Of a stretch of DNA of 64,000 nt, positions 1-64,000 are shown piece after piece. This DNA is from an uncultured Hungatella sp. (lineage in GTDB: Bacteria; Bacillota; Clostridia; Lachnospirales; Lachnospiraceae): the NCBI GenBank assembly GCA_947089145.1, contig CAMUJH010000019.1, forward strand, positions 1 to 64,000. Direction: 5' to 3'. The notes under the pieces are model-generated. The model searched no databases and was not told where the DNA came from. It was given only the letters and a program-made list of their open reading frames with translations. The first letter of the stretch is position 1. Every line of letters starts with the position of its first letter. A program made the translations under genes and the position numbers.

Positions 1-1
1 T

Positions 2-73
2 GAAGGCCACCTTGACCTCTCCAGGAAACTGGATGATGCTTTAAAAGTAGAAAATAGGCTCTCGGAATATTGA
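2..73 (+). CDS. possible C-terminal end of a gene starting left of the window
   Basis: From base 2 an open frame of 23 codons runs to a TGA at 71-73. The peptide is charged and helix-like (it ends RLSEY). The gene body, if real, lies outside the window, so nothing can be said about function. An inverted repeat shortly downstream would fit a gene end. The assignment is weak because so short an open stretch can occur by chance. Confidence 0.3.
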   Translation, partial: EGHLDLSRKLDDALKVENRLSEY

Positions 74-78
74 GCCTG

Positions 79-100
79 CCGACTAAAATTCACCAGTCGG
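79..100. terminator. 6-bp hairpin after the partial left-edge frame
   Basis: CCGACT (79-84) and AGTCGG (95-100) are perfect inverted repeats around a 10-nt A+T-rich loop. There is no run of T after the stem, so it is a poor intrinsic terminator. It may mark the end of the upstream gene or the edge of the insertion sequence. Confidence 0.25.
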
Positions 101-220
101 ATGAACCTTAAAAAGTAAATATTATCCAGAACGGATATGACAAGTAATAAATGATGAAAAAATGACGAACTTTAATAGACCATGCGTCAAATATGGTTTA
201 TAATGGTATTGCTTATGTAA

Positions 221-1735
221 TTAAGCGGCTTGCTCAAAGAGATCTTTTAGCGGGGATGACTTTGACAAAGCCCAGGCATCAAGATGTTGACACATCATGA
301 TGGCAAACAGGCGGCAGTACCACATCATGGATGAACGGTATCTGCCGTCTTCTAATTTATAGTCTATTTTCTCACGTTTGTTACAACGTTCAGCGGATGT
401 TCTTGCACGATATTCCAGCTTCCACTGGGCACTATCACGAGGAGGATCGTTAAACAGTCTTGGATTGTCTTTTAAAACAAGATGAACATTCCTGCCATAC
501 TTAGCAGAGGAGCATGGATCTTCGCAAGTGCATTGCGGGGTACCGCCTTTGCAGGTGATTTTGGGGCAGCGATATTTGATTCGCCCCTTTTTCGGCTCAA
601 CAGCAGCCTGCTTCATAAGGAACCCTTTTGGGCATAATGGAACCCCGTCTTTGTTTATGGTAATGTCATCCTTATAAACAGGAGGACGTCCACATTTCCA
701 GTTCAGGTCGATAAAAGGGGTTATGCCATTGGCATTACAGTAAACGTAATAAGGCATGGCATCGTGTGCTGAGTCGAGAAGGAGTTTTTTAACGACAGCA
801 TCAGGAAGCATCTGTTTCATGGAAAACCAGTTATATAGGAATCCATGGGAGTCATGTCGTGAGGCAGGACTTAAAAAAGGAAAAACCGGAAGATCATTTA
901 CAGAGTCAGCTGCGGTCAGCATGTATAAGTCATATCCGAAGTAATAACGGTTACGGTGGGAATCCCAGCCGATGTCACAGTCGGGCTGCTGATAGATGCG
1001 GTTACAGCTGCAATTGTGAATCCCTTTTTCAAGACAGTTGCAGGTTCGTTTTTTCCGTTCCTGTGCGGCGGTATAAACAGGCGTGCCATCTCCGGCTAAA
1101 ACAAGTTCTTTAAGAGATAACAGGTTTTGGCTGTCAGAAGTCTGAAGAAAAAAAGTATGGAAGATTTCCCAAAGTCTTAGACAGGGAGCCATGTCAGAAG
1201 GTGGGTTTTGCTCAAACTTGCGAAATAAATCTTCGACGGTTACTTTTTCAACAGGAGCAGCCTTCTCCTCTTTGCCCTTTGGCTTTTGAGGCTTTTCTTT
1301 AGGCGGATGAACAGCATTGGAAAGATTTTTATGATCGGACAGCCAAAGACGATTGTGGAAGTCATAGAAGGTGCCGACACCAGGAGTATCACCTACCGTA
1401 AAGCCAGAAATAATGGCATGAAGATTGTTCTCTTTCAGATCAGAAGCAAATTTTGTATACGAGGTTATTTTAAATTCAACGGAAACAAGGATTGCTCGGA
1501 GCATATCGGAAGGGAGCCTTGGTTGAGGGCCAAAGACGGAATATCGGTCCTGCATTAGAAGATCAATACCAGATAAATCCAAAGCCCAGAATTTTTCGAG
1601 GATCTGCCAGGCTGATGAAGAGAGAGAAGCTGCCGCATCAGGATAATATTTAAGAAGTTGAGTCAGAACACGGTTCTGATAGGCGCAATGACCGCCAACG
1701 TTAACAGGTTTCAAGGAAACACACCTCCAAATCAA
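221..1735 (-). CDS. DDE transposase (IS1182/IS4-like)
   Basis: A 504-aa, apparently full-length transposase of the DDE/RNase H-fold type. The N-terminal third (about residues 30-140) looks like the DNA-binding domain of IS1182-type enzymes. Candidate catalytic acidic residues are the D in LAGDGTP, the D in LLLDSAHDA and the E in TSAERCNKRE followed by a K/R-rich stretch. A Cys-rich insertion (motifs CNCLEKGIHNCSC and CKGGTPQCTC) lies between the last two and may bind zinc. On the minus strand, a GGAGGTG ribosome site lies just before the start codon. I could not find matching terminal inverted repeats by eye, so the element ends are not fixed. The N- and C-termini look intact, so it may still be active. 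Family placement is from the motif layout; the DDE class is firmer than the IS family. Confidence 0.8.
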   Translation of the reverse strand: MIWRCVSLKPVNVGGHCAYQNRVLTQLLKYYPDAAASLSSSAWQILEKFWALDLSGIDLLMQDRYSVFGPQPRLPSDMLRAILVSVEFKITSYTKFASDLKENNLHAIISGFTVGDTPGVGTFYDFHNRLWLSDHKNLSNAVHPPKEKPQKPKGKEEKAAPVEKVTVEDLFRKFEQNPPSDMAPCLRLWEIFHTFFLQTSDSQNLLSLKELVLAGDGTPVYTAAQERKKRTCNCLEKGIHNCSCNRIYQQPDCDIGWDSHRNRYYFGYDLYMLTAADSVNDLPVFPFLSPASRHDSHGFLYNWFSMKQMLPDAVVKKLLLDSAHDAMPYYVYCNANGITPFIDLNWKCGRPPVYKDDITINKDGVPLCPKGFLMKQAAVEPKKGRIKYRCPKITCKGGTPQCTCEDPCSSAKYGRNVHLVLKDNPRLFNDPPRDSAQWKLEYRARTSAERCNKREKIDYKLEDGRYRSSMMWYCRLFAIMMCQHLDAWALSKSSPLKDLFEQAA

Positions 1736-1781
1736 AAAGTCTGTCCGGCGCTGCCGGAACGATATGCCTTGTTAATCAAGA

Positions 1782-1803
1782 GGCGCGAAGCGCCGCATTT
1801 TTT
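1782..1803 (+). terminator. GC hairpin with T-tract upstream of the transposase gene
   Basis: GGCGC (1782-1786), loop GAA, GCGCC (1790-1794), then GCA and six T. This has the shape of a short intrinsic terminator read on the plus strand. It may shield the transposase gene region from outside transcription, as insertion-sequence ends often do, or may itself be part of the element end. Confidence 0.4.
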
Positions 1804-2282
1804 GAGACATTTGTCAAGTACTTTTTGAAAAAAGGTGGAGAAAAAATAAAAAAGGAATCTCAGAAGCCAGATAAATAAAGGCTTAGAGATTCCGAGAGTC
1901 TATGAAAATGAAAAGGAGATGCTGCTTATCAAAGTGAACCGCATGGATACTGAATTAAGGAGTGTAAAAGCCAAGATTGAAGGAATTGCGTAAAAGGAAG
2001 AAAGCTGGGAAAAGCAGAGCTTACTGTTCGCTCGTTACCTTGACCGAAAGAAAACGATGGTAGGACGTGAGAGAGTTTTTCCGTAAATTAAGATCTTCTA
2101 TGATAATCTATGATAAGCTGATGTAAAGTTAAATTTAATTTATAATCCTTAAATGACAAGGTCGCAGAAATTCCCAATAAGCGCATTTTAAGGTAGCGTA
2201 AAATAGTTTGTGTCTTTGGAAAAATAGCTCCTTTTTGGTAAGAATGCAGATATGGCAATTCTTATTGAAAGGGGGTATTTTT
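1804..2282. other. gene-poor gap between insertion-sequence remnants
   Basis: About 480 bp with no convincing gene. A 25-codon open stretch on the plus strand (about 1919-1993, containing MLLIKVNRMD) ends at TAA and resembles nothing I can name. The rest is A+T-rich and broken by stops in all frames, consistent with decayed mobile-element sequence. Confidence 0.4.
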
Positions 2283-2510
2283 ATGGCTGTAGCTAAGGAG
2301 CAGATTTGACAGATTATGTTAGAAAACAACATTTCCGGCGTTGCAGATGTCTATTCCCTTATCAAAGAAAGCTTTAAAGACATCCTGCAGGAACTCATGG
2401 AGGCGAACCCGCCAAAAAGGCTGTCTCCGTCTCTATGGTGCAGGCTGCCCGTTTCAAAGAATCCGTTCTGTTACATGTCGGATTATATCGGACAGGATGG
2501 CATAAAATGA
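2283..2510 (+). pseudogene. IS256-family (mutator) transposase N-terminal remnant
   Basis: ATG at 2283 opens a frame reading MAVAKEQI, then an in-frame TGA (2307-2309), then MLENNISGVADVYSLIKE and FKDILQELMEA. This is the typical N-terminus of IS256-family transposases, with the LLxxN...DL...LKE..IQELLEAE pattern. After LMEA the family sequence is lost and the frame ends at 2510. Only the first 40 or so residues of a roughly 400-residue protein remain, and an internal stop is present, so it is a dead fragment. The inverted-repeat element begins about 45 bp downstream. Confidence 0.7.
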
Positions 2511-2553
2511 CATTTGGATTCCAGGCGGCAGAAAAGCTTGGTATGATACAAAA

Positions 2554-2584
2554 AGTGTCGCTTAACTGGTTATTAAGCGACACT
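2554..2584 (+). repeat. left crossover-type inverted repeat of the putative promoter switch
   Basis: Two perfectly complementary 12-bp arms, AGTGTCGCTTAA (2554-2565) and TTAAGCGACACT (2573-2584), flank a 7-bp asymmetric core, CTGGTTA (2566-2572). Two inverted recombinase-binding arms around a 6-8 bp core is the standard layout of a tyrosine-recombinase crossover site. The same unit recurs in inverted orientation at 2743-2768. Confidence 0.8.
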
Positions 2585-2609
2585 TACGAAAAATTTTATA
2601 ACGGTTCTG

Positions 2610-2638
2610 ATTATATCATTAATTCTAACTAGTGTCAA
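2610..2638 (-). promoter_or_regulatory. perfect consensus promoter pointing left (OFF orientation)
   Basis: On the minus strand TTGACA (plus coordinates 2633-2638), a 17-bp spacer and TATAAT (2610-2615) give a perfect sigma-A promoter. It now reads toward the insertion-sequence debris, where no gene on that strand starts nearby. After inversion of 2557-2768 the hexamers would fall on the plus strand at about 2687-2692 and 2710-2715, some 80 bp ahead of loaP. A plus-strand TATAAT exists at 2684-2689 in the current orientation, but no recognisable -35 hexamer precedes it. Confidence 0.8.
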
Positions 2639-2742
2639 CAGGAATAATTTGCAGTATCATTTCTAAAATTCCAAATTAATTCTTATAATTATGCTATTTT
2701 TTGCTAATATCTGATTATTTTCCTCCTACGGTTTTCTGCAGA

Positions 2743-2768
2743 TGTCGCTTAATAACCAGTTTAGCGAC
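2743..2768 (-). repeat. right crossover-type inverted repeat of the putative promoter switch
   Basis: TGTCGCTTAA (2743-2752), core TAACCAG (2753-2759) and TTTAGCGAC (2760-2768). The core is the exact reverse complement of the left core CTGGTTA, so the two sites face each other, as required for inversion. One base in the outer arm differs from the left copy. Confidence 0.8.
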
Positions 2769-2794
2769 TGATCTACAATTGATTTTTAAGGGAG

Positions 2795-3289
2795 ATGAGA
2801 AAAATTTGGTATCTGCTGAAATGTCCCGAGGGTAATGAGACGGAATGTATGGCTCAATGTACTGAAATTATGGCTTCAAGAGAACTGGAAGAGGTTCTGT
2901 GTTTTCAGTATCAGCGTATGATGCGTTACGGCAGAACGTGGCATCTGGAAAGACGGATGGCTCTGCCGGGGTATGTGTTCGTAGCCGGGAGTGCTGTGCC
3001 GGGGAAGAGGAAATGGCAGGGGAGTTTAAAAAGAAAAGATACATTCTCCGTGACCCCTTGTGAGACTCCGTATCTGAAGGAACTGTGTGACAATGGTTCC
3101 TTAATCGGAATATCCAGAGGTATCATCCGAAATGGGGATGCGATTGTAACCAACGGCCCTCTGAAAGGCCGGGAGTCGCTGATACGGAGAATTGACCGGC
3201 ATAAAAGGACGGCGGAAATTGAAATTCCTTTTGCCGGCGGCAAAAGGCAGATAACGGTTGGACTGGAGATTTATGAGAAAGAAAAATAG
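2795..3289 (+). CDS. loaP: LoaP-like NusG-family transcription antiterminator
   Basis: A 164-aa NusG paralogue: an N-terminal NGN-type domain (starting IWYLLKC; family pattern WY-L) and a C-terminal KOW motif (about residues 110-160, RNGDAIVTNGPLKGRES, then IDRHKRTAEIEI). LoaP proteins bind RNA polymerase and a leader hairpin and allow transcription through long polysaccharide or natural-product operons in Firmicutes; first position in a capsule cluster is their usual place. The start is uncertain. AAGGGAG (2788-2794) touches the ATG at 2795 with no spacing, so either translation is weak or a near-cognate codon just inside (for example ATT at 2804) is used. The invertible promoter segment lies immediately upstream, making this gene the probable master switch of the cluster. 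Confidence 0.85.
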   Translation: MRKIWYLLKCPEGNETECMAQCTEIMASRELEEVLCFQYQRMMRYGRTWHLERRMALPGYVFVAGSAVPGKRKWQGSLKRKDTFSVTPCETPYLKELCDNGSLIGISRGIIRNGDAIVTNGPLKGRESLIRRIDRHKRTAEIEIPFAGGKRQITVGLEIYEKEK

Positions 3290-3400
3290 GTAATATAGAG
3301 AGAAGAGAAACAGATAAAAGAAACAGTCAAGATTGAGAATAGAATTGCTGAAGCATTGGCACAGGAATTAGGTTCTCATGGATATATTGGCAGAGCAGGG

Positions 3401-3424
3401 CCGCAGTGGAATTTATAGCTGCGG
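3401..3424 (+). promoter_or_regulatory. small hairpin in the leader between loaP and the first biosynthetic gene
   Basis: CCGCAG (3401-3406) and CTGCGG (3419-3424) form a perfect 6-bp stem around a 12-nt loop in the 420-bp stretch between loaP and the aminotransferase gene. LoaP acts through an RNA hairpin in operon leaders, so this is a candidate target, but I base it only on position and shape. The rest of 3290-3527 holds no recognised gene; one 41-codon stretch without a start codon (about 3296-3418) is unassigned. Confidence 0.3.
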
Positions 3425-3527
3425 AATGGCGAAGCCTACCCAAAATGGGGACACGCGAGTACATGGGTATGTGAGATTACCGATTACCATGGGAACGGAA
3501 TGACAGGGCGGAGAGACAGATTACTTT

Positions 3528-3710
3528 TTGGCATTAGGTGAAAAAGAGAAGCGGCTTGTTGAAAGTATTGGGAATCGGGAACATAAAACCGCTTTGTCCA
3601 AAGTCGTGGTGGGGGAAGTGATGGTGGAGGTGGAATTTATGGGAAGGAAGATGGAACTGACAATGGGAATTGAGATGATTGTGAAGAAAAGACTGAAAAA
3701 GAGGAAATGA
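3528..3710 (+). pseudogene. remnant of a second NusG/LoaP-like C-terminal (KOW) half
   Basis: A 60-codon frame whose second half (GEVMVEVEFMGRKMELTMGIEMIVKK) lines up with the end of the intact LoaP upstream (RTAEIEIPFAGGKRQITVGLEIYEK). It contains only the KOW-domain end; no NGN domain precedes it in frame. It is best read as a decayed second copy of the antiterminator. Its stop overlaps the start region of the aminotransferase gene, so residual translation through it could help couple expression. Confidence 0.5.
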
Positions 3711-3712
3711 TA

Positions 3713-5020
3713 ATGGATTTTATGAATGACCTAAGATTCAAGGGCATTGAAAAATTTGACCGTAGAGTATGGTTGTCTTCCCCAACCATGCACGGCGATG
3801 AACAGCGATGGGTCGACGAGGCAATTCAGACAAATTGGGTATCCACTGTTGGCGCCAATATCAGTGTGGTAGAAAAAGAAATAGCGGGGTACATAGGCGT
3901 TAAATACGCTATAGCGCTGTCTGCCGGTACTGCCGCGCTGCACCTGGCTACCAAGCTCGCCGGGGAAAAGCTGTATGGCCAAGCCAGGCCGAATGCCGGT
4001 ACTCTGGCTGGAAAAAAGGTCTTCTGCAGCGATATCACATTTGATGCGTCCATAAATCCTATCGCATATGAAGATGGCGAGGCGGTCTTTATAGACACGG
4101 AACCTGATACATGGAACATGTGCCCGGAAGCGCTTGAGAAGGCCTTTGAGATTTATCCGGAAACAAAACTTATCGTTGTCGCCCACCTCTATGGCACGCC
4201 GGGGAAAATGGAGGAGATTAGGCGGATTGCTGATAAGCATGGCGCTCTTATCGTGGAGGATGCGGCGGAATCTTTGGGAGCCAAGTACAAGCTTCACGCT
4301 CAATGGGTAGAAACAGGGGCGTTGGGAGACTATAACTGCATTTCCTTTAATGGCAACAAAATAATCACCGGGAGTTGCGGAGGGATGTTCCTGACAGATT
4401 CCAAAGAGGATGCCGACAAGGTCAGGAAGTGGTCCACGCAGAGCCGTGAAGCCGCTCCGTGGTATCAGCATGAGGAAATCGGCTACAACTACCGCATGAG
4501 CAACGTGATAGCGGGGGTAATACGAGGACAGATACCGCATTTGGATGAGCATGTCAGGCAGAAGAAGGCGATCTACGAGCGGTATAGGGAAGGGCTGAGA
4601 GATCTGCCGGTTTCCATGAATCCATACGATGAGAAGGCCAGCATTCCAAATTTCTGGTTAAGCTGCTGCATTATCAGTCCCGCCGCTATGGCGCCCCATG
4701 TCAGAGGGGAACAGGACGAACTGTGGACCAGCAGCCCTGGCAAGAGCAGTCCTGGCGAGATATTGGCTGCATTAGCGGCATTCGGCGCGGAAGGAAGGCC
4801 GATATGGAAGCCTATGCACATGCAGCCTATCTACAGAGCCCATGGGTTTATTACGGCTGAGGGTAATGGCAGGGCAAAATCAGATGCTTACATGGCTGGC
4901 GGAGGCGTCGATGTGGGAGCTGACATCTTCAGAAGGGGGATGTGCCTGCCCAGCGATAACAAGATGACGGCAGAGCAGCAGGAAAGAGTGATTGATATTA
5001 TTCACAGGTGCTTTGAATAG
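3713..5020 (+). CDS. DegT/DnrJ/EryC1/StrS-family PLP sugar aminotransferase
   Basis: A 435-aa enzyme that transaminates a UDP-linked keto-sugar to an amino-sugar (PglE/PseC-type role). The N-terminal WLSSPTMHGDEQRWV resembles the substrate loop of this family. VEDAAESLGA (about residue 180) supplies the PLP-pyridine aspartate, and SFNGNKIITGSCGGM carries the Schiff-base lysine at about residue 216. The family is usually 370-400 aa; the extra length comes from a short insert near residue 90 (ARPNAGTLAGKK) and one near 340. ATG 3713 is preferred over ATG 3707 because GAGG at 3701-3704 is then 8 nt away. First biosynthetic gene of the cluster; with the PglC-like transferase downstream it suggests a diacetamido- or amino-sugar as the first residue of the repeat unit. 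Confidence 0.9.
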   Translation: MDFMNDLRFKGIEKFDRRVWLSSPTMHGDEQRWVDEAIQTNWVSTVGANISVVEKEIAGYIGVKYAIALSAGTAALHLATKLAGEKLYGQARPNAGTLAGKKVFCSDITFDASINPIAYEDGEAVFIDTEPDTWNMCPEALEKAFEIYPETKLIVVAHLYGTPGKMEEIRRIADKHGALIVEDAAESLGAKYKLHAQWVETGALGDYNCISFNGNKIITGSCGGMFLTDSKEDADKVRKWSTQSREAAPWYQHEEIGYNYRMSNVIAGVIRGQIPHLDEHVRQKKAIYERYREGLRDLPVSMNPYDEKASIPNFWLSCCIISPAAMAPHVRGEQDELWTSSPGKSSPGEILAALAAFGAEGRPIWKPMHMQPIYRAHGFITAEGNGRAKSDAYMAGGGVDVGADIFRRGMCLPSDNKMTAEQQERVIDIIHRCFE

Positions 5021-5106
5021 GAAGGGAGAAGGCTGCCGGTGCGTGATGTTTCGGGATATTGCCGCCGGGATTGCTTTAAGAATGAATTGTCAGGAGAATT
5101 ACTTAT

Positions 5107-5763
5107 ATGCGGCATAAACCTTATGGACCATATGAGCGGTTTATTAAACGGCCGTTAGACTGTTTATTAGCTGCGGCTGCATTTATAGTTTTGTCGCCAA
5201 TAATGCTTATTACGGCCATGCTTGTCAGAGTGAAACTTGGCTCTCCCGTATTGTTCAGCCAGGAAAGGCCGGGAATGATCGATCCAAAGACAGGCAAAGA
5301 GAGGATATTTAAACTACATAAGTTCCGCACGATGACGGACGCGAGGGATGAAAATGGGGAGCTTCTTCCAGATGGGCTCCGTCTCACGTCCTTTGGTAAA
5401 ATTCTCCGCTCTACTTCCCTGGATGAATTGCCGGAGCTGTTAAATATCATCAAAGGCGATATGGCCGTAGTGGGCCCAAGGCCGCTGCTTGTTAAGTATT
5501 TGGAACGATATACGGCAATGCAGCGGAGACGTCAGGAGGTCAGGCCGGGGCTTACGGGCCTGGCGATGTCCACGGTAAGAAACTCAGCCGGCTGGGATAA
5601 GAAGTTTGAATTGGATGTTGAGTATGTTGACAAGGTTTCCTTTTTGATGGATGTAAAGATAATTTTGCGGACGATCCGCATCGTGCTGAGGCGGGAAGGG
5701 ATCAATGAAGCGGGGGAAGCCACGAATAGTGAGTTTATGGGCACATTGGAGGATAAAAAGTGA
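5107..5763 (+). CDS. initiating polyprenyl-phosphate sugar phosphotransferase (PglC-like)
   Basis: A 218-aa small monotopic phosphoglycosyl transferase. One N-terminal hydrophobic segment (about residues 18-40) is followed by the family signatures KFRTM, TSLDELPELLNIIKGDM (catalytic Asp-Glu dyad), VGPRPLL and FELDVEYVDKVS. It transfers a sugar-1-phosphate from a UDP-sugar to undecaprenyl phosphate at the inner face of the membrane and so starts the repeat unit. Its short form, lacking the multi-helix N-terminus of WcaJ/WbaP, is typical of PglC enzymes that use bacillosamine-like sugars; this agrees with the aminotransferase upstream but the substrate is an inference. The stop overlaps the next gene's GTG start (GTGA). 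Confidence 0.9.
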   Translation: MRHKPYGPYERFIKRPLDCLLAAAAFIVLSPIMLITAMLVRVKLGSPVLFSQERPGMIDPKTGKERIFKLHKFRTMTDARDENGELLPDGLRLTSFGKILRSTSLDELPELLNIIKGDMAVVGPRPLLVKYLERYTAMQRRRQEVRPGLTGLAMSTVRNSAGWDKKFELDVEYVDKVSFLMDVKIILRTIRIVLRREGINEAGEATNSEFMGTLEDKK

Positions 5764-6659
5764 AGTCGGTATTAATTGGCTCTGTTGGATCGAGTAAGGA
5801 AATGTTACAGGCAATGATTGATGTCGGGTTTCCTATTACTTGTGTTTTCTCTCTGGATGAAGAGGCTTCGGCAAATGTATCAGGATATCAGCCGATTCAT
5901 GAGCTGGCTGAGAAACACGGAATCCAATATAAGAAATTCAGAAGGATCAATGAGCCTGGGAATGTAGAGCTCATCAGGAGCATTGCGCCTGAATACATCT
6001 TTGTGATAGGGCTCTCGCAGCTGGTAAGAAAGGAAATTATGGATGCGGCGAAAATTGGCTTGGTTGGCTTCCATCCGACCGATCTTCCAAAGATGCGGGG
6101 ACGCGCCGCGAACGTGTGGCAGATCCTTCTTGGAGTGCATGATGCAAAGGTATCTTTGTTCTTCATAGACGAGGGCATTGATTCGGGGGACATCCTCGGT
6201 CAGGAGCCTTATGTAATCGAGGATACGGATTATGCCGAGGATGTCGGCAGAAAGATAGATGAAGCTGTCTCAAGGCTTTCCCGCAGGGTGCTGCGGCAGA
6301 TTATGGATGGGACAATAGAACGTCAAAAGCAGAATGAGGAGGACGCCACGTATCTGCTTCGGCGTGTTCCGGAAGACGGACTTATTGATTGGGACCGGCC
6401 GATTAAAGAAATACATACGTTGATAAGGGCAGTCTCAAGGCCTTTCCCAGGAGCGTTTGGGATGTACGACGGAAAGCATCCGGTAATCATATGGCGCGCC
6501 GACGTGCTTGAAAATAAGAAGTACATAGGTATGAACGGACAGATCGCTGAGGCCGCTGATGATCACATGGATGTCGTGTGCAGGAACGGGCTGCTGAGAG
6601 TGACCGATTATGAAAATATTGACGGCGTAAAGATATTTGCCGGACATAAGTTGAGGTGA
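5760..6659 (+). CDS. formyltransferase-fold enzyme (probable sugar N-formyltransferase)
   Basis: A 299-aa member of the family of methionyl-tRNA formyltransferase and ArnA/VioF sugar formyltransferases. The conserved loop reads GFHPTDLPKMRGRAA (about residues 100-115) and the Asp loop DEGIDSGDIL (about 140). The catalytic His and Asp are present, but the Asn normally two residues before the His is Gly, as in a sub-branch of these proteins. The C-terminal part (about residues 205-299) resembles the small beta-barrel that follows the catalytic domain. It starts at GTG 5760 behind GGAGG and overlaps the previous stop by 4 nt, so it is translationally coupled. Probable role: N-formylation of the amino-sugar made by the aminotransferase. 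It is not the housekeeping Fmt, given its context. Confidence 0.75.
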   Translation: MKSVLIGSVGSSKEMLQAMIDVGFPITCVFSLDEEASANVSGYQPIHELAEKHGIQYKKFRRINEPGNVELIRSIAPEYIFVIGLSQLVRKEIMDAAKIGLVGFHPTDLPKMRGRAANVWQILLGVHDAKVSLFFIDEGIDSGDILGQEPYVIEDTDYAEDVGRKIDEAVSRLSRRVLRQIMDGTIERQKQNEEDATYLLRRVPEDGLIDWDRPIKEIHTLIRAVSRPFPGAFGMYDGKHPVIIWRADVLENKKYIGMNGQIAEAADDHMDVVCRNGLLRVTDYENIDGVKIFAGHKLR

Positions 6660-6665
6660 CAGCCA

Positions 6666-7316
6666 ATGCGCGTAGTAATAATAGCCCCGCATAATGATGA
6701 CGAAATACTTGGCGCGGGCGGGACGATGGCAAAATTGGCCGGGATAGGCCATGAGGTAATTGTTTGTGAAGTCACTGCGGGCGATATAGATGACGAAATG
6801 GTTCAGCTTCAGAAAGAGGAGGCGATTGCGTCCCATGAGCTGATGGGGGTAAAAACACATTTCATGGATCTTCCCGTAGTCGGGCTTCGCGAACTGGCTA
6901 CGAAAGAGCTAAACGGCGCTTTTCAAAAGCACCTCCTTGAGCTGGGCCCGGATATTGTTTTTATTCCCCATAAAGGCGATATGCATATTGATCACAGGAT
7001 GACTGCCGAAGCCGCAATGGTTGCCCTCCGTCCTGTGACGTTCCCGAATCTCAAAGCAGTCTATGCGTACGAGACGCTGTCGGAGACAGGCTGGAATACG
7101 CCGTCAGTGGATAATGCGTTTATACCAAATATGTTTGTTGATATTACGGGACAGATTGATATAAAGTTAGAGGCGATGAAGCGCCATGCTTCTCAACTCT
7201 GCGATTGGCCTCATCCCAGATCGCTGGAAACTATAAAGGCTTTGGCTATGCATAGAGGCAATACCGTGTGCAGGAAGTATGCCGAGGCATTTATGGTGAT
7301 TCGGGAAATCAGGTAA
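6666..7316 (+). CDS. PIG-L/LmbE-family N-deacetylase
   Basis: A 216-aa zinc-dependent deacetylase. The N-terminal motif PHNDDEILGAGGT (family: PHxDDE) and HKGDMHIDHR (about residue 105) give the metal ligands and catalytic Asp. Such enzymes remove N-acetyl groups from GlcNAc-type sugars, often on lipid-linked or nucleotide-linked intermediates. It lies 6 bp after the formyltransferase gene; the pair could swap an acetyl for a formyl group on the same nitrogen. That pairing is an inference from gene order. Confidence 0.85.
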   Translation: MRVVIIAPHNDDEILGAGGTMAKLAGIGHEVIVCEVTAGDIDDEMVQLQKEEAIASHELMGVKTHFMDLPVVGLRELATKELNGAFQKHLLELGPDIVFIPHKGDMHIDHRMTAEAAMVALRPVTFPNLKAVYAYETLSETGWNTPSVDNAFIPNMFVDITGQIDIKLEAMKRHASQLCDWPHPRSLETIKALAMHRGNTVCRKYAEAFMVIREIR

Positions 7317-7333
7317 GGCGGAAAGGCTGAGAT

Positions 7334-8584
7334 ATGGATAGTAACCCGCTGATAAGCGTCATAGTACCCATCTATATGATTGATCGGTATGCAGGGCGGT
7401 GTGTTGAAAGCATATTGAATCAAACGTATAAAAACCTTGAAATTATACTTGTCGATGACGGCAGCAAGGACAGATGTTCTGAGTTATGCGACCTATATAA
7501 GAGAAAAGATGAACGTATCAAGGTTATCCACAAGCCGAATGGAGGATTAGTATCAGCCCGGAAAGCAGGCCTGCAGCAGTCAAACGGGGAGTATGTCTCC
7601 TATGTTGACGGTGACGACTGGATAGGGACGGGGTTTATTGAAGGGCTATACACGGCGGCAAAAACCTCCAATGCCGATATGGTTTGTGCAGGCTTTACGC
7701 GTGACCTGTTTTCTAAATCAAAACCATTCATCAATCATATTCCCCCTGGCATCTACGAAGGCGGCAGGCTAAGGGACCTATGGAGATCCATGATTTCCCA
7801 TGGCTCTTACTATCGGCCGGGGATAAGCACCTATGTTTGGAACAAGCTGTTTCGAAGGGAAACTTTGCTGGAATCCCAGTTATGTGTGGATAACAGGATT
7901 TCAATCGGCGAGGATGGAGCCGTCACATATCCGGTCCTTCTGAAGTGTTCAAAAGTCGCGGTCATAGATAATGTGGCCTACCACTATCGGCAGCGTGAAG
8001 ATTCCATGTTGAAACAGAGCATGGGTTACAGCCTGGAAGCTCAGAAACTAAAGTACCTGTATGATTATATGATGCGATGGGCTGAGAAGGCCGCCCCCGG
8101 GCTGGATATCCGCAGGCAGGTGCAGGATTATGTCCTCTCCATAGCCATCATGCGTTCCGGCGGCAGATTGCCGCAAGGCGGCTATAGCGCTTTCAATCAT
8201 GCCTGCTGCGGGAAAAATGTTGTAGTATACAGTGCCGGCACATTTGGCCAGCAATTAATGAACCGGCTTAGGGAAACGGGGCATTGTAACGTAGTCGCTT
8301 GGATTGATGACGATTACTGGGAATACAGGCGCTGCTGCCTGGATGTCGATCCCGTGGAGGACATTACAGGGCTTGGTTTTGACTACATCCTGACCGCCAC
8401 GGTGGATGGCATGGCGGCTGAGAGCGTTAAAAGAAGGCTGATGGATCTGGGCGTAAACCAGAGCAAGATACTCACGGTAATGGTGCCTAAGAATAAAGAA
8501 GAGGCATTAGGCTGCTTCCTTGACGCGGACGCCATAAAAGCCGAAGAGATGAAAAGAAAAAGAGGGATCGCTTCTCATGCTTGA
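7334..8584 (+). CDS. GT2 glycosyltransferase with C-terminal Rossmann-like domain
   Basis: A 416-aa protein. Residues 1-230 form a GT-A family 2 domain (ISVIVPIYMIDRYAGRC, ILVDDGSKD, YVDGDDW with the metal-binding DxD, GEDG). Residues 290-390 contain a separate nucleotide-binding-like unit (KNVVVYSAGTFGQQL, then VVAWIDDDY), a pattern found in some Firmicute GT2 proteins and resembling PglD-type N-terminal modules. It adds one sugar to the growing repeat unit on the cytoplasmic side. The gene overlaps the next by 8 bp. Confidence 0.88.
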   Translation: MDSNPLISVIVPIYMIDRYAGRCVESILNQTYKNLEIILVDDGSKDRCSELCDLYKRKDERIKVIHKPNGGLVSARKAGLQQSNGEYVSYVDGDDWIGTGFIEGLYTAAKTSNADMVCAGFTRDLFSKSKPFINHIPPGIYEGGRLRDLWRSMISHGSYYRPGISTYVWNKLFRRETLLESQLCVDNRISIGEDGAVTYPVLLKCSKVAVIDNVAYHYRQREDSMLKQSMGYSLEAQKLKYLYDYMMRWAEKAAPGLDIRRQVQDYVLSIAIMRSGGRLPQGGYSAFNHACCGKNVVVYSAGTFGQQLMNRLRETGHCNVVAWIDDDYWEYRRCCLDVDPVEDITGLGFDYILTATVDGMAAESVKRRLMDLGVNQSKILTVMVPKNKEEALGCFLDADAIKAEEMKRKRGIASHA

Positions 8585-9332
8585 TTTAAAAACGAGAGTA
8601 TTGACCGGCACGGGGCCTGCATTATTTAGCACGGGACAGGCCGGATACATCATCAAAAGCAGCTCCGGCCAGCTGCTTGCCATTGACCTGTATTTTTCAA
8701 ATTGTGTAGAACGGCTGGAGGGGCATGCAGGGTTCAAACGGTTATTGCCACGGATACTGGAAGCGTCTGACCTGAATTTTGATGTTATTATTTGCACCCA
8801 TCCCCATCTTGACCACTTTGACATGGATGCCGTGCCTGAGATGATGGGCCATGGGAGCAGGCTTTTTTGCTCCGCTGGCTGTGAAAAACTTATTCATCAG
8901 CTTCGGATGGGGTACTACGGTAACTTTATCACATATGTGAAACCTGGCGATCATGAAGCCGCGGGAGACTTTGATATCACATTCGTCAACTGCGATCATG
9001 GGGCAGGCGCCCCCGATGCAGTGGGCGTGGTCATCAAAGTAGATGGCAAGACCATCTATGAGGTGGGGGACAGCTGCTTAAGGCTTGACAGAGTGTCTGA
9101 GATACCGGCCCCTCTCGACGTCCTCATCTCTCCGGTTAACGGCATGTACGGGAACATGAACAGCGAGGATGCGGTAAAGCTGGCGGAGGCGCTGAAGCCG
9201 AAGATCACGATCCCCTGCCATTACGGGATGTTCGCATCACATGGCGGCGACCTGAAGCAGTTCTATGAATTAACAGCCAAAAGGCAGATACCGGCCCTGA
9301 TTATGCAGCAGGGCGAGGAATTTAGACTGTGA
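8577..9332 (+). CDS. UlaG-like metallo-beta-lactamase-fold hydrolase
   Basis: A 251-aa metal hydrolase with THPHLDHFD (HxHxDH, about residues 73-81), an Asp-containing VGDSC loop and a final CHYGMF histidine, the pattern of the UlaG/L-ascorbate-6-phosphate lactonase branch. The family acts on sugar-phosphate lactones, cyclic phosphates and phosphodiesters. It sits between a glycosyltransferase and an ATP-grasp ligase, so it probably processes a sugar or activated substituent of the polymer, but the substrate is not inferable. The start inside the previous gene is supported by GAGGG 8 nt or so upstream. Confidence 0.75.
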   Translation: MLDLKTRVLTGTGPALFSTGQAGYIIKSSSGQLLAIDLYFSNCVERLEGHAGFKRLLPRILEASDLNFDVIICTHPHLDHFDMDAVPEMMGHGSRLFCSAGCEKLIHQLRMGYYGNFITYVKPGDHEAAGDFDITFVNCDHGAGAPDAVGVVIKVDGKTIYEVGDSCLRLDRVSEIPAPLDVLISPVNGMYGNMNSEDAVKLAEALKPKITIPCHYGMFASHGGDLKQFYELTAKRQIPALIMQQGEEFRL

Positions 9333-9374
9333 AAATTACAAGACGCTCAAAAGAGGCGCAGAAGGGAAAATAAA

Positions 9375-10667
9375 ATGAAGAGCGAATTTGAAGGCAGGAA
9401 ACTATTAATCTTGGGCGGCAATCCTGAAACCATCCCGTTGGTTGAGATTGCGAACAGCTGGGGAATTAAGACTATCGTCGCTTCCGCCCGTCCTGCTGAC
9501 CCTGCAAAGGCTTATGCCTGGAAGGCATATGACTATGAGGGGCTGGATGTGGGAAAAGTTATTAAGATTGCCACGGAAGAACAGGTTGACGGCGTCCTTG
9601 TCGGCGTCGCTGACATCCTTGTGCCTATGTACTGCAAAGTCTGCGAAGCCCTTGACCTTCCCTGCTATGCTACGCAGCAAATCGTTGATGTCTTTGCATT
9701 CAAGGACGTCTTCAAGGCCACTTGTGAGCGTTACGGCGTCCATGGCATCCCGGAGTACTATTTGGACTCTGATATGAGACGTGAAGACCTGGATAAAATC
9801 GTTTACCCGGTCATGGTCAAGCCCGTGGATAACGGCGGCGGCGTTGGGATGACTGTGGCGAATAATGAGGAAGAGCTGAGAAAGGGCGTAAAAGCCGCGC
9901 TTGAGAACAGCCATTCCAAGCGGTTCATCGTTGAGAGATATATGGAGTGTGATGATATGGGCATGTATTATACCTTTAAGGATGGATGCTGCTCCGCTTC
10001 CTGCATCTATGACCGGTACACCACGGATGAGCAGCCTGGAGTTTCACGGGTTTGCCTTGGCGGCACCTATCCGTCAAAGCATCTTGATGAATATTTCCAG
10101 CGGATGCATCCGAATGCTCTCAGACTGTTCAGGGAAATCGGAATTAAGAACGGTGTTCTGATGCTCTCTGGCTTCTATGAGAATGGTGAGTTCTATGTAT
10201 ATGACACAGGCTTCCGTCTCCAGGGAGAGGCTCCCCATCTGCTCATGAAGGCTGTCCATGGATTCGATCAACGGGAGATGCTGATCCGCTTTGCTTTGAC
10301 CGGCTCTGAGGGTGATATTGATCTAAGAACAGCCGACGATACAAGACTAAGAGGAAAATGGGCAGCTACACTTTGGTTTCTATTGAAAGAAGGAAAGATT
10401 GGCAAGATAGTAGGCCTGGATGGTCTCGATAAAGATGAACGAGTTGTGGTCAATGTCCAGCGCCTGCATGAGGGTGATACAGTTCAGCCTGACTGGATTG
10501 GAAACGAGAAACAGGTGTTGACCCGCATGTATCTCGTCTGCAACAGCAAGATAGAGTTGGCAGATACCCTCAAGTACTATATGAATACAGTGAAGGTTCT
10601 GGACGATGCTGGTAACAGCATGCTCCTTAAAGGCTTTGATGTGGATAAGGCTCTGGAGTTGAGATAA
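9375..10667 (+). CDS. ATP-grasp carboxylate-amine ligase
   Basis: A 430-aa ATP-grasp enzyme. It has an N-terminal Rossmann-like region (LLILGGNPETIPLVEIANS), a central ATP-binding region (YPVMVKPVDNGGGVGMT, about residue 145; FIVERYME) and a catalytic/metal region (YVYDTGFRLQGE). Such ligases join a carboxylate, activated as acyl phosphate, to an amine. In capsule clusters they commonly attach an amino acid to a uronic acid or to an amino-sugar. A 110-bp gap with no clear promoter separates it from the SDR gene downstream. Confidence 0.82.
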   Translation: MKSEFEGRKLLILGGNPETIPLVEIANSWGIKTIVASARPADPAKAYAWKAYDYEGLDVGKVIKIATEEQVDGVLVGVADILVPMYCKVCEALDLPCYATQQIVDVFAFKDVFKATCERYGVHGIPEYYLDSDMRREDLDKIVYPVMVKPVDNGGGVGMTVANNEEELRKGVKAALENSHSKRFIVERYMECDDMGMYYTFKDGCCSASCIYDRYTTDEQPGVSRVCLGGTYPSKHLDEYFQRMHPNALRLFREIGIKNGVLMLSGFYENGEFYVYDTGFRLQGEAPHLLMKAVHGFDQREMLIRFALTGSEGDIDLRTADDTRLRGKWAATLWFLLKEGKIGKIVGLDGLDKDERVVVNVQRLHEGDTVQPDWIGNEKQVLTRMYLVCNSKIELADTLKYYMNTVKVLDDAGNSMLLKGFDVDKALELR

Positions 10668-10780
10668 CCTTCCTGCTTCTCAATTTATCCAACAGTCAGA
10701 TCTTAACATAATAGAGTGTATGGAGTTGTGATTGGGTGGAAGGCAGACACAAGGGAGAATGAGAAAGGAAGGTATTACAG

Positions 10781-11551
10781 ATGGAGTGCGAAAGGCTGAA
10801 AGATAAAGTAATTGTTATATCAGGCGGGACTAAAGGCGTAGGTCGTGCTTTCGCCGAGGTTGCCGGACATGAAGGCGCTAAGATTGTTATCGGCGGCCGT
10901 GATGAAAAGGCTGGGAAAGAAGCTGTCAGGAATATTAAGACTTTCGGATCTGATGGACTGTTTGTTCACACGGATTTACTCAAAGTTGAGGACTGCAAAC
11001 ATCTGTTTGACGCATGCTATGAGAAGTTCGGAAGAATTGACGGTTTCTTCAACTATGCTGGTGTGACACCGGTAAGTCCGCTGGACACGTGCGATGAGGA
11101 AACCTTTGACTGGGTTACAAATGTGAATTATAAAGCAACGTTTTTCTGCTGTCAGGCTGCTGTGAATTACATGAGAAGGAATGGCGGCGGAAGTATTGTA
11201 CTTACCGGATCAGCACATGGCTGGGGTGGTCAGAAGGACAGAGCTGCATATGCCATGACGAAAGGCGTACTCAGGATTCTTAATGAGCACATTGCCCATC
11301 AGTACGCTGCCGAGCAGATCCGGTGTAACTATCTGACACTGGGATGGACTCCCACTGAGGGCGAGGTAAGTCTTAGAATTAGCCAAGGCGAGAGCGAGGC
11401 AGAATTGAGGAAACGAGCTGCCGACATCCTCCCGATGGGACGCATGTGCGAGCGCAATGACTATATGGAAGCGCTAATATACCTTTTATCGGATGCAAGC
11501 GCGATGATGACTGGATCAATATTCAGGCTTACAGCCGGAGAGTATATTTAA
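10781..11551 (+). CDS. short-chain dehydrogenase/reductase
   Basis: A 256-aa classical SDR: glycine-rich NAD(P) motif SGGTKGVG near the N-terminus, NYAG (family NNAG) at about residue 90, catalytic Ser in VLTGSAHG, and YAMTK (YxxxK) near residue 163. It oxidises or reduces a hydroxyl/keto group of a small molecule or sugar precursor. A good GGAAGG site lies upstream. The substrate cannot be told from sequence; membership of the cluster points to a precursor of the polymer substituent. Confidence 0.85.
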   Translation: MECERLKDKVIVISGGTKGVGRAFAEVAGHEGAKIVIGGRDEKAGKEAVRNIKTFGSDGLFVHTDLLKVEDCKHLFDACYEKFGRIDGFFNYAGVTPVSPLDTCDEETFDWVTNVNYKATFFCCQAAVNYMRRNGGGSIVLTGSAHGWGGQKDRAAYAMTKGVLRILNEHIAHQYAAEQIRCNYLTLGWTPTEGEVSLRISQGESEAELRKRAADILPMGRMCERNDYMEALIYLLSDASAMMTGSIFRLTAGEYI

Positions 11552-11632
11552 AAATGCATACAAATGGAAACGAATTTATGCACTATAGCAGGGGGATAGG
11601 ATGCAGACTAAATTTAAATGTGAGGTAATGTC

Positions 11633-12940
11633 ATGTACTTTCTGCTTTTAACTTGTGTGCTGCTTGCTGCGCTTGTTAATTATAAATTATTCGATAAGGA
11701 TATTATGGAGCCCGCTGTCATACTCCCGCTTGTTTTTTTAATAGGTATTGTTTTCGGCTTCTATAATTATAGGTACTGGAGATTAAGAGAATACGGTTTT
11801 CAGGCAACATCATGTCTTTTGTTGGGGATAACAGCATTTGGCATAGGCTCATTTATAGCAAAACTAATTCGTATTATTCCGTACAAGAGAAATAATAAGG
11901 TTAAAAGTTATGGAAGAATAGATCTTTTTCATGGCATAGTAACTTTTTCGGTGATTATATCCATAGGAACATTGTTTCTGTTTTTGGCATACTATTTAAG
12001 AAACGTCAATGCAAATACAATAGCAGGTATGCTGATTGAGTACAAAGCATTGAGAAGAAGTTCAAAAATTAGTATGCCGATACATATCAATTTCATGATA
12101 AAAACTACTGCGTATTTTTCCATTTTCAGCCTGTTTTACTTATTGAATAATTTAATCACAGGAACAGCAAAATTAAGAGATTACTTTGCATTAATTAATG
12201 TTGGAGTATACCTTATAATATGTTTTCTTGCCAATAAAAGAGGAGATATGCTGGAACTTATTATGGCGGGTTTTTCAGCTTGGTGCATTTTGTATAGCAA
12301 GATCAGGCATAGAGAATATAAAATGTCCGGGGAGATAATCAAGAAAGGGGCAAAGGTTGTTGCTATTACATTAGCTGGATTTGCTGCTATAGCAGCGTTC
12401 AGAAATGGAAATTCTAAAGATTTTAAATTTGTATCGTACCTTTGTAATTACGTCAGCGGGGCTTTAGCAGCAATAGATGTTTATTTTAAACAAGGAGGAC
12501 CGCTTAACAAGTATGTTGGACAAGAGACATTTCCCACTTTCTACAACAATCTTTATGCAATATTTCATATAGGTGAGCATATAGAACGCACATTAGAGTT
12601 TAGATCATATAATGGCTACGATGTTGTAAATATATATACGACTTTCCGGAGGCTGTTTCAGGATTTCGGTTGGGGCGGCGTTGGGCTTCTCTCTGCATTT
12701 CAAGGGTTTGTCAGTACAAAAGTATACAGATATGTAAAATTCAAGGAAAGCAACAGAAGCATCGATTTTGCACTTTCGTTTTATTGCTACTATTTTGTTA
12801 CTGTGATCTATGTTGCTATGGAAGATGTATTCTTTAGTTCAGATATTTCCTTGTCTGGAATTGCAAAATCAATTCTTTTATTCTTGACATTTCACGTCTT
12901 CTTTTACAAGTCACGACAAAGTGTGGAAGTAATATTATGA
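11633..12940 (+). CDS. wzy: Wzy-type O-antigen/capsule repeat-unit polymerase
   Basis: A 435-aa integral membrane protein with about ten hydrophobic segments and a large extracytoplasmic loop in the second half (about residues 265-350, charged and Tyr/Phe-rich), the usual topology of Wzy polymerases. Near the end of the loop, RRLFQDFGWGGVGLLSAF resembles the G-x-(W/Y)-G motif of this group. It would join lipid-linked repeat units outside the membrane. Sequence identity in this family is always low, so the call rests on topology and its place beside wzx. From here the DNA becomes clearly more A+T-rich than the genes upstream. Confidence 0.75.
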   Translation: MYFLLLTCVLLAALVNYKLFDKDIMEPAVILPLVFLIGIVFGFYNYRYWRLREYGFQATSCLLLGITAFGIGSFIAKLIRIIPYKRNNKVKSYGRIDLFHGIVTFSVIISIGTLFLFLAYYLRNVNANTIAGMLIEYKALRRSSKISMPIHINFMIKTTAYFSIFSLFYLLNNLITGTAKLRDYFALINVGVYLIICFLANKRGDMLELIMAGFSAWCILYSKIRHREYKMSGEIIKKGAKVVAITLAGFAAIAAFRNGNSKDFKFVSYLCNYVSGALAAIDVYFKQGGPLNKYVGQETFPTFYNNLYAIFHIGEHIERTLEFRSYNGYDVVNIYTTFRRLFQDFGWGGVGLLSAFQGFVSTKVYRYVKFKESNRSIDFALSFYCYYFVTVIYVAMEDVFFSSDISLSGIAKSILLFLTFHVFFYKSRQSVEVIL

Positions 12941-12962
12941 TTATGAAAGTAGGTTCTATAGA

Positions 12963-13965
12963 ATGAAGGTAAAATTTCGCGAACAGAATTATGATTGTCT
13001 TAGAGTTATCTCAGCTTTCGCTGTTGTTCTCATGCATGTAAATTGGCAGTTTTTCAAGCAAAGTAATGGAGAGATTCATAGAGTGAGCGCAGTAGTTGAG
13101 AGTATTATTAATATTGTTACCCGCTTTTCTGTTCCATGTTTCTTTATGATGTCAGGGGCATTTATTCTAAACGGATACAAAAAATATGATAATGCTCTGG
13201 CTTTTTACAATCGGGCAGTTAAGAAAAAATTTTTGCCTTTTGGCTGTTTCTTGATTGCGTACGTTGTACTTGACTGCATTATGGATAAGAATATAAATAT
13301 GAGTAATATAATGGATGTATTAAGAGAAGATAAATATAATCTATGGTTCATGTATACGCTTCTATTTATATACTTCCTAGTTCCAATGCTTTCAATAATA
13401 AAAGAACATATTTCCGATAAGGCTTGGATAAGGGCCTCATGTATTGGAATGGCATGGGCAATTGTATCTCAAAGCTTTAGCAGGCATTATCTTGCTTATG
13501 ATATTGGCGTTACAGTGGCTTACATGTTTTATTTTATGCTTGGAAACGCCTTGTATAATCATCGAGATCTCTTTAAAAGTAAAAAGTTTATATTAGTGTT
13601 GGCAGGTTTTACAGCGACAGCAGCAGCTTTCTTTATAAGAAATAATGGATTTGATAGATACGTTTCAGATCCTTATATCAGCTTCTTTTCTCCGTCCATA
13701 GTAGTTTTATCTGTATGTGCTTATACATTCGCCGGGGGGTACAGGTTCGTTGTAAATGGGAAAGATTAGCAGATTATACCTTCTATGTCTATCTGTTGCA
13801 TACACCGGTATTTATTGTTTTGCTGAGGCTTATTAAAGTCGAGAATGAATTGTTGGAAATAGTATTGGTAACTTTTTTGACATTTTTTTAGCACTAATAA
13901 TTTCAGTCTTGATTGTAGCATTAAAAAATCGGATTAAAGAAAGAAGATTGAGGATATATCAATAA
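12963..13965 (+). pseudogene. acyltransferase-3 family membrane O-acyltransferase, split by two frameshifts
   Basis: The intact first part (268 codons, 12963-13769) has the N-terminal YDCLRVISAFAVVLMHV with the conserved His, FSVPCFFMMSGAF, and several membrane helices: the OatA/WecH-type acyltransferase-3 family. The frame stops early, but the missing C-terminus continues in another frame: ERLADYTFYVYLLHTPVF, with the family's YxxHxP signature. A further shift gives the last helix and a basic tail ending at TAA 13963-13965. The shifts fall at a run of six G (13734-13739) and a run of seven T (13883-13889); one extra base in each would restore a protein of about 334 aa. The product would O-acetylate a cluster sugar. 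Whether this is a pseudogene, slipped-strand phase variation or sequencing error cannot be told here. Confidence 0.75.
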
Positions 13966-13985
13966 AATGTTACGAGGTAATCCAT

Positions 13986-15407
13986 ATGAACAAGAGGGAG
14001 ACACGTATAGAGAACCTTGGCCGGGGAATGATTATCGTGTTGGTGGCAAATATAATCAGCATGTTGTTTAATTTTCTGATAAATATTCTCCAGCCTAAAT
14101 ACCTATCAGTAGATTCCTATGCTGCGGTAAAGACTTTCACCCTATACTTAAGCATTACAGGGATATTTCATCTTGGGTATGCAGATGGCACATATCTGCA
14201 TTATGGCGGGAAAGAAAAGAAAAACATTAATAAAGAGGAGCTTGGCCGCAACATTTCAACACTGAGGATTTTCCAGCTGGCAACAACAACAATACTATTG
14301 ATTGCCGGAATGATATCCGATGACACAATTATTCTGCTCTCTGCCTGTATGCTGCTTCCTTACAACATGGTTATGCATTTCAGGCTGTTCTATCAGGCTG
14401 TTGGCGATTTCAAACATTATGGAAGAGTAATGAACTGGTCGACAGCATTGATTTTTATCGGAAATGTGTTACTGATATTTGCGTTTCATGTCAATGATTT
14501 TAAATATTATCTATTTCTGCAGGTTGCCGTATACCTCATCATATGGATTGTTCTGGAAGCTGATATTAGAAAGAGCCTTAATGTTAAGGCAAAAATATTA
14601 GATTTTTCAATGAATGAATTCGTCATCAATTTGAGAAGCGGCTTTCTGATTATGGTTGGAAATTTCTCATCTATTTTCCTTACCACCCTGGATCGCTGGT
14701 TTGTTAAGTATCTTCTGGTTAGCATGGATTTTGCTCAGTATAGCTTTGCCGTAAGCATGGAGGGCTTTCTAAATGTGGCGGTATCACCGTTTACGACTAC
14801 CTTGTACAACTACTTCTGCAATGAAAAAAGGAATGAGCAGATAAAGAATGTTCATAATAGTGTTTTGATATTCGCCGTAACGATTGTTGCCGTTGCCTTC
14901 TCGTTCAAGTTTATTGTGGAGCATTGGTTGCAAAGCTACCTGAACTCTGTGCATGTATCGTTTATCCTTTTCGCATCGCAGATTCTGTTTATAGTAATCA
15001 AAAGCATATATGTTAACTTATATAAAGCGCGTCAGGAACAGAAAAAGTATTTTGCGAAACTAATGATTGTTCTTGTATCAGGAGCCATGTTCAATGCCCT
15101 TTGTTTTCTTTTGCTAAGAGTCAAAGAAGCGATGGCGATTGGTACGCTGATGAGCGCAACTCTATGGTTTGCTCTATGTCAGTCAGATTTTAAAGATATA
15201 AGATTCGATGCAAAACATTATATGTATATGGTCGCTGAGATTGCGTTGTTTTTGGCCTGCGGTTTATTAATGAATTCTGTTATGGGATTTGGCGTTTATG
15301 TTTTAGGAACTGTTTTTTTAAGCATGACCATGGTTCGTAAAGATATGCTTTTGCTGTTCAACTATGGAATGCGTGTGCTGAAACCAAAAGGACTGAAGCT
15401 GGGGTAA
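13986..15407 (+). CDS. wzx: Wzx-type polysaccharide flippase
   Basis: A 473-aa membrane protein with about 12-14 hydrophobic segments, in the MOP/PST flippase superfamily. Its N-terminal LGRGMIIVLVANIISMLFNF and LQPKYLSVDSYAAVKTF match the usual start of PST proteins. It would move the lipid-linked repeat unit from the inner to the outer face of the membrane. It is adjacent to wzy and the acyltransferase; the next gene starts 5 bp after its stop. Confidence 0.85.
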   Translation: MNKRETRIENLGRGMIIVLVANIISMLFNFLINILQPKYLSVDSYAAVKTFTLYLSITGIFHLGYADGTYLHYGGKEKKNINKEELGRNISTLRIFQLATTTILLIAGMISDDTIILLSACMLLPYNMVMHFRLFYQAVGDFKHYGRVMNWSTALIFIGNVLLIFAFHVNDFKYYLFLQVAVYLIIWIVLEADIRKSLNVKAKILDFSMNEFVINLRSGFLIMVGNFSSIFLTTLDRWFVKYLLVSMDFAQYSFAVSMEGFLNVAVSPFTTTLYNYFCNEKRNEQIKNVHNSVLIFAVTIVAVAFSFKFIVEHWLQSYLNSVHVSFILFASQILFIVIKSIYVNLYKARQEQKKYFAKLMIVLVSGAMFNALCFLLLRVKEAMAIGTLMSATLWFALCQSDFKDIRFDAKHYMYMVAEIALFLACGLLMNSVMGFGVYVLGTVFLSMTMVRKDMLLLFNYGMRVLKPKGLKLG

Positions 15408-15411
15408 AGAG

Positions 15412-16365
15412 ATGAAAGTCACAGTATTGTTGAGTACATATAATGGAGAAAAGTTTCTTGCAGAACAACTGGATTCAATTCTTCAGCAAAAGGACGTGAA
15501 AGTACAGCTTGCAATTAGAGACGACGGTTCCAGTGACAAAACTATTGATATTCTCCGTGAATATGAAAAAAGAGAAAATATCATCGTTACGTTAGGGGAA
15601 CCTCTTGGAGTGGGCCGCAGCTTTATGAACATGCTATATAATGACGGTTCCGATGCAGATTTCTATGCATTTGCCGATCAGGATGATATATGGGATGAAG
15701 ATAAATTAATTTGCGGAGTCAGGGCAATAGAGAGTGCAGGGAACGGTCCCCGATTATATGTTTGTAATCAGCGTTGTGTTGACTGTGGAGGGAATTATAT
15801 AAGTGATAGATTTCCACCTGATTTTCCTGTACAGACGATGGCGAACACATTGTTTGTGAACCTATATGCCGGGTGTACTATGATATTTAACAGAGCGCTT
15901 AAAGATAAATTGGTCGATGAAAAGCGAAGACCGGATATCGAATTCTTTGATCATCGAATACATGATGCTTGGACTGCGTGTGTGGCATCTGTCTTTAATC
16001 CTATAATGTATGACTCCCAATGTCATATGAGCTTCAGAAGGCACGGGAATAATGAAACTGATGCAGAGATCTTAAGAGGTGTAAAAGTTAAAAAAATTAT
16101 TAAGATAAAGTTACAAATTCGGAAAATAAAAAGATTGTTTGGAAGAAAAAGAAGAAGAAACAGTGTTGAATTAACAGCTAAGAATCTATTAATTGGATAC
16201 TCTGATATGATGGACGATAACTCTAAAACAATGCTTTTGACGGTTTCTGAATACAGAGCGTCTCTGCAAAACAAATTGGCACTTGTAAGGAATGGATATC
16301 TTGAGAATGGAGCTCCTGAGAAAAGAGCAGATCTGATTGTAAAGATAATATTTAACAGATTATAA
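15412..16365 (+). CDS. GT2 glycosyltransferase (rhamnosyltransferase-like)
   Basis: A 317-aa GT-A family 2 enzyme: VTVLLSTYNGEKFLAEQLDSIL, IRDDGSSD, FADQDDIWDEDKL (metal-binding DQDD) and a His/Asp-rich acceptor region FFDHRIHDAW. This pattern is typical of RgpB/RfbF-type rhamnosyltransferases, though the sugar is not certain. The C-terminal 90 residues are strongly basic (KIIKIKLQIRKIKRLFGRKRRR), suggesting peripheral membrane contact. Confidence 0.87.
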   Translation: MKVTVLLSTYNGEKFLAEQLDSILQQKDVKVQLAIRDDGSSDKTIDILREYEKRENIIVTLGEPLGVGRSFMNMLYNDGSDADFYAFADQDDIWDEDKLICGVRAIESAGNGPRLYVCNQRCVDCGGNYISDRFPPDFPVQTMANTLFVNLYAGCTMIFNRALKDKLVDEKRRPDIEFFDHRIHDAWTACVASVFNPIMYDSQCHMSFRRHGNNETDAEILRGVKVKKIIKIKLQIRKIKRLFGRKRRRNSVELTAKNLLIGYSDMMDDNSKTMLLTVSEYRASLQNKLALVRNGYLENGAPEKRADLIVKIIFNRL

Positions 16366-16380
16366 ACGCAGGAGGAAGAT

Positions 16381-17286
16381 ATGGATTCGATTAATTTTGA
16401 TATAGATAGGCTGCATCACACACAATATGAAATTTTAACGGAGTTTGATCGAGTATGCCAAAAGTATGGCCTGACATATTATTTGGCGTTTGGGACTCTG
16501 CTTGGTGCTGTTAGACATAAGGGATTTATTCCTTGGGATGATGATATTGATACTTTAATGCCTTACGAAGACTTTTTAAAGCTGGAGAAAATTCCATCGA
16601 GTGAATGGAGAACTCCGTATTTTTATCAATCAAATACAACGGATGCAAACTACCCGTTGTGTTATGCTAAGATTAGAAATTCGAATACTACGCTTATTAC
16701 GGAGGATTTATCGCATTTAGACATTAATCATGGGGTTGATATTGATATTTACCCTTTGTTAAACCTTGCTGACGATGACAAGAAAAGAAAGAAACAGTAT
16801 TTTAATACAAAAGCTTACATGCTCCTTCAAGTAAATGAACCGCCGAAAAATCATGGAAAACTGTATTTCCTGGCTGGAAAACTAATTTTGTTCGTAATAC
16901 CTGGTTTTGCAAAAAAGGCTTTAAAAACTTATTTTTTGAAAAGTATAACTCAATATAGAGACACAAAAAAATGTTATGTGGTATCTGGTAATCTTGAAGC
17001 TATGCGCCAAGTGCTATCTACGGCATGGTTTGACCATATGGTGTACGTGCCCTTTGAAAATGGTGAATTTCCTGTTCCCAACGGTGCGGAAGAATGGCTG
17101 AGAGAAAGATATGGTGAAAAGTACATGAACTTTCCGCCTATTGAAAAGAGAGGTATTAAACTTGGCACATTTGTAAAGGTCGATTTAGAACATTCCTATA
17201 AAGATTATAGAGGAATTTATTATCACATAGCTGGTTCAAAGATTAGGAAGGTTACAAATAACAGATGGGTAGGAAAAGATAGCTAA
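16381..17286 (+). CDS. licD: LicD-family phosphotransferase
   Basis: A 301-aa protein with the hallmark AFGTLLGAVRHKGFIPWDDDIDTLMP (nucleotidyltransferase fold, metal-binding DDDID, residues about 38-62). LicD enzymes transfer a phospho-substituent (phosphocholine, phosphoethanolamine, glycerol phosphate or similar) from a CDP-carrier to a sugar. An excellent AGGAGG site lies upstream. The gene is followed by an AEP-aminotransferase remnant and then a HisC-like aminotransferase and a cytidylyltransferase, which could make the CDP-activated donor. Confidence 0.88.
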   Translation: MDSINFDIDRLHHTQYEILTEFDRVCQKYGLTYYLAFGTLLGAVRHKGFIPWDDDIDTLMPYEDFLKLEKIPSSEWRTPYFYQSNTTDANYPLCYAKIRNSNTTLITEDLSHLDINHGVDIDIYPLLNLADDDKKRKKQYFNTKAYMLLQVNEPPKNHGKLYFLAGKLILFVIPGFAKKALKTYFLKSITQYRDTKKCYVVSGNLEAMRQVLSTAWFDHMVYVPFENGEFPVPNGAEEWLRERYGEKYMNFPPIEKRGIKLGTFVKVDLEHSYKDYRGIYYHIAGSKIRKVTNNRWVGKDS

Positions 17287-17526
17287 TGGAGAAAGTTTGC
17301 TTCGGAGTCCCCATTCAATGCAGTTACTTGCCCAAGACTTATCCATGGCGGTGCAAAAGAGATAGTAAGAATCCTCAAGAATGAATATCAAATTTGGGCT
17401 TGTCCGAATGGCGGAGAACTATCAAATGCTGTTTTTCGTATAGGACATTTAGGAGATATAACTTATGAGGATAACCCCAGACTCATTGGTGCGTTTCATG
17501 ATATGAATAAAAGAGGGCTGCTGTGA
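17287..17526 (+). pseudogene. C-terminal remnant of a 2-aminoethylphosphonate-type (class V) aminotransferase
   Basis: Directly after the licD stop an open frame without a start codon encodes 79 residues: SESPFNAVTC, KEIVRILKNEY, IWACPNGGELSNAVFRIGHLGD and a helix ending NKRGLL. This is the C-terminal domain of class V aminotransferases, closest in pattern to 2-aminoethylphosphonate:pyruvate aminotransferases (PhnW, or the aminotransferase half of PntC-AEPT fusions). The PLP-binding domain is missing, so it is inactive. It suggests the ancestral locus decorated its polymer with 2-aminoethylphosphonate. Confidence 0.65.
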
Positions 17527-17569
17527 CATAGGACTTAGAAATGAGGCAAAGAGCCTTGGAAGGAGAAAT

Positions 17570-18628
17570 ATGTACTATTTAAATCCAAATATTGAGAATC
17601 TTTATCGAATTTTTGACCAGAACGAGAGAAAGGACTATTTGCGCCTTGATTTGAACGAAAATCCTGGCGGGTTGCCGGATGAGTTTATAAGACAAGTTTT
17701 GTCTGATATTACACCGCAGTTTGTAGCACAGTATCCCGAAACCTTATACTTTACAAAAGTGCTTGCAAAATATTTGGAAACGGATATCAGTCATCTTTGC
17801 CTGGTGAATGGATCGGCGGAGGGGATTCGCTATATCATCCAAACTTTCACAAGTGCAGGAGGACGTATCGTTGGAGTCGTTCCCTCCTATTTCATGTTCC
17901 AAGTATACTCTGAGATGTATGGAAGGGAGTTTGTAAAAGTTCCTTACAACAAAGACCTCAGCATGGATGTGGAAAACATTATAGAGATGCTGTCTGAGGA
18001 TACTCAGCTTTTGATTCTTCTTAACCCGAACAACCCAATGGGCAATGTATATTCTGACGAAGAATTTGAAAGTATCATGAGTGCTGCTCAGAAAAAGCAA
18101 ATCACTGTGCTGGTAGACGAAGCTTATCACTACTTTTATCCGAAGACCTTTATTAAGTATGCTTTGGAAGAAGAGCATGTTTTTATTACTAGAACATTCT
18201 CTAAATTTTTTTCAATGGCGGGTTGCCGGCTAGGTTATATTGTCGGTTGGCCCGAAGGCATAAAGATGGTTCAGAAGCTTTGTACGCCTCACAATACGAA
18301 TGCTTTTGCCATGAAGTTTGCTGAGGCCGTGTTGGAAACGCCGGGAATGGCGGACAGCCTTATCAGGAAATTCACAGAGGGCCGACGATATCTCATTGAA
18401 TGGCTTGACAAACATGGATATCCACACAAAGGAGAGGCGGGGAACTTTATCTTCATCAAGCCGAAAACTGAGGTCCGGAAAATTATTGACAGAATGAAAA
18501 GGGAGAAAAAGATTTTGATAAAAGCATATCTGAATGTTGGCGAACTTGGAGATTGTTTACGAGTGTCTATCGGTGAGAAGAAATACATGGAACAGTTTAC
18601 TGCGGCGCTAGAAAAAATAGATAAATAA
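17570..18628 (+). CDS. HisC-like class I/II PLP aminotransferase
   Basis: A 352-aa fold-type I aminotransferase resembling histidinol-phosphate aminotransferase: LDLNENPGG near the N-terminus, LLNPNNPMGN, VDEAYHYF (PLP Asp/Tyr) and RTFSKFFSMAGCRLGY with the Schiff-base Lys near residue 210. It is within a polysaccharide locus and is not accompanied by other histidine genes, so a role in making an amino-alcohol or amino-phosphonate substituent is more likely than histidine synthesis. It is followed, 35 bp on, by a cytidylyltransferase fusion; the pair may form and CDP-activate the group that LicD transfers. The role is an inference. Confidence 0.8.
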   Translation: MYYLNPNIENLYRIFDQNERKDYLRLDLNENPGGLPDEFIRQVLSDITPQFVAQYPETLYFTKVLAKYLETDISHLCLVNGSAEGIRYIIQTFTSAGGRIVGVVPSYFMFQVYSEMYGREFVKVPYNKDLSMDVENIIEMLSEDTQLLILLNPNNPMGNVYSDEEFESIMSAAQKKQITVLVDEAYHYFYPKTFIKYALEEEHVFITRTFSKFFSMAGCRLGYIVGWPEGIKMVQKLCTPHNTNAFAMKFAEAVLETPGMADSLIRKFTEGRRYLIEWLDKHGYPHKGEAGNFIFIKPKTEVRKIIDRMKREKKILIKAYLNVGELGDCLRVSIGEKKYMEQFTAALEKIDK

Positions 18629-18663
18629 AGCGCCGGCATTATTGAACCGAAAGGAAGTCTGAT

Positions 18664-19995
18664 ATGACTAAAGTAATAACATATGGCACCTACGATTTGC
18701 TGCATTATGGCCATATCAGGCTGTTGGAGAGAGCAAAAGAGTTAGGGGATTATCTTATTATAGGTGTTACGGCAGATGATTTTGACAAATCCAGGGGCAA
18801 GATTAATGTACAACAGCCATTAGAAGAACGGATCTCTGCTATCAGGGCTACCGGATTAGCAGATGAAATCATAGTAGAAGAATATGAAGGACAAAAAATA
18901 GATGATATTAGACGGCTGGGGATAGATATCTTTACAGTTGGGTCTGACTGGATTGGTTGCTTTGATTATTTACAAGAATATTGTAAAGTCGTATATTTGC
19001 CAAGAACAGAGGGAATATCCAGCTCAGAAATCCGTGCCGGGCAGTCATCTTTAAGATTGGGCATGATAGGATATTCGTCTTTTCTAAAAAAATTTTTCAG
19101 AGAATCGAAATTTGTTAATTCAGTTAAAATTGTTGGAATATGCGTCCCGAAAGATGGAATCTTAAAGGAATTGAAGCCAGAAATGGAATTATATACAACA
19201 GACTGCCAGACGCTTCTAGAATATGTTGACGCTGTATATATACATTCCAGTCCGTCGCAGCATTTTGAGCAATGCAAGCTGGCCATTGAAAGCGGAAAGC
19301 ACATAATATGTGAAAGTCCTATAGCAATGTCAATAAAGGAATGTGAATTTCTAGTAGAGCTGGCGAAGAATAAAAATGTCATTTTAATGGAGGCGTTAAG
19401 GACTGCATATATTACAGGATACTCAAGATTGGTTTTGCTATTAAAAGCAGGAAAGATAGGACGTATTATATCTGTTGATGCGGTATGTACTAGTTTAAGT
19501 ATTTTTGGGGATGTTGAAACTAATATGAAATGGGGTTCTTTAGAAACATGGGGGCCAACAGCGATGCTGCCTGTTTTTCAAATCCTGGGAACTGATTATC
19601 TCGAAAAAAGAATATTTACGTTAAAAGATGAGATTTCGGGTAACCTGGATATGTTCACGAAAATAGATTTTACTTACTCATCCGCTACGGCATCTATTAG
19701 GGTTGGAAATGGAGTGAAATCGGAAGGCCAGTTGATTGTATCAGGGACAAAGGGATATGTATTTGTACCTGCACCATGGTGGAAAACAGACTACTTTGAA
19801 ATCAGATATGAAAACCCTCTTGATAATAAGAGATACTTTTATCAGGTAGATGGAGAAGGCATTAGATACGAACTAGTTGCTTTTAGTAATGCTGTTAGAA
19901 ATAAAACATCTGATTATTATATAGGGAATAATGTGACATTAGAAATATGCAATGTTATGAACGACTTTGGATGTAAGAAGGACAATAAATTTTAG
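18664..19995 (+). CDS. TagD-like cytidylyltransferase fused to a Gfo/Idh/MocA oxidoreductase
   Basis: A 443-aa two-domain protein. Residues 1-128 are a glycerol-3-phosphate cytidylyltransferase-type domain: ITYGTYDLLHYGHIRLL (HxGH), a Lys/Arg-rich loop and EGISSSEIR. Residues 130-440 form an NAD-dependent oxidoreductase: Rossmann start LRLGMIGYSS, then CESPIA (family EKP) near residue 217 and a beta-sheet C-terminal domain. The first domain should make a CDP-activated phospho-alcohol from CTP. The second could make its precursor by oxidoreduction, so the fusion would channel one pathway. Several glycines of the usual GxGxxG are replaced in the second Rossmann motif, so cofactor binding may be altered. 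Confidence 0.8.
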   Translation: MTKVITYGTYDLLHYGHIRLLERAKELGDYLIIGVTADDFDKSRGKINVQQPLEERISAIRATGLADEIIVEEYEGQKIDDIRRLGIDIFTVGSDWIGCFDYLQEYCKVVYLPRTEGISSSEIRAGQSSLRLGMIGYSSFLKKFFRESKFVNSVKIVGICVPKDGILKELKPEMELYTTDCQTLLEYVDAVYIHSSPSQHFEQCKLAIESGKHIICESPIAMSIKECEFLVELAKNKNVILMEALRTAYITGYSRLVLLLKAGKIGRIISVDAVCTSLSIFGDVETNMKWGSLETWGPTAMLPVFQILGTDYLEKRIFTLKDEISGNLDMFTKIDFTYSSATASIRVGNGVKSEGQLIVSGTKGYVFVPAPWWKTDYFEIRYENPLDNKRYFYQVDGEGIRYELVAFSNAVRNKTSDYYIGNNVTLEICNVMNDFGCKKDNKF

Positions 19996-20030
19996 CAGTA
20001 ATAAAAATCTGATTTATTGTGGAGGTAAAT

Positions 20031-20783
20031 ATGATGAATGCTTTATTCTGTGGATCAAATGGCGAATTTTCTTTTAGAGCGTGTAAGCTCCTGGTTGAAA
20101 AGGGGGTTAATGTTGAATATGTGCTGTTAAGTGATCCGGCTGCAAGTGATGCTTATGTCACTTTATGTAAAGAAATTAATGCTAAAATAATCTACTCTGC
20201 AAAAGAGGAAGATTTCCAACCGGGACAATTTGATTTCCTTATTAGCTTTACATACCAGAGAAAACTGAAAGCCTGTACGATAGCTGCAGGGAAATTCGCA
20301 ATTAACTTTCATCCGGCTCCTTTGCCAGATTATAGAGGCAGGGGCACTAATATGTTTGCAATTATAAATGGTGAAAAAAGATGGGCTGTGACATGCCATT
20401 ATTTGGATGCAGATATAGATACAGGGGAAATCATTGAACAACGGGAATTTGATATAAAGGAAGCAAGTCTAATAACTGGTAAAGAATTAGCTGATTATGG
20501 CTGGACTATTTGTCTTGATATCCTGTCAGAGATCATGGATAAAGTAATGCATGGTATAAAAATTGAAAGCAGGGCCCAAACCGGTGGAGGGAGGTACTAT
20601 AGCTTAAAGGATCTTAACAGCGCTAAAAAAGTGGAGCTAGCTGATGGAGGAGAGTTAATTAGAAGAAAAATAAATGCTTTATGGTTTCCGCCATATGACG
20701 GAGCTTATATCGAGGTGGATGGGGAAAAATTTTATTTAATGACCGAATCAATAATGAAGCGGGTTTTTTCAAAATTGGTATGA
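20031..20783 (+). CDS. second formyltransferase-fold enzyme (sugar N-formyltransferase-like)
   Basis: A 250-aa protein with the full catalytic set of the formyltransferase family: INFHPAPLPDYRG (Asn and His, about residue 90) and LDADIDTGEII (Asp, about residue 130). ATG 20031 is chosen because GGAGG (20021-20025) lies 5 nt before it; a GTG at 20019 lies upstream of that ribosome site and is unlikely. It is the last intact gene of the polysaccharide cluster. It would transfer a formyl group from 10-formyl-tetrahydrofolate to an amino group of a sugar or of the aminated substituent made by the preceding genes. Confidence 0.78.
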   Translation: MMNALFCGSNGEFSFRACKLLVEKGVNVEYVLLSDPAASDAYVTLCKEINAKIIYSAKEEDFQPGQFDFLISFTYQRKLKACTIAAGKFAINFHPAPLPDYRGRGTNMFAIINGEKRWAVTCHYLDADIDTGEIIEQREFDIKEASLITGKELADYGWTICLDILSEIMDKVMHGIKIESRAQTGGGRYYSLKDLNSAKKVELADGGELIRRKINALWFPPYDGAYIEVDGEKFYLMTESIMKRVFSKLV

Positions 20784-21038
20784 TTAAAACTTTCCTAATC
20801 TGCGATACTTTCATGGTAACCCCCCCTCTTTCATTTATGGTGGTGCCGAGAAAGAGGCATGGGGGATACTATGAAAATCCGCCGCCAAACCTACATAAAG
20901 CTTGCGAAACAACCATGTCCTTTTTTGGGTAATTTAAGGGGCTGCATATGTCCATTTTTCGGCCTCAGACCCCGTAAAATCCCCAGATTTACGATACGGT
21001 TTAGGGAATCTAGGGGATGATACGGCTTTGCGGCTAAA
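20784..21038. other. non-coding gap after the polysaccharide cluster
   Basis: About 250 bp without a gene. A strong imperfect hairpin (a C-rich arm 20820-20832 with CCTCTTTC, paired with GAAAGAGG 20850-20857 and GGGGG 20861-20865) has no T-tract but could still end or slow transcription leaving the cluster. The remainder shows short direct repeats (TACGATACGG/GATGATACGG) and no open frame of note. Confidence 0.5.
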
Positions 21039-21067
21039 TTGACATACAAAAGCCGCCATGGTAGTAT
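21039..21067 (+). promoter_or_regulatory. sigma-A promoter of the giant-protein locus
   Basis: TTGACA (21039-21044), 17 bp, TAGTAT (21062-21067). The perfect -35 with optimal spacing lies 82 bp before the 231-aa protein gene. The intervening leader shows no clear riboswitch. Confidence 0.65.
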
Positions 21068-21149
21068 ATAAGAAAATCGGTCATCGTGCGGACGGCAGTC
21101 AGTTTCTGCTTATGCTCAGTGAAAATATTTTTAGAAAGGTGTGATAAGG

Positions 21150-21845
21150 ATGCAGTTAATGCAGCTAACCAACGATTCTGTTGAAATTACTTCCATTGGC
21201 CGTATGAGCGGTTCCAGCATTGAGGTGAAGTATAACATCCCCTGGGAGTGCGATCCAAAGGGAGGCGGCTATCATTTGGCGGTTTTTAAAATCCCGAATG
21301 ACAAGACCGCGGAAATTCCCCATACCCTAAGTTATTATAAACAGAATATTGTGTCCGGCAAACTGAGCGGTACTGTTTATTTGGAACACGAGTATCCCAA
21401 TTCTCCATACATAGTCGCTTTTGGCCTGTGTCCCAATACCAGCACGACAGAAAATGTGGCAAACAATTACTGCGCGTCAGCCACCATCAAGAGCCTGGCT
21501 TCTGAGGAACATGGGTATGACTGCATCTCTTTAAATCTGGACAAGCAGGAGTGCGATAATGTAGTCGTTATGTATCATACTCTGGAAGGAACCGAACCAA
21601 ATACTCAGGGGCACTGGGCAGGGATCTGGAGGAAAGAGGACGACATTGATGCGGCGCATGTGATACAGTTTAAGAAGCTGCCATATGACTTGTCGGAAGA
21701 TGAGATCATCTTCTCGGATCTGGATTTGATCGTTGGCCGTGAATATCAGGTGTGCTATTTCACAGGCGGCTATCATGAAACTCAGGCGGAACTGGCCTGC
21801 ACGCAGATGGCGGCGCGGGTAAAATTTAAGGTTTCCGCTGAATAA
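21150..21845 (+). CDS. unknown 231-aa double beta-domain protein
   Basis: Not recognised. Two halves of similar length (about residues 1-110 and 115-231) each show alternating hydrophobic/polar strands and a Tyr/Phe-rich final strand (YIVAFGLC; YQVCYFTGG), suggesting a tandem beta-sandwich of Ig/fibronectin type. There is no signal peptide, membrane helix or anchor. The start is ATG 21150, 8 nt after AAAGGTG; the GTG at 21141 is less well placed. A strong promoter lies upstream and an intrinsic terminator directly downstream, then the genes for the 1143-aa and 3349-aa proteins. That arrangement suggests it is the abundant component of a three-protein system. Confidence 0.75.
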   Translation: MQLMQLTNDSVEITSIGRMSGSSIEVKYNIPWECDPKGGGYHLAVFKIPNDKTAEIPHTLSYYKQNIVSGKLSGTVYLEHEYPNSPYIVAFGLCPNTSTTENVANNYCASATIKSLASEEHGYDCISLNLDKQECDNVVVMYHTLEGTEPNTQGHWAGIWRKEDDIDAAHVIQFKKLPYDLSEDEIIFSDLDLIVGREYQVCYFTGGYHETQAELACTQMAARVKFKVSAE

Positions 21846-21855
21846 ATCAGGATGA

Positions 21856-21890
21856 GAGCATACTTTTGCACAGCAAAGTATGCTCTTTTC
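21856..21890 (+). terminator. intrinsic terminator between the small protein gene and the giant genes
   Basis: GAGCATACTTT (21856-21866) and AAAGTATGCTC (21875-21885) form a perfect 11-bp stem, loop TGCACAGC, followed by TTTTCTATTTT. The next start codon is only 34 bp later and no new promoter fits in between. The giant genes are therefore likely transcribed by read-through at reduced level. Confidence 0.85.
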
Positions 21891-21923
21891 TATTTTAGCT
21901 GACAATAAGGAGGCGGTAATGGT

Positions 21924-24900
21924 ATGAATTATGAACAAATATACCCACGGGTGTATCAGGAAAAGGGGACGCGGGCCTATGTGGTTCTTCCCGCTGGCAA
22001 AGAAGGGCCAGAGTTCATTGGCCAGGAGGATGCTCTGGCCAATCAGGGCTGCCTTGATGCGTCTTTTGTCTTTTTGCCGGAGGAGGCGGTTCTGGATGCG
22101 GACGGCGCCCGGACCATGCTGTGCCGGGCGGACGGGCTGCTGAAAAAGGCGGGGACAAGGCGGGCATTCCTTTGGCTGAACTCATGGCTGGAAAATACGG
22201 ACTTCAAAGATCTGCTGCTTCCGATCACCGTTGACGGAACAGAAAGCGCAGGCTATGTTCATGTGCATCTGTACGAGAACCTGTCATTAGGCATCCTGAG
22301 CCAGACAAAACTTTCTCTGTCAGAGGGCAATCGGATTCTTTTGACCTGTGAGAACAATCAGCCGCCTTTGGAGTGGGAAGGAACGTTTAGGGCGGGCCGC
22401 CATCAGATTACGGACTGTTTCCTGGAATTGTCAGGCCCCCGGTGCGGCTGCCTGGGTTTTTGCTTTTATATTCAGTGGGGCGAATTCTTAGACTGTTTTG
22501 CCCAGGGGTTTGAGCTGGCGTACAGGGAGTCACAGGTTTGGTACAGCCGGTTTTTTACGTTTTTGGCCCGGGACGAAAAGCTGGAACGGAGCAATCTGGT
22601 TTTTCATACCGTGATAAATCCATGTGATCCCCTTAATGAGGGGAAACATGCGTTATCTGTCATGCTTTTATCTGACAGCCAGCCGATTTCCGGCTTTCCC
22701 ACTGCCATGCAGACCATATATGGAGAAACCATCCGTCTTCAGCCCTGCACCGGCTCGGAGGGCGGGCATAAAGCCGGTTTCCGGCTTTACCGGTCGCCTG
22801 ACCCTCATCTGCGCTCCCTCTGCCCTCAGGGAGATTTTTCCCTGTTAAATGAAGACGGCCATTTGCTCTGCGGCATAAGCGGAACCGAGTTTATCTGCTT
22901 TCGCAAGGGGGATGTACTGAGTTTCTATCCAGGTTTTCCCGCTGCGCTGCCGTCTGTCTATGGCGGGACGCCTCAGGTAGGGGATGTGCCTTTGAAAGAG
23001 GGAATGACAGGCGACAAGACCACTTCCTGGGTTTCCGTAACAGGAAAAGACAAGGCTGCAGGGTACGTTTCCCAGCCAGTGGGATTTAACTTTTACGAAA
23101 GCTCTCTGGAAAAAGGCTGTGGGATGGCGGCCGGACAGGGAGGGATGCCTGGATCGGCCTGGGCAGAAGGGCTGCTGCGCCCGGCCCGGCCGGAGACAGA
23201 GCTTGATCCGTCTGCTGTTTTTCCCCTTATCCCCCTGGCCGGACTGTGCCCGCCTCAGGAGACGCCGCGCCCCTATCCCTTTGATGAGGCGGCTGTCTGT
23301 TACGCGGAAAGCAATATTGTCTCCATGGTGCGTCATCAGAAGCTGTGCTGCAAAGGGCAGGCACCCAGGTATGGAAATGGGGCCGGGGCAGGGCAGAATT
23401 CGGCCAGGCAGGCAGTGTCAGGCCATGTTGCCACTCCGTCAGGATTTGTGGCGGAGCTGGAGGAAGGGCGGTGGAAGAAGCTGATGATTGGCTGGACGGA
23501 GGGAGCGGGAGGCAGCATCAGCCGGTTTTACTTCGAGAATTTAGATGACGCCCTGATCCAGGCGTTTCAGTCAGCCAATTTATTTCTGGTAATTGCCAAC
23601 GGGCTCCATACGGGAGAGCTTACGGACGCTGCAGACGACCTGGGCCGGTGCGCATTTCACAATAAACTTACAGCAGAGGACTGGACCTTATGCGCACGGC
23701 TGGGAAGTCCGTGCAGATATGGGCAGTATGCAGGCATCATGATTGTCAAAGGCTGTCCAGGTAAGATCTATGACCCGGAAGATGAGAAAGACCATCGGCA
23801 GTCAGTCCGGAGCCTGGCAGGGAATCCCGGCGCCTGGACGGCTCCGGACAAGTTCTCTGCCCCGGAGGCAGACGGGAAGCCGGATATGGCCCAGATTCCC
23901 ATGGTGTCTGACTGGCTGATGAATTACTGCCAGGACGCCGTGTCCCGAAGGGACGAGGACTATTTTAAAGAGTTTGCCCGGATCATTACAGATCCCAACT
24001 GGCAGGGAGTGCTGTGCCTAAACGTACCTGCAGAGGCCGCTGCCCTGCCCAAAGCCCTGGCCGGCTTGGCAGCGGGAATGCCAAAGATGCTCTACATCCA
24101 TCATTTCGGGGTGACAGTTAACACAGTGAAATGCCATGGAGGCCAAATCAGTCAGGACAAGCCCAGCTCTGTATTCGGGCTTTTGGACTATGAGGCGGAA
24201 GGCTTTTGCGCCCAGTCGCCCAAGGTGGTGCAGCCGGAAGGCGGAGACTATGATTTCAAATTATTGAACCTGTCAGCGCTGTTTGCCGAAAGCGCACTGA
24301 AAAGCTTCTCCTGCTATGCCCAGCTTTCTCTGAACCGCATTTTCGATGCGCAGGTCACCGGCATGGGGGAGGGAGGCAACGGCTGGAACACGCTTTTAAT
24401 GAGGGGGAGCCTTCAGTGGGGAAACGGGACATCCGCCTTTTCCCTGAAGAATATGGGGGAAAGCCAGTTTATATTTGGCAACGGGATATTGTCAAGGGTT
24501 TTCATTACCTGCGCCAGGCTGCAGGAAAGCGGGGAGGACGGCCGGAGCGTGTTCGGGCTGGACGGAGTGGCTGATTTCGTGAAGCTTCAGGAGATGGATG
24601 TGTTTTCTTATGGCTCAGAGGAAGGAGAAGGCGGAAAAGGGCTGGCTTTTTCAGGACTGACGTTGACCATAGATTCTGCTGGCGGCGCAGACGGATTAGG
24701 ACAGAAAACCAGCCGGATGGACAGCGCAGGCGTAGTCTGCGATCCGCTTCGCAGCCAGCGCCGGAGCGGGAGCCTGGCTGCCAGCTTCTGTCTTGAACAG
24801 GCGGAGTGGCTGGGAGGGAGCAGGGCCAGGCCGGAAGAGCTAAAGGCGTGTATGCCGGTAAAGGCGGCCATAGGAGGCGCTGACTTGACAAAAGGCGTAT

Positions 24901-25355
24901 GGAACGGCCTGAAGTGGAAAGTGAATATGGGAAGCATGGGGGAACTGGCCGGAAAGGCAGGGCTGACCGGTTATCTGCTGGCTGCCTGGGGGGAAGAAGA
25001 CAGCGCTAAAAAGTGTGCGCCAATCTTTATCGGGTTTCGTCTGCCTGGAGCGTCAGGAGAGAACGGACTCATAAGCCTGCAGAATGTGCTGAAGCTGTCA
25101 GTGGAATCCGTTTCCCTGCGCCGCACAGAGATGACTGCAGAAACTGCCGGTTCCTTTCAGATGTCCCTTAATAACATCAACGTAAAAGTATTCGGAGCGG
25201 CGAAGCTGCCTCCTGACGGCGCTGCCGCATTCTATCTGTTCGGGCCGGACGGCGGGACAGGGAAGGCATTAGGCTGGTACTGTAAATACGCTAAACAGCA
25301 GAAGGAGGGGAACCATGGGACTGTTGGAGAAACTGATTGGAGAACTGGGGAGTAA
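21924..25355 (+). CDS. unknown 1143-aa beta-rich protein
   Basis: Not assigned. A soluble-looking protein with no signal peptide or membrane helix. Residues 1-470 have many short beta-type strands; about 370-490 is Gly/Pro-rich and probably flexible. Residues 520-660 contain FYFENLDDALIQAFQSANLFLVIANGLHTG, which looks like an alpha/beta unit. Residues 690-800 contain DPNWQGVLCLNVP, LAAGMPKMLYIHHFGV and SSVFGLLDYEAEGF, then a long beta region to the end. I believe the 690-800 block recurs in large uncharacterised proteins of other bacteria, but this is from memory only. AAGGAGG lies 10 nt before ATG 21924. Its 3' end overlaps the 3349-aa gene by 41 nt in another frame, so the two are translationally coupled and probably act together. 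Confidence 0.8.
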   Translation: MNYEQIYPRVYQEKGTRAYVVLPAGKEGPEFIGQEDALANQGCLDASFVFLPEEAVLDADGARTMLCRADGLLKKAGTRRAFLWLNSWLENTDFKDLLLPITVDGTESAGYVHVHLYENLSLGILSQTKLSLSEGNRILLTCENNQPPLEWEGTFRAGRHQITDCFLELSGPRCGCLGFCFYIQWGEFLDCFAQGFELAYRESQVWYSRFFTFLARDEKLERSNLVFHTVINPCDPLNEGKHALSVMLLSDSQPISGFPTAMQTIYGETIRLQPCTGSEGGHKAGFRLYRSPDPHLRSLCPQGDFSLLNEDGHLLCGISGTEFICFRKGDVLSFYPGFPAALPSVYGGTPQVGDVPLKEGMTGDKTTSWVSVTGKDKAAGYVSQPVGFNFYESSLEKGCGMAAGQGGMPGSAWAEGLLRPARPETELDPSAVFPLIPLAGLCPPQETPRPYPFDEAAVCYAESNIVSMVRHQKLCCKGQAPRYGNGAGAGQNSARQAVSGHVATPSGFVAELEEGRWKKLMIGWTEGAGGSISRFYFENLDDALIQAFQSANLFLVIANGLHTGELTDAADDLGRCAFHNKLTAEDWTLCARLGSPCRYGQYAGIMIVKGCPGKIYDPEDEKDHRQSVRSLAGNPGAWTAPDKFSAPEADGKPDMAQIPMVSDWLMNYCQDAVSRRDEDYFKEFARIITDPNWQGVLCLNVPAEAAALPKALAGLAAGMPKMLYIHHFGVTVNTVKCHGGQISQDKPSSVFGLLDYEAEGFCAQSPKVVQPEGGDYDFKLLNLSALFAESALKSFSCYAQLSLNRIFDAQVTGMGEGGNGWNTLLMRGSLQWGNGTSAFSLKNMGESQFIFGNGILSRVFITCARLQESGEDGRSVFGLDGVADFVKLQEMDVFSYGSEEGEGGKGLAFSGLTLTIDSAGGADGLGQKTSRMDSAGVVCDPLRSQRRSGSLAASFCLEQAEWLGGSRARPEELKACMPVKAAIGGADLTKGVWNGLKWKVNMGSMGELAGKAGLTGYLLAAWGEEDSAKKCAPIFIGFRLPGASGENGLISLQNVLKLSVESVSLRRTEMTAETAGSFQMSLNNINVKVFGAAKLPPDGAAAFYLFGPDGGTGKALGWYCKYAKQQKEGNHGTVGETDWRTGE

Positions 25356-28300
25356 AAAATTAAGCCGGGTTGAGGTACGTGGGAGAATAGGGCCTCTGAT
25401 GGCCAGGCTGGCAGGCAGCAAAAGTCTGCGTTTTGCAGTCATGCAGGCGCCTAATTTCGGACACCAGGCCAACACGCTGCATCTGATGCGCCGGGTAGCA
25501 GGATTATTTATTGAACTTGAGATACCCATTCCTCCTTTTGAAGTCTTTATTGATGAAACCCCCGGGGACAGGCCGGTAGCCGAAAAGCTTAAGATTCTGG
25601 TAAAGGGCTTTGCACCTGAATTGGAAACCCAGGAACTGTCTTTGGACTGGGGACCAGGGCAGTCGCCGATCCCTGTAATGTTTGTGAAGGCTTCCAAGGC
25701 GAAGCCCGTTACATTTGGCTTCTGCGGCGGATATGACTATGCGCGGCCGCTGAATGAATTGATACGTGCAGAACACTGCATTCTGGTAGAGCCGTATCTG
25801 TGGGAACTGGGAAATCTGGATCATTTTAGCAGTCGGGACAGATATGACAGCATCCTGTTCCTTCCCGGGCATACGATACCCCTGTCTGCTATGCTGGGGA
25901 AAACCGGCGATCTTAAAAACAGCTTCTTTACAAGGGCGGTCCTGCGCTATCCCAAGGAGGTCCCCTATTCCTTTTTCCGGTGCAGCGACGAGGAACTTAA
26001 ACTGTACAAAAAGGACAAGTACCTGGGGCGCGCCGCTGAACTTCTAGATCGGCCGGATTTTATCTGCCTGCCGATTTACGGATTTCAGAATATAGACCCT
26101 AATAACCGTACCATTTTTTTGCTCCGCTTATTTTTGGCGACGGTTAGATGGTCAGAGCAAAATGGGGAATTTTACAGGAGGAAAAATATCCTGGTTCTTT
26201 TAAATGACATATCCATAGTAAGGACGGCGGTAAAAAACATCTATGGGTCATTTCACAAAGTGCCCCCAAGCGCTAACTTTACCATTCCAGCAGAGTCAGG
26301 TACTTACAAGGCAATTGCTGAGAATGTGCTTTCACGTGAAGTATATGGCATGTTAGATTCTGAAGCGTTTCAAGCGTATACTTGGGAAGCGGATTTGTCC
26401 AAAAAACTAAATGACGGCGTATGGGGAGTAACGATTTTGTGTTTAGGGCCGCTTCCGCAGCCTATGTTTCTACAGATTATGTCCGAGGCGGCGCTGCCTC
26501 CGGTTTTTGAGGGACAGGCCACTGCCAGCGCCATGCTGTCTTTGGGAAAACCGTTTTTACAGTTTAGCGTGGGAATCACGTCATCTTCCACATTAAGCAA
26601 TTTAAGCAATTATGATGTAGTGAGCGATCCTTTGGTTCCATTATTCCAGACGCTGGCTGAGTGGATAAAAAAACCATTACAAACAGGACCAGAGGAAGAA
26701 AAAAACATCAAAGATCTGGCATTCATCATGAATACCGAAAAAAGCCAGAAGGCCTTTTCAGTGGTGTCAGGCAAGATTGAAAAGGAACCGGATAAAGTGG
26801 AGTATTCCCTTCTGGCTTTGTCGGAATGCCTGGCTCCCCAAAAGCGTATGAGGGAAGGCGCAGAGCCATGGAAAGATGACCTTCTTAGGATCAGAGAGGT
26901 TATTGCGGGGCAGATAGAAGAGAAGCAGGCCATAGATTTTTCAGCCTGTTTCCCGGATCTTAGGTCCACGGAGCTGTACCAGGAGATTTTAGGAGGGCTG
27001 ATGCTGGCTGGGGACGGCATGAGCTGCCGGTGCGATATGGATGCCCGGGGGGAAATCCTGCGCCTCACTGTGGAACATGGCGGACTGCTCCATGAAGGGG
27101 TTGCCTATGACGCAGAACTGGTATTTGAAAAATCAAAGGAACTGGACTGCCTGTCCTCCCTGCTGACAGCAAAGTCAAAGGAGGCAGGGCCTTTGGAAGC
27201 CATGCCCTGGCTGGAGGCGCAGCATACTGGCTTTACCCTTTATGCGTGTGAGGGATATTTTCCCTGGTATGGAACCGCCTATGCCTGGCTGGACCCTCCG
27301 GGCATGGAACTTTCTGCCGCATTCCCCAGGGAGGACGGCAGCATAGAACTATACGGCAATCTGGAAAAGCCAATATCTGCGCTCTCCGCAGTGACGGCCC
27401 TCTGCGGCGGCCTGGACTTTACTGCCAGCTTCCCTGCCTTTTTTAACCAGGTTGGAAGCGTCGGGCTAAAATCGGCCTGGCTTAGGTTCTCCCCGGAGGA
27501 AAACAGGGCGGAGCGGATTGAGCTTTTGCTGACTGTGGAACATGAATGGGTGCTCTTAAAGGAACCACGCCTGTCAGTAAGGCCAGAGGTGCGGGTGATT
27601 CTCAATCAGCCTTCTGATTTCAGAAACAGGAACTTCAGCTTCGTTATCAGCGGCGAATTTGAACTGGACGGAGCAAAAATGAGCGTATGGGGAATGTATC
27701 CGCCGTTTGGCGCCGGAGCCGCATTGACAGAGGGAAAGCTGGACATTGACCGGCTGGCGGCCATGTTTGTGCCAGGCTATGATGAGAAGCTGGGATTTGC
27801 GCTGACAGAGCTGTCTATGGACATTATGCCTGAACAGGGATATTACTCCCTCAGGGCGGCGGCCGAGACAGACTGGAAAGTATCTGACCTTTTTACCATC
27901 ACCGGATTAGGGATTGGCATAGAAAAGCAGAGAGACGGGATCGGGCTGAAGCTGGCGGGAACCATGGAGCTTCTGCCGGATAGAGAAGGTCTGTCTGTCC
28001 TTTTGGCTGCCGCGTACAAAACAGGGGCCGGATGGGTGTTTGAAGGCGGGCTTTCCACAGATACAGACGTACCGTTTTCAGATCTATTGAGCCGCTATCT
28101 GGGGATCAACGCCTTTCCTTCTGTCAGTGGGAACGTATTTTGCGGAAATGCCAGCCTTGCCATGGCGGATATCCATCTGCGGATCGAGGCAAAGAAAGAC
28201 GGATTCTGGGATTTTACGGGAGCCATCAAAGACTGGGAACTTCCGTTTTTGCCGGGAGTGGCGCTGTCGGCATCCGCTTCTTTTGGACGGAGGAAGCCCG

Positions 28301-31300
28301 GCGCAAATGACGGGGATTTCTATGCCTGCATTGAGGCGGATTTAGACTGGAACGGCATTCTGCTGAAGGCCTGGTTCGACTACTATCTGGGAACCGGAAG
28401 CTTTGGCATTACCTACGAAAGCCTGACAGCCGCCATGAGCAAGACCGCCAGAGGATGGGAAGCGGAGCTTCGCTTAAATGGTGAGATCTCAGTGGGCGAT
28501 ATGGTAGAAAAAATGGTAGGCTGGTGTACAAAGAGCCCGGCTCCCCTGGAGTCCCCATGGAATGTGCTGTATAAAGTCCGCCTTCTTCCCGGAACCGGAT
28601 TAAAATACAATTTTACCACCAGTGAAGTGGGACTTGTAATGGATTTGGGAGAAATTGACCTGGGATTTGCCCGGATAACGTCCGTGTCCCTTCTGTATAC
28701 CGGGAAAAGTGATGCATCAGGAGGCAGGGAGCGGGGAGTCGTGGTAGAACTGGGCGGAGAATTCTTCTGGCGGACAGGCGCCCAAACGGAACCTCTGTCC
28801 TGGCGGGCCGACAAGCCCGGCGACGCTCCCGGCCCGGACGGCGCCGGTAACAAATATTTCAAACTTACCCTTCTGGCGCTGGGACAGCATATCCAGGTGG
28901 AAGGACTGGAAAAGGCGGACACGGTGGAGAAAGCCATAGAACTGGTAAAAGCCCTTGAGGAACAGGAACCGGCAGCGCTTCCGGCGGTGGCCTACGATCC
29001 GGAAAGCAGCTGGATGTTTGCCGCAGAGATGGGGCTTCTGAGAATTGACCAGAAGCAGGGCTATGCCATTAATGCCCAGGCAGTGTTCCATGACTCAAAT
29101 CTGTACGCCCTCCGCCTGAGATTGCAGGGTGACTCCATGAAGATATTAAAGGGCCTGGATGTCCAGATCCTTTACCGCAAAATCAATGACGCCGTAGGCG
29201 TGTTCCAGGCAGAGGTAGTGCTGCCGGACGCCATACGTTATCTAAGCATCGGCCCCTACTCCCTGACCCTTCCCGTGTTCGGGGCCTCCATTTACACCAA
29301 TGGAGATTTCCTTATGGACTTCGGATTTCCGTATAACGGAGATTTCTCCAGATCACTGTCCATAGAGGCGGTGATCTATCCGGGCATCCCGCTTCTGGGA
29401 GCGGCAGGCTTCTATTTTGGAAAGCTGTCAGGGGACACGGCGGGAGATCTGGTTCCATCCAGCAAGGGAGGCGTGTTCAATCCGGTTGTGACTTTTGGCA
29501 TAGGGATACAGGCAGGATTTGGAAAATCCCTTAGCTGCGGCATACTGGAAGCCAGCTTCAGCCTTACGGTTCTGGGAATATTGGAGGGAGTCCTGGCAAA
29601 ATGGAACCCCTATGTGCAAGAAGGAGGAGGAAACCCGGCCCGGCTGGAAGAGGGATACTACTACTGGCTGTCGGGAACCGCAGGGGTGGCAGGCCATCTG
29701 TACGGCAAAATTGATTTTTCCATTATTAAGGCAGAGGTCATGGTAAGAGTGGAGGTGATGGTACTCTTTACCGTTGAGGCCTTTATGCCCAGCGTGTTCA
29801 CCGTAAGCGTCAAGGTGGAGGTACAGGCCCGCCTGACGCTGAATCTGGGGATCATAAAAATAAAAATCAATTTAAGCTTCTCCCTGGCCGTCCGGGAAGC
29901 ATTCTCCATCGGCCAGGCCGGGGAGGCGCCTTGGCTGCACTCTGGCATAAACGGCGTCCTGTCTGCGCCAGCAGGAACCCGCCTGAGCCGTCTGTCTCCG
30001 GATGACAATGATTATTGCTTTGACTGGAAAAAACTAACGCCTGAGGGGCCCCGCCATATACTGAAGGGCTGGATGGCCGTGCACCCAATAGCTGCCCAGG
30101 ATGAATGGCCGGATACGCCGGGAATCCGTTCATGCCTGACAGCCATGCTGATGATTGAAACCATGGACACAGACAGGGATCCAAACCTGCATAATCTGTG
30201 CAAAGCCAATGGGACGCAAGCGGACAGCTCTTTTGAGACGCTGTTTAAAACGGCGGTCCGCTTTGTGATAGCCGCGGTTCAGACAGCGGCTTCTGTCGCT
30301 GAGAGCCAGGCGGATGACCTGGAAGTGACGGCCCATGTTTTGGCGTGGCTGGAGAATCAGCTGGCTGACGGCATGCCCCTGTCCATAGAAGATCTGAACC
30401 GGTTTTTGGCTGACTTTTTTGAATTCCAGGCAGAGATTCCGGAGGAAGCCCTGGATACGGCCATAGACGCGGCGCCTGCGGACGCATCCTGCTTCCCTAT
30501 GCCCTCAGGCCTTTTGGTCGCCATGGAAGACGGGGGACAGAAGGTTTGCTCCTACCGATATGGTTCCTATAATTCCGTAAGCCAGGAGAAGATTAAAGAA
30601 CTGAGGGAAACCTTTGACGCGCTGGCTGTCCAGGTAGAGAAAGAGGCCCAAAAGGAACAGGCGGGCTCAACGGCGGAAAATTCTCTCTCTATGGCGGACT
30701 GGATGTTTGGCGATTATTTCCGGCTTCTGCTGCGGCAGGCAGTGAAAGGCCTTCAGACGGGACTGCGGGAGTACCAGTACGTGCCGGCTGCAGGCGAGAC
30801 GCCGCTTATGACCCTGGACTGGATTCACAGCCATGCCAGAAACGACTATACATTGCTGGATCTGTTTACGGCGAACGCAGACACGCCTCTTTCCCCCGGA
30901 TGTGCCCTGAGGCTGGGAGAAGACGCCTACATAACGAAAACCGGCGACACTCTGGCTTCGGTGGCAGTACAGTCCCACATGACCCTGGAGGAGCTGGCAG
31001 GGGGAGAAAACGGCCGGATTAAAGGGCTGTTTCCAGACGGCCATACTATCAGCATCCCCCATTTAACCAGCCTGCCCTTAGGGGATCTGCTGGCAGGAAT
31101 TCAGCGGGGCGGCGCCATATCCGTGCTGTCCGGCATGATGTCCAGGTACCTGCTTCACGGAATGCGGATAGGGACTAACGGCATTACCCCGTGCCCGGAT
31201 GTGTCCGGAATGTGGGTGAGAAACGGCTCTCTGCCGGAATATGCCGGCTTGTATGCCCTGACAGGGCAGCAGATGGCCTTTGTGCCAGGGGGAATGCTTA

Positions 31301-34300
31301 CCTTTGACAGTACAGATGTCTCCTGGCTGCGGTTCAAGGACAGGAAATCAGCATTGACTCAGGTGTGCCGGATTCCCATGGCCGCCTATGCAGAGACTTT
31401 TAAGCTGCTGGGGCAGGCAGCTGCCACGCCGGAATGCCTGCCGTCTATCCGTCTGGAAATACGGAACACGGCTCATCTGGCAGCCCGCGCTTACAGCTTA
31501 TGCGCCGGAGAAACGGCTGTATCTCAGGTGCCCCTGACGCTGGGGACTCTGTCCGGAAAGCAGATCCAGTGCTGGCACATGCCAAAAGGCGCAGGGAAAC
31601 TGAGACAGCCCTCCGCCCTGAAGCTGGGACGCTTTGACGAGTCATCGGGCCAGATGAAGCAGCGGGCGGCAGAATGCTATTGCCTGGCATGTCAGGTGAC
31701 CATGAAGGTAAAGCGTTCTGTACCGGACAAAGCCGTTCCTTCCCGGCAGAACCTTTACCAATTCCAGAGCATGTCATCAGGAGACGCCGCATGTCTGGAA
31801 CAGCTGCTTTCCTCCAGGGGAGGCGCCTTAAGCGGCGGCCAGATACTTTTAGGTATTTCTGACGGAAAGGGCGGCATTGCACTGCTGAACCAGGCCGAAA
31901 GCATTGCCCTTATGGTCCGCACCAACCTTTCCACAGAGACGAATCCGCCCCAGACCGGCTTCCTCAAAGAGGGCTCGCCGGCCAAAGAGGAATTTATCCG
32001 AAGGATCTGGGAAGCGTCCGTCACAAATTCCGGCGGATACTACCTTTTGTTTGGGGAAAAACAGGATGGCAGGGGAATTCCTGAGGCGGCATTTGATGAA
32101 AACGGAATTGCAGCAGTCACGATCCTGGCTGCCTTTACCAATCTGCGGCCGGAGTCAGAGGCGCTTCCCGGCTATGTCAATACCGTCCTTCTGCCAAAAA
32201 ATTCCATGGGCGAGACGCCGTTTTTGGAGGAGCTGCAGGCTGAGGACGTGCAGTCCATGGTCAGCGCCGGGGTGATTGCCTGTGGGTTTACCCGCGGAAT
32301 GGAAGAGGCGCCAGAGGATGTGACAGCCGACCCGGCCGCATATCTGAGAAACTGCTACAGTATTATGGGATACCGGATCTGTTCCAGCTCAGACTTCAGA
32401 GAAAGCCCATCGGGAATGCCTGTGGGACCAGGCGGGATCGAGGCGTGGGACTATGATCTGGCGATCCCCTACACCCGGTTTGCCAAAGACGGCGGGCAGG
32501 GACCTTACTGCTCCATTGGACGGACCCTCCAGGTAAAAGCCTGGTGGCAGGATATGTACGGAAACCGGATGTCCGGGGCGGAAGGGGATGTAAGCAGCCT
32601 GACAACCGGCTATGGAGACAGCCTGATTTCTCCTGCTGCATGGCCCTCAATCCGTATGTCCTATGAGGTGGACAAGAGAGGTCTGGTTCTTACTCTGCGC
32701 TTTGATAAGTCTCCGTATGAAGGAGAGAACGGAAGTAAAAACGCCCGGCAGGATCTGTGGACGTGCCTCAGCGTGAGAGAGCAGCTTAGTGACCCCAACG
32801 GCATCCGGATGGAACTGGGAACCAGCCTTTTAAATGACGATGCAGGAGGGCAGGAAGGCACTTTTCCCATAGACGGGAAAAACCGGGAAGATCTGTTAGC
32901 CTGGCTGTTTGGGGAAGAGTCGGTGACAGCCTATTTAGAGGCGCAAAAAGAGGGGGCTCAGGCGATTGCGCCTGATCCCTGCATCCTAAGTTTTGCTTTG
33001 CCGGAAGACAGGATGCGCCAGACAGCGTGGTACCGCCTTACTGTCTCCATGACGCTTGCGCGCTGCCGCCGCCAGGCGCTGACTGGATTGGAGGATATGG
33101 AAGGGATTCACAGCATAACGGCCATGATTTCGCCTGACGGGGGAAACGCCAAAAATGGGACTGCGCTTCTGGGGTTTGCAGAAAAATTTCAGGAGGCATA
33201 TCCCTATGGGCGGATTATGACAAAAGCAGGCAGCGGCCAGGGAAATCAGGAGGTGTGGGTATTCAGAACGGACAAGGTAGCCTTTGACTTTGAGCCCGAT
33301 GTTACGGTTTTTGGTATCCGCCCCTTGTCAAATACCCGCGAAAGCCGCGAAAAGGTGTGGATTCAGCAGTTCGACGAGAAGGAAGGCATGATCGGCGGCA
33401 CATACCGGGACTACACGGACATTCAGACGGATGTATGGCTGCGGCAGGTGCTGGAGACTGTTGATCTGGTTACAGGGGATCGGTATGCTCCGTGGATATC
33501 TCTGCTGGATCAGCTTGTAAGCCCTGAAGGAAGCCACGAATCTTTGCTTTTGACTCTGAAAAAGAGGCTGGCTGACAATCTGTCAGGGTTACTGATTCCT
33601 GTTTTTCAGGATCAGGGGCAGTCTGGAGGCGGTATCGAGCGGGAGGCGCTGCGGCAGGAGCTTTTGGACAATTTGATGAGCTTTTATACCCTTCATGCAG
33701 TTGCCTTACATCATGCAGATGTGGAACTTGCGGATGTCCCGGAAAATGATGCTGCCAATCTATATGGCCGCATTGTTCAATCCGACAGCATGCTGTCTCT
33801 CTCCGCCGCCAGATTTCCGTTGACTGGCAACGAGGACTCTTCCGATAGAGGCAAAAACAGGGAAAAGCTGACAGTAAGGGTCAGTGCGCCGGAGCTGGTA
33901 AGGGATAAGGAGGGCGCAGTGGTGGCATCCGCTTTGTATAACCCGTCTTTCCGGTTTTCCCACATCGAACATAACATCCGCACTCTGCCGGGAATCCAGG
34001 GATATCACGCCTCTGACTGGCTGGAATTCGTAACAGGGCCTGGCCAGTCAGAAAAAGCCATGGGACAGGCCCGGATTCCCATGCCCCTTTGCAGCTTCCC
34101 GGATACGCCGGAACTAATCCGGCAGGCTGATGAACAGGTTAAGGAAGACAGAGAGGCTTTAAAAGACCTGCTTTGGTCAGAAGGGGGCGGGCTGTCTCAG
34201 ATGCTTAAATGGGACTACTGCTTTGAATACACGCTTCCCTATCATTACCCCCAGGATACCATAGAATGCGTGGTGACTTTCAATGAGTCGCAGCAGGCGC

Positions 34301-35364
34301 AGCAGGAATGGAGCGGCGGACTGTTTGACGCATTAGCGCAGATGGCGGAAGCCAGCCCTGCGATTTCAGAAACACTGGCAGAGTGCGCGCTGGCAATCGG
34401 CGCGGAGACGAAGCCGGAGGATGCTGTGGTCAAGAAAGCCGACATTGCCCTGGGGGCGCTGGAAAATCTCATATCCCAGGCAGCAGATGCCTTGGAAAAG
34501 GATGTGCCTCTTTTTGGCCAGCGATTTGACAGCGGGCAGCTTCACTGCTCATTCTCTATCAATGACGACCATGCCGACATAGACGGCGTGGATGCGCTGG
34601 TGGTCCGGCTATACGGGGAAATGCTGCCGGGAATGGATATTCCCCGGATTTTCATCAGGCCCAAACAGTATCAAATGACATTGTGGAATGATACGAAAAC
34701 AGGAGCGCTGGCTTCCTACTATTATGTAGACACAGAAACCGGAAAGCCGCTGGCAGCAAGCCAGGGACAGGCCTGTAAAACGAGACAGATAATACTGCCG
34801 GGGCTGGACATGATGAAATTTCAGAGCGCCCGGGGCTCTATGTGCATTTACAGAAACAGGGATCTGATTCCGGGACGTGAGATTGCAGAACCGTTTATCT
34901 ACCGCTCTGATCTTGCGGAATTTACCGATCCATATTTCGTATCCAGGGATATGGCGGCGGATGTGGATATCTCAGAGACGCTGTCCGGCCAGGCTCCTTT
35001 TAAAGGCAGCTTTGCGGATCATATGACAGCTTTCTTTGCCGAACTGTTAGGCGAAACAGAGGAAGAGCTGACGATTCAGGCAGAACTTTTATACGGAAGA
35101 TATTTGCATAGGGATTTGCGGCCTCTGGAGCTTCCTGTCTTTATGATGCCTCCGGCATCTGTTTCAGGTCAGCAGATTCCGGACATTGTAAAGCAGTGGT
35201 CTGATGCATTTGAAGGCTGGTTCAAGGCTCATATAGGCCCTCACAGGCAGGGGGATCAGGGATTCCTCCGCCTGGATCTCATCCTGTTTTCTCCTAAAAC
35301 CCTGCAGCCGAAACAGATGCTGCGTTTTAGAAGGCTGATTATCAGGGGAGAGAATCTTATGTAA
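25315..35364 (+). CDS. unknown 3349-aa giant protein with GT-B-like N-terminus, beta-rich core and LysM-like segment
   Basis: The single reading frame is over 10 kb. Residues 1-430: alpha/beta, with APNFGHQANTLHLMRRV and, near 392, LPPVFEGQATASAMLSLG plus GKPFLQF, a pattern reminiscent of GT-B glycosyltransferases. Residues 560-1320: long beta region built from repeated Tyr/Trp-rich strands. Residues 1320-1530: exceptionally regular amphipathic strands (motifs AAGFYFGKLSG, NPVVTFGIGIQAGFGKS, VMVRVEVMVLFTVEAF), as in a barrel or beta-groove. Residues 1580-1800: helical. About 1870-1920: TKTGDTLASVAVQSHMTLEEL, LysM-like. Near 1940: SRYLLHGMRI. Residues 2000-3349: mixed, unassigned. No signal peptide or transmembrane helix is evident. 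AGGAGGGG precedes the start inside the upstream gene. Function unknown; toxin, structural assembly and envelope-linked roles all remain possible. Confidence 0.85.
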   Translation: MGLLEKLIGELGSKKLSRVEVRGRIGPLMARLAGSKSLRFAVMQAPNFGHQANTLHLMRRVAGLFIELEIPIPPFEVFIDETPGDRPVAEKLKILVKGFAPELETQELSLDWGPGQSPIPVMFVKASKAKPVTFGFCGGYDYARPLNELIRAEHCILVEPYLWELGNLDHFSSRDRYDSILFLPGHTIPLSAMLGKTGDLKNSFFTRAVLRYPKEVPYSFFRCSDEELKLYKKDKYLGRAAELLDRPDFICLPIYGFQNIDPNNRTIFLLRLFLATVRWSEQNGEFYRRKNILVLLNDISIVRTAVKNIYGSFHKVPPSANFTIPAESGTYKAIAENVLSREVYGMLDSEAFQAYTWEADLSKKLNDGVWGVTILCLGPLPQPMFLQIMSEAALPPVFEGQATASAMLSLGKPFLQFSVGITSSSTLSNLSNYDVVSDPLVPLFQTLAEWIKKPLQTGPEEEKNIKDLAFIMNTEKSQKAFSVVSGKIEKEPDKVEYSLLALSECLAPQKRMREGAEPWKDDLLRIREVIAGQIEEKQAIDFSACFPDLRSTELYQEILGGLMLAGDGMSCRCDMDARGEILRLTVEHGGLLHEGVAYDAELVFEKSKELDCLSSLLTAKSKEAGPLEAMPWLEAQHTGFTLYACEGYFPWYGTAYAWLDPPGMELSAAFPREDGSIELYGNLEKPISALSAVTALCGGLDFTASFPAFFNQVGSVGLKSAWLRFSPEENRAERIELLLTVEHEWVLLKEPRLSVRPEVRVILNQPSDFRNRNFSFVISGEFELDGAKMSVWGMYPPFGAGAALTEGKLDIDRLAAMFVPGYDEKLGFALTELSMDIMPEQGYYSLRAAAETDWKVSDLFTITGLGIGIEKQRDGIGLKLAGTMELLPDREGLSVLLAAAYKTGAGWVFEGGLSTDTDVPFSDLLSRYLGINAFPSVSGNVFCGNASLAMADIHLRIEAKKDGFWDFTGAIKDWELPFLPGVALSASASFGRRKPGANDGDFYACIEADLDWNGILLKAWFDYYLGTGSFGITYESLTAAMSKTARGWEAELRLNGEISVGDMVEKMVGWCTKSPAPLESPWNVLYKVRLLPGTGLKYNFTTSEVGLVMDLGEIDLGFARITSVSLLYTGKSDASGGRERGVVVELGGEFFWRTGAQTEPLSWRADKPGDAPGPDGAGNKYFKLTLLALGQHIQVEGLEKADTVEKAIELVKALEEQEPAALPAVAYDPESSWMFAAEMGLLRIDQKQGYAINAQAVFHDSNLYALRLRLQGDSMKILKGLDVQILYRKINDAVGVFQAEVVLPDAIRYLSIGPYSLTLPVFGASIYTNGDFLMDFGFPYNGDFSRSLSIEAVIYPGIPLLGAAGFYFGKLSGDTAGDLVPSSKGGVFNPVVTFGIGIQAGFGKSLSCGILEASFSLTVLGILEGVLAKWNPYVQEGGGNPARLEEGYYYWLSGTAGVAGHLYGKIDFSIIKAEVMVRVEVMVLFTVEAFMPSVFTVSVKVEVQARLTLNLGIIKIKINLSFSLAVREAFSIGQAGEAPWLHSGINGVLSAPAGTRLSRLSPDDNDYCFDWKKLTPEGPRHILKGWMAVHPIAAQDEWPDTPGIRSCLTAMLMIETMDTDRDPNLHNLCKANGTQADSSFETLFKTAVRFVIAAVQTAASVAESQADDLEVTAHVLAWLENQLADGMPLSIEDLNRFLADFFEFQAEIPEEALDTAIDAAPADASCFPMPSGLLVAMEDGGQKVCSYRYGSYNSVSQEKIKELRETFDALAVQVEKEAQKEQAGSTAENSLSMADWMFGDYFRLLLRQAVKGLQTGLREYQYVPAAGETPLMTLDWIHSHARNDYTLLDLFTANADTPLSPGCALRLGEDAYITKTGDTLASVAVQSHMTLEELAGGENGRIKGLFPDGHTISIPHLTSLPLGDLLAGIQRGGAISVLSGMMSRYLLHGMRIGTNGITPCPDVSGMWVRNGSLPEYAGLYALTGQQMAFVPGGMLTFDSTDVSWLRFKDRKSALTQVCRIPMAAYAETFKLLGQAAATPECLPSIRLEIRNTAHLAARAYSLCAGETAVSQVPLTLGTLSGKQIQCWHMPKGAGKLRQPSALKLGRFDESSGQMKQRAAECYCLACQVTMKVKRSVPDKAVPSRQNLYQFQSMSSGDAACLEQLLSSRGGALSGGQILLGISDGKGGIALLNQAESIALMVRTNLSTETNPPQTGFLKEGSPAKEEFIRRIWEASVTNSGGYYLLFGEKQDGRGIPEAAFDENGIAAVTILAAFTNLRPESEALPGYVNTVLLPKNSMGETPFLEELQAEDVQSMVSAGVIACGFTRGMEEAPEDVTADPAAYLRNCYSIMGYRICSSSDFRESPSGMPVGPGGIEAWDYDLAIPYTRFAKDGGQGPYCSIGRTLQVKAWWQDMYGNRMSGAEGDVSSLTTGYGDSLISPAAWPSIRMSYEVDKRGLVLTLRFDKSPYEGENGSKNARQDLWTCLSVREQLSDPNGIRMELGTSLLNDDAGGQEGTFPIDGKNREDLLAWLFGEESVTAYLEAQKEGAQAIAPDPCILSFALPEDRMRQTAWYRLTVSMTLARCRRQALTGLEDMEGIHSITAMISPDGGNAKNGTALLGFAEKFQEAYPYGRIMTKAGSGQGNQEVWVFRTDKVAFDFEPDVTVFGIRPLSNTRESREKVWIQQFDEKEGMIGGTYRDYTDIQTDVWLRQVLETVDLVTGDRYAPWISLLDQLVSPEGSHESLLLTLKKRLADNLSGLLIPVFQDQGQSGGGIEREALRQELLDNLMSFYTLHAVALHHADVELADVPENDAANLYGRIVQSDSMLSLSAARFPLTGNEDSSDRGKNREKLTVRVSAPELVRDKEGAVVASALYNPSFRFSHIEHNIRTLPGIQGYHASDWLEFVTGPGQSEKAMGQARIPMPLCSFPDTPELIRQADEQVKEDREALKDLLWSEGGGLSQMLKWDYCFEYTLPYHYPQDTIECVVTFNESQQAQQEWSGGLFDALAQMAEASPAISETLAECALAIGAETKPEDAVVKKADIALGALENLISQAADALEKDVPLFGQRFDSGQLHCSFSINDDHADIDGVDALVVRLYGEMLPGMDIPRIFIRPKQYQMTLWNDTKTGALASYYYVDTETGKPLAASQGQACKTRQIILPGLDMMKFQSARGSMCIYRNRDLIPGREIAEPFIYRSDLAEFTDPYFVSRDMAADVDISETLSGQAPFKGSFADHMTAFFAELLGETEEELTIQAELLYGRYLHRDLRPLELPVFMMPPASVSGQQIPDIVKQWSDAFEGWFKAHIGPHRQGDQGFLRLDLILFSPKTLQPKQMLRFRRLIIRGENLM

Positions 35365-35483
35365 GACTTATTATAAATTAGTGCCGGACTGCGGGGGAAA
35401 ATGCTCTGAATGACTTCTTAATCACGAGATTTTTGGGGGGGAGAACTCATTTAGAGCATATTTCACGTAGGGAGGCAGGTGCG

Positions 35484-35645
35484 ATGACGAAAACCAAGAT
35501 TGCCCCATTGCATGAAAGAATCTCCCTTGATGACGAATTTATTAATCGCTACGTAATAAACTTTAAGTTTGATAACTGCCGCAGAGACAGATTTTGGATG
35601 GACATGAAAGGGACTTTTAATGGAAAAGAAAGTGATCGATCATGA
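35484..35645 (+). pseudogene. serine recombinase N-terminal remnant
   Basis: After GGAGG (35471-35475), ATG 35484 opens a 53-codon frame beginning MTKTKIAPLHERISLDDE. This closely follows the conserved start of large serine recombinases of Firmicute mobile elements (ITALYERLSRDDE, where Y-R precede the catalytic Ser region). The family sequence stops at residue 18; the rest is unrelated. A second short frame (ATG 35620 to TGA 35727, 35 codons, MEKKVIDHED) overlaps its end and is unassigned. Together they look like joined fragments of an excised element. Confidence 0.5.
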
Positions 35646-35839
35646 AGATAGAAGTAAGGAGATGGATATTAATATGATAAGGCAAGACCGAAAGGGTAAT
35701 GTTACGGAAAATGTCGTAATAGAGTGAAAGCGCCTTGTTATTTTAACTCTGCTTCCAGACCTGCCGCTAGGAACCTGTTCCTGTTGGTCATTTCTATCTT
35801 GACTCCGGACCTGTTTTGCTCGGTCCGTTTTGCCCACAG

Positions 35840-36038
35840 CCATGTGATTTCCAGATTGCCCGACACTTCGCTTAACGCTTTTTACTATACACTGAAAACA
35901 GATGCCTATAATCACTCTGTTTGGAATGACGTTGCGGTATTGAAAGCAGTCCAGGCGGTTCCCGGCCCTTTGGAAAAACAGCCGCTTTTTCTTTCCATTG
36001 ATGATACCATGGTCCAAAAGTCCGGTAAGCATTTGTAG
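35840..36038 (+). pseudogene. IS4-like transposase N-terminal-region remnant
   Basis: An open frame ending at TAG 36036-36038 encodes LPDTSLNAFYYTLKTDAYNH, WNDVAVLKAVQAVPGPLEKQ and FLSIDDTMVQKSGKHL. This matches the early catalytic region of a common Lachnospiraceae IS4-type transposase; the first catalytic Asp pair is in SIDDT. The frame ends just after that motif and the remaining catalytic part is absent from the downstream DNA, so it is a fragment. Confidence 0.6.
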
Positions 36039-36160
36039 AAGATATATAGGAAATGGAATTTAATCTGGTAGAATTTGCTGTAAGTGCCATATAAAATAGT
36101 CGGTAATTATATAGTGGTTATATAAAAGTCGAAATCAGATCGAATTAGAGTAACTTTGCG

Positions 36161-36189
36161 TTGACACTATACTCGAATTGAGGTATAAT
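36161..36189 (+). promoter_or_regulatory. perfect consensus promoter
   Basis: TTGACA (36161-36166), 17-bp spacer, TATAAT (36184-36189), 52 bp before ATG 36242 of the unknown 234-aa protein. The spacer contains CTCGAATTGAG, a perfect 5-bp dyad (CTCAATTCGAG on the other strand), which could be an operator for self-regulation. Confidence 0.75.
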
Positions 36190-36241
36190 TAGGCTATATA
36201 TCATGTGAAATGTATCTATAGCTAATATGTGGAGGATAAAA

Positions 36242-36946
36242 ATGGAAAGATACTCTGTGCAACAAATAATGGATATGTTTATGAAAAGGGGGATTGAAGT
36301 AAAAAAAGGGACACTAGATAATTACCGTTCCAAGCTTCAACAATTTAATATAATAAACAATAATGAATTACTCTCAGATGCGCATATTAAAACATTTGAG
36401 AATATTGTTAATGAAAAAACAAATGATAATACATGGGAAAGGTTAATAATGAAATATCTCTATATAGATTTCAGAGATAATATGCAGTTTAAATTTCAAT
36501 GGTGTCTAAAAACGATTGCACAACATTTAAAGTGGAAGATAGAGCATAAAAAATACAAGGTTTATCATATGAATTTGTCAGAAGGTGAGGCTCCTACTGA
36601 AGATTTTATGACTTTCTGTTGTTGCATTGATAATTTTGTTGAAATGGGGAAATTTTATGAAGCGTATAAAGGAAGCAGAGGTACGGATGGCTGCTGTATG
36701 AATTATAAAATTATTACTCCAGATAACAGTGTATATTTCATAATAGGGAAACTTAATTCATTTACAGGGCATGAAGATGCGCACCTATTCTTTTCGGAGA
36801 CATTAGACTTTAATATTATGAGATGTAAATATATAGGGGGATGGGATACTGAAAATGAAGATGAAATATTTGTTGAGTTAGAAGATGCCTGTAAAAAAAA
36901 TGCGATTGATGTTAAAGAAGTCAATGGGAACAAAACTGAGCAATAA
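36242..36946 (+). CDS. unknown protein with possible N-terminal HTH
   Basis: A 234-aa protein of unknown family. ATG 36242 is chosen because GGAGGA (36231-36236) lies 5 nt upstream. Residues 1-40 (YSVQQIMDMFMKRGIEVKKGTLDNYRSKLQ) look like a MerR-type or similar helix-turn-helix. The central and C-terminal parts are mixed alpha/beta with many aromatic residues and a Cys pair in FMTFCCCIDNF. It has no signal peptide or membrane helix. The gene is strongly A+T-rich compared with the giant genes before it and the chromosome after 38.4 kb, and is flanked by mobile-element and DUF262 remnants, so it was probably acquired by transfer. A role as regulator of a lost defence or toxin-antitoxin module is conceivable but unproven. 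Confidence 0.65.
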   Translation: MERYSVQQIMDMFMKRGIEVKKGTLDNYRSKLQQFNIINNNELLSDAHIKTFENIVNEKTNDNTWERLIMKYLYIDFRDNMQFKFQWCLKTIAQHLKWKIEHKKYKVYHMNLSEGEAPTEDFMTFCCCIDNFVEMGKFYEAYKGSRGTDGCCMNYKIITPDNSVYFIIGKLNSFTGHEDAHLFFSETLDFNIMRCKYIGGWDTENEDEIFVELEDACKKNAIDVKEVNGNKTEQ

Positions 36947-37058
36947 TAAAGGCGAAGCAAATTTTGATAATTAGTTTTGAGAAATAGAAAATTTATGTAT
37001 ATCAACAATAACTATTATATAACGCTATTAAAATGCTGTTTTTATGATAGAAGAGTGA

Positions 37059-37388
37059 GGATACGTATTAGGAAGAGATTTTTATTTTAACTGGAATCAA
37101 AAAACTGACGAGTACGTATGTGTTGATGGATTACAGCGCAGTATTGCATTTATGCGATTTATTGCTGGTGAGATTATGGTATTTTGACAATGCTACAGTG
37201 AATTTGGTTTTACTAAGAAAGAAGTGGGTTGGAACCCGTTACCAGAGTTTCGGATTAATGTATATATGAATCATTTGGAGGATCAGAAAGAAATTTTGGA
37301 ATGGTATGCGGATATGAACTCAGGAGGAACACCACACACAAATGATGAGATTGAAAGAGTAAAGAAAATGATTCGGAATCTTGATTAA
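37059..37388 (+). pseudogene. DUF262 (ParB-like NTPase) domain remnant
   Basis: Reads RDFYFNWNQKTDEYVCVDGLQ, an internal TGA (37182-37184), then YSEFGFTKKE, EILEWYADMNSGGTPHTNDEIERVKKM and a final TAA at 37386-37388. VDGLQR and the (Y/D)MNSGGTPHT motif are hallmarks of small DUF262 proteins, which are found in phages and in defence systems. The N-terminal catalytic region is missing and a stop interrupts what remains, so it is non-functional. Confidence 0.65.
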
Positions 37389-37408
37389 GCAATATATGAG
37401 GTATAATT

Positions 37409-38149
37409 ATGAATAATGTTGATAATAAAGAATTTATAGAGTTCCTTTTAGGTAGATTTAAAATCGAAAGAGAAAGATTTGACAGATCTGGTATATATGC
37501 ATATACACAACGTTTACTTGCTTATAACTCAAATAAGATTGAGGGGAGTACGCTTACTGAGGAGCAAACGGCTTCATTGTTTGATAATGGCACTTTGCCA
37601 AAATCAGATGATTATTATAGAGCAAAAGATGTTGAAGAAATGAATGGGCATTTCCTAATGTTTAATAAGATGCTGGACACCTTGAATAAACCATTATCGC
37701 AGGAACTGATAAAACAATTCCATTATGAATTAAAATCAGGTGTATTTGAGGATCGGGCTAATGGGTATGCTATTGGCGAGTATAAACAGCGTCCTAATAT
37801 GATCGGAATATATCAAACTGTAAGACCAGGAAATGTTGACCAGGAAATGTATTTACTTATAGATTGGTATAATAATCAGAAAATAAATATCTCTGCATTA
37901 GCTGAATTTCATGCTAGATACGAGAGTATACATCCTTTTCAAGATGGTAATGGCAGGACGGGCAGACTAATTCTTTTCAGAGAATGTCTAAAGAATAGAA
38001 TCTTGCCAGTTGTGATTGAAGATGCAAATAGAAATGAATATCTGGAAGCATTGAAAGAGTATCGAGAAGAAAGGCGTTTAGATAAATTGATTGTGCTTTT
38101 TGAAAAAGAGCAACAGTTCTATCTGGAGAAATGCAGGTACTTTATGTAG
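37409..38149 (+). CDS. Fic family protein (AMP-transferase type), class II self-inhibited
   Basis: A 246-aa protein with the Fic core [12 protein letters not shown] at residues 175-186 (catalytic His, anion-hole and Mg/ATP-binding residues all present). An N-terminal SNKIEG (residues 41-46) matches the inhibitory (S/T)xxxE(G/N) motif; its Glu blocks ATP binding in class II Fic proteins. It has no extra domain or secretion signal. Such proteins usually attach AMP to a bacterial target and act as stress or toxin modules; the target is unknown. It starts 21 bp after the DUF262 remnant on the same strand and shares its low GC. Confidence 0.88.
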
Positions 38150-38152
38150 GAA

Positions 38153-38300
38153 ATTTGAACTGAAGAAAGAGCTTGTTCCAATGCAGCCAGGTGATGTTCC
38201 TGTTACGTATGCCGATACCAGTGCATTAGAACATGATTTTGGATTTAAGCCCAGTACAAGTTTGAGAGATGGCCTGCGGCAAACCGGCTTACCATCTCTG
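38153..38300 (+). pseudogene. C-terminal tail of a UDP-glucuronate 4-epimerase-type SDR
   Basis: After the Fic stop, a frame reads [38 protein letters not shown] and then degenerates. [16 protein letters not shown] and the DFGFKP-TSLREGL pattern are the standard C-terminus of UDP-glucuronate/UDP-glucose 4-epimerases. Only about 45 residues remain. It is probably the cut-off end of a sugar-nucleotide gene once belonging to the polysaccharide locus. Confidence 0.6.
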
Positions 38301-38375
38301 CTTCAATGTCCCCGGCAAACTATAACAAGCAATATGTTACCGATCACGATTTTACCATTATCTAAAACCACACGG

Positions 38376-38404
38376 TTGAATTCCTGCATGTCCTGTGGTA
38401 GAAT
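38376..38404 (+). promoter_or_regulatory. probable promoter of the FMN-bind-like gene
   Basis: TTGAAT (38376-38381), 17 bp, TAGAAT (38399-38404), about 58 bp before ATG 38463. Each hexamer is close to consensus. Confidence 0.5.
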
Positions 38405-38462
38405 GTAGAATAATTCGGACTCCTCCATAATAGATTGTAGTAAACAAAATATGGAGGTCCAC

Positions 38463-38897
38463 ATGAGTTCGAAAACAAGAATTGTGGTGCTGAAAATGAA
38501 GGAGCTGATCTACACTGCCGTGTTTTTGGGCCTGGCAGTGGTACTTATTACGCTGTTCCTTATCATGTTCCGCCCAAGACAGGATACATCATCTCCAACC
38601 CAGCCAGCTTCCTACATACCTGGAGTCTACAGCGCTTCCATTACCCTTGGGAGCCAGAATCTGAATGTGGAGGTGGCCGTGGACGCAGACAAGATTCAGT
38701 CCGTGTCATTTGTGTCACTGGACGAGGCTGTCACGACAATGTATCCTCTGATGCAGCCTGTGATGGAGGATCTGGAAGAACAGATCTTAAAAAGCCAGTC
38801 TACCGAGAATCTATCCTATTCTTTGGAGACGCGCTATACATCCCAGTCCCTGATCAGCGCGATTGATCTGGCCTTGGAGAAAGCAAAGGTAAAATAG
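38463..38897 (+). CDS. membrane-anchored FMN-bind-like protein without the flavinylation motif
   Basis: A 144-aa protein with an N-terminal basic stretch, one membrane helix (about residues 15-37) and an outside domain beginning YIPGVYSASITLGSQNLNVEV, the typical opening of FMN_bind domains (YxPGxYxA). In flavinylated members the C-terminal motif is (S/C)GATxTS; here the same place reads LETRYTSQSL, so the Thr that receives FMN is missing. It therefore probably does not carry covalent FMN and may bind a partner or free flavin. GGAGG at 38452-38456 selects ATG 38463 as start; the ATG at 38451 overlaps that site. A MATE transporter gene follows 11 bp later. Confidence 0.7.
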   Translation: MSSKTRIVVLKMKELIYTAVFLGLAVVLITLFLIMFRPRQDTSSPTQPASYIPGVYSASITLGSQNLNVEVAVDADKIQSVSFVSLDEAVTTMYPLMQPVMEDLEEQILKSQSTENLSYSLETRYTSQSLISAIDLALEKAKVK

Positions 38898-38908
38898 GTG
38901 GTTACGTT

Positions 38909-40489
38909 ATGAAGGATAATATACAAAGGAAATGTATGGATATGCCCAACGATCAACTTGATTCTCAGAAAGAAAGGGATGGGGCTGCGGATCATAGTTT
39001 ACAGCCTGACAGCAGAGAGCGGCCTGTGTCCCATGCCCTTGATGACAGGCCTGAGGAGGATGGCTTTCAAAGGCAGGAAGACGCTGCAAAGACAGACGGC
39101 AAGCTTTTTGACAGCGGCCAGCAGAGTACGGAAAACTCCCAGGTTTCCGCCAGGGAAAACCAGATTACAGAAGGTGTCATCTGGAAACAGCTGCTGCTGT
39201 TTTTCTTCCCGATTTTGTTCGGAACCTTTTTCCAGCAGCTTTACAATACGGTTGATGCCATTGTAGTGGGGCAATTTGTGGGAAAAGAGGCGCTGGCTGC
39301 CGTAGGCGGGCCTACCGGGACATTGATCAATCTGCTGGTAGGCTTTTTCGTCGGCCTTGCTTCCGGGGCCACGGTGATCATTTCTCAGTTTTACGGCGCA
39401 AAAAGGGCGGACAAGGTGGAGTATGCGGTTCACACTTCCGTGGCATTTTCCCTGCTCTGCGGCTTGGGAATCATGGCGGCAGGCTTTTTCGGAGCCCCTT
39501 TGGCGCTGACCATGATGGGGACCCCAGAAGACATTATGGGGTATGCGGTGCTGTATATACGGATTTACTTTCTGGGAACCATACCAAATCTCATCTATAA
39601 TATGGGTTCCGGCATTTTGCGGGCTGCAGGGGATTCCAAAAGGCCGCTGTTTTTCCTGATCACAGGATGCGTCACGAACATTGTGCTGGACGTGGTGCTG
39701 GTGGTGTACCTGCGCATGGGAGTGGCAGGGGCCGCCCTTGCCACCATCTTTTCCCAGACTGCCAGCGCCGTCTTTGTGGCGGCGGTGCTGACCAGAACCA
39801 CAGAGATGTACAGGCTTAAGCTGGCCCGGATACGTCTGGACAGGCGCATGTTGGCCCGGATCATCCGGATCGGGCTTCCGGCGGGACTGCAGTCTGTCAT
39901 GTACTCTCTGTCCAATGTGATTATCCAGTCAAGCGTCAACAGCCTGGGAACCGATACCATTGCGGCATGGACCGCTTACGGGAAAATTGACAGCGTTTTC
40001 TGGATGATCATCAATGCATTTGGCATCTCCATTACCACATTTGTGGGACAAAATTATGGAGCAGGAAAAATGGAGCGGGTGAAAAAGGGGATTCGGCAAT
40101 GCATGCTTATGACTTTGGCATCTGCAGTGGGGCTTTCCTGCATCCTCTACAATTTCGGCTTCTACATTTTTGAAATTTTTACTACAGATGCCGCAGTGCT
40201 GGAAAAAGGCATGGAGATCCTTAAGTTTTTGGTGCCTGCATTTTTCACCTATGTTACCATCGAGATCTACTCCGGCGCCCTGAGGGGAATCGGGGATTCC
40301 TGGATACCCATGATTCTCACCATGGTGGGGGTCTGCGTGCTGCGGGTGGCCTGGATCGTGGTGGCAGTGCCCCTTAGACGGACCATTACCACAGTGGTGT
40401 TCAGCTATCCGCTGACCTGGTCAGTGACTACCGTGCTGTTTTTAGTGTATTTTCATCGCTTCAGCAGGCTGGGGAAAAGGAGAAGATAA
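38909..40489 (+). CDS. MATE-family multidrug/toxin exporter
   Basis: A 526-aa transporter of the MATE (DinF/NorM) family: from residue 90 about 12 hydrophobic segments, with IWKQLLLFFFPILFGTFFQQLYNTVDAIVVGQF, SGATVIISQFYGA and the symmetric second-half start IRIGLPAGLQSVMYSLSN plus TFVGQNYGAGK. It should export cationic compounds using a Na+ or H+ gradient. The first 85 residues form an unusual, highly charged Gln/Asp/Glu-rich tail not normally present in MATE proteins; the true start may be internal, but no well-placed alternative with a good ribosome site was seen. Confidence 0.9.
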   Translation: MKDNIQRKCMDMPNDQLDSQKERDGAADHSLQPDSRERPVSHALDDRPEEDGFQRQEDAAKTDGKLFDSGQQSTENSQVSARENQITEGVIWKQLLLFFFPILFGTFFQQLYNTVDAIVVGQFVGKEALAAVGGPTGTLINLLVGFFVGLASGATVIISQFYGAKRADKVEYAVHTSVAFSLLCGLGIMAAGFFGAPLALTMMGTPEDIMGYAVLYIRIYFLGTIPNLIYNMGSGILRAAGDSKRPLFFLITGCVTNIVLDVVLVVYLRMGVAGAALATIFSQTASAVFVAAVLTRTTEMYRLKLARIRLDRRMLARIIRIGLPAGLQSVMYSLSNVIIQSSVNSLGTDTIAAWTAYGKIDSVFWMIINAFGISITTFVGQNYGAGKMERVKKGIRQCMLMTLASAVGLSCILYNFGFYIFEIFTTDAAVLEKGMEILKFLVPAFFTYVTIEIYSGALRGIGDSWIPMILTMVGVCVLRVAWIVVAVPLRRTITTVVFSYPLTWSVTTVLFLVYFHRFSRLGKRRR

Positions 40490-40590
40490 GCTGCCAAATG
40501 AGAACATGAGACTAAAGAGCGGGCCGATTTTGCAAAAAAGAGGGCAAAAGAGACTCTGAAGATATATGAAACAGAAAGGAAGGGACAATT

Positions 40591-40791
40591 ATGGAACGGC
40601 AAAAGAGACAATTTACGTCTGAAGACTATGATAACCTCCCTGGCTTTTTAAGGATAGAAGTCTTTGACGGAGAAATCTATACAGATGACTGGACGGCATT
40701 GGAAATTGACGAGGATGTATTTAAAATTCCGGCAACGGAAAAAAGACACATTAAATACAAGCTTTCTATTGTGGAAATTGAAGAGCAGTAA
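40591..40791 (+). CDS. unknown 66-aa acidic protein
   Basis: A small protein (starts MERQKRQFTSEDYDNLPGF, ends SIVEIEEQ), preceded by a good GGAAGG site 8 nt upstream. It has no signal peptide or membrane helix. No family is recognised. The gene stands alone between the MATE and MerR genes. Confidence 0.5.
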   Translation: MERQKRQFTSEDYDNLPGFLRIEVFDGEIYTDDWTALEIDEDVFKIPATEKRHIKYKLSIVEIEEQ

Positions 40792-40829
40792 TTGATACAG
40801 CTTAATAAGGAACATAATTGAGGATAATA

Positions 40830-40885
40830 GGGGAAGAATGTGCCCGAGAAATGCTTTCCGCTGCACATGCAGCACATTCTGCCCC
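40830..40885. other. long imperfect hairpin upstream of the MerR-type gene
   Basis: GAATGTGC (40836-40843) pairs with GCACATTC (40872-40879), and GGGG/CCCC extends the stem outside. The loop includes the palindrome TGCACATGCA. There is no T-tract. It may be a terminator-like structure after the 66-aa gene or an RNA element; I cannot decide. Confidence 0.35.
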
Positions 40886-41019
40886 CAAAAGCAGGGACGG
40901 AGGAAGCCGAACCGGGCAAAAGCAGAATTCGCTTAACTAAATGACATTGCTAAACAGGCAGTTTACTTTGGAAGTATACCAGGAAAAGAGGCATAATTTG
41001 CCAGGAAGGCAGATGACCT

Positions 41020-41835
41020 ATGTACACAAAAACAGAATTTTGCAGAAATGCCGGCATTACCCCGGAGACGCTTCGGCATTATGTGGACATGCACCTTATA
41101 AAGCCAAAGGAAATCACGGAAAAGGGATACCGCAAATACGACAGGGACAATATTCTGGACTTGTGGTTTTACCGTTTAGGGGCTTCTCTGGGAAACCCGT
41201 TAAAAGAGATCAGAAACTGGAACACGGCAATGTCCAAACACGATTTCCTCCTTGGGCTGGGGGAGAGGGAAGGGGAACTGATAAGAACCATAGAACTTAT
41301 GAACCAGCAGCTTTCCATGATCCGGGAGATCCGCCATTACATGGAACAGGAAATGGAAAGCGGCCTGACAGTGACAAAGGAGCCGGGGATTGCAGGATAC
41401 CGGGCTTTTTGCGACAGCGGCACGGAGGCTCAGCGCCAGATCGCAAAGATGGCGGAGCTGTTTCCCATGGCGTCGGTTGTCATTGACTATGTTCTGCCAG
41501 AGAATTGGAAGGAAGAATGCCGGCAGCGGCAGGAGGGTCAGGAAACATATTTAAAGGCCAGGCTGGGAATCTGCGTCCTGAAAGAAAGATGGGGGCTGAT
41601 GGATTTAACAGAGACGCAGGGCCTGGAGATGATGCCCGCCATGGACAGCCTCTGCATGTCCCTGGTGACAGACAGGCCCTTCCGGCTGGGGCTGGATGAT
41701 TTCGCTCCTCTTTTAGATGCGTTAAAAGAGGGAGGATATACGCCGGAAAGCCACATTATCGGCAGCCTGTTCTGCAGGGAGGTGGCTAAAGATCAGGTTA
41801 CGTATTTGCTGAAATGCAGGATCTTGATCAGCTGA
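41020..41835 (+). CDS. MerR-family transcription regulator
   Basis: A 271-aa protein. The N-terminal winged HTH (CRNAGITPETLRHYVDMHLI, then KGYRKYDRDNI) is followed by a coiled-coil dimer helix (about residues 80-115) and a C-terminal domain of about 150 residues that could bind an effector. The C-terminal domain resembles GyrI/BmrR-type ligand-binding units only in size and position. It is transcribed toward a 19-bp-spacer promoter carrying a perfect dyad, 52 bp downstream, which drives the flavoprotein gene; this is the expected target of a MerR activator. Confidence 0.82.
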   Translation: MYTKTEFCRNAGITPETLRHYVDMHLIKPKEITEKGYRKYDRDNILDLWFYRLGASLGNPLKEIRNWNTAMSKHDFLLGLGEREGELIRTIELMNQQLSMIREIRHYMEQEMESGLTVTKEPGIAGYRAFCDSGTEAQRQIAKMAELFPMASVVIDYVLPENWKEECRQRQEGQETYLKARLGICVLKERWGLMDLTETQGLEMMPAMDSLCMSLVTDRPFRLGLDDFAPLLDALKEGGYTPESHIIGSLFCREVAKDQVTYLLKCRILIS

Positions 41836-41886
41836 GACAGGGCTAAAACCGCCTGTCAAAAGTTAAAAATAACTGTAGAAAACCTA

Positions 41887-41917
41887 TTGACCATGTGGTT
41901 ACCACATGGTTTATAAT
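41887..41917 (+). promoter_or_regulatory. MerR-type promoter with operator in a 19-bp spacer
   Basis: TTGACC (41887-41892), 19-bp spacer, TATAAT (41912-41917). A perfect dyad ACCATGTGGT (41890-41899), T, ACCACATGGT (41901-41910) fills the spacer. A 19-20 bp spacer that must be untwisted by the bound activator is the signature of MerR-controlled promoters. The rest of 41918-42142 is an untranslated leader of about 225 nt with no clear hairpin-plus-T structure. Confidence 0.85.
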
Positions 41918-42142
41918 TGCCTACAGGTTGATAAATAAATAACAAACAACCTGGACAGTACCGTCCCGGAGCCCTTTTACAGCTGGCTTTGCAGGCTGAT
42001 TTTCGTCATATGTACACAAATTTAATCAACGTGTGTGCAGTGCAGGCATCATAGATTTATGCACATCTGACAAAAATCCATCTCACAAAACCAGACCTGG
42101 AGAGACTCCGAAAGCACATTAATAAAAAGGGAGGAAAAGACC

Positions 42143-44596
42143 ATGAGGAAACAGATTTCCATGCTTCTGGCGGCAGCTCTGGCCGCCAGCGGGGCAATGA
42201 GCGGGTGTTCTGCGAAACAGGCGCAGGCTCCTGAATCTGCCGAAACCACCGAAACCACGGCAGCCGAAACCGCCTCAGAGGCAGAGACACAACTGCAGGA
42301 AACCGCCAAAGAGACAGGAACGTATACGCCGGGAAGCTACACGGCCGCTGCAAAGGGCTTTGGCGGCGACGTGACAGTAACCATTACCGTAGACGCAGAA
42401 TCCATTACAGACGTTGTGATTGAGGGAGGCCAGGAGACAGACGGCATCGGAAGCAGAGCCGTGGAGGAACTTCCGGCAGCGATTAAAGATGCCCAGAGCC
42501 CGCAGGTGGACTCAGTAAGCGGGGCCACGGTTACCAGCAAGGCGATTCAGACGGCAGCAGGAAAGGCCATAGCCAAGGCGAAAGGGGAAGAGGGCGCCGC
42601 TGTCAGCGTGAAAATGGTTCCGGGAACCTACACTGCGGCAGCCCAGGGATTTGCCAAGGCGGAGCTTTTGGAAGTCAGCGTCACGGTCAGCCAGGACCGG
42701 ATCGAGTCTGTAGAGGTAAATCCGGACAACGGGGAGACGGCCACAGTCCTTCAGTCCGCCATTGACCTTATGATTCCCAGAATCATAGAACATCAGTCTG
42801 TGACTGTAGATGCCGTCTGCGGGGCCACAGTGTCCAGCAATGCCATCAAGACAGCCGTGGAATCAGCCCTTGTCCAGGCCATTACAGCGGCAGGGGGCCA
42901 GGAGACGGACATAGAGGCGTTTTATGCGGATGTGCCTGTAAGCACGGCTAAAGAAGAGATGGATGTGGACATTTTGGTCATTGGTATGGGAGGTTCCGGA
43001 TTATCGGCAGCTATGAGCGCGGCCCAGGCACAGTATGAGGCCGCGGGAGGCGATGCGTCCAAAGTAAGCGTCCTGGGCATTGACAAGGCAGGGAAATACG
43101 GCGGGACCTCAGCGCTGACCAGCTCCCCCATGGCGGTAAATCCGCCCAGCATGGTAGAAAAGAAAGGATCAGACTATGTGGACACCCAGGTGTTCATGGA
43201 GGACTGGCTCAACTATACCGAAGGGGATGCCAAGGAAGAGCTGGTGGATATTATGATAAACAAATCCGGCGAGACTCTGGACTGGCTGATGGATCTGGGC
43301 TTTGAATTTGCGGAGCCGGTTCCGGGCTTTGGGACTCCCTATGAGGTGGTGTGCTACTATGGGGAAGGATTTATCGGATCTGACGGACAGACCACAAGCA
43401 AATCCGTGGTGGGAAGCTTTTTTGACAAGATGGCAGCATCCTATGAGGAGATCGGCGGAAAATATCTCTTGGAAACCGAGGGAAAACAGCTGATAATCCA
43501 GGACGGAAAAGTGGTGGGAGCCAGGGCCCAGGGGGCGGACGGCACAGAATACATAATCCACGCAAAGGCAGTAATCCTGGCAGGAGGCGGATTTGCAGGC
43601 AGCAAGGAGATGGAGGAGAAATACCTTACCAATAAATATTATCCTCTTAATGGCGCCTGGAACCTGTTCGGAAGCGCCCAGAATGACGGAAAGACCATTG
43701 AGATGGCACTGGCTGCGGGCGCAGGCACCTACAATATCAGCGTGCCGCCTATGGTTCATATCGGGGGAATTCCGGTGCTGATGCATGATTATCCCGTAAA
43801 CAAAATTGAGGGCCAGACAGATATGTGGACCCACCGGACTGCAACCTGGTCTTTAAATGACATTCCCATGGTAATGGCCCTGTCTCCGGATACCATGGCG
43901 GTTAATATGGAAGGAAAGCGGTTTACAGATGAGAGCGGGCTGGCCATGATGGACCCATGGAAGGCAGGACCGGAATTTTACTCCATCTGGTCAGACGCAA
44001 GAATCAAGGACGTGCAGGAAAACGGATTTGAGTATGCAAGTACCGGCCTGTTTATTAACCAGGGAGGCGTTCCCACCCAGACTCCTATTCCGGAGATCTA
44101 TGAAGTGCTTGATAAGGCGGCGGAATACGGATTGGTTTACAAAGGCGATACCATTGAGGAACTGGCGGAGCAGATCGGCGTAGACGGGAAGAACCTGCTG
44201 GAAAGCGTAAAGGGATACAACGCTTACTGCGAAACAGGAAAGGCAGAGGGGGAGATCGAAAAGGCGGATCGGATCTACAGCCCGGAAGGCGCAGATCTGG
44301 GCGAAGCCCATTATAAGAAAGGCATTGGAGAAGAGGGGCCGTTTTATGCCGTAAAAGGCGCTTCCTGGTGCTACAGCACGGCAGGCGGCCTGGACGTGGA
44401 CAATAAGATGCGGGTTTTGAAAGAAGACGGCAGCACGCCCATAGAAGGGCTGTATGCAGTTGGGACGGACACCATCGGAGTGCTTTTGACAGAAAAGAAG
44501 GAGTATGTAAAATACGGCGGCGCGGCCCAGGGATGGGCGTTTACATCCGGAAAAGAAGCTGGAGCCAATGCGGCGGCTTTTGCGGCTGAAAAGTAG
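42143..44596 (+). CDS. extracellular flavinylated fumarate-reductase-like lipoprotein
   Basis: An 817-aa surface protein. Lipoprotein signal: hydrophobic stretch and lipobox SGC with Cys22. Residues 30-60 are a Thr/Glu/Ala-rich linker. Two FMN_bind domains follow (about 60-145 and 150-245), each opening with GTYTPGSYTAAA or PGTYTAAAQGF and ending with the covalent FMN site (SGATVTS near 127; CGATVSS near 223). From about 270 a FAD-binding fumarate reductase/succinate dehydrogenase-type domain begins (DILVIGMGGSGLSAAMSAA), with YGGTSALTSS, and ends with GLYAVGTD and AQGWAFTSGKEAGANAA. Such proteins pass electrons from the membrane through covalent FMN to reduce an outside acceptor. The acceptor here is unknown. 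The gene is probably induced by the MerR regulator upstream. Confidence 0.88.
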   Translation: MRKQISMLLAAALAASGAMSGCSAKQAQAPESAETTETTAAETASEAETQLQETAKETGTYTPGSYTAAAKGFGGDVTVTITVDAESITDVVIEGGQETDGIGSRAVEELPAAIKDAQSPQVDSVSGATVTSKAIQTAAGKAIAKAKGEEGAAVSVKMVPGTYTAAAQGFAKAELLEVSVTVSQDRIESVEVNPDNGETATVLQSAIDLMIPRIIEHQSVTVDAVCGATVSSNAIKTAVESALVQAITAAGGQETDIEAFYADVPVSTAKEEMDVDILVIGMGGSGLSAAMSAAQAQYEAAGGDASKVSVLGIDKAGKYGGTSALTSSPMAVNPPSMVEKKGSDYVDTQVFMEDWLNYTEGDAKEELVDIMINKSGETLDWLMDLGFEFAEPVPGFGTPYEVVCYYGEGFIGSDGQTTSKSVVGSFFDKMAASYEEIGGKYLLETEGKQLIIQDGKVVGARAQGADGTEYIIHAKAVILAGGGFAGSKEMEEKYLTNKYYPLNGAWNLFGSAQNDGKTIEMALAAGAGTYNISVPPMVHIGGIPVLMHDYPVNKIEGQTDMWTHRTATWSLNDIPMVMALSPDTMAVNMEGKRFTDESGLAMMDPWKAGPEFYSIWSDARIKDVQENGFEYASTGLFINQGGVPTQTPIPEIYEVLDKAAEYGLVYKGDTIEELAEQIGVDGKNLLESVKGYNAYCETGKAEGEIEKADRIYSPEGADLGEAHYKKGIGEEGPFYAVKGASWCYSTAGGLDVDNKMRVLKEDGSTPIEGLYAVGTDTIGVLLTEKKEYVKYGGAAQGWAFTSGKEAGANAAAFAAEK

Positions 44597-44619
44597 AAAC
44601 GTCATAGTGAGAAAGAATT

Positions 44620-44656
44620 GCCCCTTTTATGCAGTTTTTGCAGGAAGGGGCTTTTC
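44620..44656 (+). terminator. intrinsic terminator of the flavoprotein gene
   Basis: GCCCCTT (44620-44626) and AAGGGGC (44645-44651) form the stem, followed by TTTTC, 24 bp after the stop codon. Confidence 0.75.
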
Positions 44657-44846
44657 ATTTGCGGACGCTCTGGCAGGCCGGGCCCTTATGAGATTGCCTT
44701 TCGGGACGAAATACAATATATGGAAAACTTTTGTGAGGGATGCTGCATGGCTTTTCAGCCGCATCCGAAAGGCGGCAAGTCATGATCCGGAACATCCTGG
44801 CAGGGACGGAGTTTAAAAATACTGTGAGAGAAAGGCGGGGGAGTGT

Positions 44847-45635
44847 ATGAAATATGTAAGCGGCTGGGATAAATCACTGCTTCAGGAGGTTTCCTCAAAA
44901 AGGACTTCCAATAGCAGAGGGGCTATTAGGAAAAAGCTGGAGAGAATAAAACGCAAACTAAGGGCCGGAGTCCGCCTTACGCCTGAGGAAAAGGCATTTC
45001 TTCGGCAATATGCCCCCAGGCTATATGAGGAAGCCATGGCTGCAGAGCGTGAACGGGCCGCATATGAGGAACGGCTGAAAAAATGCCGTACAAAAGAGGA
45101 AGCGGACCGGGTCAAAACAGAAAAGATGATGGAACTGGAAGCGGCAAAGGAACAGGACATAGAGACTAAGATGATGCGCATGGCTCAGACAAAGGCGGCA
45201 GAGGAGGCAGCGGCATCTGCAGTCAGCCAGAAACCCAGTCAGACAGAGGAAAGCCAAAATAAGGCAAAAGCAGAGCAGCAAAGCCAGGATGTCCAAAAAA
45301 CCCAGGACAGGCAGAAAGCGGCGCAGGACAGAAGAAGGCAGGAGCGGCTGGAAAGGGAAAGGCAGGAAGAAGGATACTACGAGGAGAAGGAACTGGAGGA
45401 AGAACAGGGCAGGGAACGGGAATCAGGAGTGATTTACAGACGGCCGAAGAATTCTGCGACAGGAGAAATCCGTCCGCTGACAGGCGGGCTTTATCAGGGC
45501 GCGGCTTTTGAAGGCGGGCAGAGGGAGGACGGCAGCAGGGAGCAGGAAGGCGCTGAGGCCGTGACGGGAAAGCAGGCTTCATTTGCCAAAGGCTATGCAG
45601 CCTATGAGGCTGTTTTGCAGGAATATGGGGAATAG
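44847..45635 (+). CDS. unknown coiled-coil protein
   Basis: A 262-aa, extremely charged protein. Residues 1-75 contain a compact helical start (YVSGWDKSLLQEVSSKRTSNSR, LRAGVRLTPEEKAFLRQY). Residues 75-200 are a long Glu/Lys/Arg/Gln-rich coiled coil, and the tail has a Gly-rich segment followed by SFAKGYAAYEAVLQEYGE. No signal peptide or membrane helix. The family is unknown to me, though the opening motif recurs in clostridial hypothetical proteins by memory. It lies directly before a spore-type cell-wall hydrolase gene. Confidence 0.7.
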   Translation: MKYVSGWDKSLLQEVSSKRTSNSRGAIRKKLERIKRKLRAGVRLTPEEKAFLRQYAPRLYEEAMAAERERAAYEERLKKCRTKEEADRVKTEKMMELEAAKEQDIETKMMRMAQTKAAEEAAASAVSQKPSQTEESQNKAKAEQQSQDVQKTQDRQKAAQDRRRQERLERERQEEGYYEEKELEEEQGRERESGVIYRRPKNSATGEIRPLTGGLYQGAAFEGGQREDGSREQEGAEAVTGKQASFAKGYAAYEAVLQEYGE

Positions 45636-45744
45636 ATGGATGACGTAACCTGATTTTAATAATTATGTAATAAATGTAAAAAAGTGGACATATTTAATAT
45701 AAGAGGCAGGAAGATTCCGCCTTGGAAAGAGAGGTCCGCTTTTT

Positions 45745-46710
45745 ATGAAGAAAAACAAAATTGTTAAAATGGTAATGTCTGCGGCTGTTGCTGCCTATGT
45801 GGCGGTTATGCCGGTCCAGGCAGAAGAGACAGAGGAAGAGATAATCATAAAGGAGTGGGGAGACGCATACACAGGCCCTCAGCCTCAGGAGGGGCTTGAG
45901 ACACTAAATGAATATGCGGCAGATGCCAACGGGCTGAACGGAAACAATACAGCGCAGGAAGAAAACAGCAGCAAAGAGAGCCAGACGGAAGAACCGGCCC
46001 AATTCCAGGGAGAAGAAAGCCAGGCGCCGGCAGATGGAGGCATACAGGAGACAGAAAGCAAGGCAGGCAGGCGGCCGGGGCCGGGAAGGCCCTGTCTTCG
46101 GGACGGTGACAATAGACAAGGGGATGAAGGGGATCAGGCATCCTGCCAGCCGCAGCATCCCAGTGCCTCACTTGGAGCCGGGGAGGTTTCTGAGGCGGAG
46201 TACACTGCCATGGGAGCTGTCTCCGGTGAGGAAATAGAAGAAGCTTCTGCAGAGAAGGCGGAGATGGAAGAACTGATCAAACGGACAGGGTATGGCCCTC
46301 ATTTGCTGCTGTATAAAAAAGAGGAAGAAGAAAAGCAGGAGGCAAAGACAGAACCGGAGCCGCCGGCTTACTCAGAGGAAGATCTGTATATCCTGGCTCA
46401 TGCCATCTGTGGGGAAGGACAGGGGTATCCCGATGACGAGCAGCTGTACATTGGATCTGTTATCCTAAACCGCCGATCCCACAGGGCATTTCCCAACACC
46501 ATAAAAGAGGTGGTATTTCAGCGAGGGCAGTACGCCTGCACCAGGGACGGGAATTATGACCGGGAGCCTACCGAGGCAAACTGGAGAAATGCCAGATGGC
46601 TGCTGGAAAACGGAAGCATTCTTCCGGGGAACGTGGTGTATCAGGCCGGCTTCCGGCAGGGCAGCGGCCTTTATGTCCAGACAAGATATCACAAGTACTG
46701 TTATCGGTAA
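45745..46710 (+). CDS. secreted SleB/Hydrolase_2-type cell-wall hydrolase
   Basis: A 321-aa protein with a signal peptide (cleavage likely after VQA, residue 26), a low-complexity acidic linker (about 27-200) and a C-terminal catalytic domain: EEDLYILAHAICGEGQGYPDDEQLYIGSV (catalytic Glu region), NRRSHRAFPNTI, Y and CTRDGNY. This matches SleB-like cortex/peptidoglycan lytic enzymes. The linker between about residues 107 and 145 reads oddly in this frame (RRPGPGRPCLRDGDNRQ), while the +1 frame over about 46080-46150 reads FGTVTIDKGMKGIRHPA, a sensible peptide; two compensating indels may be present. Confidence 0.8.
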   Translation: MKKNKIVKMVMSAAVAAYVAVMPVQAEETEEEIIIKEWGDAYTGPQPQEGLETLNEYAADANGLNGNNTAQEENSSKESQTEEPAQFQGEESQAPADGGIQETESKAGRRPGPGRPCLRDGDNRQGDEGDQASCQPQHPSASLGAGEVSEAEYTAMGAVSGEEIEEASAEKAEMEELIKRTGYGPHLLLYKKEEEEKQEAKTEPEPPAYSEEDLYILAHAICGEGQGYPDDEQLYIGSVILNRRSHRAFPNTIKEVVFQRGQYACTRDGNYDREPTEANWRNARWLLENGSILPGNVVYQAGFRQGSGLYVQTRYHKYCYR

Positions 46711-46880
46711 AAACTTGTAAATTTTTTTGATCTGTGGCATGATAGGGGAGGATTTGTACACTATATTACAGAAAACGCACCATAGAAGAGAGAATATATC
46801 AGGAAACAGGCCTGCAGCCAGAGCCTGGCAGAACATGAGAGGAAATGTCCGCCGCCTGATAGGAAAAGGAGATTGGAAAA

Positions 46881-48389
46881 ATGAGCAATGCGTATGAGGA
46901 ACTGAAGCCCTGCCTGGAGCAGGCCCAGGCATTTCAGACTGCGAAGATACTGTTTGAGTGGGACAATGAAACCCTGGCCCCAAAAGAGGCCAAAGCCAAT
47001 ACGGCAAAAGTTGTGGGAACCTTGTCCGGCGCCTACTTTTGCGCAGTGACAGATCCCAAGGTAAAAAAACTGGTGGAACAGTGCCAAAAAGACAGGGACA
47101 GCCTTACAGAGGCGGAACGTGCCATTGTAAGGGAACTGGCGGAGGAGATTGAGAAGCTGGAGTGCATTCCGCCGCAGCAGTATCGGGAATTTGCGGAACT
47201 GACCGCCCGCTCCACAGGGATCTGGGCCAGGGCGAAAAAGGAAAATGATTTCGAGAGCTTTGCCCCTGTTTTAAAACAGATCGTGGATTACACGAAAAAA
47301 TTTGCCTCCTACCGGGTTAAAAAGGGACAGCGGCTGTATGACGTGATGCTGGATGACTATGAGAAAGGGTTTGACGTAAAGACCTTGGATCAGTTCTTCG
47401 GCATGCTGAAGGATCAGCTGGTTCCCTTCCTTAAAAAGCTGACAGACAGCGGGGAAGACATAGACAGCAGCTTCCTGACAGGAGATTACAGGGAAGAAGA
47501 TCAGGAAAAAATCGGACGGTTCTTCGCAGAGTATGTGGGATTTGACTTTGACAGGGGAGTCATGGCTGTCAGCGCCCATCCCTTTACCACCAATCTTCAC
47601 AACAAAGATGTAAGAATCACCACCTGCTACAATGATCATGTGGATGATTCGCTGTTTTCCGTGATCCATGAGTCAGGCCATGCCATCTATGAGCTGGGAA
47701 TCCCGGATAATCTGACTCAGACTTTGGCAGGGCAGGGAACCTCCATGGGCATGCATGAATCCCAGTCCCGCTTTTTTGAAAACATCATTGGAAGGAATCA
47801 GGCGTTTTGGGTTCCTGTTTATGAAACGCTTCAGAAACAATTCCCCTGTCAGCTGGGCAGCGTTTCCATGGAGCGGTTCGTAAGGGCCATTAACAAGGTG
47901 GAGCCAAGCCTTATCAGGACCCAGGCAGACGAGCTGACCTACAGCCTTCATGTGCTGATCCGGTATGAAATCGAGAAAATGCTTATTGAAGAGGATCTGG
48001 ATGTGGAGAAGCTGCCAAAGATTTGGGCGGATAAATATGAGGAGTATCTGGGAGTAAGGCCGCAAAACGCGTCCGAAGGCGTGCTTCAGGACATCCACTG
48101 GTCCCAGGGGTCATTCGGATACTTTCCGTCCTATGCCCTTGGAAGCGCATTCGGGGCCCAGTTCTACCATTATATGAAGAAAGACATGGATTTTGAGGGG
48201 CTTTTAAGGAAAGGCGACATTAAGACTATCCGGGAATTTCTGCGGGTAAATATCCATCAATACGGCAAGTTAAAGACCAGCCGGCAGATCCTGAAGGACG
48301 TGACAGGAGAAGACTTTAATCCCCAATACTACATTGATTATCTGCTGGAGAAATATGGGAAGCTATATCACGTAGAAATGGGAAAATAA
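46881..48389 (+). CDS. M32-family metallocarboxypeptidase
   Basis: A 502-aa cytosolic enzyme of the thermostable carboxypeptidase (TaqCP/Pfu CP) family. It has HESGH (residues about 265-269, zinc-binding HExxH), then GMHESQSRFFEN about 30 residues later (third ligand Glu) and the C-terminal HPFTT (before HESGH), IRTQADELTYSLH and DIHWSQGSFGYFPSYALG motifs of M32. It removes C-terminal residues from peptides. Its length is normal for the family. The peptide-type ABC transporter downstream may supply its substrates. A strong GC hairpin follows the stop. Confidence 0.93.
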   Translation: MSNAYEELKPCLEQAQAFQTAKILFEWDNETLAPKEAKANTAKVVGTLSGAYFCAVTDPKVKKLVEQCQKDRDSLTEAERAIVRELAEEIEKLECIPPQQYREFAELTARSTGIWARAKKENDFESFAPVLKQIVDYTKKFASYRVKKGQRLYDVMLDDYEKGFDVKTLDQFFGMLKDQLVPFLKKLTDSGEDIDSSFLTGDYREEDQEKIGRFFAEYVGFDFDRGVMAVSAHPFTTNLHNKDVRITTCYNDHVDDSLFSVIHESGHAIYELGIPDNLTQTLAGQGTSMGMHESQSRFFENIIGRNQAFWVPVYETLQKQFPCQLGSVSMERFVRAINKVEPSLIRTQADELTYSLHVLIRYEIEKMLIEEDLDVEKLPKIWADKYEEYLGVRPQNASEGVLQDIHWSQGSFGYFPSYALGSAFGAQFYHYMKKDMDFEGLLRKGDIKTIREFLRVNIHQYGKLKTSRQILKDVTGEDFNPQYYIDYLLEKYGKLYHVEMGK

Positions 48390-48424
48390 GGCTGCTGCCT
48401 GCCTGCGCCTGGCAGGCGGCAGCC
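48390..48424 (+). terminator. GC-rich hairpin after the M32 gene
   Basis: GGCTGCTGCCTGCC (48390-48403) pairs with GGCAGGCGGCAGCC (48411-48424) with one mismatch. It begins at the first base after the stop codon. There is no T-tract, so termination may be Rho-assisted or the stem may stabilise the mRNA end. Confidence 0.5.
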
Positions 48425-48479
48425 AAATGATCCCCGTAACCATTCCCAGGCCATTCCCAAATAAAATTAGAAAAAACAG

Positions 48480-48508
48480 TTGCAATCCCCGGGGAATCAT
48501 TTTATAAT
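48480..48508 (+). promoter_or_regulatory. promoter of the ABC transporter operon
   Basis: TTGCAA (48480-48485), 17 bp, TATAAT (48503-48508). The predicted start is near 48515, only about 16 nt before a leader terminator and about 160 nt before the first gene. The spacer has a TCCCCGGGGA palindrome. Confidence 0.7.
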
Positions 48509-48530
48509 ATCTACTGACATGGATGCAAAG

Positions 48531-48560
48531 GAGCATTAGGCGTTTCCTAATGCTCTTTTT
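48531..48560 (+). terminator. leader terminator (possible attenuator) ahead of the ABC transporter operon
   Basis: GAGCATTAGG (48531-48540), loop CGTTT, CCTAATGCTC (48546-48555), then TTTTT: a perfect intrinsic terminator between the promoter and the substrate-binding protein gene. A hexapeptide frame (ATG 48520 to TAG 48540, MDAKEH) runs into the stem. Expression must depend on read-through, so the operon is probably attenuated. Confidence 0.75.
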
Positions 48561-48676
48561 GTACATATGTGCTTTGAGCCATTCCGGCGCCTGCTTTTGG
48601 GCGGAAAATTCTTTGGAGGAATCGGCTCGGAAAGGCTTTGAAAGCGCATGCACAAGGATAGAAGGAGAGAGCAATT

Positions 48677-50365
48677 ATGAAAAAGTATTTATCTTTGCTG
48701 CTGGCCGGGGCTGTGGCTCTCGGCGCTTTAAGCGGCTGCAGCTCGGCATTTGAGGATAATACCCAGAGCGGGGCGCCATCAGCCTCAGGGGAGAGTACAG
48801 CGGCCTCCAAGGAAGGCAAGGGAGAGACACAGGCAGTAAGCCAGACGGCGCCTGGAAGCAACATGCTCCATATTCCTGCAAAAGATGAATTCCCCACTGT
48901 AGATACTCAGAAGGATACGGAATTTTACGTGGTTCCGTTAAATATTTATGACCGCCTGGTAGAGTGCGAAGTGGTGGACGGGGTGGCTGAGATCGTCCCC
49001 AGCCTTGCCAAGTCATGGGAAGTCAGCGACGACGGCCTGGTATACACCTTTCATCTCCGGGATGACGTTGCGTTTCACAACGGAGAGATGCTGACAGCGG
49101 ATGACGTGGTGTACACCATTGACCGGATGATGAATCCGGATACGGCTGCCAGAAACACAGACGCCTACAGCATGATCAAGGGAGCCAGCGCCAGATTAAA
49201 CGGGGAGGCGGACAGCGTAGAGGGGGCAGCGGCCCTGGATGAGCACACAGTGGAGCTTACTCTGGAAGTCCCATTCGGGCCGTTTCTGGCGAATCTGGCC
49301 ACGCCGGCCTGCTCCATCTACAACCGCAAGGCCACAGAGGAGGCGGGAGATCAGTTCGGCATTGACCCGCAGCTGACTGTTGGAACCGGCCCCTTTAAGA
49401 TGTCGGACTGGGTGCTTAACGACAAGCTGACCATGGTGCGCAATGACGATTACTTTAAGGGGGCGCCTAAGCTGGACGGTATTGAGGTGATTCAGGTTCC
49501 TGACGAGAATACTCAGAAGCTAATGTATGAAAACGGGGAGCTGGATATTGTGGATCTAAGCGGCTTCTCCTCCCAGCTGGCATATTTCCTGGAAAATGAC
49601 GCATATAAGGATAACCTGGTTACAGGCCCTGAGGCAGGGTGCTACTTCTATGCCTTTAACCAGGATATGAAGCCTACTGACGATGTGCGGGTGAGAAAGG
49701 CCATTTCCATGGCCATTGACCGCCAGACGATTCTGGATCAGATGTACAACGGCGCAGGCCATCTGGTAAATTCCATGCTGCCGGACGGAGTCCTTGGGGC
49801 CTATGACGCCCAGGAGATCCCGTATGATCCGGAAAAAGCCAAGGAGCTTCTTGCGGAGGCAGGGTATGGGGACGGCTGCCAGCTGGAGATCTACCAGCAG
49901 ACAGACAACCCGGATACCCTGGCCATCAATCAGGTGGTTCAGTCCATGCTTAACGAAGTGGGGATTACAGTGACCATTAAGCAGATGGATGATGCGGCAT
50001 ACTTTGCGGAGCGCAAAGAGGGGCGCCTGGGCATGACCAGGGCGTCCTGGAAGGCGGACTTCAATGACCCGGACAATTTCCTGTATACGTTCTTTTCGGA
50101 GAGGAATGCAAAGATCCGTTCCAACAACCATAAGAACACAGACGTATACCAGTGGCTGGAGGAAGCCAGGGCCATGACAGACGAGGATGAGCGTATGGCG
50201 CTGTACCAAAAGATCGATACTGCCGTGGTACAGGAGGACGCCTCAGTGCTGCCCTTATTCCAGAGGGATCACATTGTAGTGGTTCAGGACTGGGTAAAAG
50301 ATTTCCATGTGGCATGGAACGGGTGGAGCGATGTTTCCTACTATACGGTTTCTCTCGAAAAATAG
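48677..50365 (+). CDS. ABC transporter substrate-binding lipoprotein, family 5 (peptide/nickel)
   Basis: A 562-aa solute-binding lipoprotein: signal peptide with lipobox SGC (Cys21), Ser/Gly-rich linker to about 55, then the SBP family 5 fold (YDRLVECEV, LAKSWEVSDDGLVYTFHLRDDVAFHNGE, DVVYTIDRMM, VGTGPFKM, VRKAISMAIDR). It captures oligopeptides or dipeptides and delivers them to the permeases encoded next. Length and motifs are normal for OppA/DppA. A stem-loop separates it from the first permease gene, typical where the binding protein is needed in excess. Confidence 0.92.
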   Translation: MKKYLSLLLAGAVALGALSGCSSAFEDNTQSGAPSASGESTAASKEGKGETQAVSQTAPGSNMLHIPAKDEFPTVDTQKDTEFYVVPLNIYDRLVECEVVDGVAEIVPSLAKSWEVSDDGLVYTFHLRDDVAFHNGEMLTADDVVYTIDRMMNPDTAARNTDAYSMIKGASARLNGEADSVEGAAALDEHTVELTLEVPFGPFLANLATPACSIYNRKATEEAGDQFGIDPQLTVGTGPFKMSDWVLNDKLTMVRNDDYFKGAPKLDGIEVIQVPDENTQKLMYENGELDIVDLSGFSSQLAYFLENDAYKDNLVTGPEAGCYFYAFNQDMKPTDDVRVRKAISMAIDRQTILDQMYNGAGHLVNSMLPDGVLGAYDAQEIPYDPEKAKELLAEAGYGDGCQLEIYQQTDNPDTLAINQVVQSMLNEVGITVTIKQMDDAAYFAERKEGRLGMTRASWKADFNDPDNFLYTFFSERNAKIRSNNHKNTDVYQWLEEARAMTDEDERMALYQKIDTAVVQEDASVLPLFQRDHIVVVQDWVKDFHVAWNGWSDVSYYTVSLEK

Positions 50366-50380
50366 GATTCAAAAAAGGCA

Positions 50381-50406
50381 GGCGGCTTGGTCTTATCTGA
50401 GCCGCC
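50381..50406 (+). terminator. intercistronic hairpin after the binding-protein gene
   Basis: GGCGGCT (50381-50387) and AGCCGCC (50400-50406) form a 7-bp GC stem just after the stop codon. Without a long T-tract it probably attenuates or stabilises the upstream message, making more binding protein than permease. Confidence 0.55.
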
Positions 50407-50444
50407 TGTTATGGTACATAGCGATATGAGAAAGGGAAATTCAG

Positions 50445-51365
50445 ATGTTAAAATATATAATCAAGCGGATACTGGTAACCATTCCCGTGCTCATAGGGGT
50501 GGTGTTCCTGATCTTCGTCATGCTCAGCGTGGTTCCCGGGGACCCTCTGACCGTTATGATGGGGGAGAAGGTAAAGGTGGATGTCATTGAGCGGCTCAGC
50601 CAGTCCATGCACCTTAACGATCCATGGTATGTCCGGTTTGCCTGGTATCTGTGGGATGCGATTCACGGGGATTTCGGCACGTCCTACAAGCTGATGCGCA
50701 GCGTTTCCTCCCTGATTGCCAACGCATTTCCAAAGACTCTGATGCTGGCCGTTACGGCAGCCTTGCTGTCATGGGCCATCGGCATTCCGGCGGGTATTAT
50801 CTCCGCCGTCAGAAAAAATTCCCTGGCTGATCATCTCTTTATGGGATTCGCCTTATGCGGCGTGTCCATACCGGCTTTTTCCGTGGGAATGATCCTGCAG
50901 AATATTTTTAACGGAATCCTTCCGGTGTCAGGCTTTTCCTCCCCCAGGCACCTGATCCTGCCTGCCCTGGTGCTGGGCTGGAATGCGGCGGGGACCATAG
51001 CCAGGCTTACCCGCTCCAGCCTTCTGGAGGTTTTGGAGGATGACTACATCCGCACTGCCAGGGCAAAAGGGCTGGCTCCGGTTTCCGTGATCCTGGGCCA
51101 TGCCCTGAAAAATTCCCTTCTGCCGGTGATTACCATGATGGCCATTCAGATTTCCAGCCTTCTGTCAGGGGCAGTGATCACGGAAACCCTGTTCAGCATA
51201 CCGGGGGTAGGACGTCTGGCGGTAGATGCCATTAACAGCCGGGATATGCCGCTTTTACAGGGGACGGTTATTTTTACTACTGCAGTTATCATTGCAGGCA
51301 ACCTGGCCGCAGACATTTTATACTCTGTGGCAGACCCCAGAATTCGCGTGGAGGGAGGAAAATAG
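50445..51365 (+). CDS. peptide/nickel ABC transporter permease (OppB/DppB type)
   Basis: A 306-aa integral membrane protein with six hydrophobic segments. It opens LKYIIKRILVTIPVLIGVVFLIFVML with VVPGDPL, and carries the coupling motif EVLEDDYIRTARAKGLAP (EAA loop), with SGAVITETLFSIPGVGRL near the end. Forms the channel together with the next gene product. Confidence 0.93.
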   Translation: MLKYIIKRILVTIPVLIGVVFLIFVMLSVVPGDPLTVMMGEKVKVDVIERLSQSMHLNDPWYVRFAWYLWDAIHGDFGTSYKLMRSVSSLIANAFPKTLMLAVTAALLSWAIGIPAGIISAVRKNSLADHLFMGFALCGVSIPAFSVGMILQNIFNGILPVSGFSSPRHLILPALVLGWNAAGTIARLTRSSLLEVLEDDYIRTARAKGLAPVSVILGHALKNSLLPVITMMAIQISSLLSGAVITETLFSIPGVGRLAVDAINSRDMPLLQGTVIFTTAVIIAGNLAADILYSVADPRIRVEGGK

Positions 51366-51366
51366 C

Positions 51367-52338
51367 ATGGCGTCATTTGAACAGGCCGCCTCTTTGGCAG
51401 CCAGGGCTGCTGTTAATTCCGTGAAGGAGCAGTTTTCTTCCCAGGAGCGGATGGCAGCCATTCAGCGGATCGAGGAGGAGGAGCTTCAGTTTCTTCCCAA
51501 ACCAGATACCATAAAAACAAAACTTGCGAATATGTGCAGGGAAAACAAAGCAGCCGCCTTAAGCGGGGCGGTGCTGGCAGTTATGGCGTTTGCCATTATT
51601 TTTGCCGACAAACTTACAAGCTATGACCCCAACGCAGTGAACCTGATGGAGCGCCTGCTTCCGCCGTCCCCGGCCCACTGGTGCGGCACGGATGATCTGG
51701 GGCGGGATATTTTTACCAGAATCCTGTACGGAGGGCGGGTGTCCCTTCTGGTAGGGGTGATCCCAACTGCCATCTCCATGGTAATCGGAGTGATCCTGGG
51801 GATGGTTTCTGGATACATACGGCAGCTGGAGGCAGTGATCATGCGCCTGGCCGACATTGTGCTGGCATTTCCGTCCATTGTTCTGGCCATGGTGGTAATG
51901 TACACCCTGGGCGCTACCACCACCAATATTTTTATAGCCCTGTCAATGATCGGATGGGCCAAGACAGCCAGGGTGGTACGCTCCCAGACCCTGTCTCTCA
52001 GGGAACAGGAGTTTGTTGAGGCGGCCAGAGCCATGGGAGTGAAAAAATGGACCATCATGTTCCGCCATATTCTCCCCAACTGCCTGCCCTCCCTTATAGT
52101 GCTGTTTACCTTAAATATTCCCGACGCCATTCTTTCGGAGGCCAACTTAAGCTTTCTGGGAGTGGGAACTCAGCCGCCGGATTCCAGCTGGGGGCTTATG
52201 GTGTCGCAGGCCAGAAGCTTTGTCCAGTCCAGTCCCTGGACCCTCATATTCCCCAGCCTTGCCATTTTAATCATGGTGCTGGCGCTGAACTTTCTGGGAG
52301 ACGGGCTAAGGGACGTGCTGGACCCCCACGGACGGTAA
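51367..52338 (+). CDS. peptide/nickel ABC transporter permease (OppC/DppC type)
   Basis: A 323-aa membrane protein. ATG 51367 is chosen: GGAGG at 51353-51357 lies 9 nt upstream and the preceding gene's stop is at 51363-51365. N-terminal cytoplasmic stretch of about 75 residues, then the typical HWCGTDDLGRDIFTRILYGGRVSLLVG, EAA loop EQEFVEAARAMGVKKW and SEANLSFLGVGTQPP. Partner of the OppB-type permease. Confidence 0.93.
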   Translation: MASFEQAASLAARAAVNSVKEQFSSQERMAAIQRIEEEELQFLPKPDTIKTKLANMCRENKAAALSGAVLAVMAFAIIFADKLTSYDPNAVNLMERLLPPSPAHWCGTDDLGRDIFTRILYGGRVSLLVGVIPTAISMVIGVILGMVSGYIRQLEAVIMRLADIVLAFPSIVLAMVVMYTLGATTTNIFIALSMIGWAKTARVVRSQTLSLREQEFVEAARAMGVKKWTIMFRHILPNCLPSLIVLFTLNIPDAILSEANLSFLGVGTQPPDSSWGLMVSQARSFVQSSPWTLIFPSLAILIMVLALNFLGDGLRDVLDPHGR

Positions 52339-52374
52339 CAGAAGGCAGAGACGCTGCAGAAAGGAAGGAAAAGC

Positions 52375-53364
52375 ATGGAAGATGCATTGTTACAGATCCG
52401 GGATCTGCACACCACATTCTATACAAGAGACGGGCTGGTGCGGGCGGTTGACGGAGTTAGTATTGACATAGCAGCCGGGGAGAGCGTAGGCATCGTAGGG
52501 GAGTCAGGCTGCGGGAAAAGCATGACCGCCATGTCGCTGATGGGTCTTTTAAAAAAGCCGGGAAAAGTGGATGGAGGGACGATTCTCTTTGACGGGCAGG
52601 ATCTGACTGCCATGGCGCCAAAGGATAAGCGGAAATTAATGGGAAACCGTATTTCTATGATTTTCCAGGAACCAATGACCAGCTTAAACCCGGTAATCAC
52701 CGTGGGCAGGCAGGTACAGGAGGCGCTTTTGCTTCACAAAAGGGAAATGAGCCGGACTGAGGCCAAGAACAGGGTGATCCAGGTGTTTCAGCTGGCAGGG
52801 ATTCCTGACGCCGCCAAGCGGTATCAGGAGTATCCTCATCAGCTGTCCGGCGGACTGCGGCAGAGGGTGATGATCGCCATGGCCATGGTGTGTGATCCGG
52901 GCCTTTTGATCGCCGACGAGCCTACCACGGCGCTGGACGTAACCATTGAAGCTCAGATTCTCCATCTGATGAAGCAGCTTCAGGAGGAGAAAGGCACGGC
53001 GGTCATGATGATCACCCACAACCTGGGGGTGGTGGCCCAGTTCTGCACCAGGCTGTATGTAATGTATGCGGGAAAAGTCATGGAAAGCGGAACGGTGCAG
53101 GAGATCTTTAAAAACGTCTGCCATCCCTACACAGAGGGGCTTATGCGCTCCGTGCCGGACATGGAATCAAAAGAGCGGCTTTACAATATCAGGGGCATGG
53201 TGCCAAGCATGCTCCATCTGCCGAAAGGGTGCAGGTTCTGCCCCCGGTGCCAGTATTCCATGGCCAGATGCTTTGACCAGGAACCAGGGCTTTATGAGCC
53301 GTCGCCGGGACATTTTGTCCGGTGCTTTTTGTTTGAGCCGGAGAAAGGGGAGGAGAAGCCATGA
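52375..53364 (+). CDS. peptide ABC transporter ATPase (OppD/DppD type)
   Basis: A 329-aa ATPase: Walker A GESGCGKS (about residue 42), Q-loop [11 protein letters not shown], signature LSGGLRQRV, Walker [13 protein letters not shown] and H-loop [10 protein letters not shown]. The C-terminal extension typical of OppD/DppD carries Cys residues (GCRFCPRC...RC) that may bind an Fe-S cluster. Powers the transporter. Its stop overlaps the next start by 4 nt (ATGA). Confidence 0.94.
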
Positions 53365-54344
53365 ACAGAAGCGAAGTCCTTTTGGAAACCCGGAACCTGA
53401 CGAAAGAGTATCAGCTGAGAAATAATTTCGGAATCCGGAAAAAGCAGGTGGTCCATGCAGTCAGCGGCGTGTCCATAGAGATCTATAAAGGCGAGACATT
53501 GAGCCTTGTTGGAGAGTCAGGGTGCGGGAAAAGCACCCTGGGGCGGCTGCTGATGCGGCTTATAGAGCCGACAGAGGGCGAAATCATCTTTGAAGGGCAG
53601 GACATTGCAGGCTATTCTGAGAAACAGATGAACCAGGTATACAAAAAGATCCAGATGATCTTTCAGGACCCCTATGCCAGCCTGAATCCACGCATGAGGG
53701 TGAGGCAGCTTATCGGAGAGCCGTTAATAACCCACAAGGTATGCAAAACCAGGGACGAGACGGATAAGCGGGTGAAGGACCTGATGCACATGGTAGGAAT
53801 CCGTCCGGAGCTGATTGACAGGTATCCCCACCAGTTCAGCGGCGGCCAGAGGCAGAGGATCGGCATTGCCAGGGCCTTGGCCTTAAATCCCCGGCTTATC
53901 GTGTGCGACGAGCCGGTGTCAGCCCTGGACGTGTCCATTCAGTCGCAGATTCTCAACCTTCTGAAGGATCTGCAGCAGGAACTATGTCTGACCTACCTGT
54001 TTATTTCCCATGACCTGGGGGTAGTGCACTATATTTCCGACAGAATCTGTGTCATGTTTCTGGGGAAAGTGTGCGAGATCGGGGAGACAGAGGAAATCTA
54101 CAAAAATCCTCTGCACCCGTATACGAAATTCCTGCTTCAGGCAGTGCCAAGCATGAACCCGGAGAAACGGCAGCAGAGGGAACATATCCTTACAGGGGAG
54201 ATCCCAAGCGCTGTAAATCCGCCGTCCGGGTGCCGGTTTAGAACCAGGTGCCCTTATGCAAAGGAGATCTGCAAAACCAAGGAGCCTGAACTGAAAAGCT
54301 TTGGAACCAGGAAGGCGGCGTGTCATTTTGCCGGAGCCGGATGA
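53361..54344 (+). CDS. peptide ABC transporter ATPase (OppF/DppF type)
   Basis: A 327-aa ATPase: Walker [51 protein letters not shown] and [10 protein letters not shown], plus the C-terminal oligopeptide-transporter extension [11 protein letters not shown]. It completes the five-gene transporter. Its last 22 bp overlap the end of the convergent TetR-family gene. Confidence 0.94.
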
Positions 54345-55006
54345 TCTTTCAGGAAATTAAGCAGAAAGTCATCCGGGACTTTGGCAGGCATGCGGATTAA
54401 AATGGATTCCGCCGCCTGGCGGGCATCGAGCAGAGACGCCCTTAAAATATCCTGATCCACAAAATGCTCAAAAGAGCTGATGGCAATGTAGTCTGGGATC
54501 TCCTCTATGGGAATTGAGGCAAAAAGCCCGGCCTCCCTGCCAAGGATCAAGGTTTTTTCGTAATTGTAAGGAGTATAGCTTCCGTACAGAAGAAACAGGT
54601 CAGGATCTGCAGGAAAGCGGTAAAGCTCTGCCAGCTGATACAGAATCCGGCTGGAGGCCCCTCCCAGCTTCGGGAAAAGAATGTCGCATTTTAAGGTATC
54701 CAGGTAGAACCGGCGGTAGCTGCTCTTCATAAGGAAAAGGATGCGGACGCGGGACGCCAGCACCGTGCGGTGAAGGGGGTTCTGGCATGGATGGCTAACG
54801 CTGCAGAAAAGAGAGCTGTAGGCGGACAGCATGTCCAGAACCAGACAGGCCAGGGCCTCCTTGGAGTGGAAGAAGTGATTGGTCAGCCCAAGGCTTACGC
54901 CGGCCTGGTCGGAGATCTGGCGGATGGTGGTGGCTTCGTAGCCCTGAGATAAAAACAGCTGGTGGGAAATGCGGTATATCTCTTTATATTTGTCGTTTTT
55001 TTCCAT
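54323..55006 (-). CDS. TetR-family transcription regulator
   Basis: A 227-aa regulator on the minus strand. The N-terminal HTH reads FLSQGYEATTIRQISDQAGVSLGLTNHFFHSKEALA, the canonical TetR pattern. The C-terminal ligand-binding part is helical and unassigned. It faces the ABC operon tail-to-tail and is divergent from mrp; an autoregulatory target could be the dyad in its own promoter. Control of the peptide transporter is possible but not shown. Confidence 0.88.
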   Translation of the reverse strand: MEKNDKYKEIYRISHQLFLSQGYEATTIRQISDQAGVSLGLTNHFFHSKEALACLVLDMLSAYSSLFCSVSHPCQNPLHRTVLASRVRILFLMKSSYRRFYLDTLKCDILFPKLGGASSRILYQLAELYRFPADPDLFLLYGSYTPYNYEKTLILGREAGLFASIPIEEIPDYIAISSFEHFVDQDILRASLLDARQAAESILIRMPAKVPDDFLLNFLKDHPAPAK

Positions 55007-55040
55007 GGGGAATGGGCGCCTCCTCGTTTCGGTTTTTTTA

Positions 55041-55069
55041 AGGGTAACATTGAACGCGTTTCATGTCAA
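55041..55069 (-). promoter_or_regulatory. promoter and probable operator of the TetR gene
   Basis: On the minus strand TTGACA (plus 55064-55069), 17 bp, TACCCT (55041-55046). The spacer holds AACGCGTT inside a nearly perfect TGAACGCGTTTCA dyad (55051-55063), a good candidate for TetR self-binding. Confidence 0.6.
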
Positions 55070-55087
55070 GAGGAGTGTGAAAGCATC

Positions 55088-55116
55088 TGGACTTTTGATG
55101 AAAAGTAATCTATAAT
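55088..55116 (+). promoter_or_regulatory. promoter of mrp
   Basis: TGGACT (55088-55093), 17 bp, TATAAT (55111-55116), about 50 bp before the mrp start codon. The -10 is perfect and the -35 moderate. Confidence 0.55.
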
Positions 55117-55169
55117 AGAAATTACCCATTTAGAATATACACACTTGAGACTGAGGAGGTTTATCACAT

Positions 55170-56027
55170 ATGAGCGTAAATGAGGTTGAAAATTGCACCC
55201 ACAACTGCAGTACCTGCGGGGAGAACTGCAGCAGCAGGACCCAGGAGCAGGAAAGCTTTCTGGAGGCCCTGCATCCCTTAAGCTCCGTGAAAAAGGTTAT
55301 CGGGGTTGTCAGCGGAAAGGGAGGCGTGGGCAAATCCCTGGTTACTTCCATGATGGCGGTTAAGATGAATCAAAAAGGATACCGCACGGCTATCCTTGAC
55401 GCGGACATTACAGGGCCGTCGATTCCCAAGGCATTTGGGATAAGCGGCGATATCGGGCTGACAGAGGAAAAGCTGATGGTTCCGGCTACCACCAGCACAG
55501 GAATTCAGATCATGTCCGCCAACCTTCTTTTAGACCATGAAAGCGACCCGGTGATCTGGAGAGGCCCTGTGATCGCAGGGGCGGTGAAGCAGTTCTGGAG
55601 CGAGACTCTGTGGAAAAACATAGATTTTATGTTTGTGGATATGCCTCCGGGAACCGGGGATGTGCCCTTGACCGTGTTCCAGTCCCTTCCCGTGGACGGC
55701 ATCATCATCGTCACGTCTCCCCAGGAGCTGGTGTCCATGATCGTAGGGAAAGCGGTAAACATGGCAAAGAAAATGGATATCCCCATTCTGGGCATCGTGG
55801 AAAACATGAGTTACCTGGAGTGCCCTGACTGCAAAAAGAAGATCTCCGTGTTCGGGGAAAGCCACATAGACCAGGTGGCCAAGGAGTATGAGATTCCGGT
55901 TCTTGCCAGGATACCCATCGATCCAAACACGGCCAGGATGGTAGACCAGGGAACGGCGGAATACCTGGAGGGAAACTGGCTGGATGACGCCGCCGAGAAG
56001 CTGGCCCGGATGAACGCCGCAGTTTAA
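55170..56027 (+). CDS. mrp: Mrp/NBP35-family P-loop ATPase (Fe-S carrier)
   Basis: A 285-aa protein: deviant Walker A VVSGKGGVGKS (about residue 46), DADITGPSIPKAFG, DMPPGTGDVPLT and a C-terminal CPDC that binds a bridging [4Fe-4S] cluster between two monomers. An N-terminal Cys cluster (CTHNCSTCGENC, residues 9-20) resembles NBP35-type ferredoxin-like motifs and is common in anaerobe homologues. It assembles or delivers Fe-S clusters in the cytosol. The next gene (alarmone synthetase) starts 28 bp later and may share its transcript. Confidence 0.93.
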   Translation: MSVNEVENCTHNCSTCGENCSSRTQEQESFLEALHPLSSVKKVIGVVSGKGGVGKSLVTSMMAVKMNQKGYRTAILDADITGPSIPKAFGISGDIGLTEEKLMVPATTSTGIQIMSANLLLDHESDPVIWRGPVIAGAVKQFWSETLWKNIDFMFVDMPPGTGDVPLTVFQSLPVDGIIIVTSPQELVSMIVGKAVNMAKKMDIPILGIVENMSYLECPDCKKKISVFGESHIDQVAKEYEIPVLARIPIDPNTARMVDQGTAEYLEGNWLDDAAEKLARMNAAV

Positions 56028-56055
56028 GGCCCCGCCACAGGACAGAGGTGCAGCC

Positions 56056-56766
56056 ATGAGAATTAATATGAACCCAAACAGCGAACTGGTGCAGTCCATT
56101 GTAAGCGTCCCCCATCTGGTGCAGGTGCCGGATAATCTGCTGGCCCAGGCGCACCAGTTTCAGGAAGCCATGATGATGTACACCTGCGCCATAAGGGAAG
56201 TGAAGACAAAGCTGGAAGTGCTCAACGATGAACTTTCCGTGCGGAACCAGAGAAATCCCATTGAGATGATCAAATCCCGGGTAAAGAAACCTATCAGCAT
56301 AGTGGAAAAGCTTCGGCGGAGAAACCTGGAGATTTCTGTAGAGTCTATGATGAACCATTTAGATGACATCGCAGGCGTTCGGGTCATCTGTTCCTTTGTG
56401 GATGACATTTACCAGGTGGCGGAGATGCTGATGCGGCAGGACGACATAAAGGTAATCGCCATTAAGGATTACATCATGAACCCCAAGGAGAACGGATACA
56501 GAAGCTATCACATGATCGTGGAGATCCCCGTATTTTTCTCCGACGAAAAGCGGCTTATGCGGGTGGAGGTGCAGATCCGGACCATTGCCATGGACTTCTG
56601 GGCCAGCCTGGATCATCAGCTGAAATATAAAAAGCCTCTCATGGATTCTGAGGACATCAGCCGGGAACTGAAATTGTGCGCAGACGTTATTGCCCAGACG
56701 GATGAAAAGATGCTTTCCATCCGCCAGAGCATTGAGTCTCAGGGCATTCAGGTAAAAAGAGATTAA
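56056..56766 (+). CDS. small alarmone synthetase, RelQ/YjbM-like (p)ppGpp synthase
   Basis: A 236-aa single-domain RelA/SpoT synthetase: KSRVKKPISIVEKLRRRN (ATP-binding basic loop, about residue 75), DIAGVRVICSFVDDIY, MNPKENGYRSYH (GTP-binding G-loop) and EVQIRTIAMDFWASLDHQLKYK (catalytic Glu). No hydrolase, TGS or ACT domain. It makes (p)ppGpp from ATP and GDP/GTP in stress. The gene end overlaps the convergent GNAT gene by 4 bp. Confidence 0.93.
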   Translation: MRINMNPNSELVQSIVSVPHLVQVPDNLLAQAHQFQEAMMMYTCAIREVKTKLEVLNDELSVRNQRNPIEMIKSRVKKPISIVEKLRRRNLEISVESMMNHLDDIAGVRVICSFVDDIYQVAEMLMRQDDIKVIAIKDYIMNPKENGYRSYHMIVEIPVFFSDEKRLMRVEVQIRTIAMDFWASLDHQLKYKKPLMDSEDISRELKLCADVIAQTDEKMLSIRQSIESQGIQVKRD

Positions 56767-57521
56767 TAGAGATAATACGACAGGGATTCCGTGGTTTGGA
56801 ACCCTGTTTTTTTGTAAAGGTTCCTGGCAATATAGTTGAGGCCGGAAACCTGGATGGCGACCCGGGGTCCCATGTCTGCCAGAAGGCTCAGCATTCCAAG
56901 AAGAAATTCTTTTCCGTACCCCTTTCCCTGAAAGGCCTCCTGGATCTGAAATGCGTACAGGTAGATTTCGGCTGCGGAGGGGATCACGGCACAGGTGCCA
57001 ATAAGCCTGCCATCCAAAAAAGCGCAGTAAAGTCCAGGCTCCTGGGAGTCTTTTTCTATGGCCAGGGCGGCAGGGGAGTAATCCTTATCTTTTGGAGTCA
57101 GAGGACGCACCATCTTGTACTCGGAATACCAGTATTCCGCCCCAATGGACGAAAGGGCGGCCATGGCGGAGGGAGTCTTTTCATCGGCAAGGAAACAGAA
57201 ATCTACAGGCTGCCCCGTTTTCGCCTCCCAGGCCTCCGCAAGATCCAGAGACTTGTCTAAGAGAAGGGAGAAATGTCCCCGGCGGCGTTTCTCCGGGTCC
57301 ACGAATACGCAGCACTCACAGGGGCCCTGCTGAGGAAAGAAAAGAAATGACATGGCAGCCAGCAGGCCGCTGTCTTCATAGAGAAGGAGGATGTCATAAC
57401 CCAGATCATCCTCCACGGGGGCGGACAGGGACAAAGGTTCTTTGGCCTTGCAGGCATTTACCAGATCTGCCATGGCTTTTTTTTGCGCTTTGGTTGGTTT
57501 TAAGGTATGGATCAGGTTCAT
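56763..57521 (-). CDS. double GNAT-type N-acetyltransferase
   Basis: A 252-aa protein from the preferred start at 57521 (minus strand, GGGAG shortly upstream); an in-frame start at 57620 would add 33 residues that overlap the promoter area of pyrF. Two GNAT-like halves: the first has VFVDPEKRRRGHFSLLLDKSL (acetyl-CoA loop RRRGH), the second IQEAFQGKGYGKEFLLGML (QGKGYG) and a final LYKKTGF. Tandem GNAT proteins acetylate small molecules or proteins; the substrate is unknown. Confidence 0.85.
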   Translation of the reverse strand: MNLIHTLKPTKAQKKAMADLVNACKAKEPLSLSAPVEDDLGYDILLLYEDSGLLAAMSFLFFPQQGPCECCVFVDPEKRRRGHFSLLLDKSLDLAEAWEAKTGQPVDFCFLADEKTPSAMAALSSIGAEYWYSEYKMVRPLTPKDKDYSPAALAIEKDSQEPGLYCAFLDGRLIGTCAVIPSAAEIYLYAFQIQEAFQGKGYGKEFLLGMLSLLADMGPRVAIQVSGLNYIARNLYKKTGFQTTESLSYYLY

Positions 57522-57662
57522 AGCGTTAAGTCTCCCGTGGTTTTTCTTTAGTATAGCATAAAATGCGCCAAATGGCTTTACACCTTTCACATTTTCTATT
57601 ACAATAAAAAAGAATTCCATTAAGACAGATCGATGCAGATGAATTTGACAAAGGAGGATATG

Positions 57663-58580
57663 ATGATCAGTCAGTTAATTGAAAAAATCCAGAAGACCAA
57701 GGCGCCGGTGTGCGTGGGCCTGGACCCGATGCTAAACTATATTCCGGAGCATATTGTGGAAAAGGCGCTGAAAGAGCATGGTGAGACTCTCAAAGGGGCG
57801 GCGGAGGCAGTGTGGCAGTTTAATAAGGAAATCGTTGACCATACATACGACCTGATTCCTGCCGTGAAGCCGCAGATTGCCATGTACGAGCAGTTCGGCG
57901 TCGAGGGGCTTGTGGTGTACAAAAGGACTGTGGATTACTGCAGGGAGAAAGGGCTGTTGGTCATCGGTGACGTAAAGCGGGGTGACATCGGGTCCACCTC
58001 TGCCGCTTATGCTGTCGGGCACCTGGGACGCATCCAGGTGGGAAGCCAGGCCCTGCCGGGCTTTGAAACGGATTTTATCACCGTGAACCCATATCTGGGA
58101 ACTGACGGAGTGAAGCCGTTTGTAGACGTGTGCAGGAAAGAGGATAAAGGGATTTTTGTCCTGGTAAAAACTTCCAACCCCTCCAGCGGCGAATTCCAGG
58201 ATAAGCTTATTGACGGACGGCCTCTGTATGAACTGGTGGCCGAAAAAGTGGTGGAGTGGGGCCAGGACTCCATGGATCAGGGCTACAGCAATGTGGGAGC
58301 CGTAGTAGGGGCCACTTATCCGGGGATGAGCAGGATTCTGCGGAAATTAATGCCCAGGACGTATTTTCTGGTGCCGGGATATGGCGCCCAGGGAGGCACG
58401 GCGGAAGACCTAAGGCACTGCTTTAACGAGGATGGCCTGGGGGCCATTGTAAATTCCTCAAGAGGAATCATCGCGGCTTACAGGCAGGAGAAGTACGAAA
58501 GGTTCGGGGCGGAGCATTTCGGAGAAGCTTCCAGGCAGGCGGTCATTGACATGGCAGCGGACATTAACCGGGTTTTATAA
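57663..58580 (+). CDS. pyrF: orotidine-5'-phosphate decarboxylase
   Basis: A 305-aa OMP decarboxylase of the longer (type 2) group: VCVGLDPMLNYIP, KPQIAMYEQFG, GDVKRGDIGSTSAAYA (catalytic Lys-Asp pairs), VPGYGAQGG and VNSSRGI. Last step of UMP synthesis. AGGAGG at 57652-57657 favours ATG 57663 (5 nt spacing) over 57660 or the upstream ATG at 57633. First gene of a pyrF-pyrK-pyrD operon. Confidence 0.96.
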   Translation: MISQLIEKIQKTKAPVCVGLDPMLNYIPEHIVEKALKEHGETLKGAAEAVWQFNKEIVDHTYDLIPAVKPQIAMYEQFGVEGLVVYKRTVDYCREKGLLVIGDVKRGDIGSTSAAYAVGHLGRIQVGSQALPGFETDFITVNPYLGTDGVKPFVDVCRKEDKGIFVLVKTSNPSSGEFQDKLIDGRPLYELVAEKVVEWGQDSMDQGYSNVGAVVGATYPGMSRILRKLMPRTYFLVPGYGAQGGTAEDLRHCFNEDGLGAIVNSSRGIIAAYRQEKYERFGAEHFGEASRQAVIDMAADINRVL

Positions 58581-58598
58581 GACAAAAAGGAGATATAT

Positions 58599-59369
58599 AT
58601 GGCAAAGGAAAAGAAGACGGCGCTGGTGAAAAGCCAGGAGCGTCTTGGGGATAATGTGTTCAGCATGTGGATTCAGGCAGGAGACATGGCGCAGGAGGCC
58701 GGGCCGGGCCAGTTTATCTCTGTCTATTCAAAAGACGGGGCCAGGCTGCTGCCAAGGCCCATAAGCATCTGCCAGCTTAACAGGGACTCCGGAGAGCTGC
58801 GCATTGTCTACCGGGTGGCAGGAGAGGGAACCAGGGAATTTTCCCGGTATCAGGCCGGGGACGAGGTTGAAATCCTGGGGCCCCTGGGCAACGGGTTTCC
58901 CCAGGTTTCCCCGGAAAAGACAGCGCTTTTGGTGGGAGGAGGCATCGGCATACCGCCTATGCTGGAATTGGCTGGAAGCTTAAGCTGCACAAAGCTTATC
59001 GTTTTAGGATACCGTGACCAGGTGTTCATGGCCGGGGAATTTGAGCCTTACGGGAAGGTTTATATAGCTACAGAGGACGGAAGCGTGGGAACAAAGGGGA
59101 ATGTTCTGGATGCTGTCAGGGAACAGGGGCTGACTGCCGATGTGATAATGGCCTGCGGCCCCGTGCCCATGCTGCGGGGAGTGAAGAGCCATGCCCATGC
59201 CCAGGGCATAGAATGCTATCTTTCCCTGGAAGAGAAGATGGCCTGCGGAGTCGGGGCATGTCTGGCCTGCGTCTGCAGTACAAAAGACGTGGATTCCCAT
59301 TCCAATGTCCGCAATGCCAGAATATGCAAGGACGGTCCGGTATTCCGGGCTAAGGAGGTGGAACTGTAG
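58599..59369 (+). CDS. pyrK: dihydroorotate dehydrogenase B electron-transfer subunit
   Basis: A 256-aa PyrK. FAD-binding region RLLPRPISICQLN, NAD-binding GGGIGIPPML and the [2Fe-2S] motif CGVGACLACVC with a later Cys (ARICKDGPVF). It passes electrons from PyrD to NAD+. Its stop is followed directly by the pyrD start codon. Confidence 0.96.
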   Translation: MAKEKKTALVKSQERLGDNVFSMWIQAGDMAQEAGPGQFISVYSKDGARLLPRPISICQLNRDSGELRIVYRVAGEGTREFSRYQAGDEVEILGPLGNGFPQVSPEKTALLVGGGIGIPPMLELAGSLSCTKLIVLGYRDQVFMAGEFEPYGKVYIATEDGSVGTKGNVLDAVREQGLTADVIMACGPVPMLRGVKSHAHAQGIECYLSLEEKMACGVGACLACVCSTKDVDSHSNVRNARICKDGPVFRAKEVEL

Positions 59370-60272
59370 ATGAATACGGCAGTAACGATTGCAGGGGTGG
59401 AATTGAAAAATCCCGTGATGACTGCATCCGGCACCTTCGGTTCCGGGCAGGAGTATGGGGAGTTTGTGGATCTAAGCCTTTTGGGGGCAGTGGTGACAAA
59501 AGGAGTTTCCAATGTGCCGTGGCCTGGGAACCCCACGCCAAGAATTGCAGAAACCTATGGGGGGATGTTAAACGCCATAGGCCTTCAGAACCCGGGGATT
59601 GACGTGTTTGTAAAGCGGGATATCCCCTATCTGAAACAGTTCGATACAAAGATCATTGTGAACGTGTGCGGGAAGACTGCCGAGGACTATATAGAAGTGG
59701 TGGAACGGCTGGGAGATGAGCCGGTTGACTTGCTGGAGATCAACATTTCCTGTCCCAATGTAAAAGAAGGCGGCATTGCCTTTGGCCAGAATCCCAAGGC
59801 GGTGGAAGCCATTACCAGGGACGTAAAGGGCCATGCAAAGCAGCCAGTGATCATGAAGCTGAGTCCCAATGTGACGGACATTACGGAGATGGCCAGGGCG
59901 GCTCAGGAGGGAGGCGCAGATGCGGTTTCCCTCATCAATACCCTGACCGGCATGAAGATCGATGTGAACAAAAGGACATTTGCCCTTGCCAACCAGACAG
60001 GAGGGCTGTCAGGGCCTGCCATAAAGCCAGTGGCAGTGCGCATGGTATACCAGACGGCTCAGGCAGTGAAGGTGCCGGTTATCGGCATGGGCGGCATTAT
60101 GACAACAGAAGATGCCCTGGAATTTATTCTGGCAGGGGCCGCGGCGGTTTCCGTGGGGACCGCCAATTTCCATAATCCCTATGCCACAGCGGATATTGCC
60201 AAAGGGATACAGGAGTACATGGCAGCCCATAAGATTGAGGACATCAGGGAACTGATCGGGGCGGTAAAATAG
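59370..60272 (+). CDS. pyrD: dihydroorotate dehydrogenase B catalytic subunit
   Basis: A 300-aa class 1B enzyme: NPVMTASGTFGSG, YGGMLNAIGLQNPG, INISCPNVKEGG (catalytic Cys near residue 128), KLSPNVTDI and the FMN-phosphate loop GMGGIMTTEDALEFILAGA. Oxidises dihydroorotate to orotate with PyrK as partner. Confidence 0.96.
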   Translation: MNTAVTIAGVELKNPVMTASGTFGSGQEYGEFVDLSLLGAVVTKGVSNVPWPGNPTPRIAETYGGMLNAIGLQNPGIDVFVKRDIPYLKQFDTKIIVNVCGKTAEDYIEVVERLGDEPVDLLEINISCPNVKEGGIAFGQNPKAVEAITRDVKGHAKQPVIMKLSPNVTDITEMARAAQEGGADAVSLINTLTGMKIDVNKRTFALANQTGGLSGPAIKPVAVRMVYQTAQAVKVPVIGMGGIMTTEDALEFILAGAAAVSVGTANFHNPYATADIAKGIQEYMAAHKIEDIRELIGAVK

Positions 60273-60319
60273 AGGCAGCCATTACATGCAGGAAAGGCTT
60301 ACGGCCGGAAAGGAATGTT

Positions 60320-61129
60320 TTGTTTCGTACAGTTCACTATAACATTGAATCTCCAAGGGTGCCAAAAGCCTTTGACGGTTTTAAAATCGCCCATCTGTCG
60401 GATCTCCACGGCGCAGTCTACGGCAGCAACAATAAGATCCTGATTCAAAAGATTCATGAAAACCGGCCTGATATAGTAGTGATGACCGGTGATATGGCTG
60501 ACTGCGGAGACGGCTCTGCTTTCAGAGTCATCGATTTATGCCGCAGGCTTTCAAAACGCTATCCCGTATACTATACCCCCGGAAATCATGAGCAGGCCAT
60601 GAAGCCAGAGGAACTGGCATGGCTTTTGAGGGCTCTGAAAGACATAGGGGCCGTGGTACTTGAAAATAGCTGGCGGACCGTTTCCCGGAAAGGCTCCTGT
60701 CTGAAACTATACGGATTGGTAATGCCTATGCCTTATTATAAAGATCCCTTGGGGAAAGACTATGTGAAAGGAATCTGCTTTACAAAAGAGGATGTCAAAA
60801 AGGCCCTGGAACAGGCGGACGGGCACTGCTTCAATATTCTCCTGTGCCACAATCCGCTGTATTTTCCGTCCTACAGAGACTGGGGAGCGGATCTGACTTT
60901 GTCAGGCCATATTCATGGGGGGATTATCCGGATTCCGGGACTGGGAGGCCTGCTGTCGCCGGATGTGACCCTGTTCCCCAAGTACGACGGAGGCCATTTT
61001 ACGGAACATGGACGCCATCTCATCGTAAGCCGGGGGCTAGGGAACCATTTTCTCATAAGGGTTATGAATCCGGCGGAGCTGGCAGTGGCTGTTCTGAGGA
61101 AGGGGGCAGGCATTCCGAAGAATCCCTAA
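60320..61129 (+). CDS. metallophosphoesterase (YkuE/YaeI-like)
   Basis: A 269-aa calcineurin-type phosphoesterase: DLHGAVYG (D-x-H), GDMADCGD, GNHEQAM, LCHNP and SGHIHGG metal-binding motifs all present. It starts at TTG 60320, with AAGGA 5 nt upstream; the nearby ATG 60315 is out of frame. No N-terminal membrane helix, unlike many YkuE relatives. The substrate may be a phosphodiester or a lipid-linked sugar (UDP-diacylglucosamine hydrolase relatives); not determinable here. It probably lies at the end of the pyr transcript. Confidence 0.87.
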   Translation: MFRTVHYNIESPRVPKAFDGFKIAHLSDLHGAVYGSNNKILIQKIHENRPDIVVMTGDMADCGDGSAFRVIDLCRRLSKRYPVYYTPGNHEQAMKPEELAWLLRALKDIGAVVLENSWRTVSRKGSCLKLYGLVMPMPYYKDPLGKDYVKGICFTKEDVKKALEQADGHCFNILLCHNPLYFPSYRDWGADLTLSGHIHGGIIRIPGLGGLLSPDVTLFPKYDGGHFTEHGRHLIVSRGLGNHFLIRVMNPAELAVAVLRKGAGIPKNP

Positions 61130-61160
61130 AAAATAAAGAACAAAGATTTTAAGAAAACCC

Positions 61161-61189
61161 TTGACATTTTCATCAGATTGTTTTATCCT
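61161..61189 (+). promoter_or_regulatory. promoter of the T-box/trpB2 unit
   Basis: TTGACA (61161-61166), 17 bp, TATCCT (61184-61189), about 15 bp before the T-box leader. Confidence 0.7.
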
Positions 61190-61204
61190 ATCCACAAGTC
61201 AATT

Positions 61205-61510
61205 AGTTACAAACCATTGAGCGGGAAGAGTACCTTTCGGGAACATGTACAGAGAGCTGCAGGCGGTGTGATTGCGGCCATGGGATAGTAAGGGAATGGA
61301 CCCGGGAGGGCGAACTGAAACTTAAGGGCAGAGGCCGAAAATCAGGCTATGCATTTTGGAGTAGGCGAGACGTGGCTGCACGTTACAGCAGGAAGTGTAT
61401 GTTAGTACACGGCAAAGAGCGCATTCCGATGACGCAGTCAGGGAATGAATTTAGGTGGCACCGCAGAACATGAAACTTCTGTCCTATAGATACAGGACAG
61501 GAGTTTTTTT
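61205..61510 (+). promoter_or_regulatory. tryptophan-specific T-box leader with terminator
   Basis: A typical T-box riboswitch: stem I start AGAGAGCTGC (61251-61260), a GGGAA-TGG-ACCC specifier segment with codon TGG (61297-61299), and the conserved antiterminator bulge AGGTGGCACCGC (61453-61464). An intrinsic terminator follows: CTTCTGTCCT 61476-61485 pairs with AGGACAGGAG 61494-61503, then seven T. Uncharged tRNA-Trp would stabilise the antiterminator and turn on the downstream gene. The specifier assignment is from its position and flanking pattern. Confidence 0.88.
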
Positions 61511-61567
61511 GTTTCGCCATTATGATTTGTAGGTAATTGGAAACTATAACAGAAAGGAAGTACTCAC

Positions 61568-62941
61568 ATGAAAAAAGAGATCCCCTACAAAATTTATCTG
61601 GAAGAGCAGGAAATGCCAAAGCAGTGGTATAATGTCCGCGCTGACATGAAGAAGAAGCCGGCGCCGCTTCTGAACCCGGAGACACAAAAGCCTGTTACCC
61701 AGGAAGAATTGTCCGGCATCTTCTGCCAGGAGCTGGCAAAGCAGGAGCTGGATGATACCACCCCGTATTTTGACATTCCGGAGGAGATCAGAGATTTCTA
61801 CAAAATGTACCGTCCATCTCCCCTGACCAGGGCTTACTGCCTGGAGAAAAAGCTGGATACCCCGGCCCACATTTACTACAAGTTTGAAGGGAACAACACC
61901 TCGGGAAGCCATAAGCTGAATTCCGCCATAGCCCAGGCATACTATGCAAAGGCCCAGGGGCTTAAGGGCGTGACCACGGAAACCGGGGCGGGGCAGTGGG
62001 GAACAGCGCTGTCCATGGCCTGCGCCTATCTGGATCTGGACTGCCAGGTCTACATGGTGAAATGTTCCTATGAGCAGAAGCCCTTCCGCCGCGAGGTAAT
62101 GCGTACCTATGGAGCCAAGGTGACTCCGTCGCCGTCCATGAATACGCAGGTAGGGCAAAGGATCAATAAGGAATTTCCGGGAACCTCAGGAAGCCTTGGA
62201 TGTGCGATCTCCGAGGCAGTGGAAGCAGCAGTAAGCCAGGAGGGATACCGCTACGTGCTGGGTTCCGTGCTGGCCCAGGTTCTTCTCCATCAGTCGGTAA
62301 TCGGATTGGAGACAAAGGCTGCTCTAGACAAATACGGCATCAAGGCGGATATGATCATCGGATGCGCCGGCGGCGGCTCCAACCTTGGAGGGCTGATTTC
62401 CCCGTTTGCAGGCCAGATGCTGAAGGGAGAGGCGGATTATGAAATCATCGCCGTGGAGCCGGCTTCCTGTCCCAGCCTTACCAGAGGCGTGTACGCCTAT
62501 GACTTCTGCGATACCGGAAAAGTATGTCCCCTTGCGAAAATGTACACTCTGGGAAGCGGGTTTATCCCGTCGGCAAACCACGCAGGGGGCCTGCGGTACC
62601 ACGGCATGAGTTCCACGGTTTCCGAACTGTATGATCAGGGATATCTTAAGGCCAGAAGCGTAGAGCAGACCGAGGTATTTAAGGCGGCCCAGATGTTTGC
62701 CAAGGTAGAAGGGATTCTTCCGGCTCCGGAGAGCAGCCATGCAATCCGGGTGGCAATTGACGAGGCCCTTAAGTGCAGGGAAACCGGTGAGGAGAAGAAC
62801 ATCGTATTTGGCCTTACAGGCACCGGGTATTTTGATATGGTGGCCTATCAGAAGTTTAACGATGGCCAGATGTCAGATTATATTCCCTCCGATGAAGAAC
62901 TCCAGAGATCTTTTGCCGCACTGCCCAAGGTGAGTGCGTAG
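61568..62941 (+). CDS. trpB: tryptophan synthase beta chain, TrpB2 type
   Basis: A 457-aa PLP enzyme of the TrpB2 subgroup (longer N-terminus than TrpB1): YYKFEGNNTSGSHKLNSA (PLP-Lys near residue 116), ETGAGQWGTALS (catalytic Glu), CAGGGSNLGG (phosphate loop) and AGGLRYHG. It makes Trp from Ser and indole without a TrpA partner nearby, so it probably works on free or salvaged indole. It is controlled by the Trp T-box. Confidence 0.94.
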   Translation: MKKEIPYKIYLEEQEMPKQWYNVRADMKKKPAPLLNPETQKPVTQEELSGIFCQELAKQELDDTTPYFDIPEEIRDFYKMYRPSPLTRAYCLEKKLDTPAHIYYKFEGNNTSGSHKLNSAIAQAYYAKAQGLKGVTTETGAGQWGTALSMACAYLDLDCQVYMVKCSYEQKPFRREVMRTYGAKVTPSPSMNTQVGQRINKEFPGTSGSLGCAISEAVEAAVSQEGYRYVLGSVLAQVLLHQSVIGLETKAALDKYGIKADMIIGCAGGGSNLGGLISPFAGQMLKGEADYEIIAVEPASCPSLTRGVYAYDFCDTGKVCPLAKMYTLGSGFIPSANHAGGLRYHGMSSTVSELYDQGYLKARSVEQTEVFKAAQMFAKVEGILPAPESSHAIRVAIDEALKCRETGEEKNIVFGLTGTGYFDMVAYQKFNDGQMSDYIPSDEELQRSFAALPKVSA

Positions 62942-62989
62942 TGCAGTCGGTTCAGAATGCAGCAGAACAGCTTAACCGGCTGGAAAAGA

Positions 62990-63017
62990 GGGGCTCTCCT
63001 GATATCAGGAGAGCCCC
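62990..63017. terminator. bidirectional terminator, perfect 28-bp palindrome
   Basis: GGGGCTCTCCTGAT (62990-63003) and ATCAGGAGAGCCCC (63004-63017) are exact reverse complements with no gap. It lies between the convergent trpB2 and chemotaxis-receptor genes. CTTTTC-like T/A-rich flanks on both sides suit termination in both directions. Confidence 0.75.
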
Positions 63018-63044
63018 TTAATTCTCTAGAAGCTTTATAAACGG

Positions 63045-64000
63045 CTACCTTTCAAACTGAAACTGTCCCACCAGATTCTTCAGCAGGGCAGCCTGGCTGG
63101 ACAGCTCTTCGCTGGCCGCGGCGCTCTCCTCAGCAGTCGCAGAATTGGTCTGCACTACGCTGGAGATCTGATCAATGCCTGTGGTAACCTGAGACACGGC
63201 ATAAGACTGTTCCTGAGTAGCGTCGGAAATCAGGGATACGGCATCCAGGATTTTCTTGGCGCTTTCAACCACGTTCCGCAAAGCGCCCTCGGTTTCAGTA
63301 GACAGCCTGGTGCCTTCATCCACGGCTTTGACAGTCTCTTCGATTAAAGCGCCGCTGCTCTTGGAGGCTTCCTGGGACTTGGTAGCCAGGTTGCGCACCT
63401 CGTCGGCAACAACGGCAAAGCCCTTGCCGGCGCTGCCGGCTCTTGCGGCCTCAACGGCGGCATTTAAAGCCAGAATGTTGGTCTGGAAGGCAATGTCTTC
63501 AATGGTCTTAATCACCTTGCCGATCTCTTTGGATTTTTCATTGATGGAATCCATGGCGTTCATCAGCTGATCCATGTGGCCGGAGCATACCTGGATCAGA
63601 TCATGGGTCTGAAGGTTTTCATCCTTGGCTACCTTGGCATGCTGGGCCGTATCCTCAATCTTGTATGAAATATCTTTGATAGTGGCTGCCAGCTCCTCAA
63701 CAGAGGAAGCCTGCTCGGTAGCTCCCTGAGCCAGCGCCTGGGCGCCGCTGGAAACCTGTCCGCTGCCGGAGTTCACCTGGTCGGCAGAGTTGTCGATCTG
63801 CTGCAGCGTGCTGCTCAGGCGGTCCTTCAGCTTGCGCATGGAAACGAGAATGCTGTGGAAAGCCCCCACATAATACTGCTCGCTTTTTGTATGTACCGTA
63901 AAGTCGCCCCCAGCCATCTGCTCAAGCAGATAGTCCACATCGTGGATAATATTTTTCAGGACAGTAACCAGGGAACGGATGCTGTTGGCCAGAAGGCCGA
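63045..64000 (-). CDS. methyl-accepting chemotaxis protein, C-terminal part (gene starts right of the window)
   Basis: The minus-strand frame is open from the right edge and ends at 63045. About 318 residues are visible. They include the end of a HAMP-like linker ([34 protein letters not shown]), then the long helical signalling region with the highly conserved hairpin tip [40 protein letters not shown]. The C-terminus is QFQFER. Methyl-accepting helices with Glu/Gln/Ala heptads flank the tip. The sensor domain and membrane helices are not in the window, so the ligand is unknown. Confidence 0.93.

Follow-up and report, generated by a model that had tools for sequence, protein, structure and literature searches.

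A putative invertible promoter upstream of a LoaP-type antiterminator gene in an uncultured Hungatella and its relatives

Introduction

How is a polysaccharide gene cluster transcribed when the perfect consensus promoter in front of it points the other way? The question is raised by a stretch of 64,000 nucleotides (the window) from an uncultured Hungatella sp. of the Lachnospiraceae, in which a promoter enclosed by inverted repeats lies directly upstream of a gene for a LoaP-type antiterminator. A preliminary description of the window proposed that this promoter is invertible and was caught in its OFF orientation, and that one inversion would act through the antiterminator on the whole operon. 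It now appears very probable that the element is an invertible-promoter phase switch, served by a site-specific recombinase acting in trans, that switches the antiterminator gene (LoaP-A), a structured RNA element and the gene cluster. The sites, cores, promoters and orientations, as well as the terminator asymmetry and the RNA covariation described below, are read from the sequence itself.

The source genome comprises 4.46 Mb in 127 contigs and is 87% complete; the window lies on contig C19. Its features are summarized in Table 1. The cluster that is the presumed target of the switch encodes an aminotransferase, a bacterial sugar transferase, glycosyltransferases, LicD, an acyltransferase and formyltransferases. 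The transposase remnant on the far side of the switch is presumably the start of an IS256-type transposase. A 1143-aa open reading frame precedes the one of 3349 aa and has no Pfam match either.

Table 1. Features of the window, with coordinates counted from its first nucleotide.
Feature	Position	Strand	Basis or remark
IS1182-like transposase gene	221-1735	-	45.3 bits (cut-off 270); just outside the switch
Transposase-start remnant	~2281-2400	+	just outside the switch
Outer (distal) site, extended palindrome with flanking A/T tracts	2553-2585		terminator-like under the OFF promoter
Recombination site 1	2557-2581	+	GTCGCTTAA-CTGGTTA-TTAAGCGAC; no mismatch to the strict arm-7-arm site
Promoter TTGACA-17-TATAAT	2610-2638 (read 2638->2610)	-	12/12, 17-bp spacer; directed away from loaP (OFF)
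Recombination site 2 (inner)	2744-2768	-	core TAACCAG; one arm mismatch to the strict site
LoaP-A, divergent LoaP/NusG paralog	2795-3289	+	NF033641, 104.9 bits (cut-off 125); tree; alternative start ATT at 2804-2806
Structured RNA, candidate LoaP target	3324-3458	+	131.7 bits to a model built from 25 copies, this one included; covariation; no Rfam family
LoaP-B remnant (decayed)	3504-3710	+	LoaP fragments of 36 aa at 3510 and 22 aa at 3615; three-frame reading; alignment by eye with intact copies
Polysaccharide (capsule-type) cluster, presumed target	3707-20783	+	gene content
3349-aa open reading frame	25315-35364	+	no Pfam match at E<=0.01

Sites and promoter in the window

The inverted repeats span 2557-2582 and 2743-2768 and are identical, as inverted copies, at 25 of 26 bp; the cores of the two sites are exact reverse complements, as first described. 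Assuming equal base frequencies, the expected number of 25-bp inverted pairs of this quality, spaced by no more than 300 bp, is about 1e-6 per 64 kb. The promoter between them likewise agrees with the preliminary description in sequence and direction, and it is the sole 12/12 match among nine promoter-like sites listed for positions 1-6000. When the segment 2557-2768 is inverted computationally, TATAAT falls at 2710-2715, about 80 bp ahead of the ATG at 2795, which is where the promoter had been expected to come to lie. The assembly itself holds no sign of a flip at the window copy. In many elements, a stretch resembling CTATAACGG-TTCCGATTATA, just downstream of the promoter start (window 2600-2640), looks conserved by eye; it is perhaps an operator or a start-region signal.

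Copies in the source genome

A search of the source genome for the arms with a free core, allowing up to 3 mismatches, returned 19 places, and the reversed pattern used as a control returned one. A place on C70 with 3 mismatches was taken as chance. The remaining 18, the two of the window among them, include the further copies that the preliminary description had proposed to look for; contigs C33 and C49 overlap, and the site they share enters this number twice. There are whole pairs on C2, C11, C19 (the window), C20, C23 and C63, pairs divided between contigs (C33/C49 and C63/C51), an orphan site at the end of C31, and on C71 an additional pair with a 6-bp core, recognized by eye. In total, the genome holds about ten elements. 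In each of the eight whose interior is assembled, the promoter points away from loaP, i.e., the element is OFF.

Nearly all elements of the source genome adjoin LoaP genes, and most differ from one another in their cores. LoaP-type genes give 21 matches in this genome; judged by sequence, one of them (C45) looks like NusG itself and two others are fragments. At the C2 element, LoaP is seen merely as a 41-aa piece at the contig end, and no LoaP gene is visible at the C31 orphan. An identical core is common to the elements of C20 and C63 and to those of C2 and C31, and among relatives to loci L088 and L095; because the same core occurs in several elements of one genome, exchange between distant loci is possible. 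With a longer arm pattern, the source genome was the sole match among 299 genomes of the family. A search of 61 chosen genomes for the arms gave a lone match in one of them (G262), which was taken as chance.

Elements in related genomes

A scan of GTDB species genomes for the exact arms yielded 45 loci, of which 35, in nine genomes, hold a pair. The site-bearing relatives include Hungatella-labelled MAGs, C. symbiosum ATCC 14940, C. transplantifaecale and bacterium 1XD21-70. Pairs were chosen by hand from the site lists, and core identity was no criterion. Together with the six whole pairs of the source genome, 34 of the relatives' pairs form a table of 40 elements from 10 genomes. The table leaves out the source-genome elements C33/C49, C63/C51, C31 and C71, and L090 (2470-2674), a matched pair with the same arms and neither promoter nor LoaP. 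It also leaves out ten single-site loci: L094, L096, L104 and L110, and six from other taxa (L085, L086, L089, L092, L103 and L119) whose lone sites were taken as chance.

In all 40 elements, the two 7-bp cores of a pair are exact reverse complements of each other. The elements thereby show the arm-core-arm form of tyrosine-recombinase inversion systems, in which a core of 6-8 bp is identical within the pair; C71 has a core of 6 bp. Between elements the cores vary, and 25 different ones occur. A promoter with a 17-bp spacer is present in every element (12/12 in 25, 11/12 in 15), so that the repeats enclose a promoter able to point outward. As to orientation, L108 and L120 are ON and the other 38 elements OFF. 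A LoaP gene is present at 30 of the 34 relatives' loci. The remaining four run out of sequence within about 180 bp of the inner site, either at a contig end (L100, L116, L123) or at the end of the stretch retrieved (L121), and their orientation was judged by which site keeps an intact outer arm.

The near-identity of the repeats could suggest inversion by general homologous recombination or by replication slippage between them. This is extremely improbable, since 25 bp is short for homologous recombination, and since the arms are kept across genomes while the cores vary between elements and match within pairs. Conserved arms with variable, pair-matched cores fit strand exchange within a short overlap.

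There may be a wider class of inverted pairs before LoaP, common in other genera. Around 20 LoaP-type genes of other genera, an inverted pair lies upstream of LoaP in five cases and elsewhere in two, and 13 loci have none. Pairs with other arms upstream of LoaP were seen at L230 and L232 (genome G114), L235 and L236 (G111), L246 (G013) and L253 (G296). Among six pairs examined, the five upstream ones and that of G296, three lack a promoter of at least 10/12.

Evidence for inversion

The two orientations can be compared directly between locus L120 of C. transplantifaecale (ON) and L102 of C. symbiosum (OFF). The flanks align forward, but L120 2413-2566, which lies between the sites and extends into them, matches L102 in the opposite direction. 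The agreement is interrupted: 1-2 kb beside the outer site are unaligned, and the cores differ. A flip separates the related loci of the two named species in this alignment. For the interior of L120, the reverse alignment is the better one with each of three OFF elements, and for that of L108 with each of nine. In the OFF-against-OFF controls, the forward alignment was better in five of five. Both orientations are thus found among relatives, in L108, L120 and the L120/L102 comparison.

Contig ends provide a second line of evidence. If both orientations occur in the reads, an assembly graph should branch at predictable nodes, which were placed for k=55, a value that was itself inferred. C33 and C49 have a 55-mer in common whose first base is exactly the point from which the OFF and ON forms are identical, C63 ends 55 bases past the base that distinguishes the outer from the inner site, and L095 starts 55 bases ahead of the point where OFF and ON diverge (all computed). 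The 55 bases with which L095 begins recur, as their reverse complement, at the start of L104 (by eye). For C31, the contig end has the offset found in C63; its node was placed by analogy because its inner site is unassembled. Six contig ends at four loci (C33/C49, C63, C31 and L095/L104), in two assemblies, therefore lie at predicted OFF/ON nodes, which suggests that the reads contained these copies, as distinct from the window copy, in mixed orientations. The prevalence of OFF (38 of 40, and eight of eight in the source genome) would also agree with many copies that flip rarely or never. The window's own copy would presumably flip as well. The proposal of an invertible promoter seen in its OFF state is thereby well supported, through paralogous and related copies, the two ON copies and the breakpoints at other copies.

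The terminator-like outer site

The outer palindrome has 13-bp arms that are 100% complementary with 7 nt between them, and it was listed as terminator-like on the minus strand. Two folds were compared for each element: that of the outer site when transcribed from the OFF promoter, and that of the inner site when transcribed from the ON promoter. In the window, the outer site gives -19.1 kcal/mol and the inner site in the ON form -9.3. The outer hairpin is the stronger in 39 of 40 elements (means -23.1 and -14.7 kcal/mol; the exception is L098), and the next 14 bases hold 7.7 T after the outer site against 4.3 after the inner one. A test value for this difference would overstate independence because the elements are related. 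With a stronger hairpin and more T at the outer site, inversion seems to toggle promoter direction and termination together.

It could be reasoned that the repeats are nothing but terminator hairpins, or a dispersed palindromic element, and never invert. The likeness of the outer site to a strong intrinsic terminator and the single orientation shared by most copies would agree with this. A terminator does not require what all 40 elements possess, a further copy in inverted orientation whose asymmetric core matches exactly, nor would it account for the ON copies, the reversed segment between related loci or the contig ends at OFF/ON nodes. Hairpins that never invert are therefore very improbable as an explanation, and an invertible promoter with a terminator-like outer site is preferred.

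Candidate recombinases

As stated in the preliminary description, the window encodes no intact recombinase: contig C19 has none of the 18 matches to PF00589 (17 over the cut-off) found when the source genome was searched for a tyrosine recombinase, as that description had advised. By coordinates, no match lies beside an intact element, and one, on C70, lies beside the 3-mismatch site. The best candidate is an adjacent pair of genes on C66 (300 aa and 274 aa, both with PF00589), preceded by a gene that resembles spoIIR. This choice comes from co-occurrence. The C66 type is found in nine of ten site-bearing genomes against 29 of 298 other genomes of the family, a contrast that shared ancestry may explain in part.

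It is quite possible, though somewhat less likely than not, that the flip is real and is made by another enzyme, such as the XerD-like protein of C16, the C105 type, an integrase or a serine recombinase. Relatives of the C16 type occur in all nine other site-bearing genomes and those of the C105 type in at least seven (from partial recombinase sets). A direct search at E 1e-40 found no protein of the C66 type in G300, a genome with many sites, and in G303 and G307 the type is single and unpaired; L158, once considered its relative in G300, was wrongly assigned. Against another enzyme stands the skewed occurrence of the C66 type given above. Xer proteins are near-universal and act at dif, and the arms, unlike Xer, are confined to a narrow set of genomes. 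The arms, at up to 2 mismatches, are absent from the 29 other genomes with the C66 type, and therefore would have to differ there. Among the genomes with other arms before LoaP, G114 and G111 have the C66 type and G013 and G296 lack it.

The LoaP pair

The window gene falls short of the NF033641 cut-off, which nine other genes of the source genome pass. In a tree of 76 LoaP sequences, 29 LoaP-A genes form one group (support 98/88), and their nearest kin are a LoaP of G013 and the genes in first position at L102 (C. symbiosum), at L120 (C. transplantifaecale) and in G296. LoaP-B genes stand elsewhere in the tree; the program warned of long branches in the LoaP-A region. Where relatives have a LoaP gene at the element, the A type adjoins it at 21 of 30 loci and another LoaP at nine (L098, L102, L107, L112, L113, L117, L120, L122 and L126). 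LoaP-B, the usual partner of LoaP-A, has decayed in the window; it is intact at several other loci of the source genome. The claim that the antiterminator acts on the whole operon must be qualified accordingly: it stays inferred, as the score of the window gene does not reach the LoaP cut-off of NCBIfam and its partner is a remnant.

The start codon of LoaP-A may be unusual. ATG or GTG occupies the start position in 36 of the 40 other LoaP genes listed. The LoaP-A genes, 29 of 29, show ATC (25) or ATT (4) at the same place, well spaced from the Shine-Dalgarno sequence, and 26 have an ATG or GTG three codons earlier that abuts the Shine-Dalgarno sequence (seven of the 29 entries were reassigned by hand from a second list). 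The positions concerned are 2795-2806 in the window, 748 in L067, 241 in L095 and 6720 in L109. In L095, L109 and C71, there is no ATG, GTG or TTG between the upstream in-frame stop and the ATC, which suggests initiation at AUC/AUU. Such a start is likely in these three genes and possible in the remaining LoaP-A genes.

A structured RNA element

A conserved non-coding stretch of about 120-135 nt lies 3' of LoaP-A. It was found in 25 copies, of which 22 sit between LoaP-A and an intact LoaP-B; the other three (window, C71, L093) follow LoaP-A, and no intact LoaP-B was found there. A strong match is missing from four of the 29 LoaP-A loci: two (L091 and L105) are truncated, L095 has a weak match (E 0.085) and L124 has none. 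In the four helices, 96.7% of cells are paired, compared with 36-46% after a shift of the pairing partners by 1-3 columns, and two-sided changes occur at 15 of 29 pairs, compared with 3-8 in the shifted controls. A known RNA family is excluded as far as Rfam 15 extends: no family covers the element in window 2500-3800 at E<=1, the lone match (E 0.5) being a miRNA model over the repeats, and four further loci have no match at E<=0.1.

Applied to 74 sources at E<=1, the covariance model gave 16 weaker matches, of which 12 lie within 250 nt upstream of a same-strand LoaP gene, one (L095) follows LoaP-A and three do neither; part of this proximity is expected because the sources were chosen around LoaP. 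At E<=0.001, six of 299 family genomes have matches, namely the source genome (8 copies), G040, G296, G112, G130 and G092. In G040, two copies each lie about 35 nt before LoaP, and G130 also has two copies. G296, which like G040 belongs to another genus, repeats the order of inverted pair, LoaP-A-like gene, RNA and LoaP-B, with unrelated arms. The match in G112 lies ahead of a sugar-transferase-like gene. At L251, L252, L254 and L257, matches have no LoaP just downstream, and L251 precedes a sugar-transferase-like gene.

The element is a candidate target of LoaP. UNCG hairpins, also considered for this role, were set aside after a strict search gave one match in 12 source-genome regions and one in seven relatives' loci.

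Proposed mechanism

The switch would work as follows. A site-specific recombinase supplied in trans would exchange strands within the matching 7-bp cores of the inverted sites and so flip the segment of about 210 bp between them. In the OFF state, as sequenced, the promoter would fire outward into the outer site, folded like an intrinsic terminator. In the ON state, it would face loaP with a weaker hairpin in its path, and LoaP-A, the RNA element and the capsule-type cluster would therefore be transcribed. LoaP and the RNA probably help RNA polymerase past terminators of the long cluster. Expression would in this way depend on orientation.

A broader picture, which we regard as rather doubtful, is a capsule-choice system of Lachnospiraceae. 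Core-coded invertible promoters and state-dependent terminators would drive a two-antiterminator module, in which the RNA would recruit LoaP-B, LoaP-A (with its AUC/AUU start) would restrain the LoaP of other loci, and one capsule would dominate per cell.

Relation to known systems

Multi-locus capsule promoter inversion is best known in Bacteroides. The capsule loci of Bacteroides fragilis have promoters inverted by the serine recombinase Mpi, UpxY antiterminators and UpxZ inhibitors. Both systems have many invertible promoters per genome, and in both the promoter precedes a NusG-paralog antiterminator at the head of a polysaccharide cluster; the present system may be filed, by analogy, as the Bacillota counterpart. 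It differs in phylum, in having LoaP rather than UpxY, in its arm-7-bp-core-arm sites with element-specific cores, and in its terminator-like outer site and structured RNA. Clostridioides difficile, also Gram-positive, similarly has several short invertible elements and a recombinase acting in trans, RecV.

In Eggerthella lenta, according to the available part of the report, megabase inversions at a 16-bp repeat move capsule clusters relative to loaP (PMC13174815). Common to both systems are DNA inversion tied to capsule clusters and loaP, the presence of inverted repeats and, in that part of the report, the absence of a recombinase gene next to the breakpoints (PMC13174815). The inversion proposed here, in contrast, is that of a short promoter segment before loaP. 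The LoaP of Bacillus velezensis is, in the part of its description available, a NusG paralog that antiterminates long operons via a leader RNA with a small UNCG hairpin, and inversion is not described there (PMC12691694). The RNA described here, by comparison, has four helices. No LoaP-linked invertible promoter was found in the open-licence literature, and one may already have been described elsewhere.

Capsule phase variation through the inversion of promoters at many loci would extend to Lachnospiraceae-type gut bacteria, with another antiterminator and another type of site. The parts that can be named are a structured RNA, a pair of genes that are candidates for the recombinase, and a LoaP pair, one member of which may start at an unusual codon. 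The ON state can go unseen in a single assembly. The elements probably let cells change their outer coat, which bears on surface variation toward phages and hosts.
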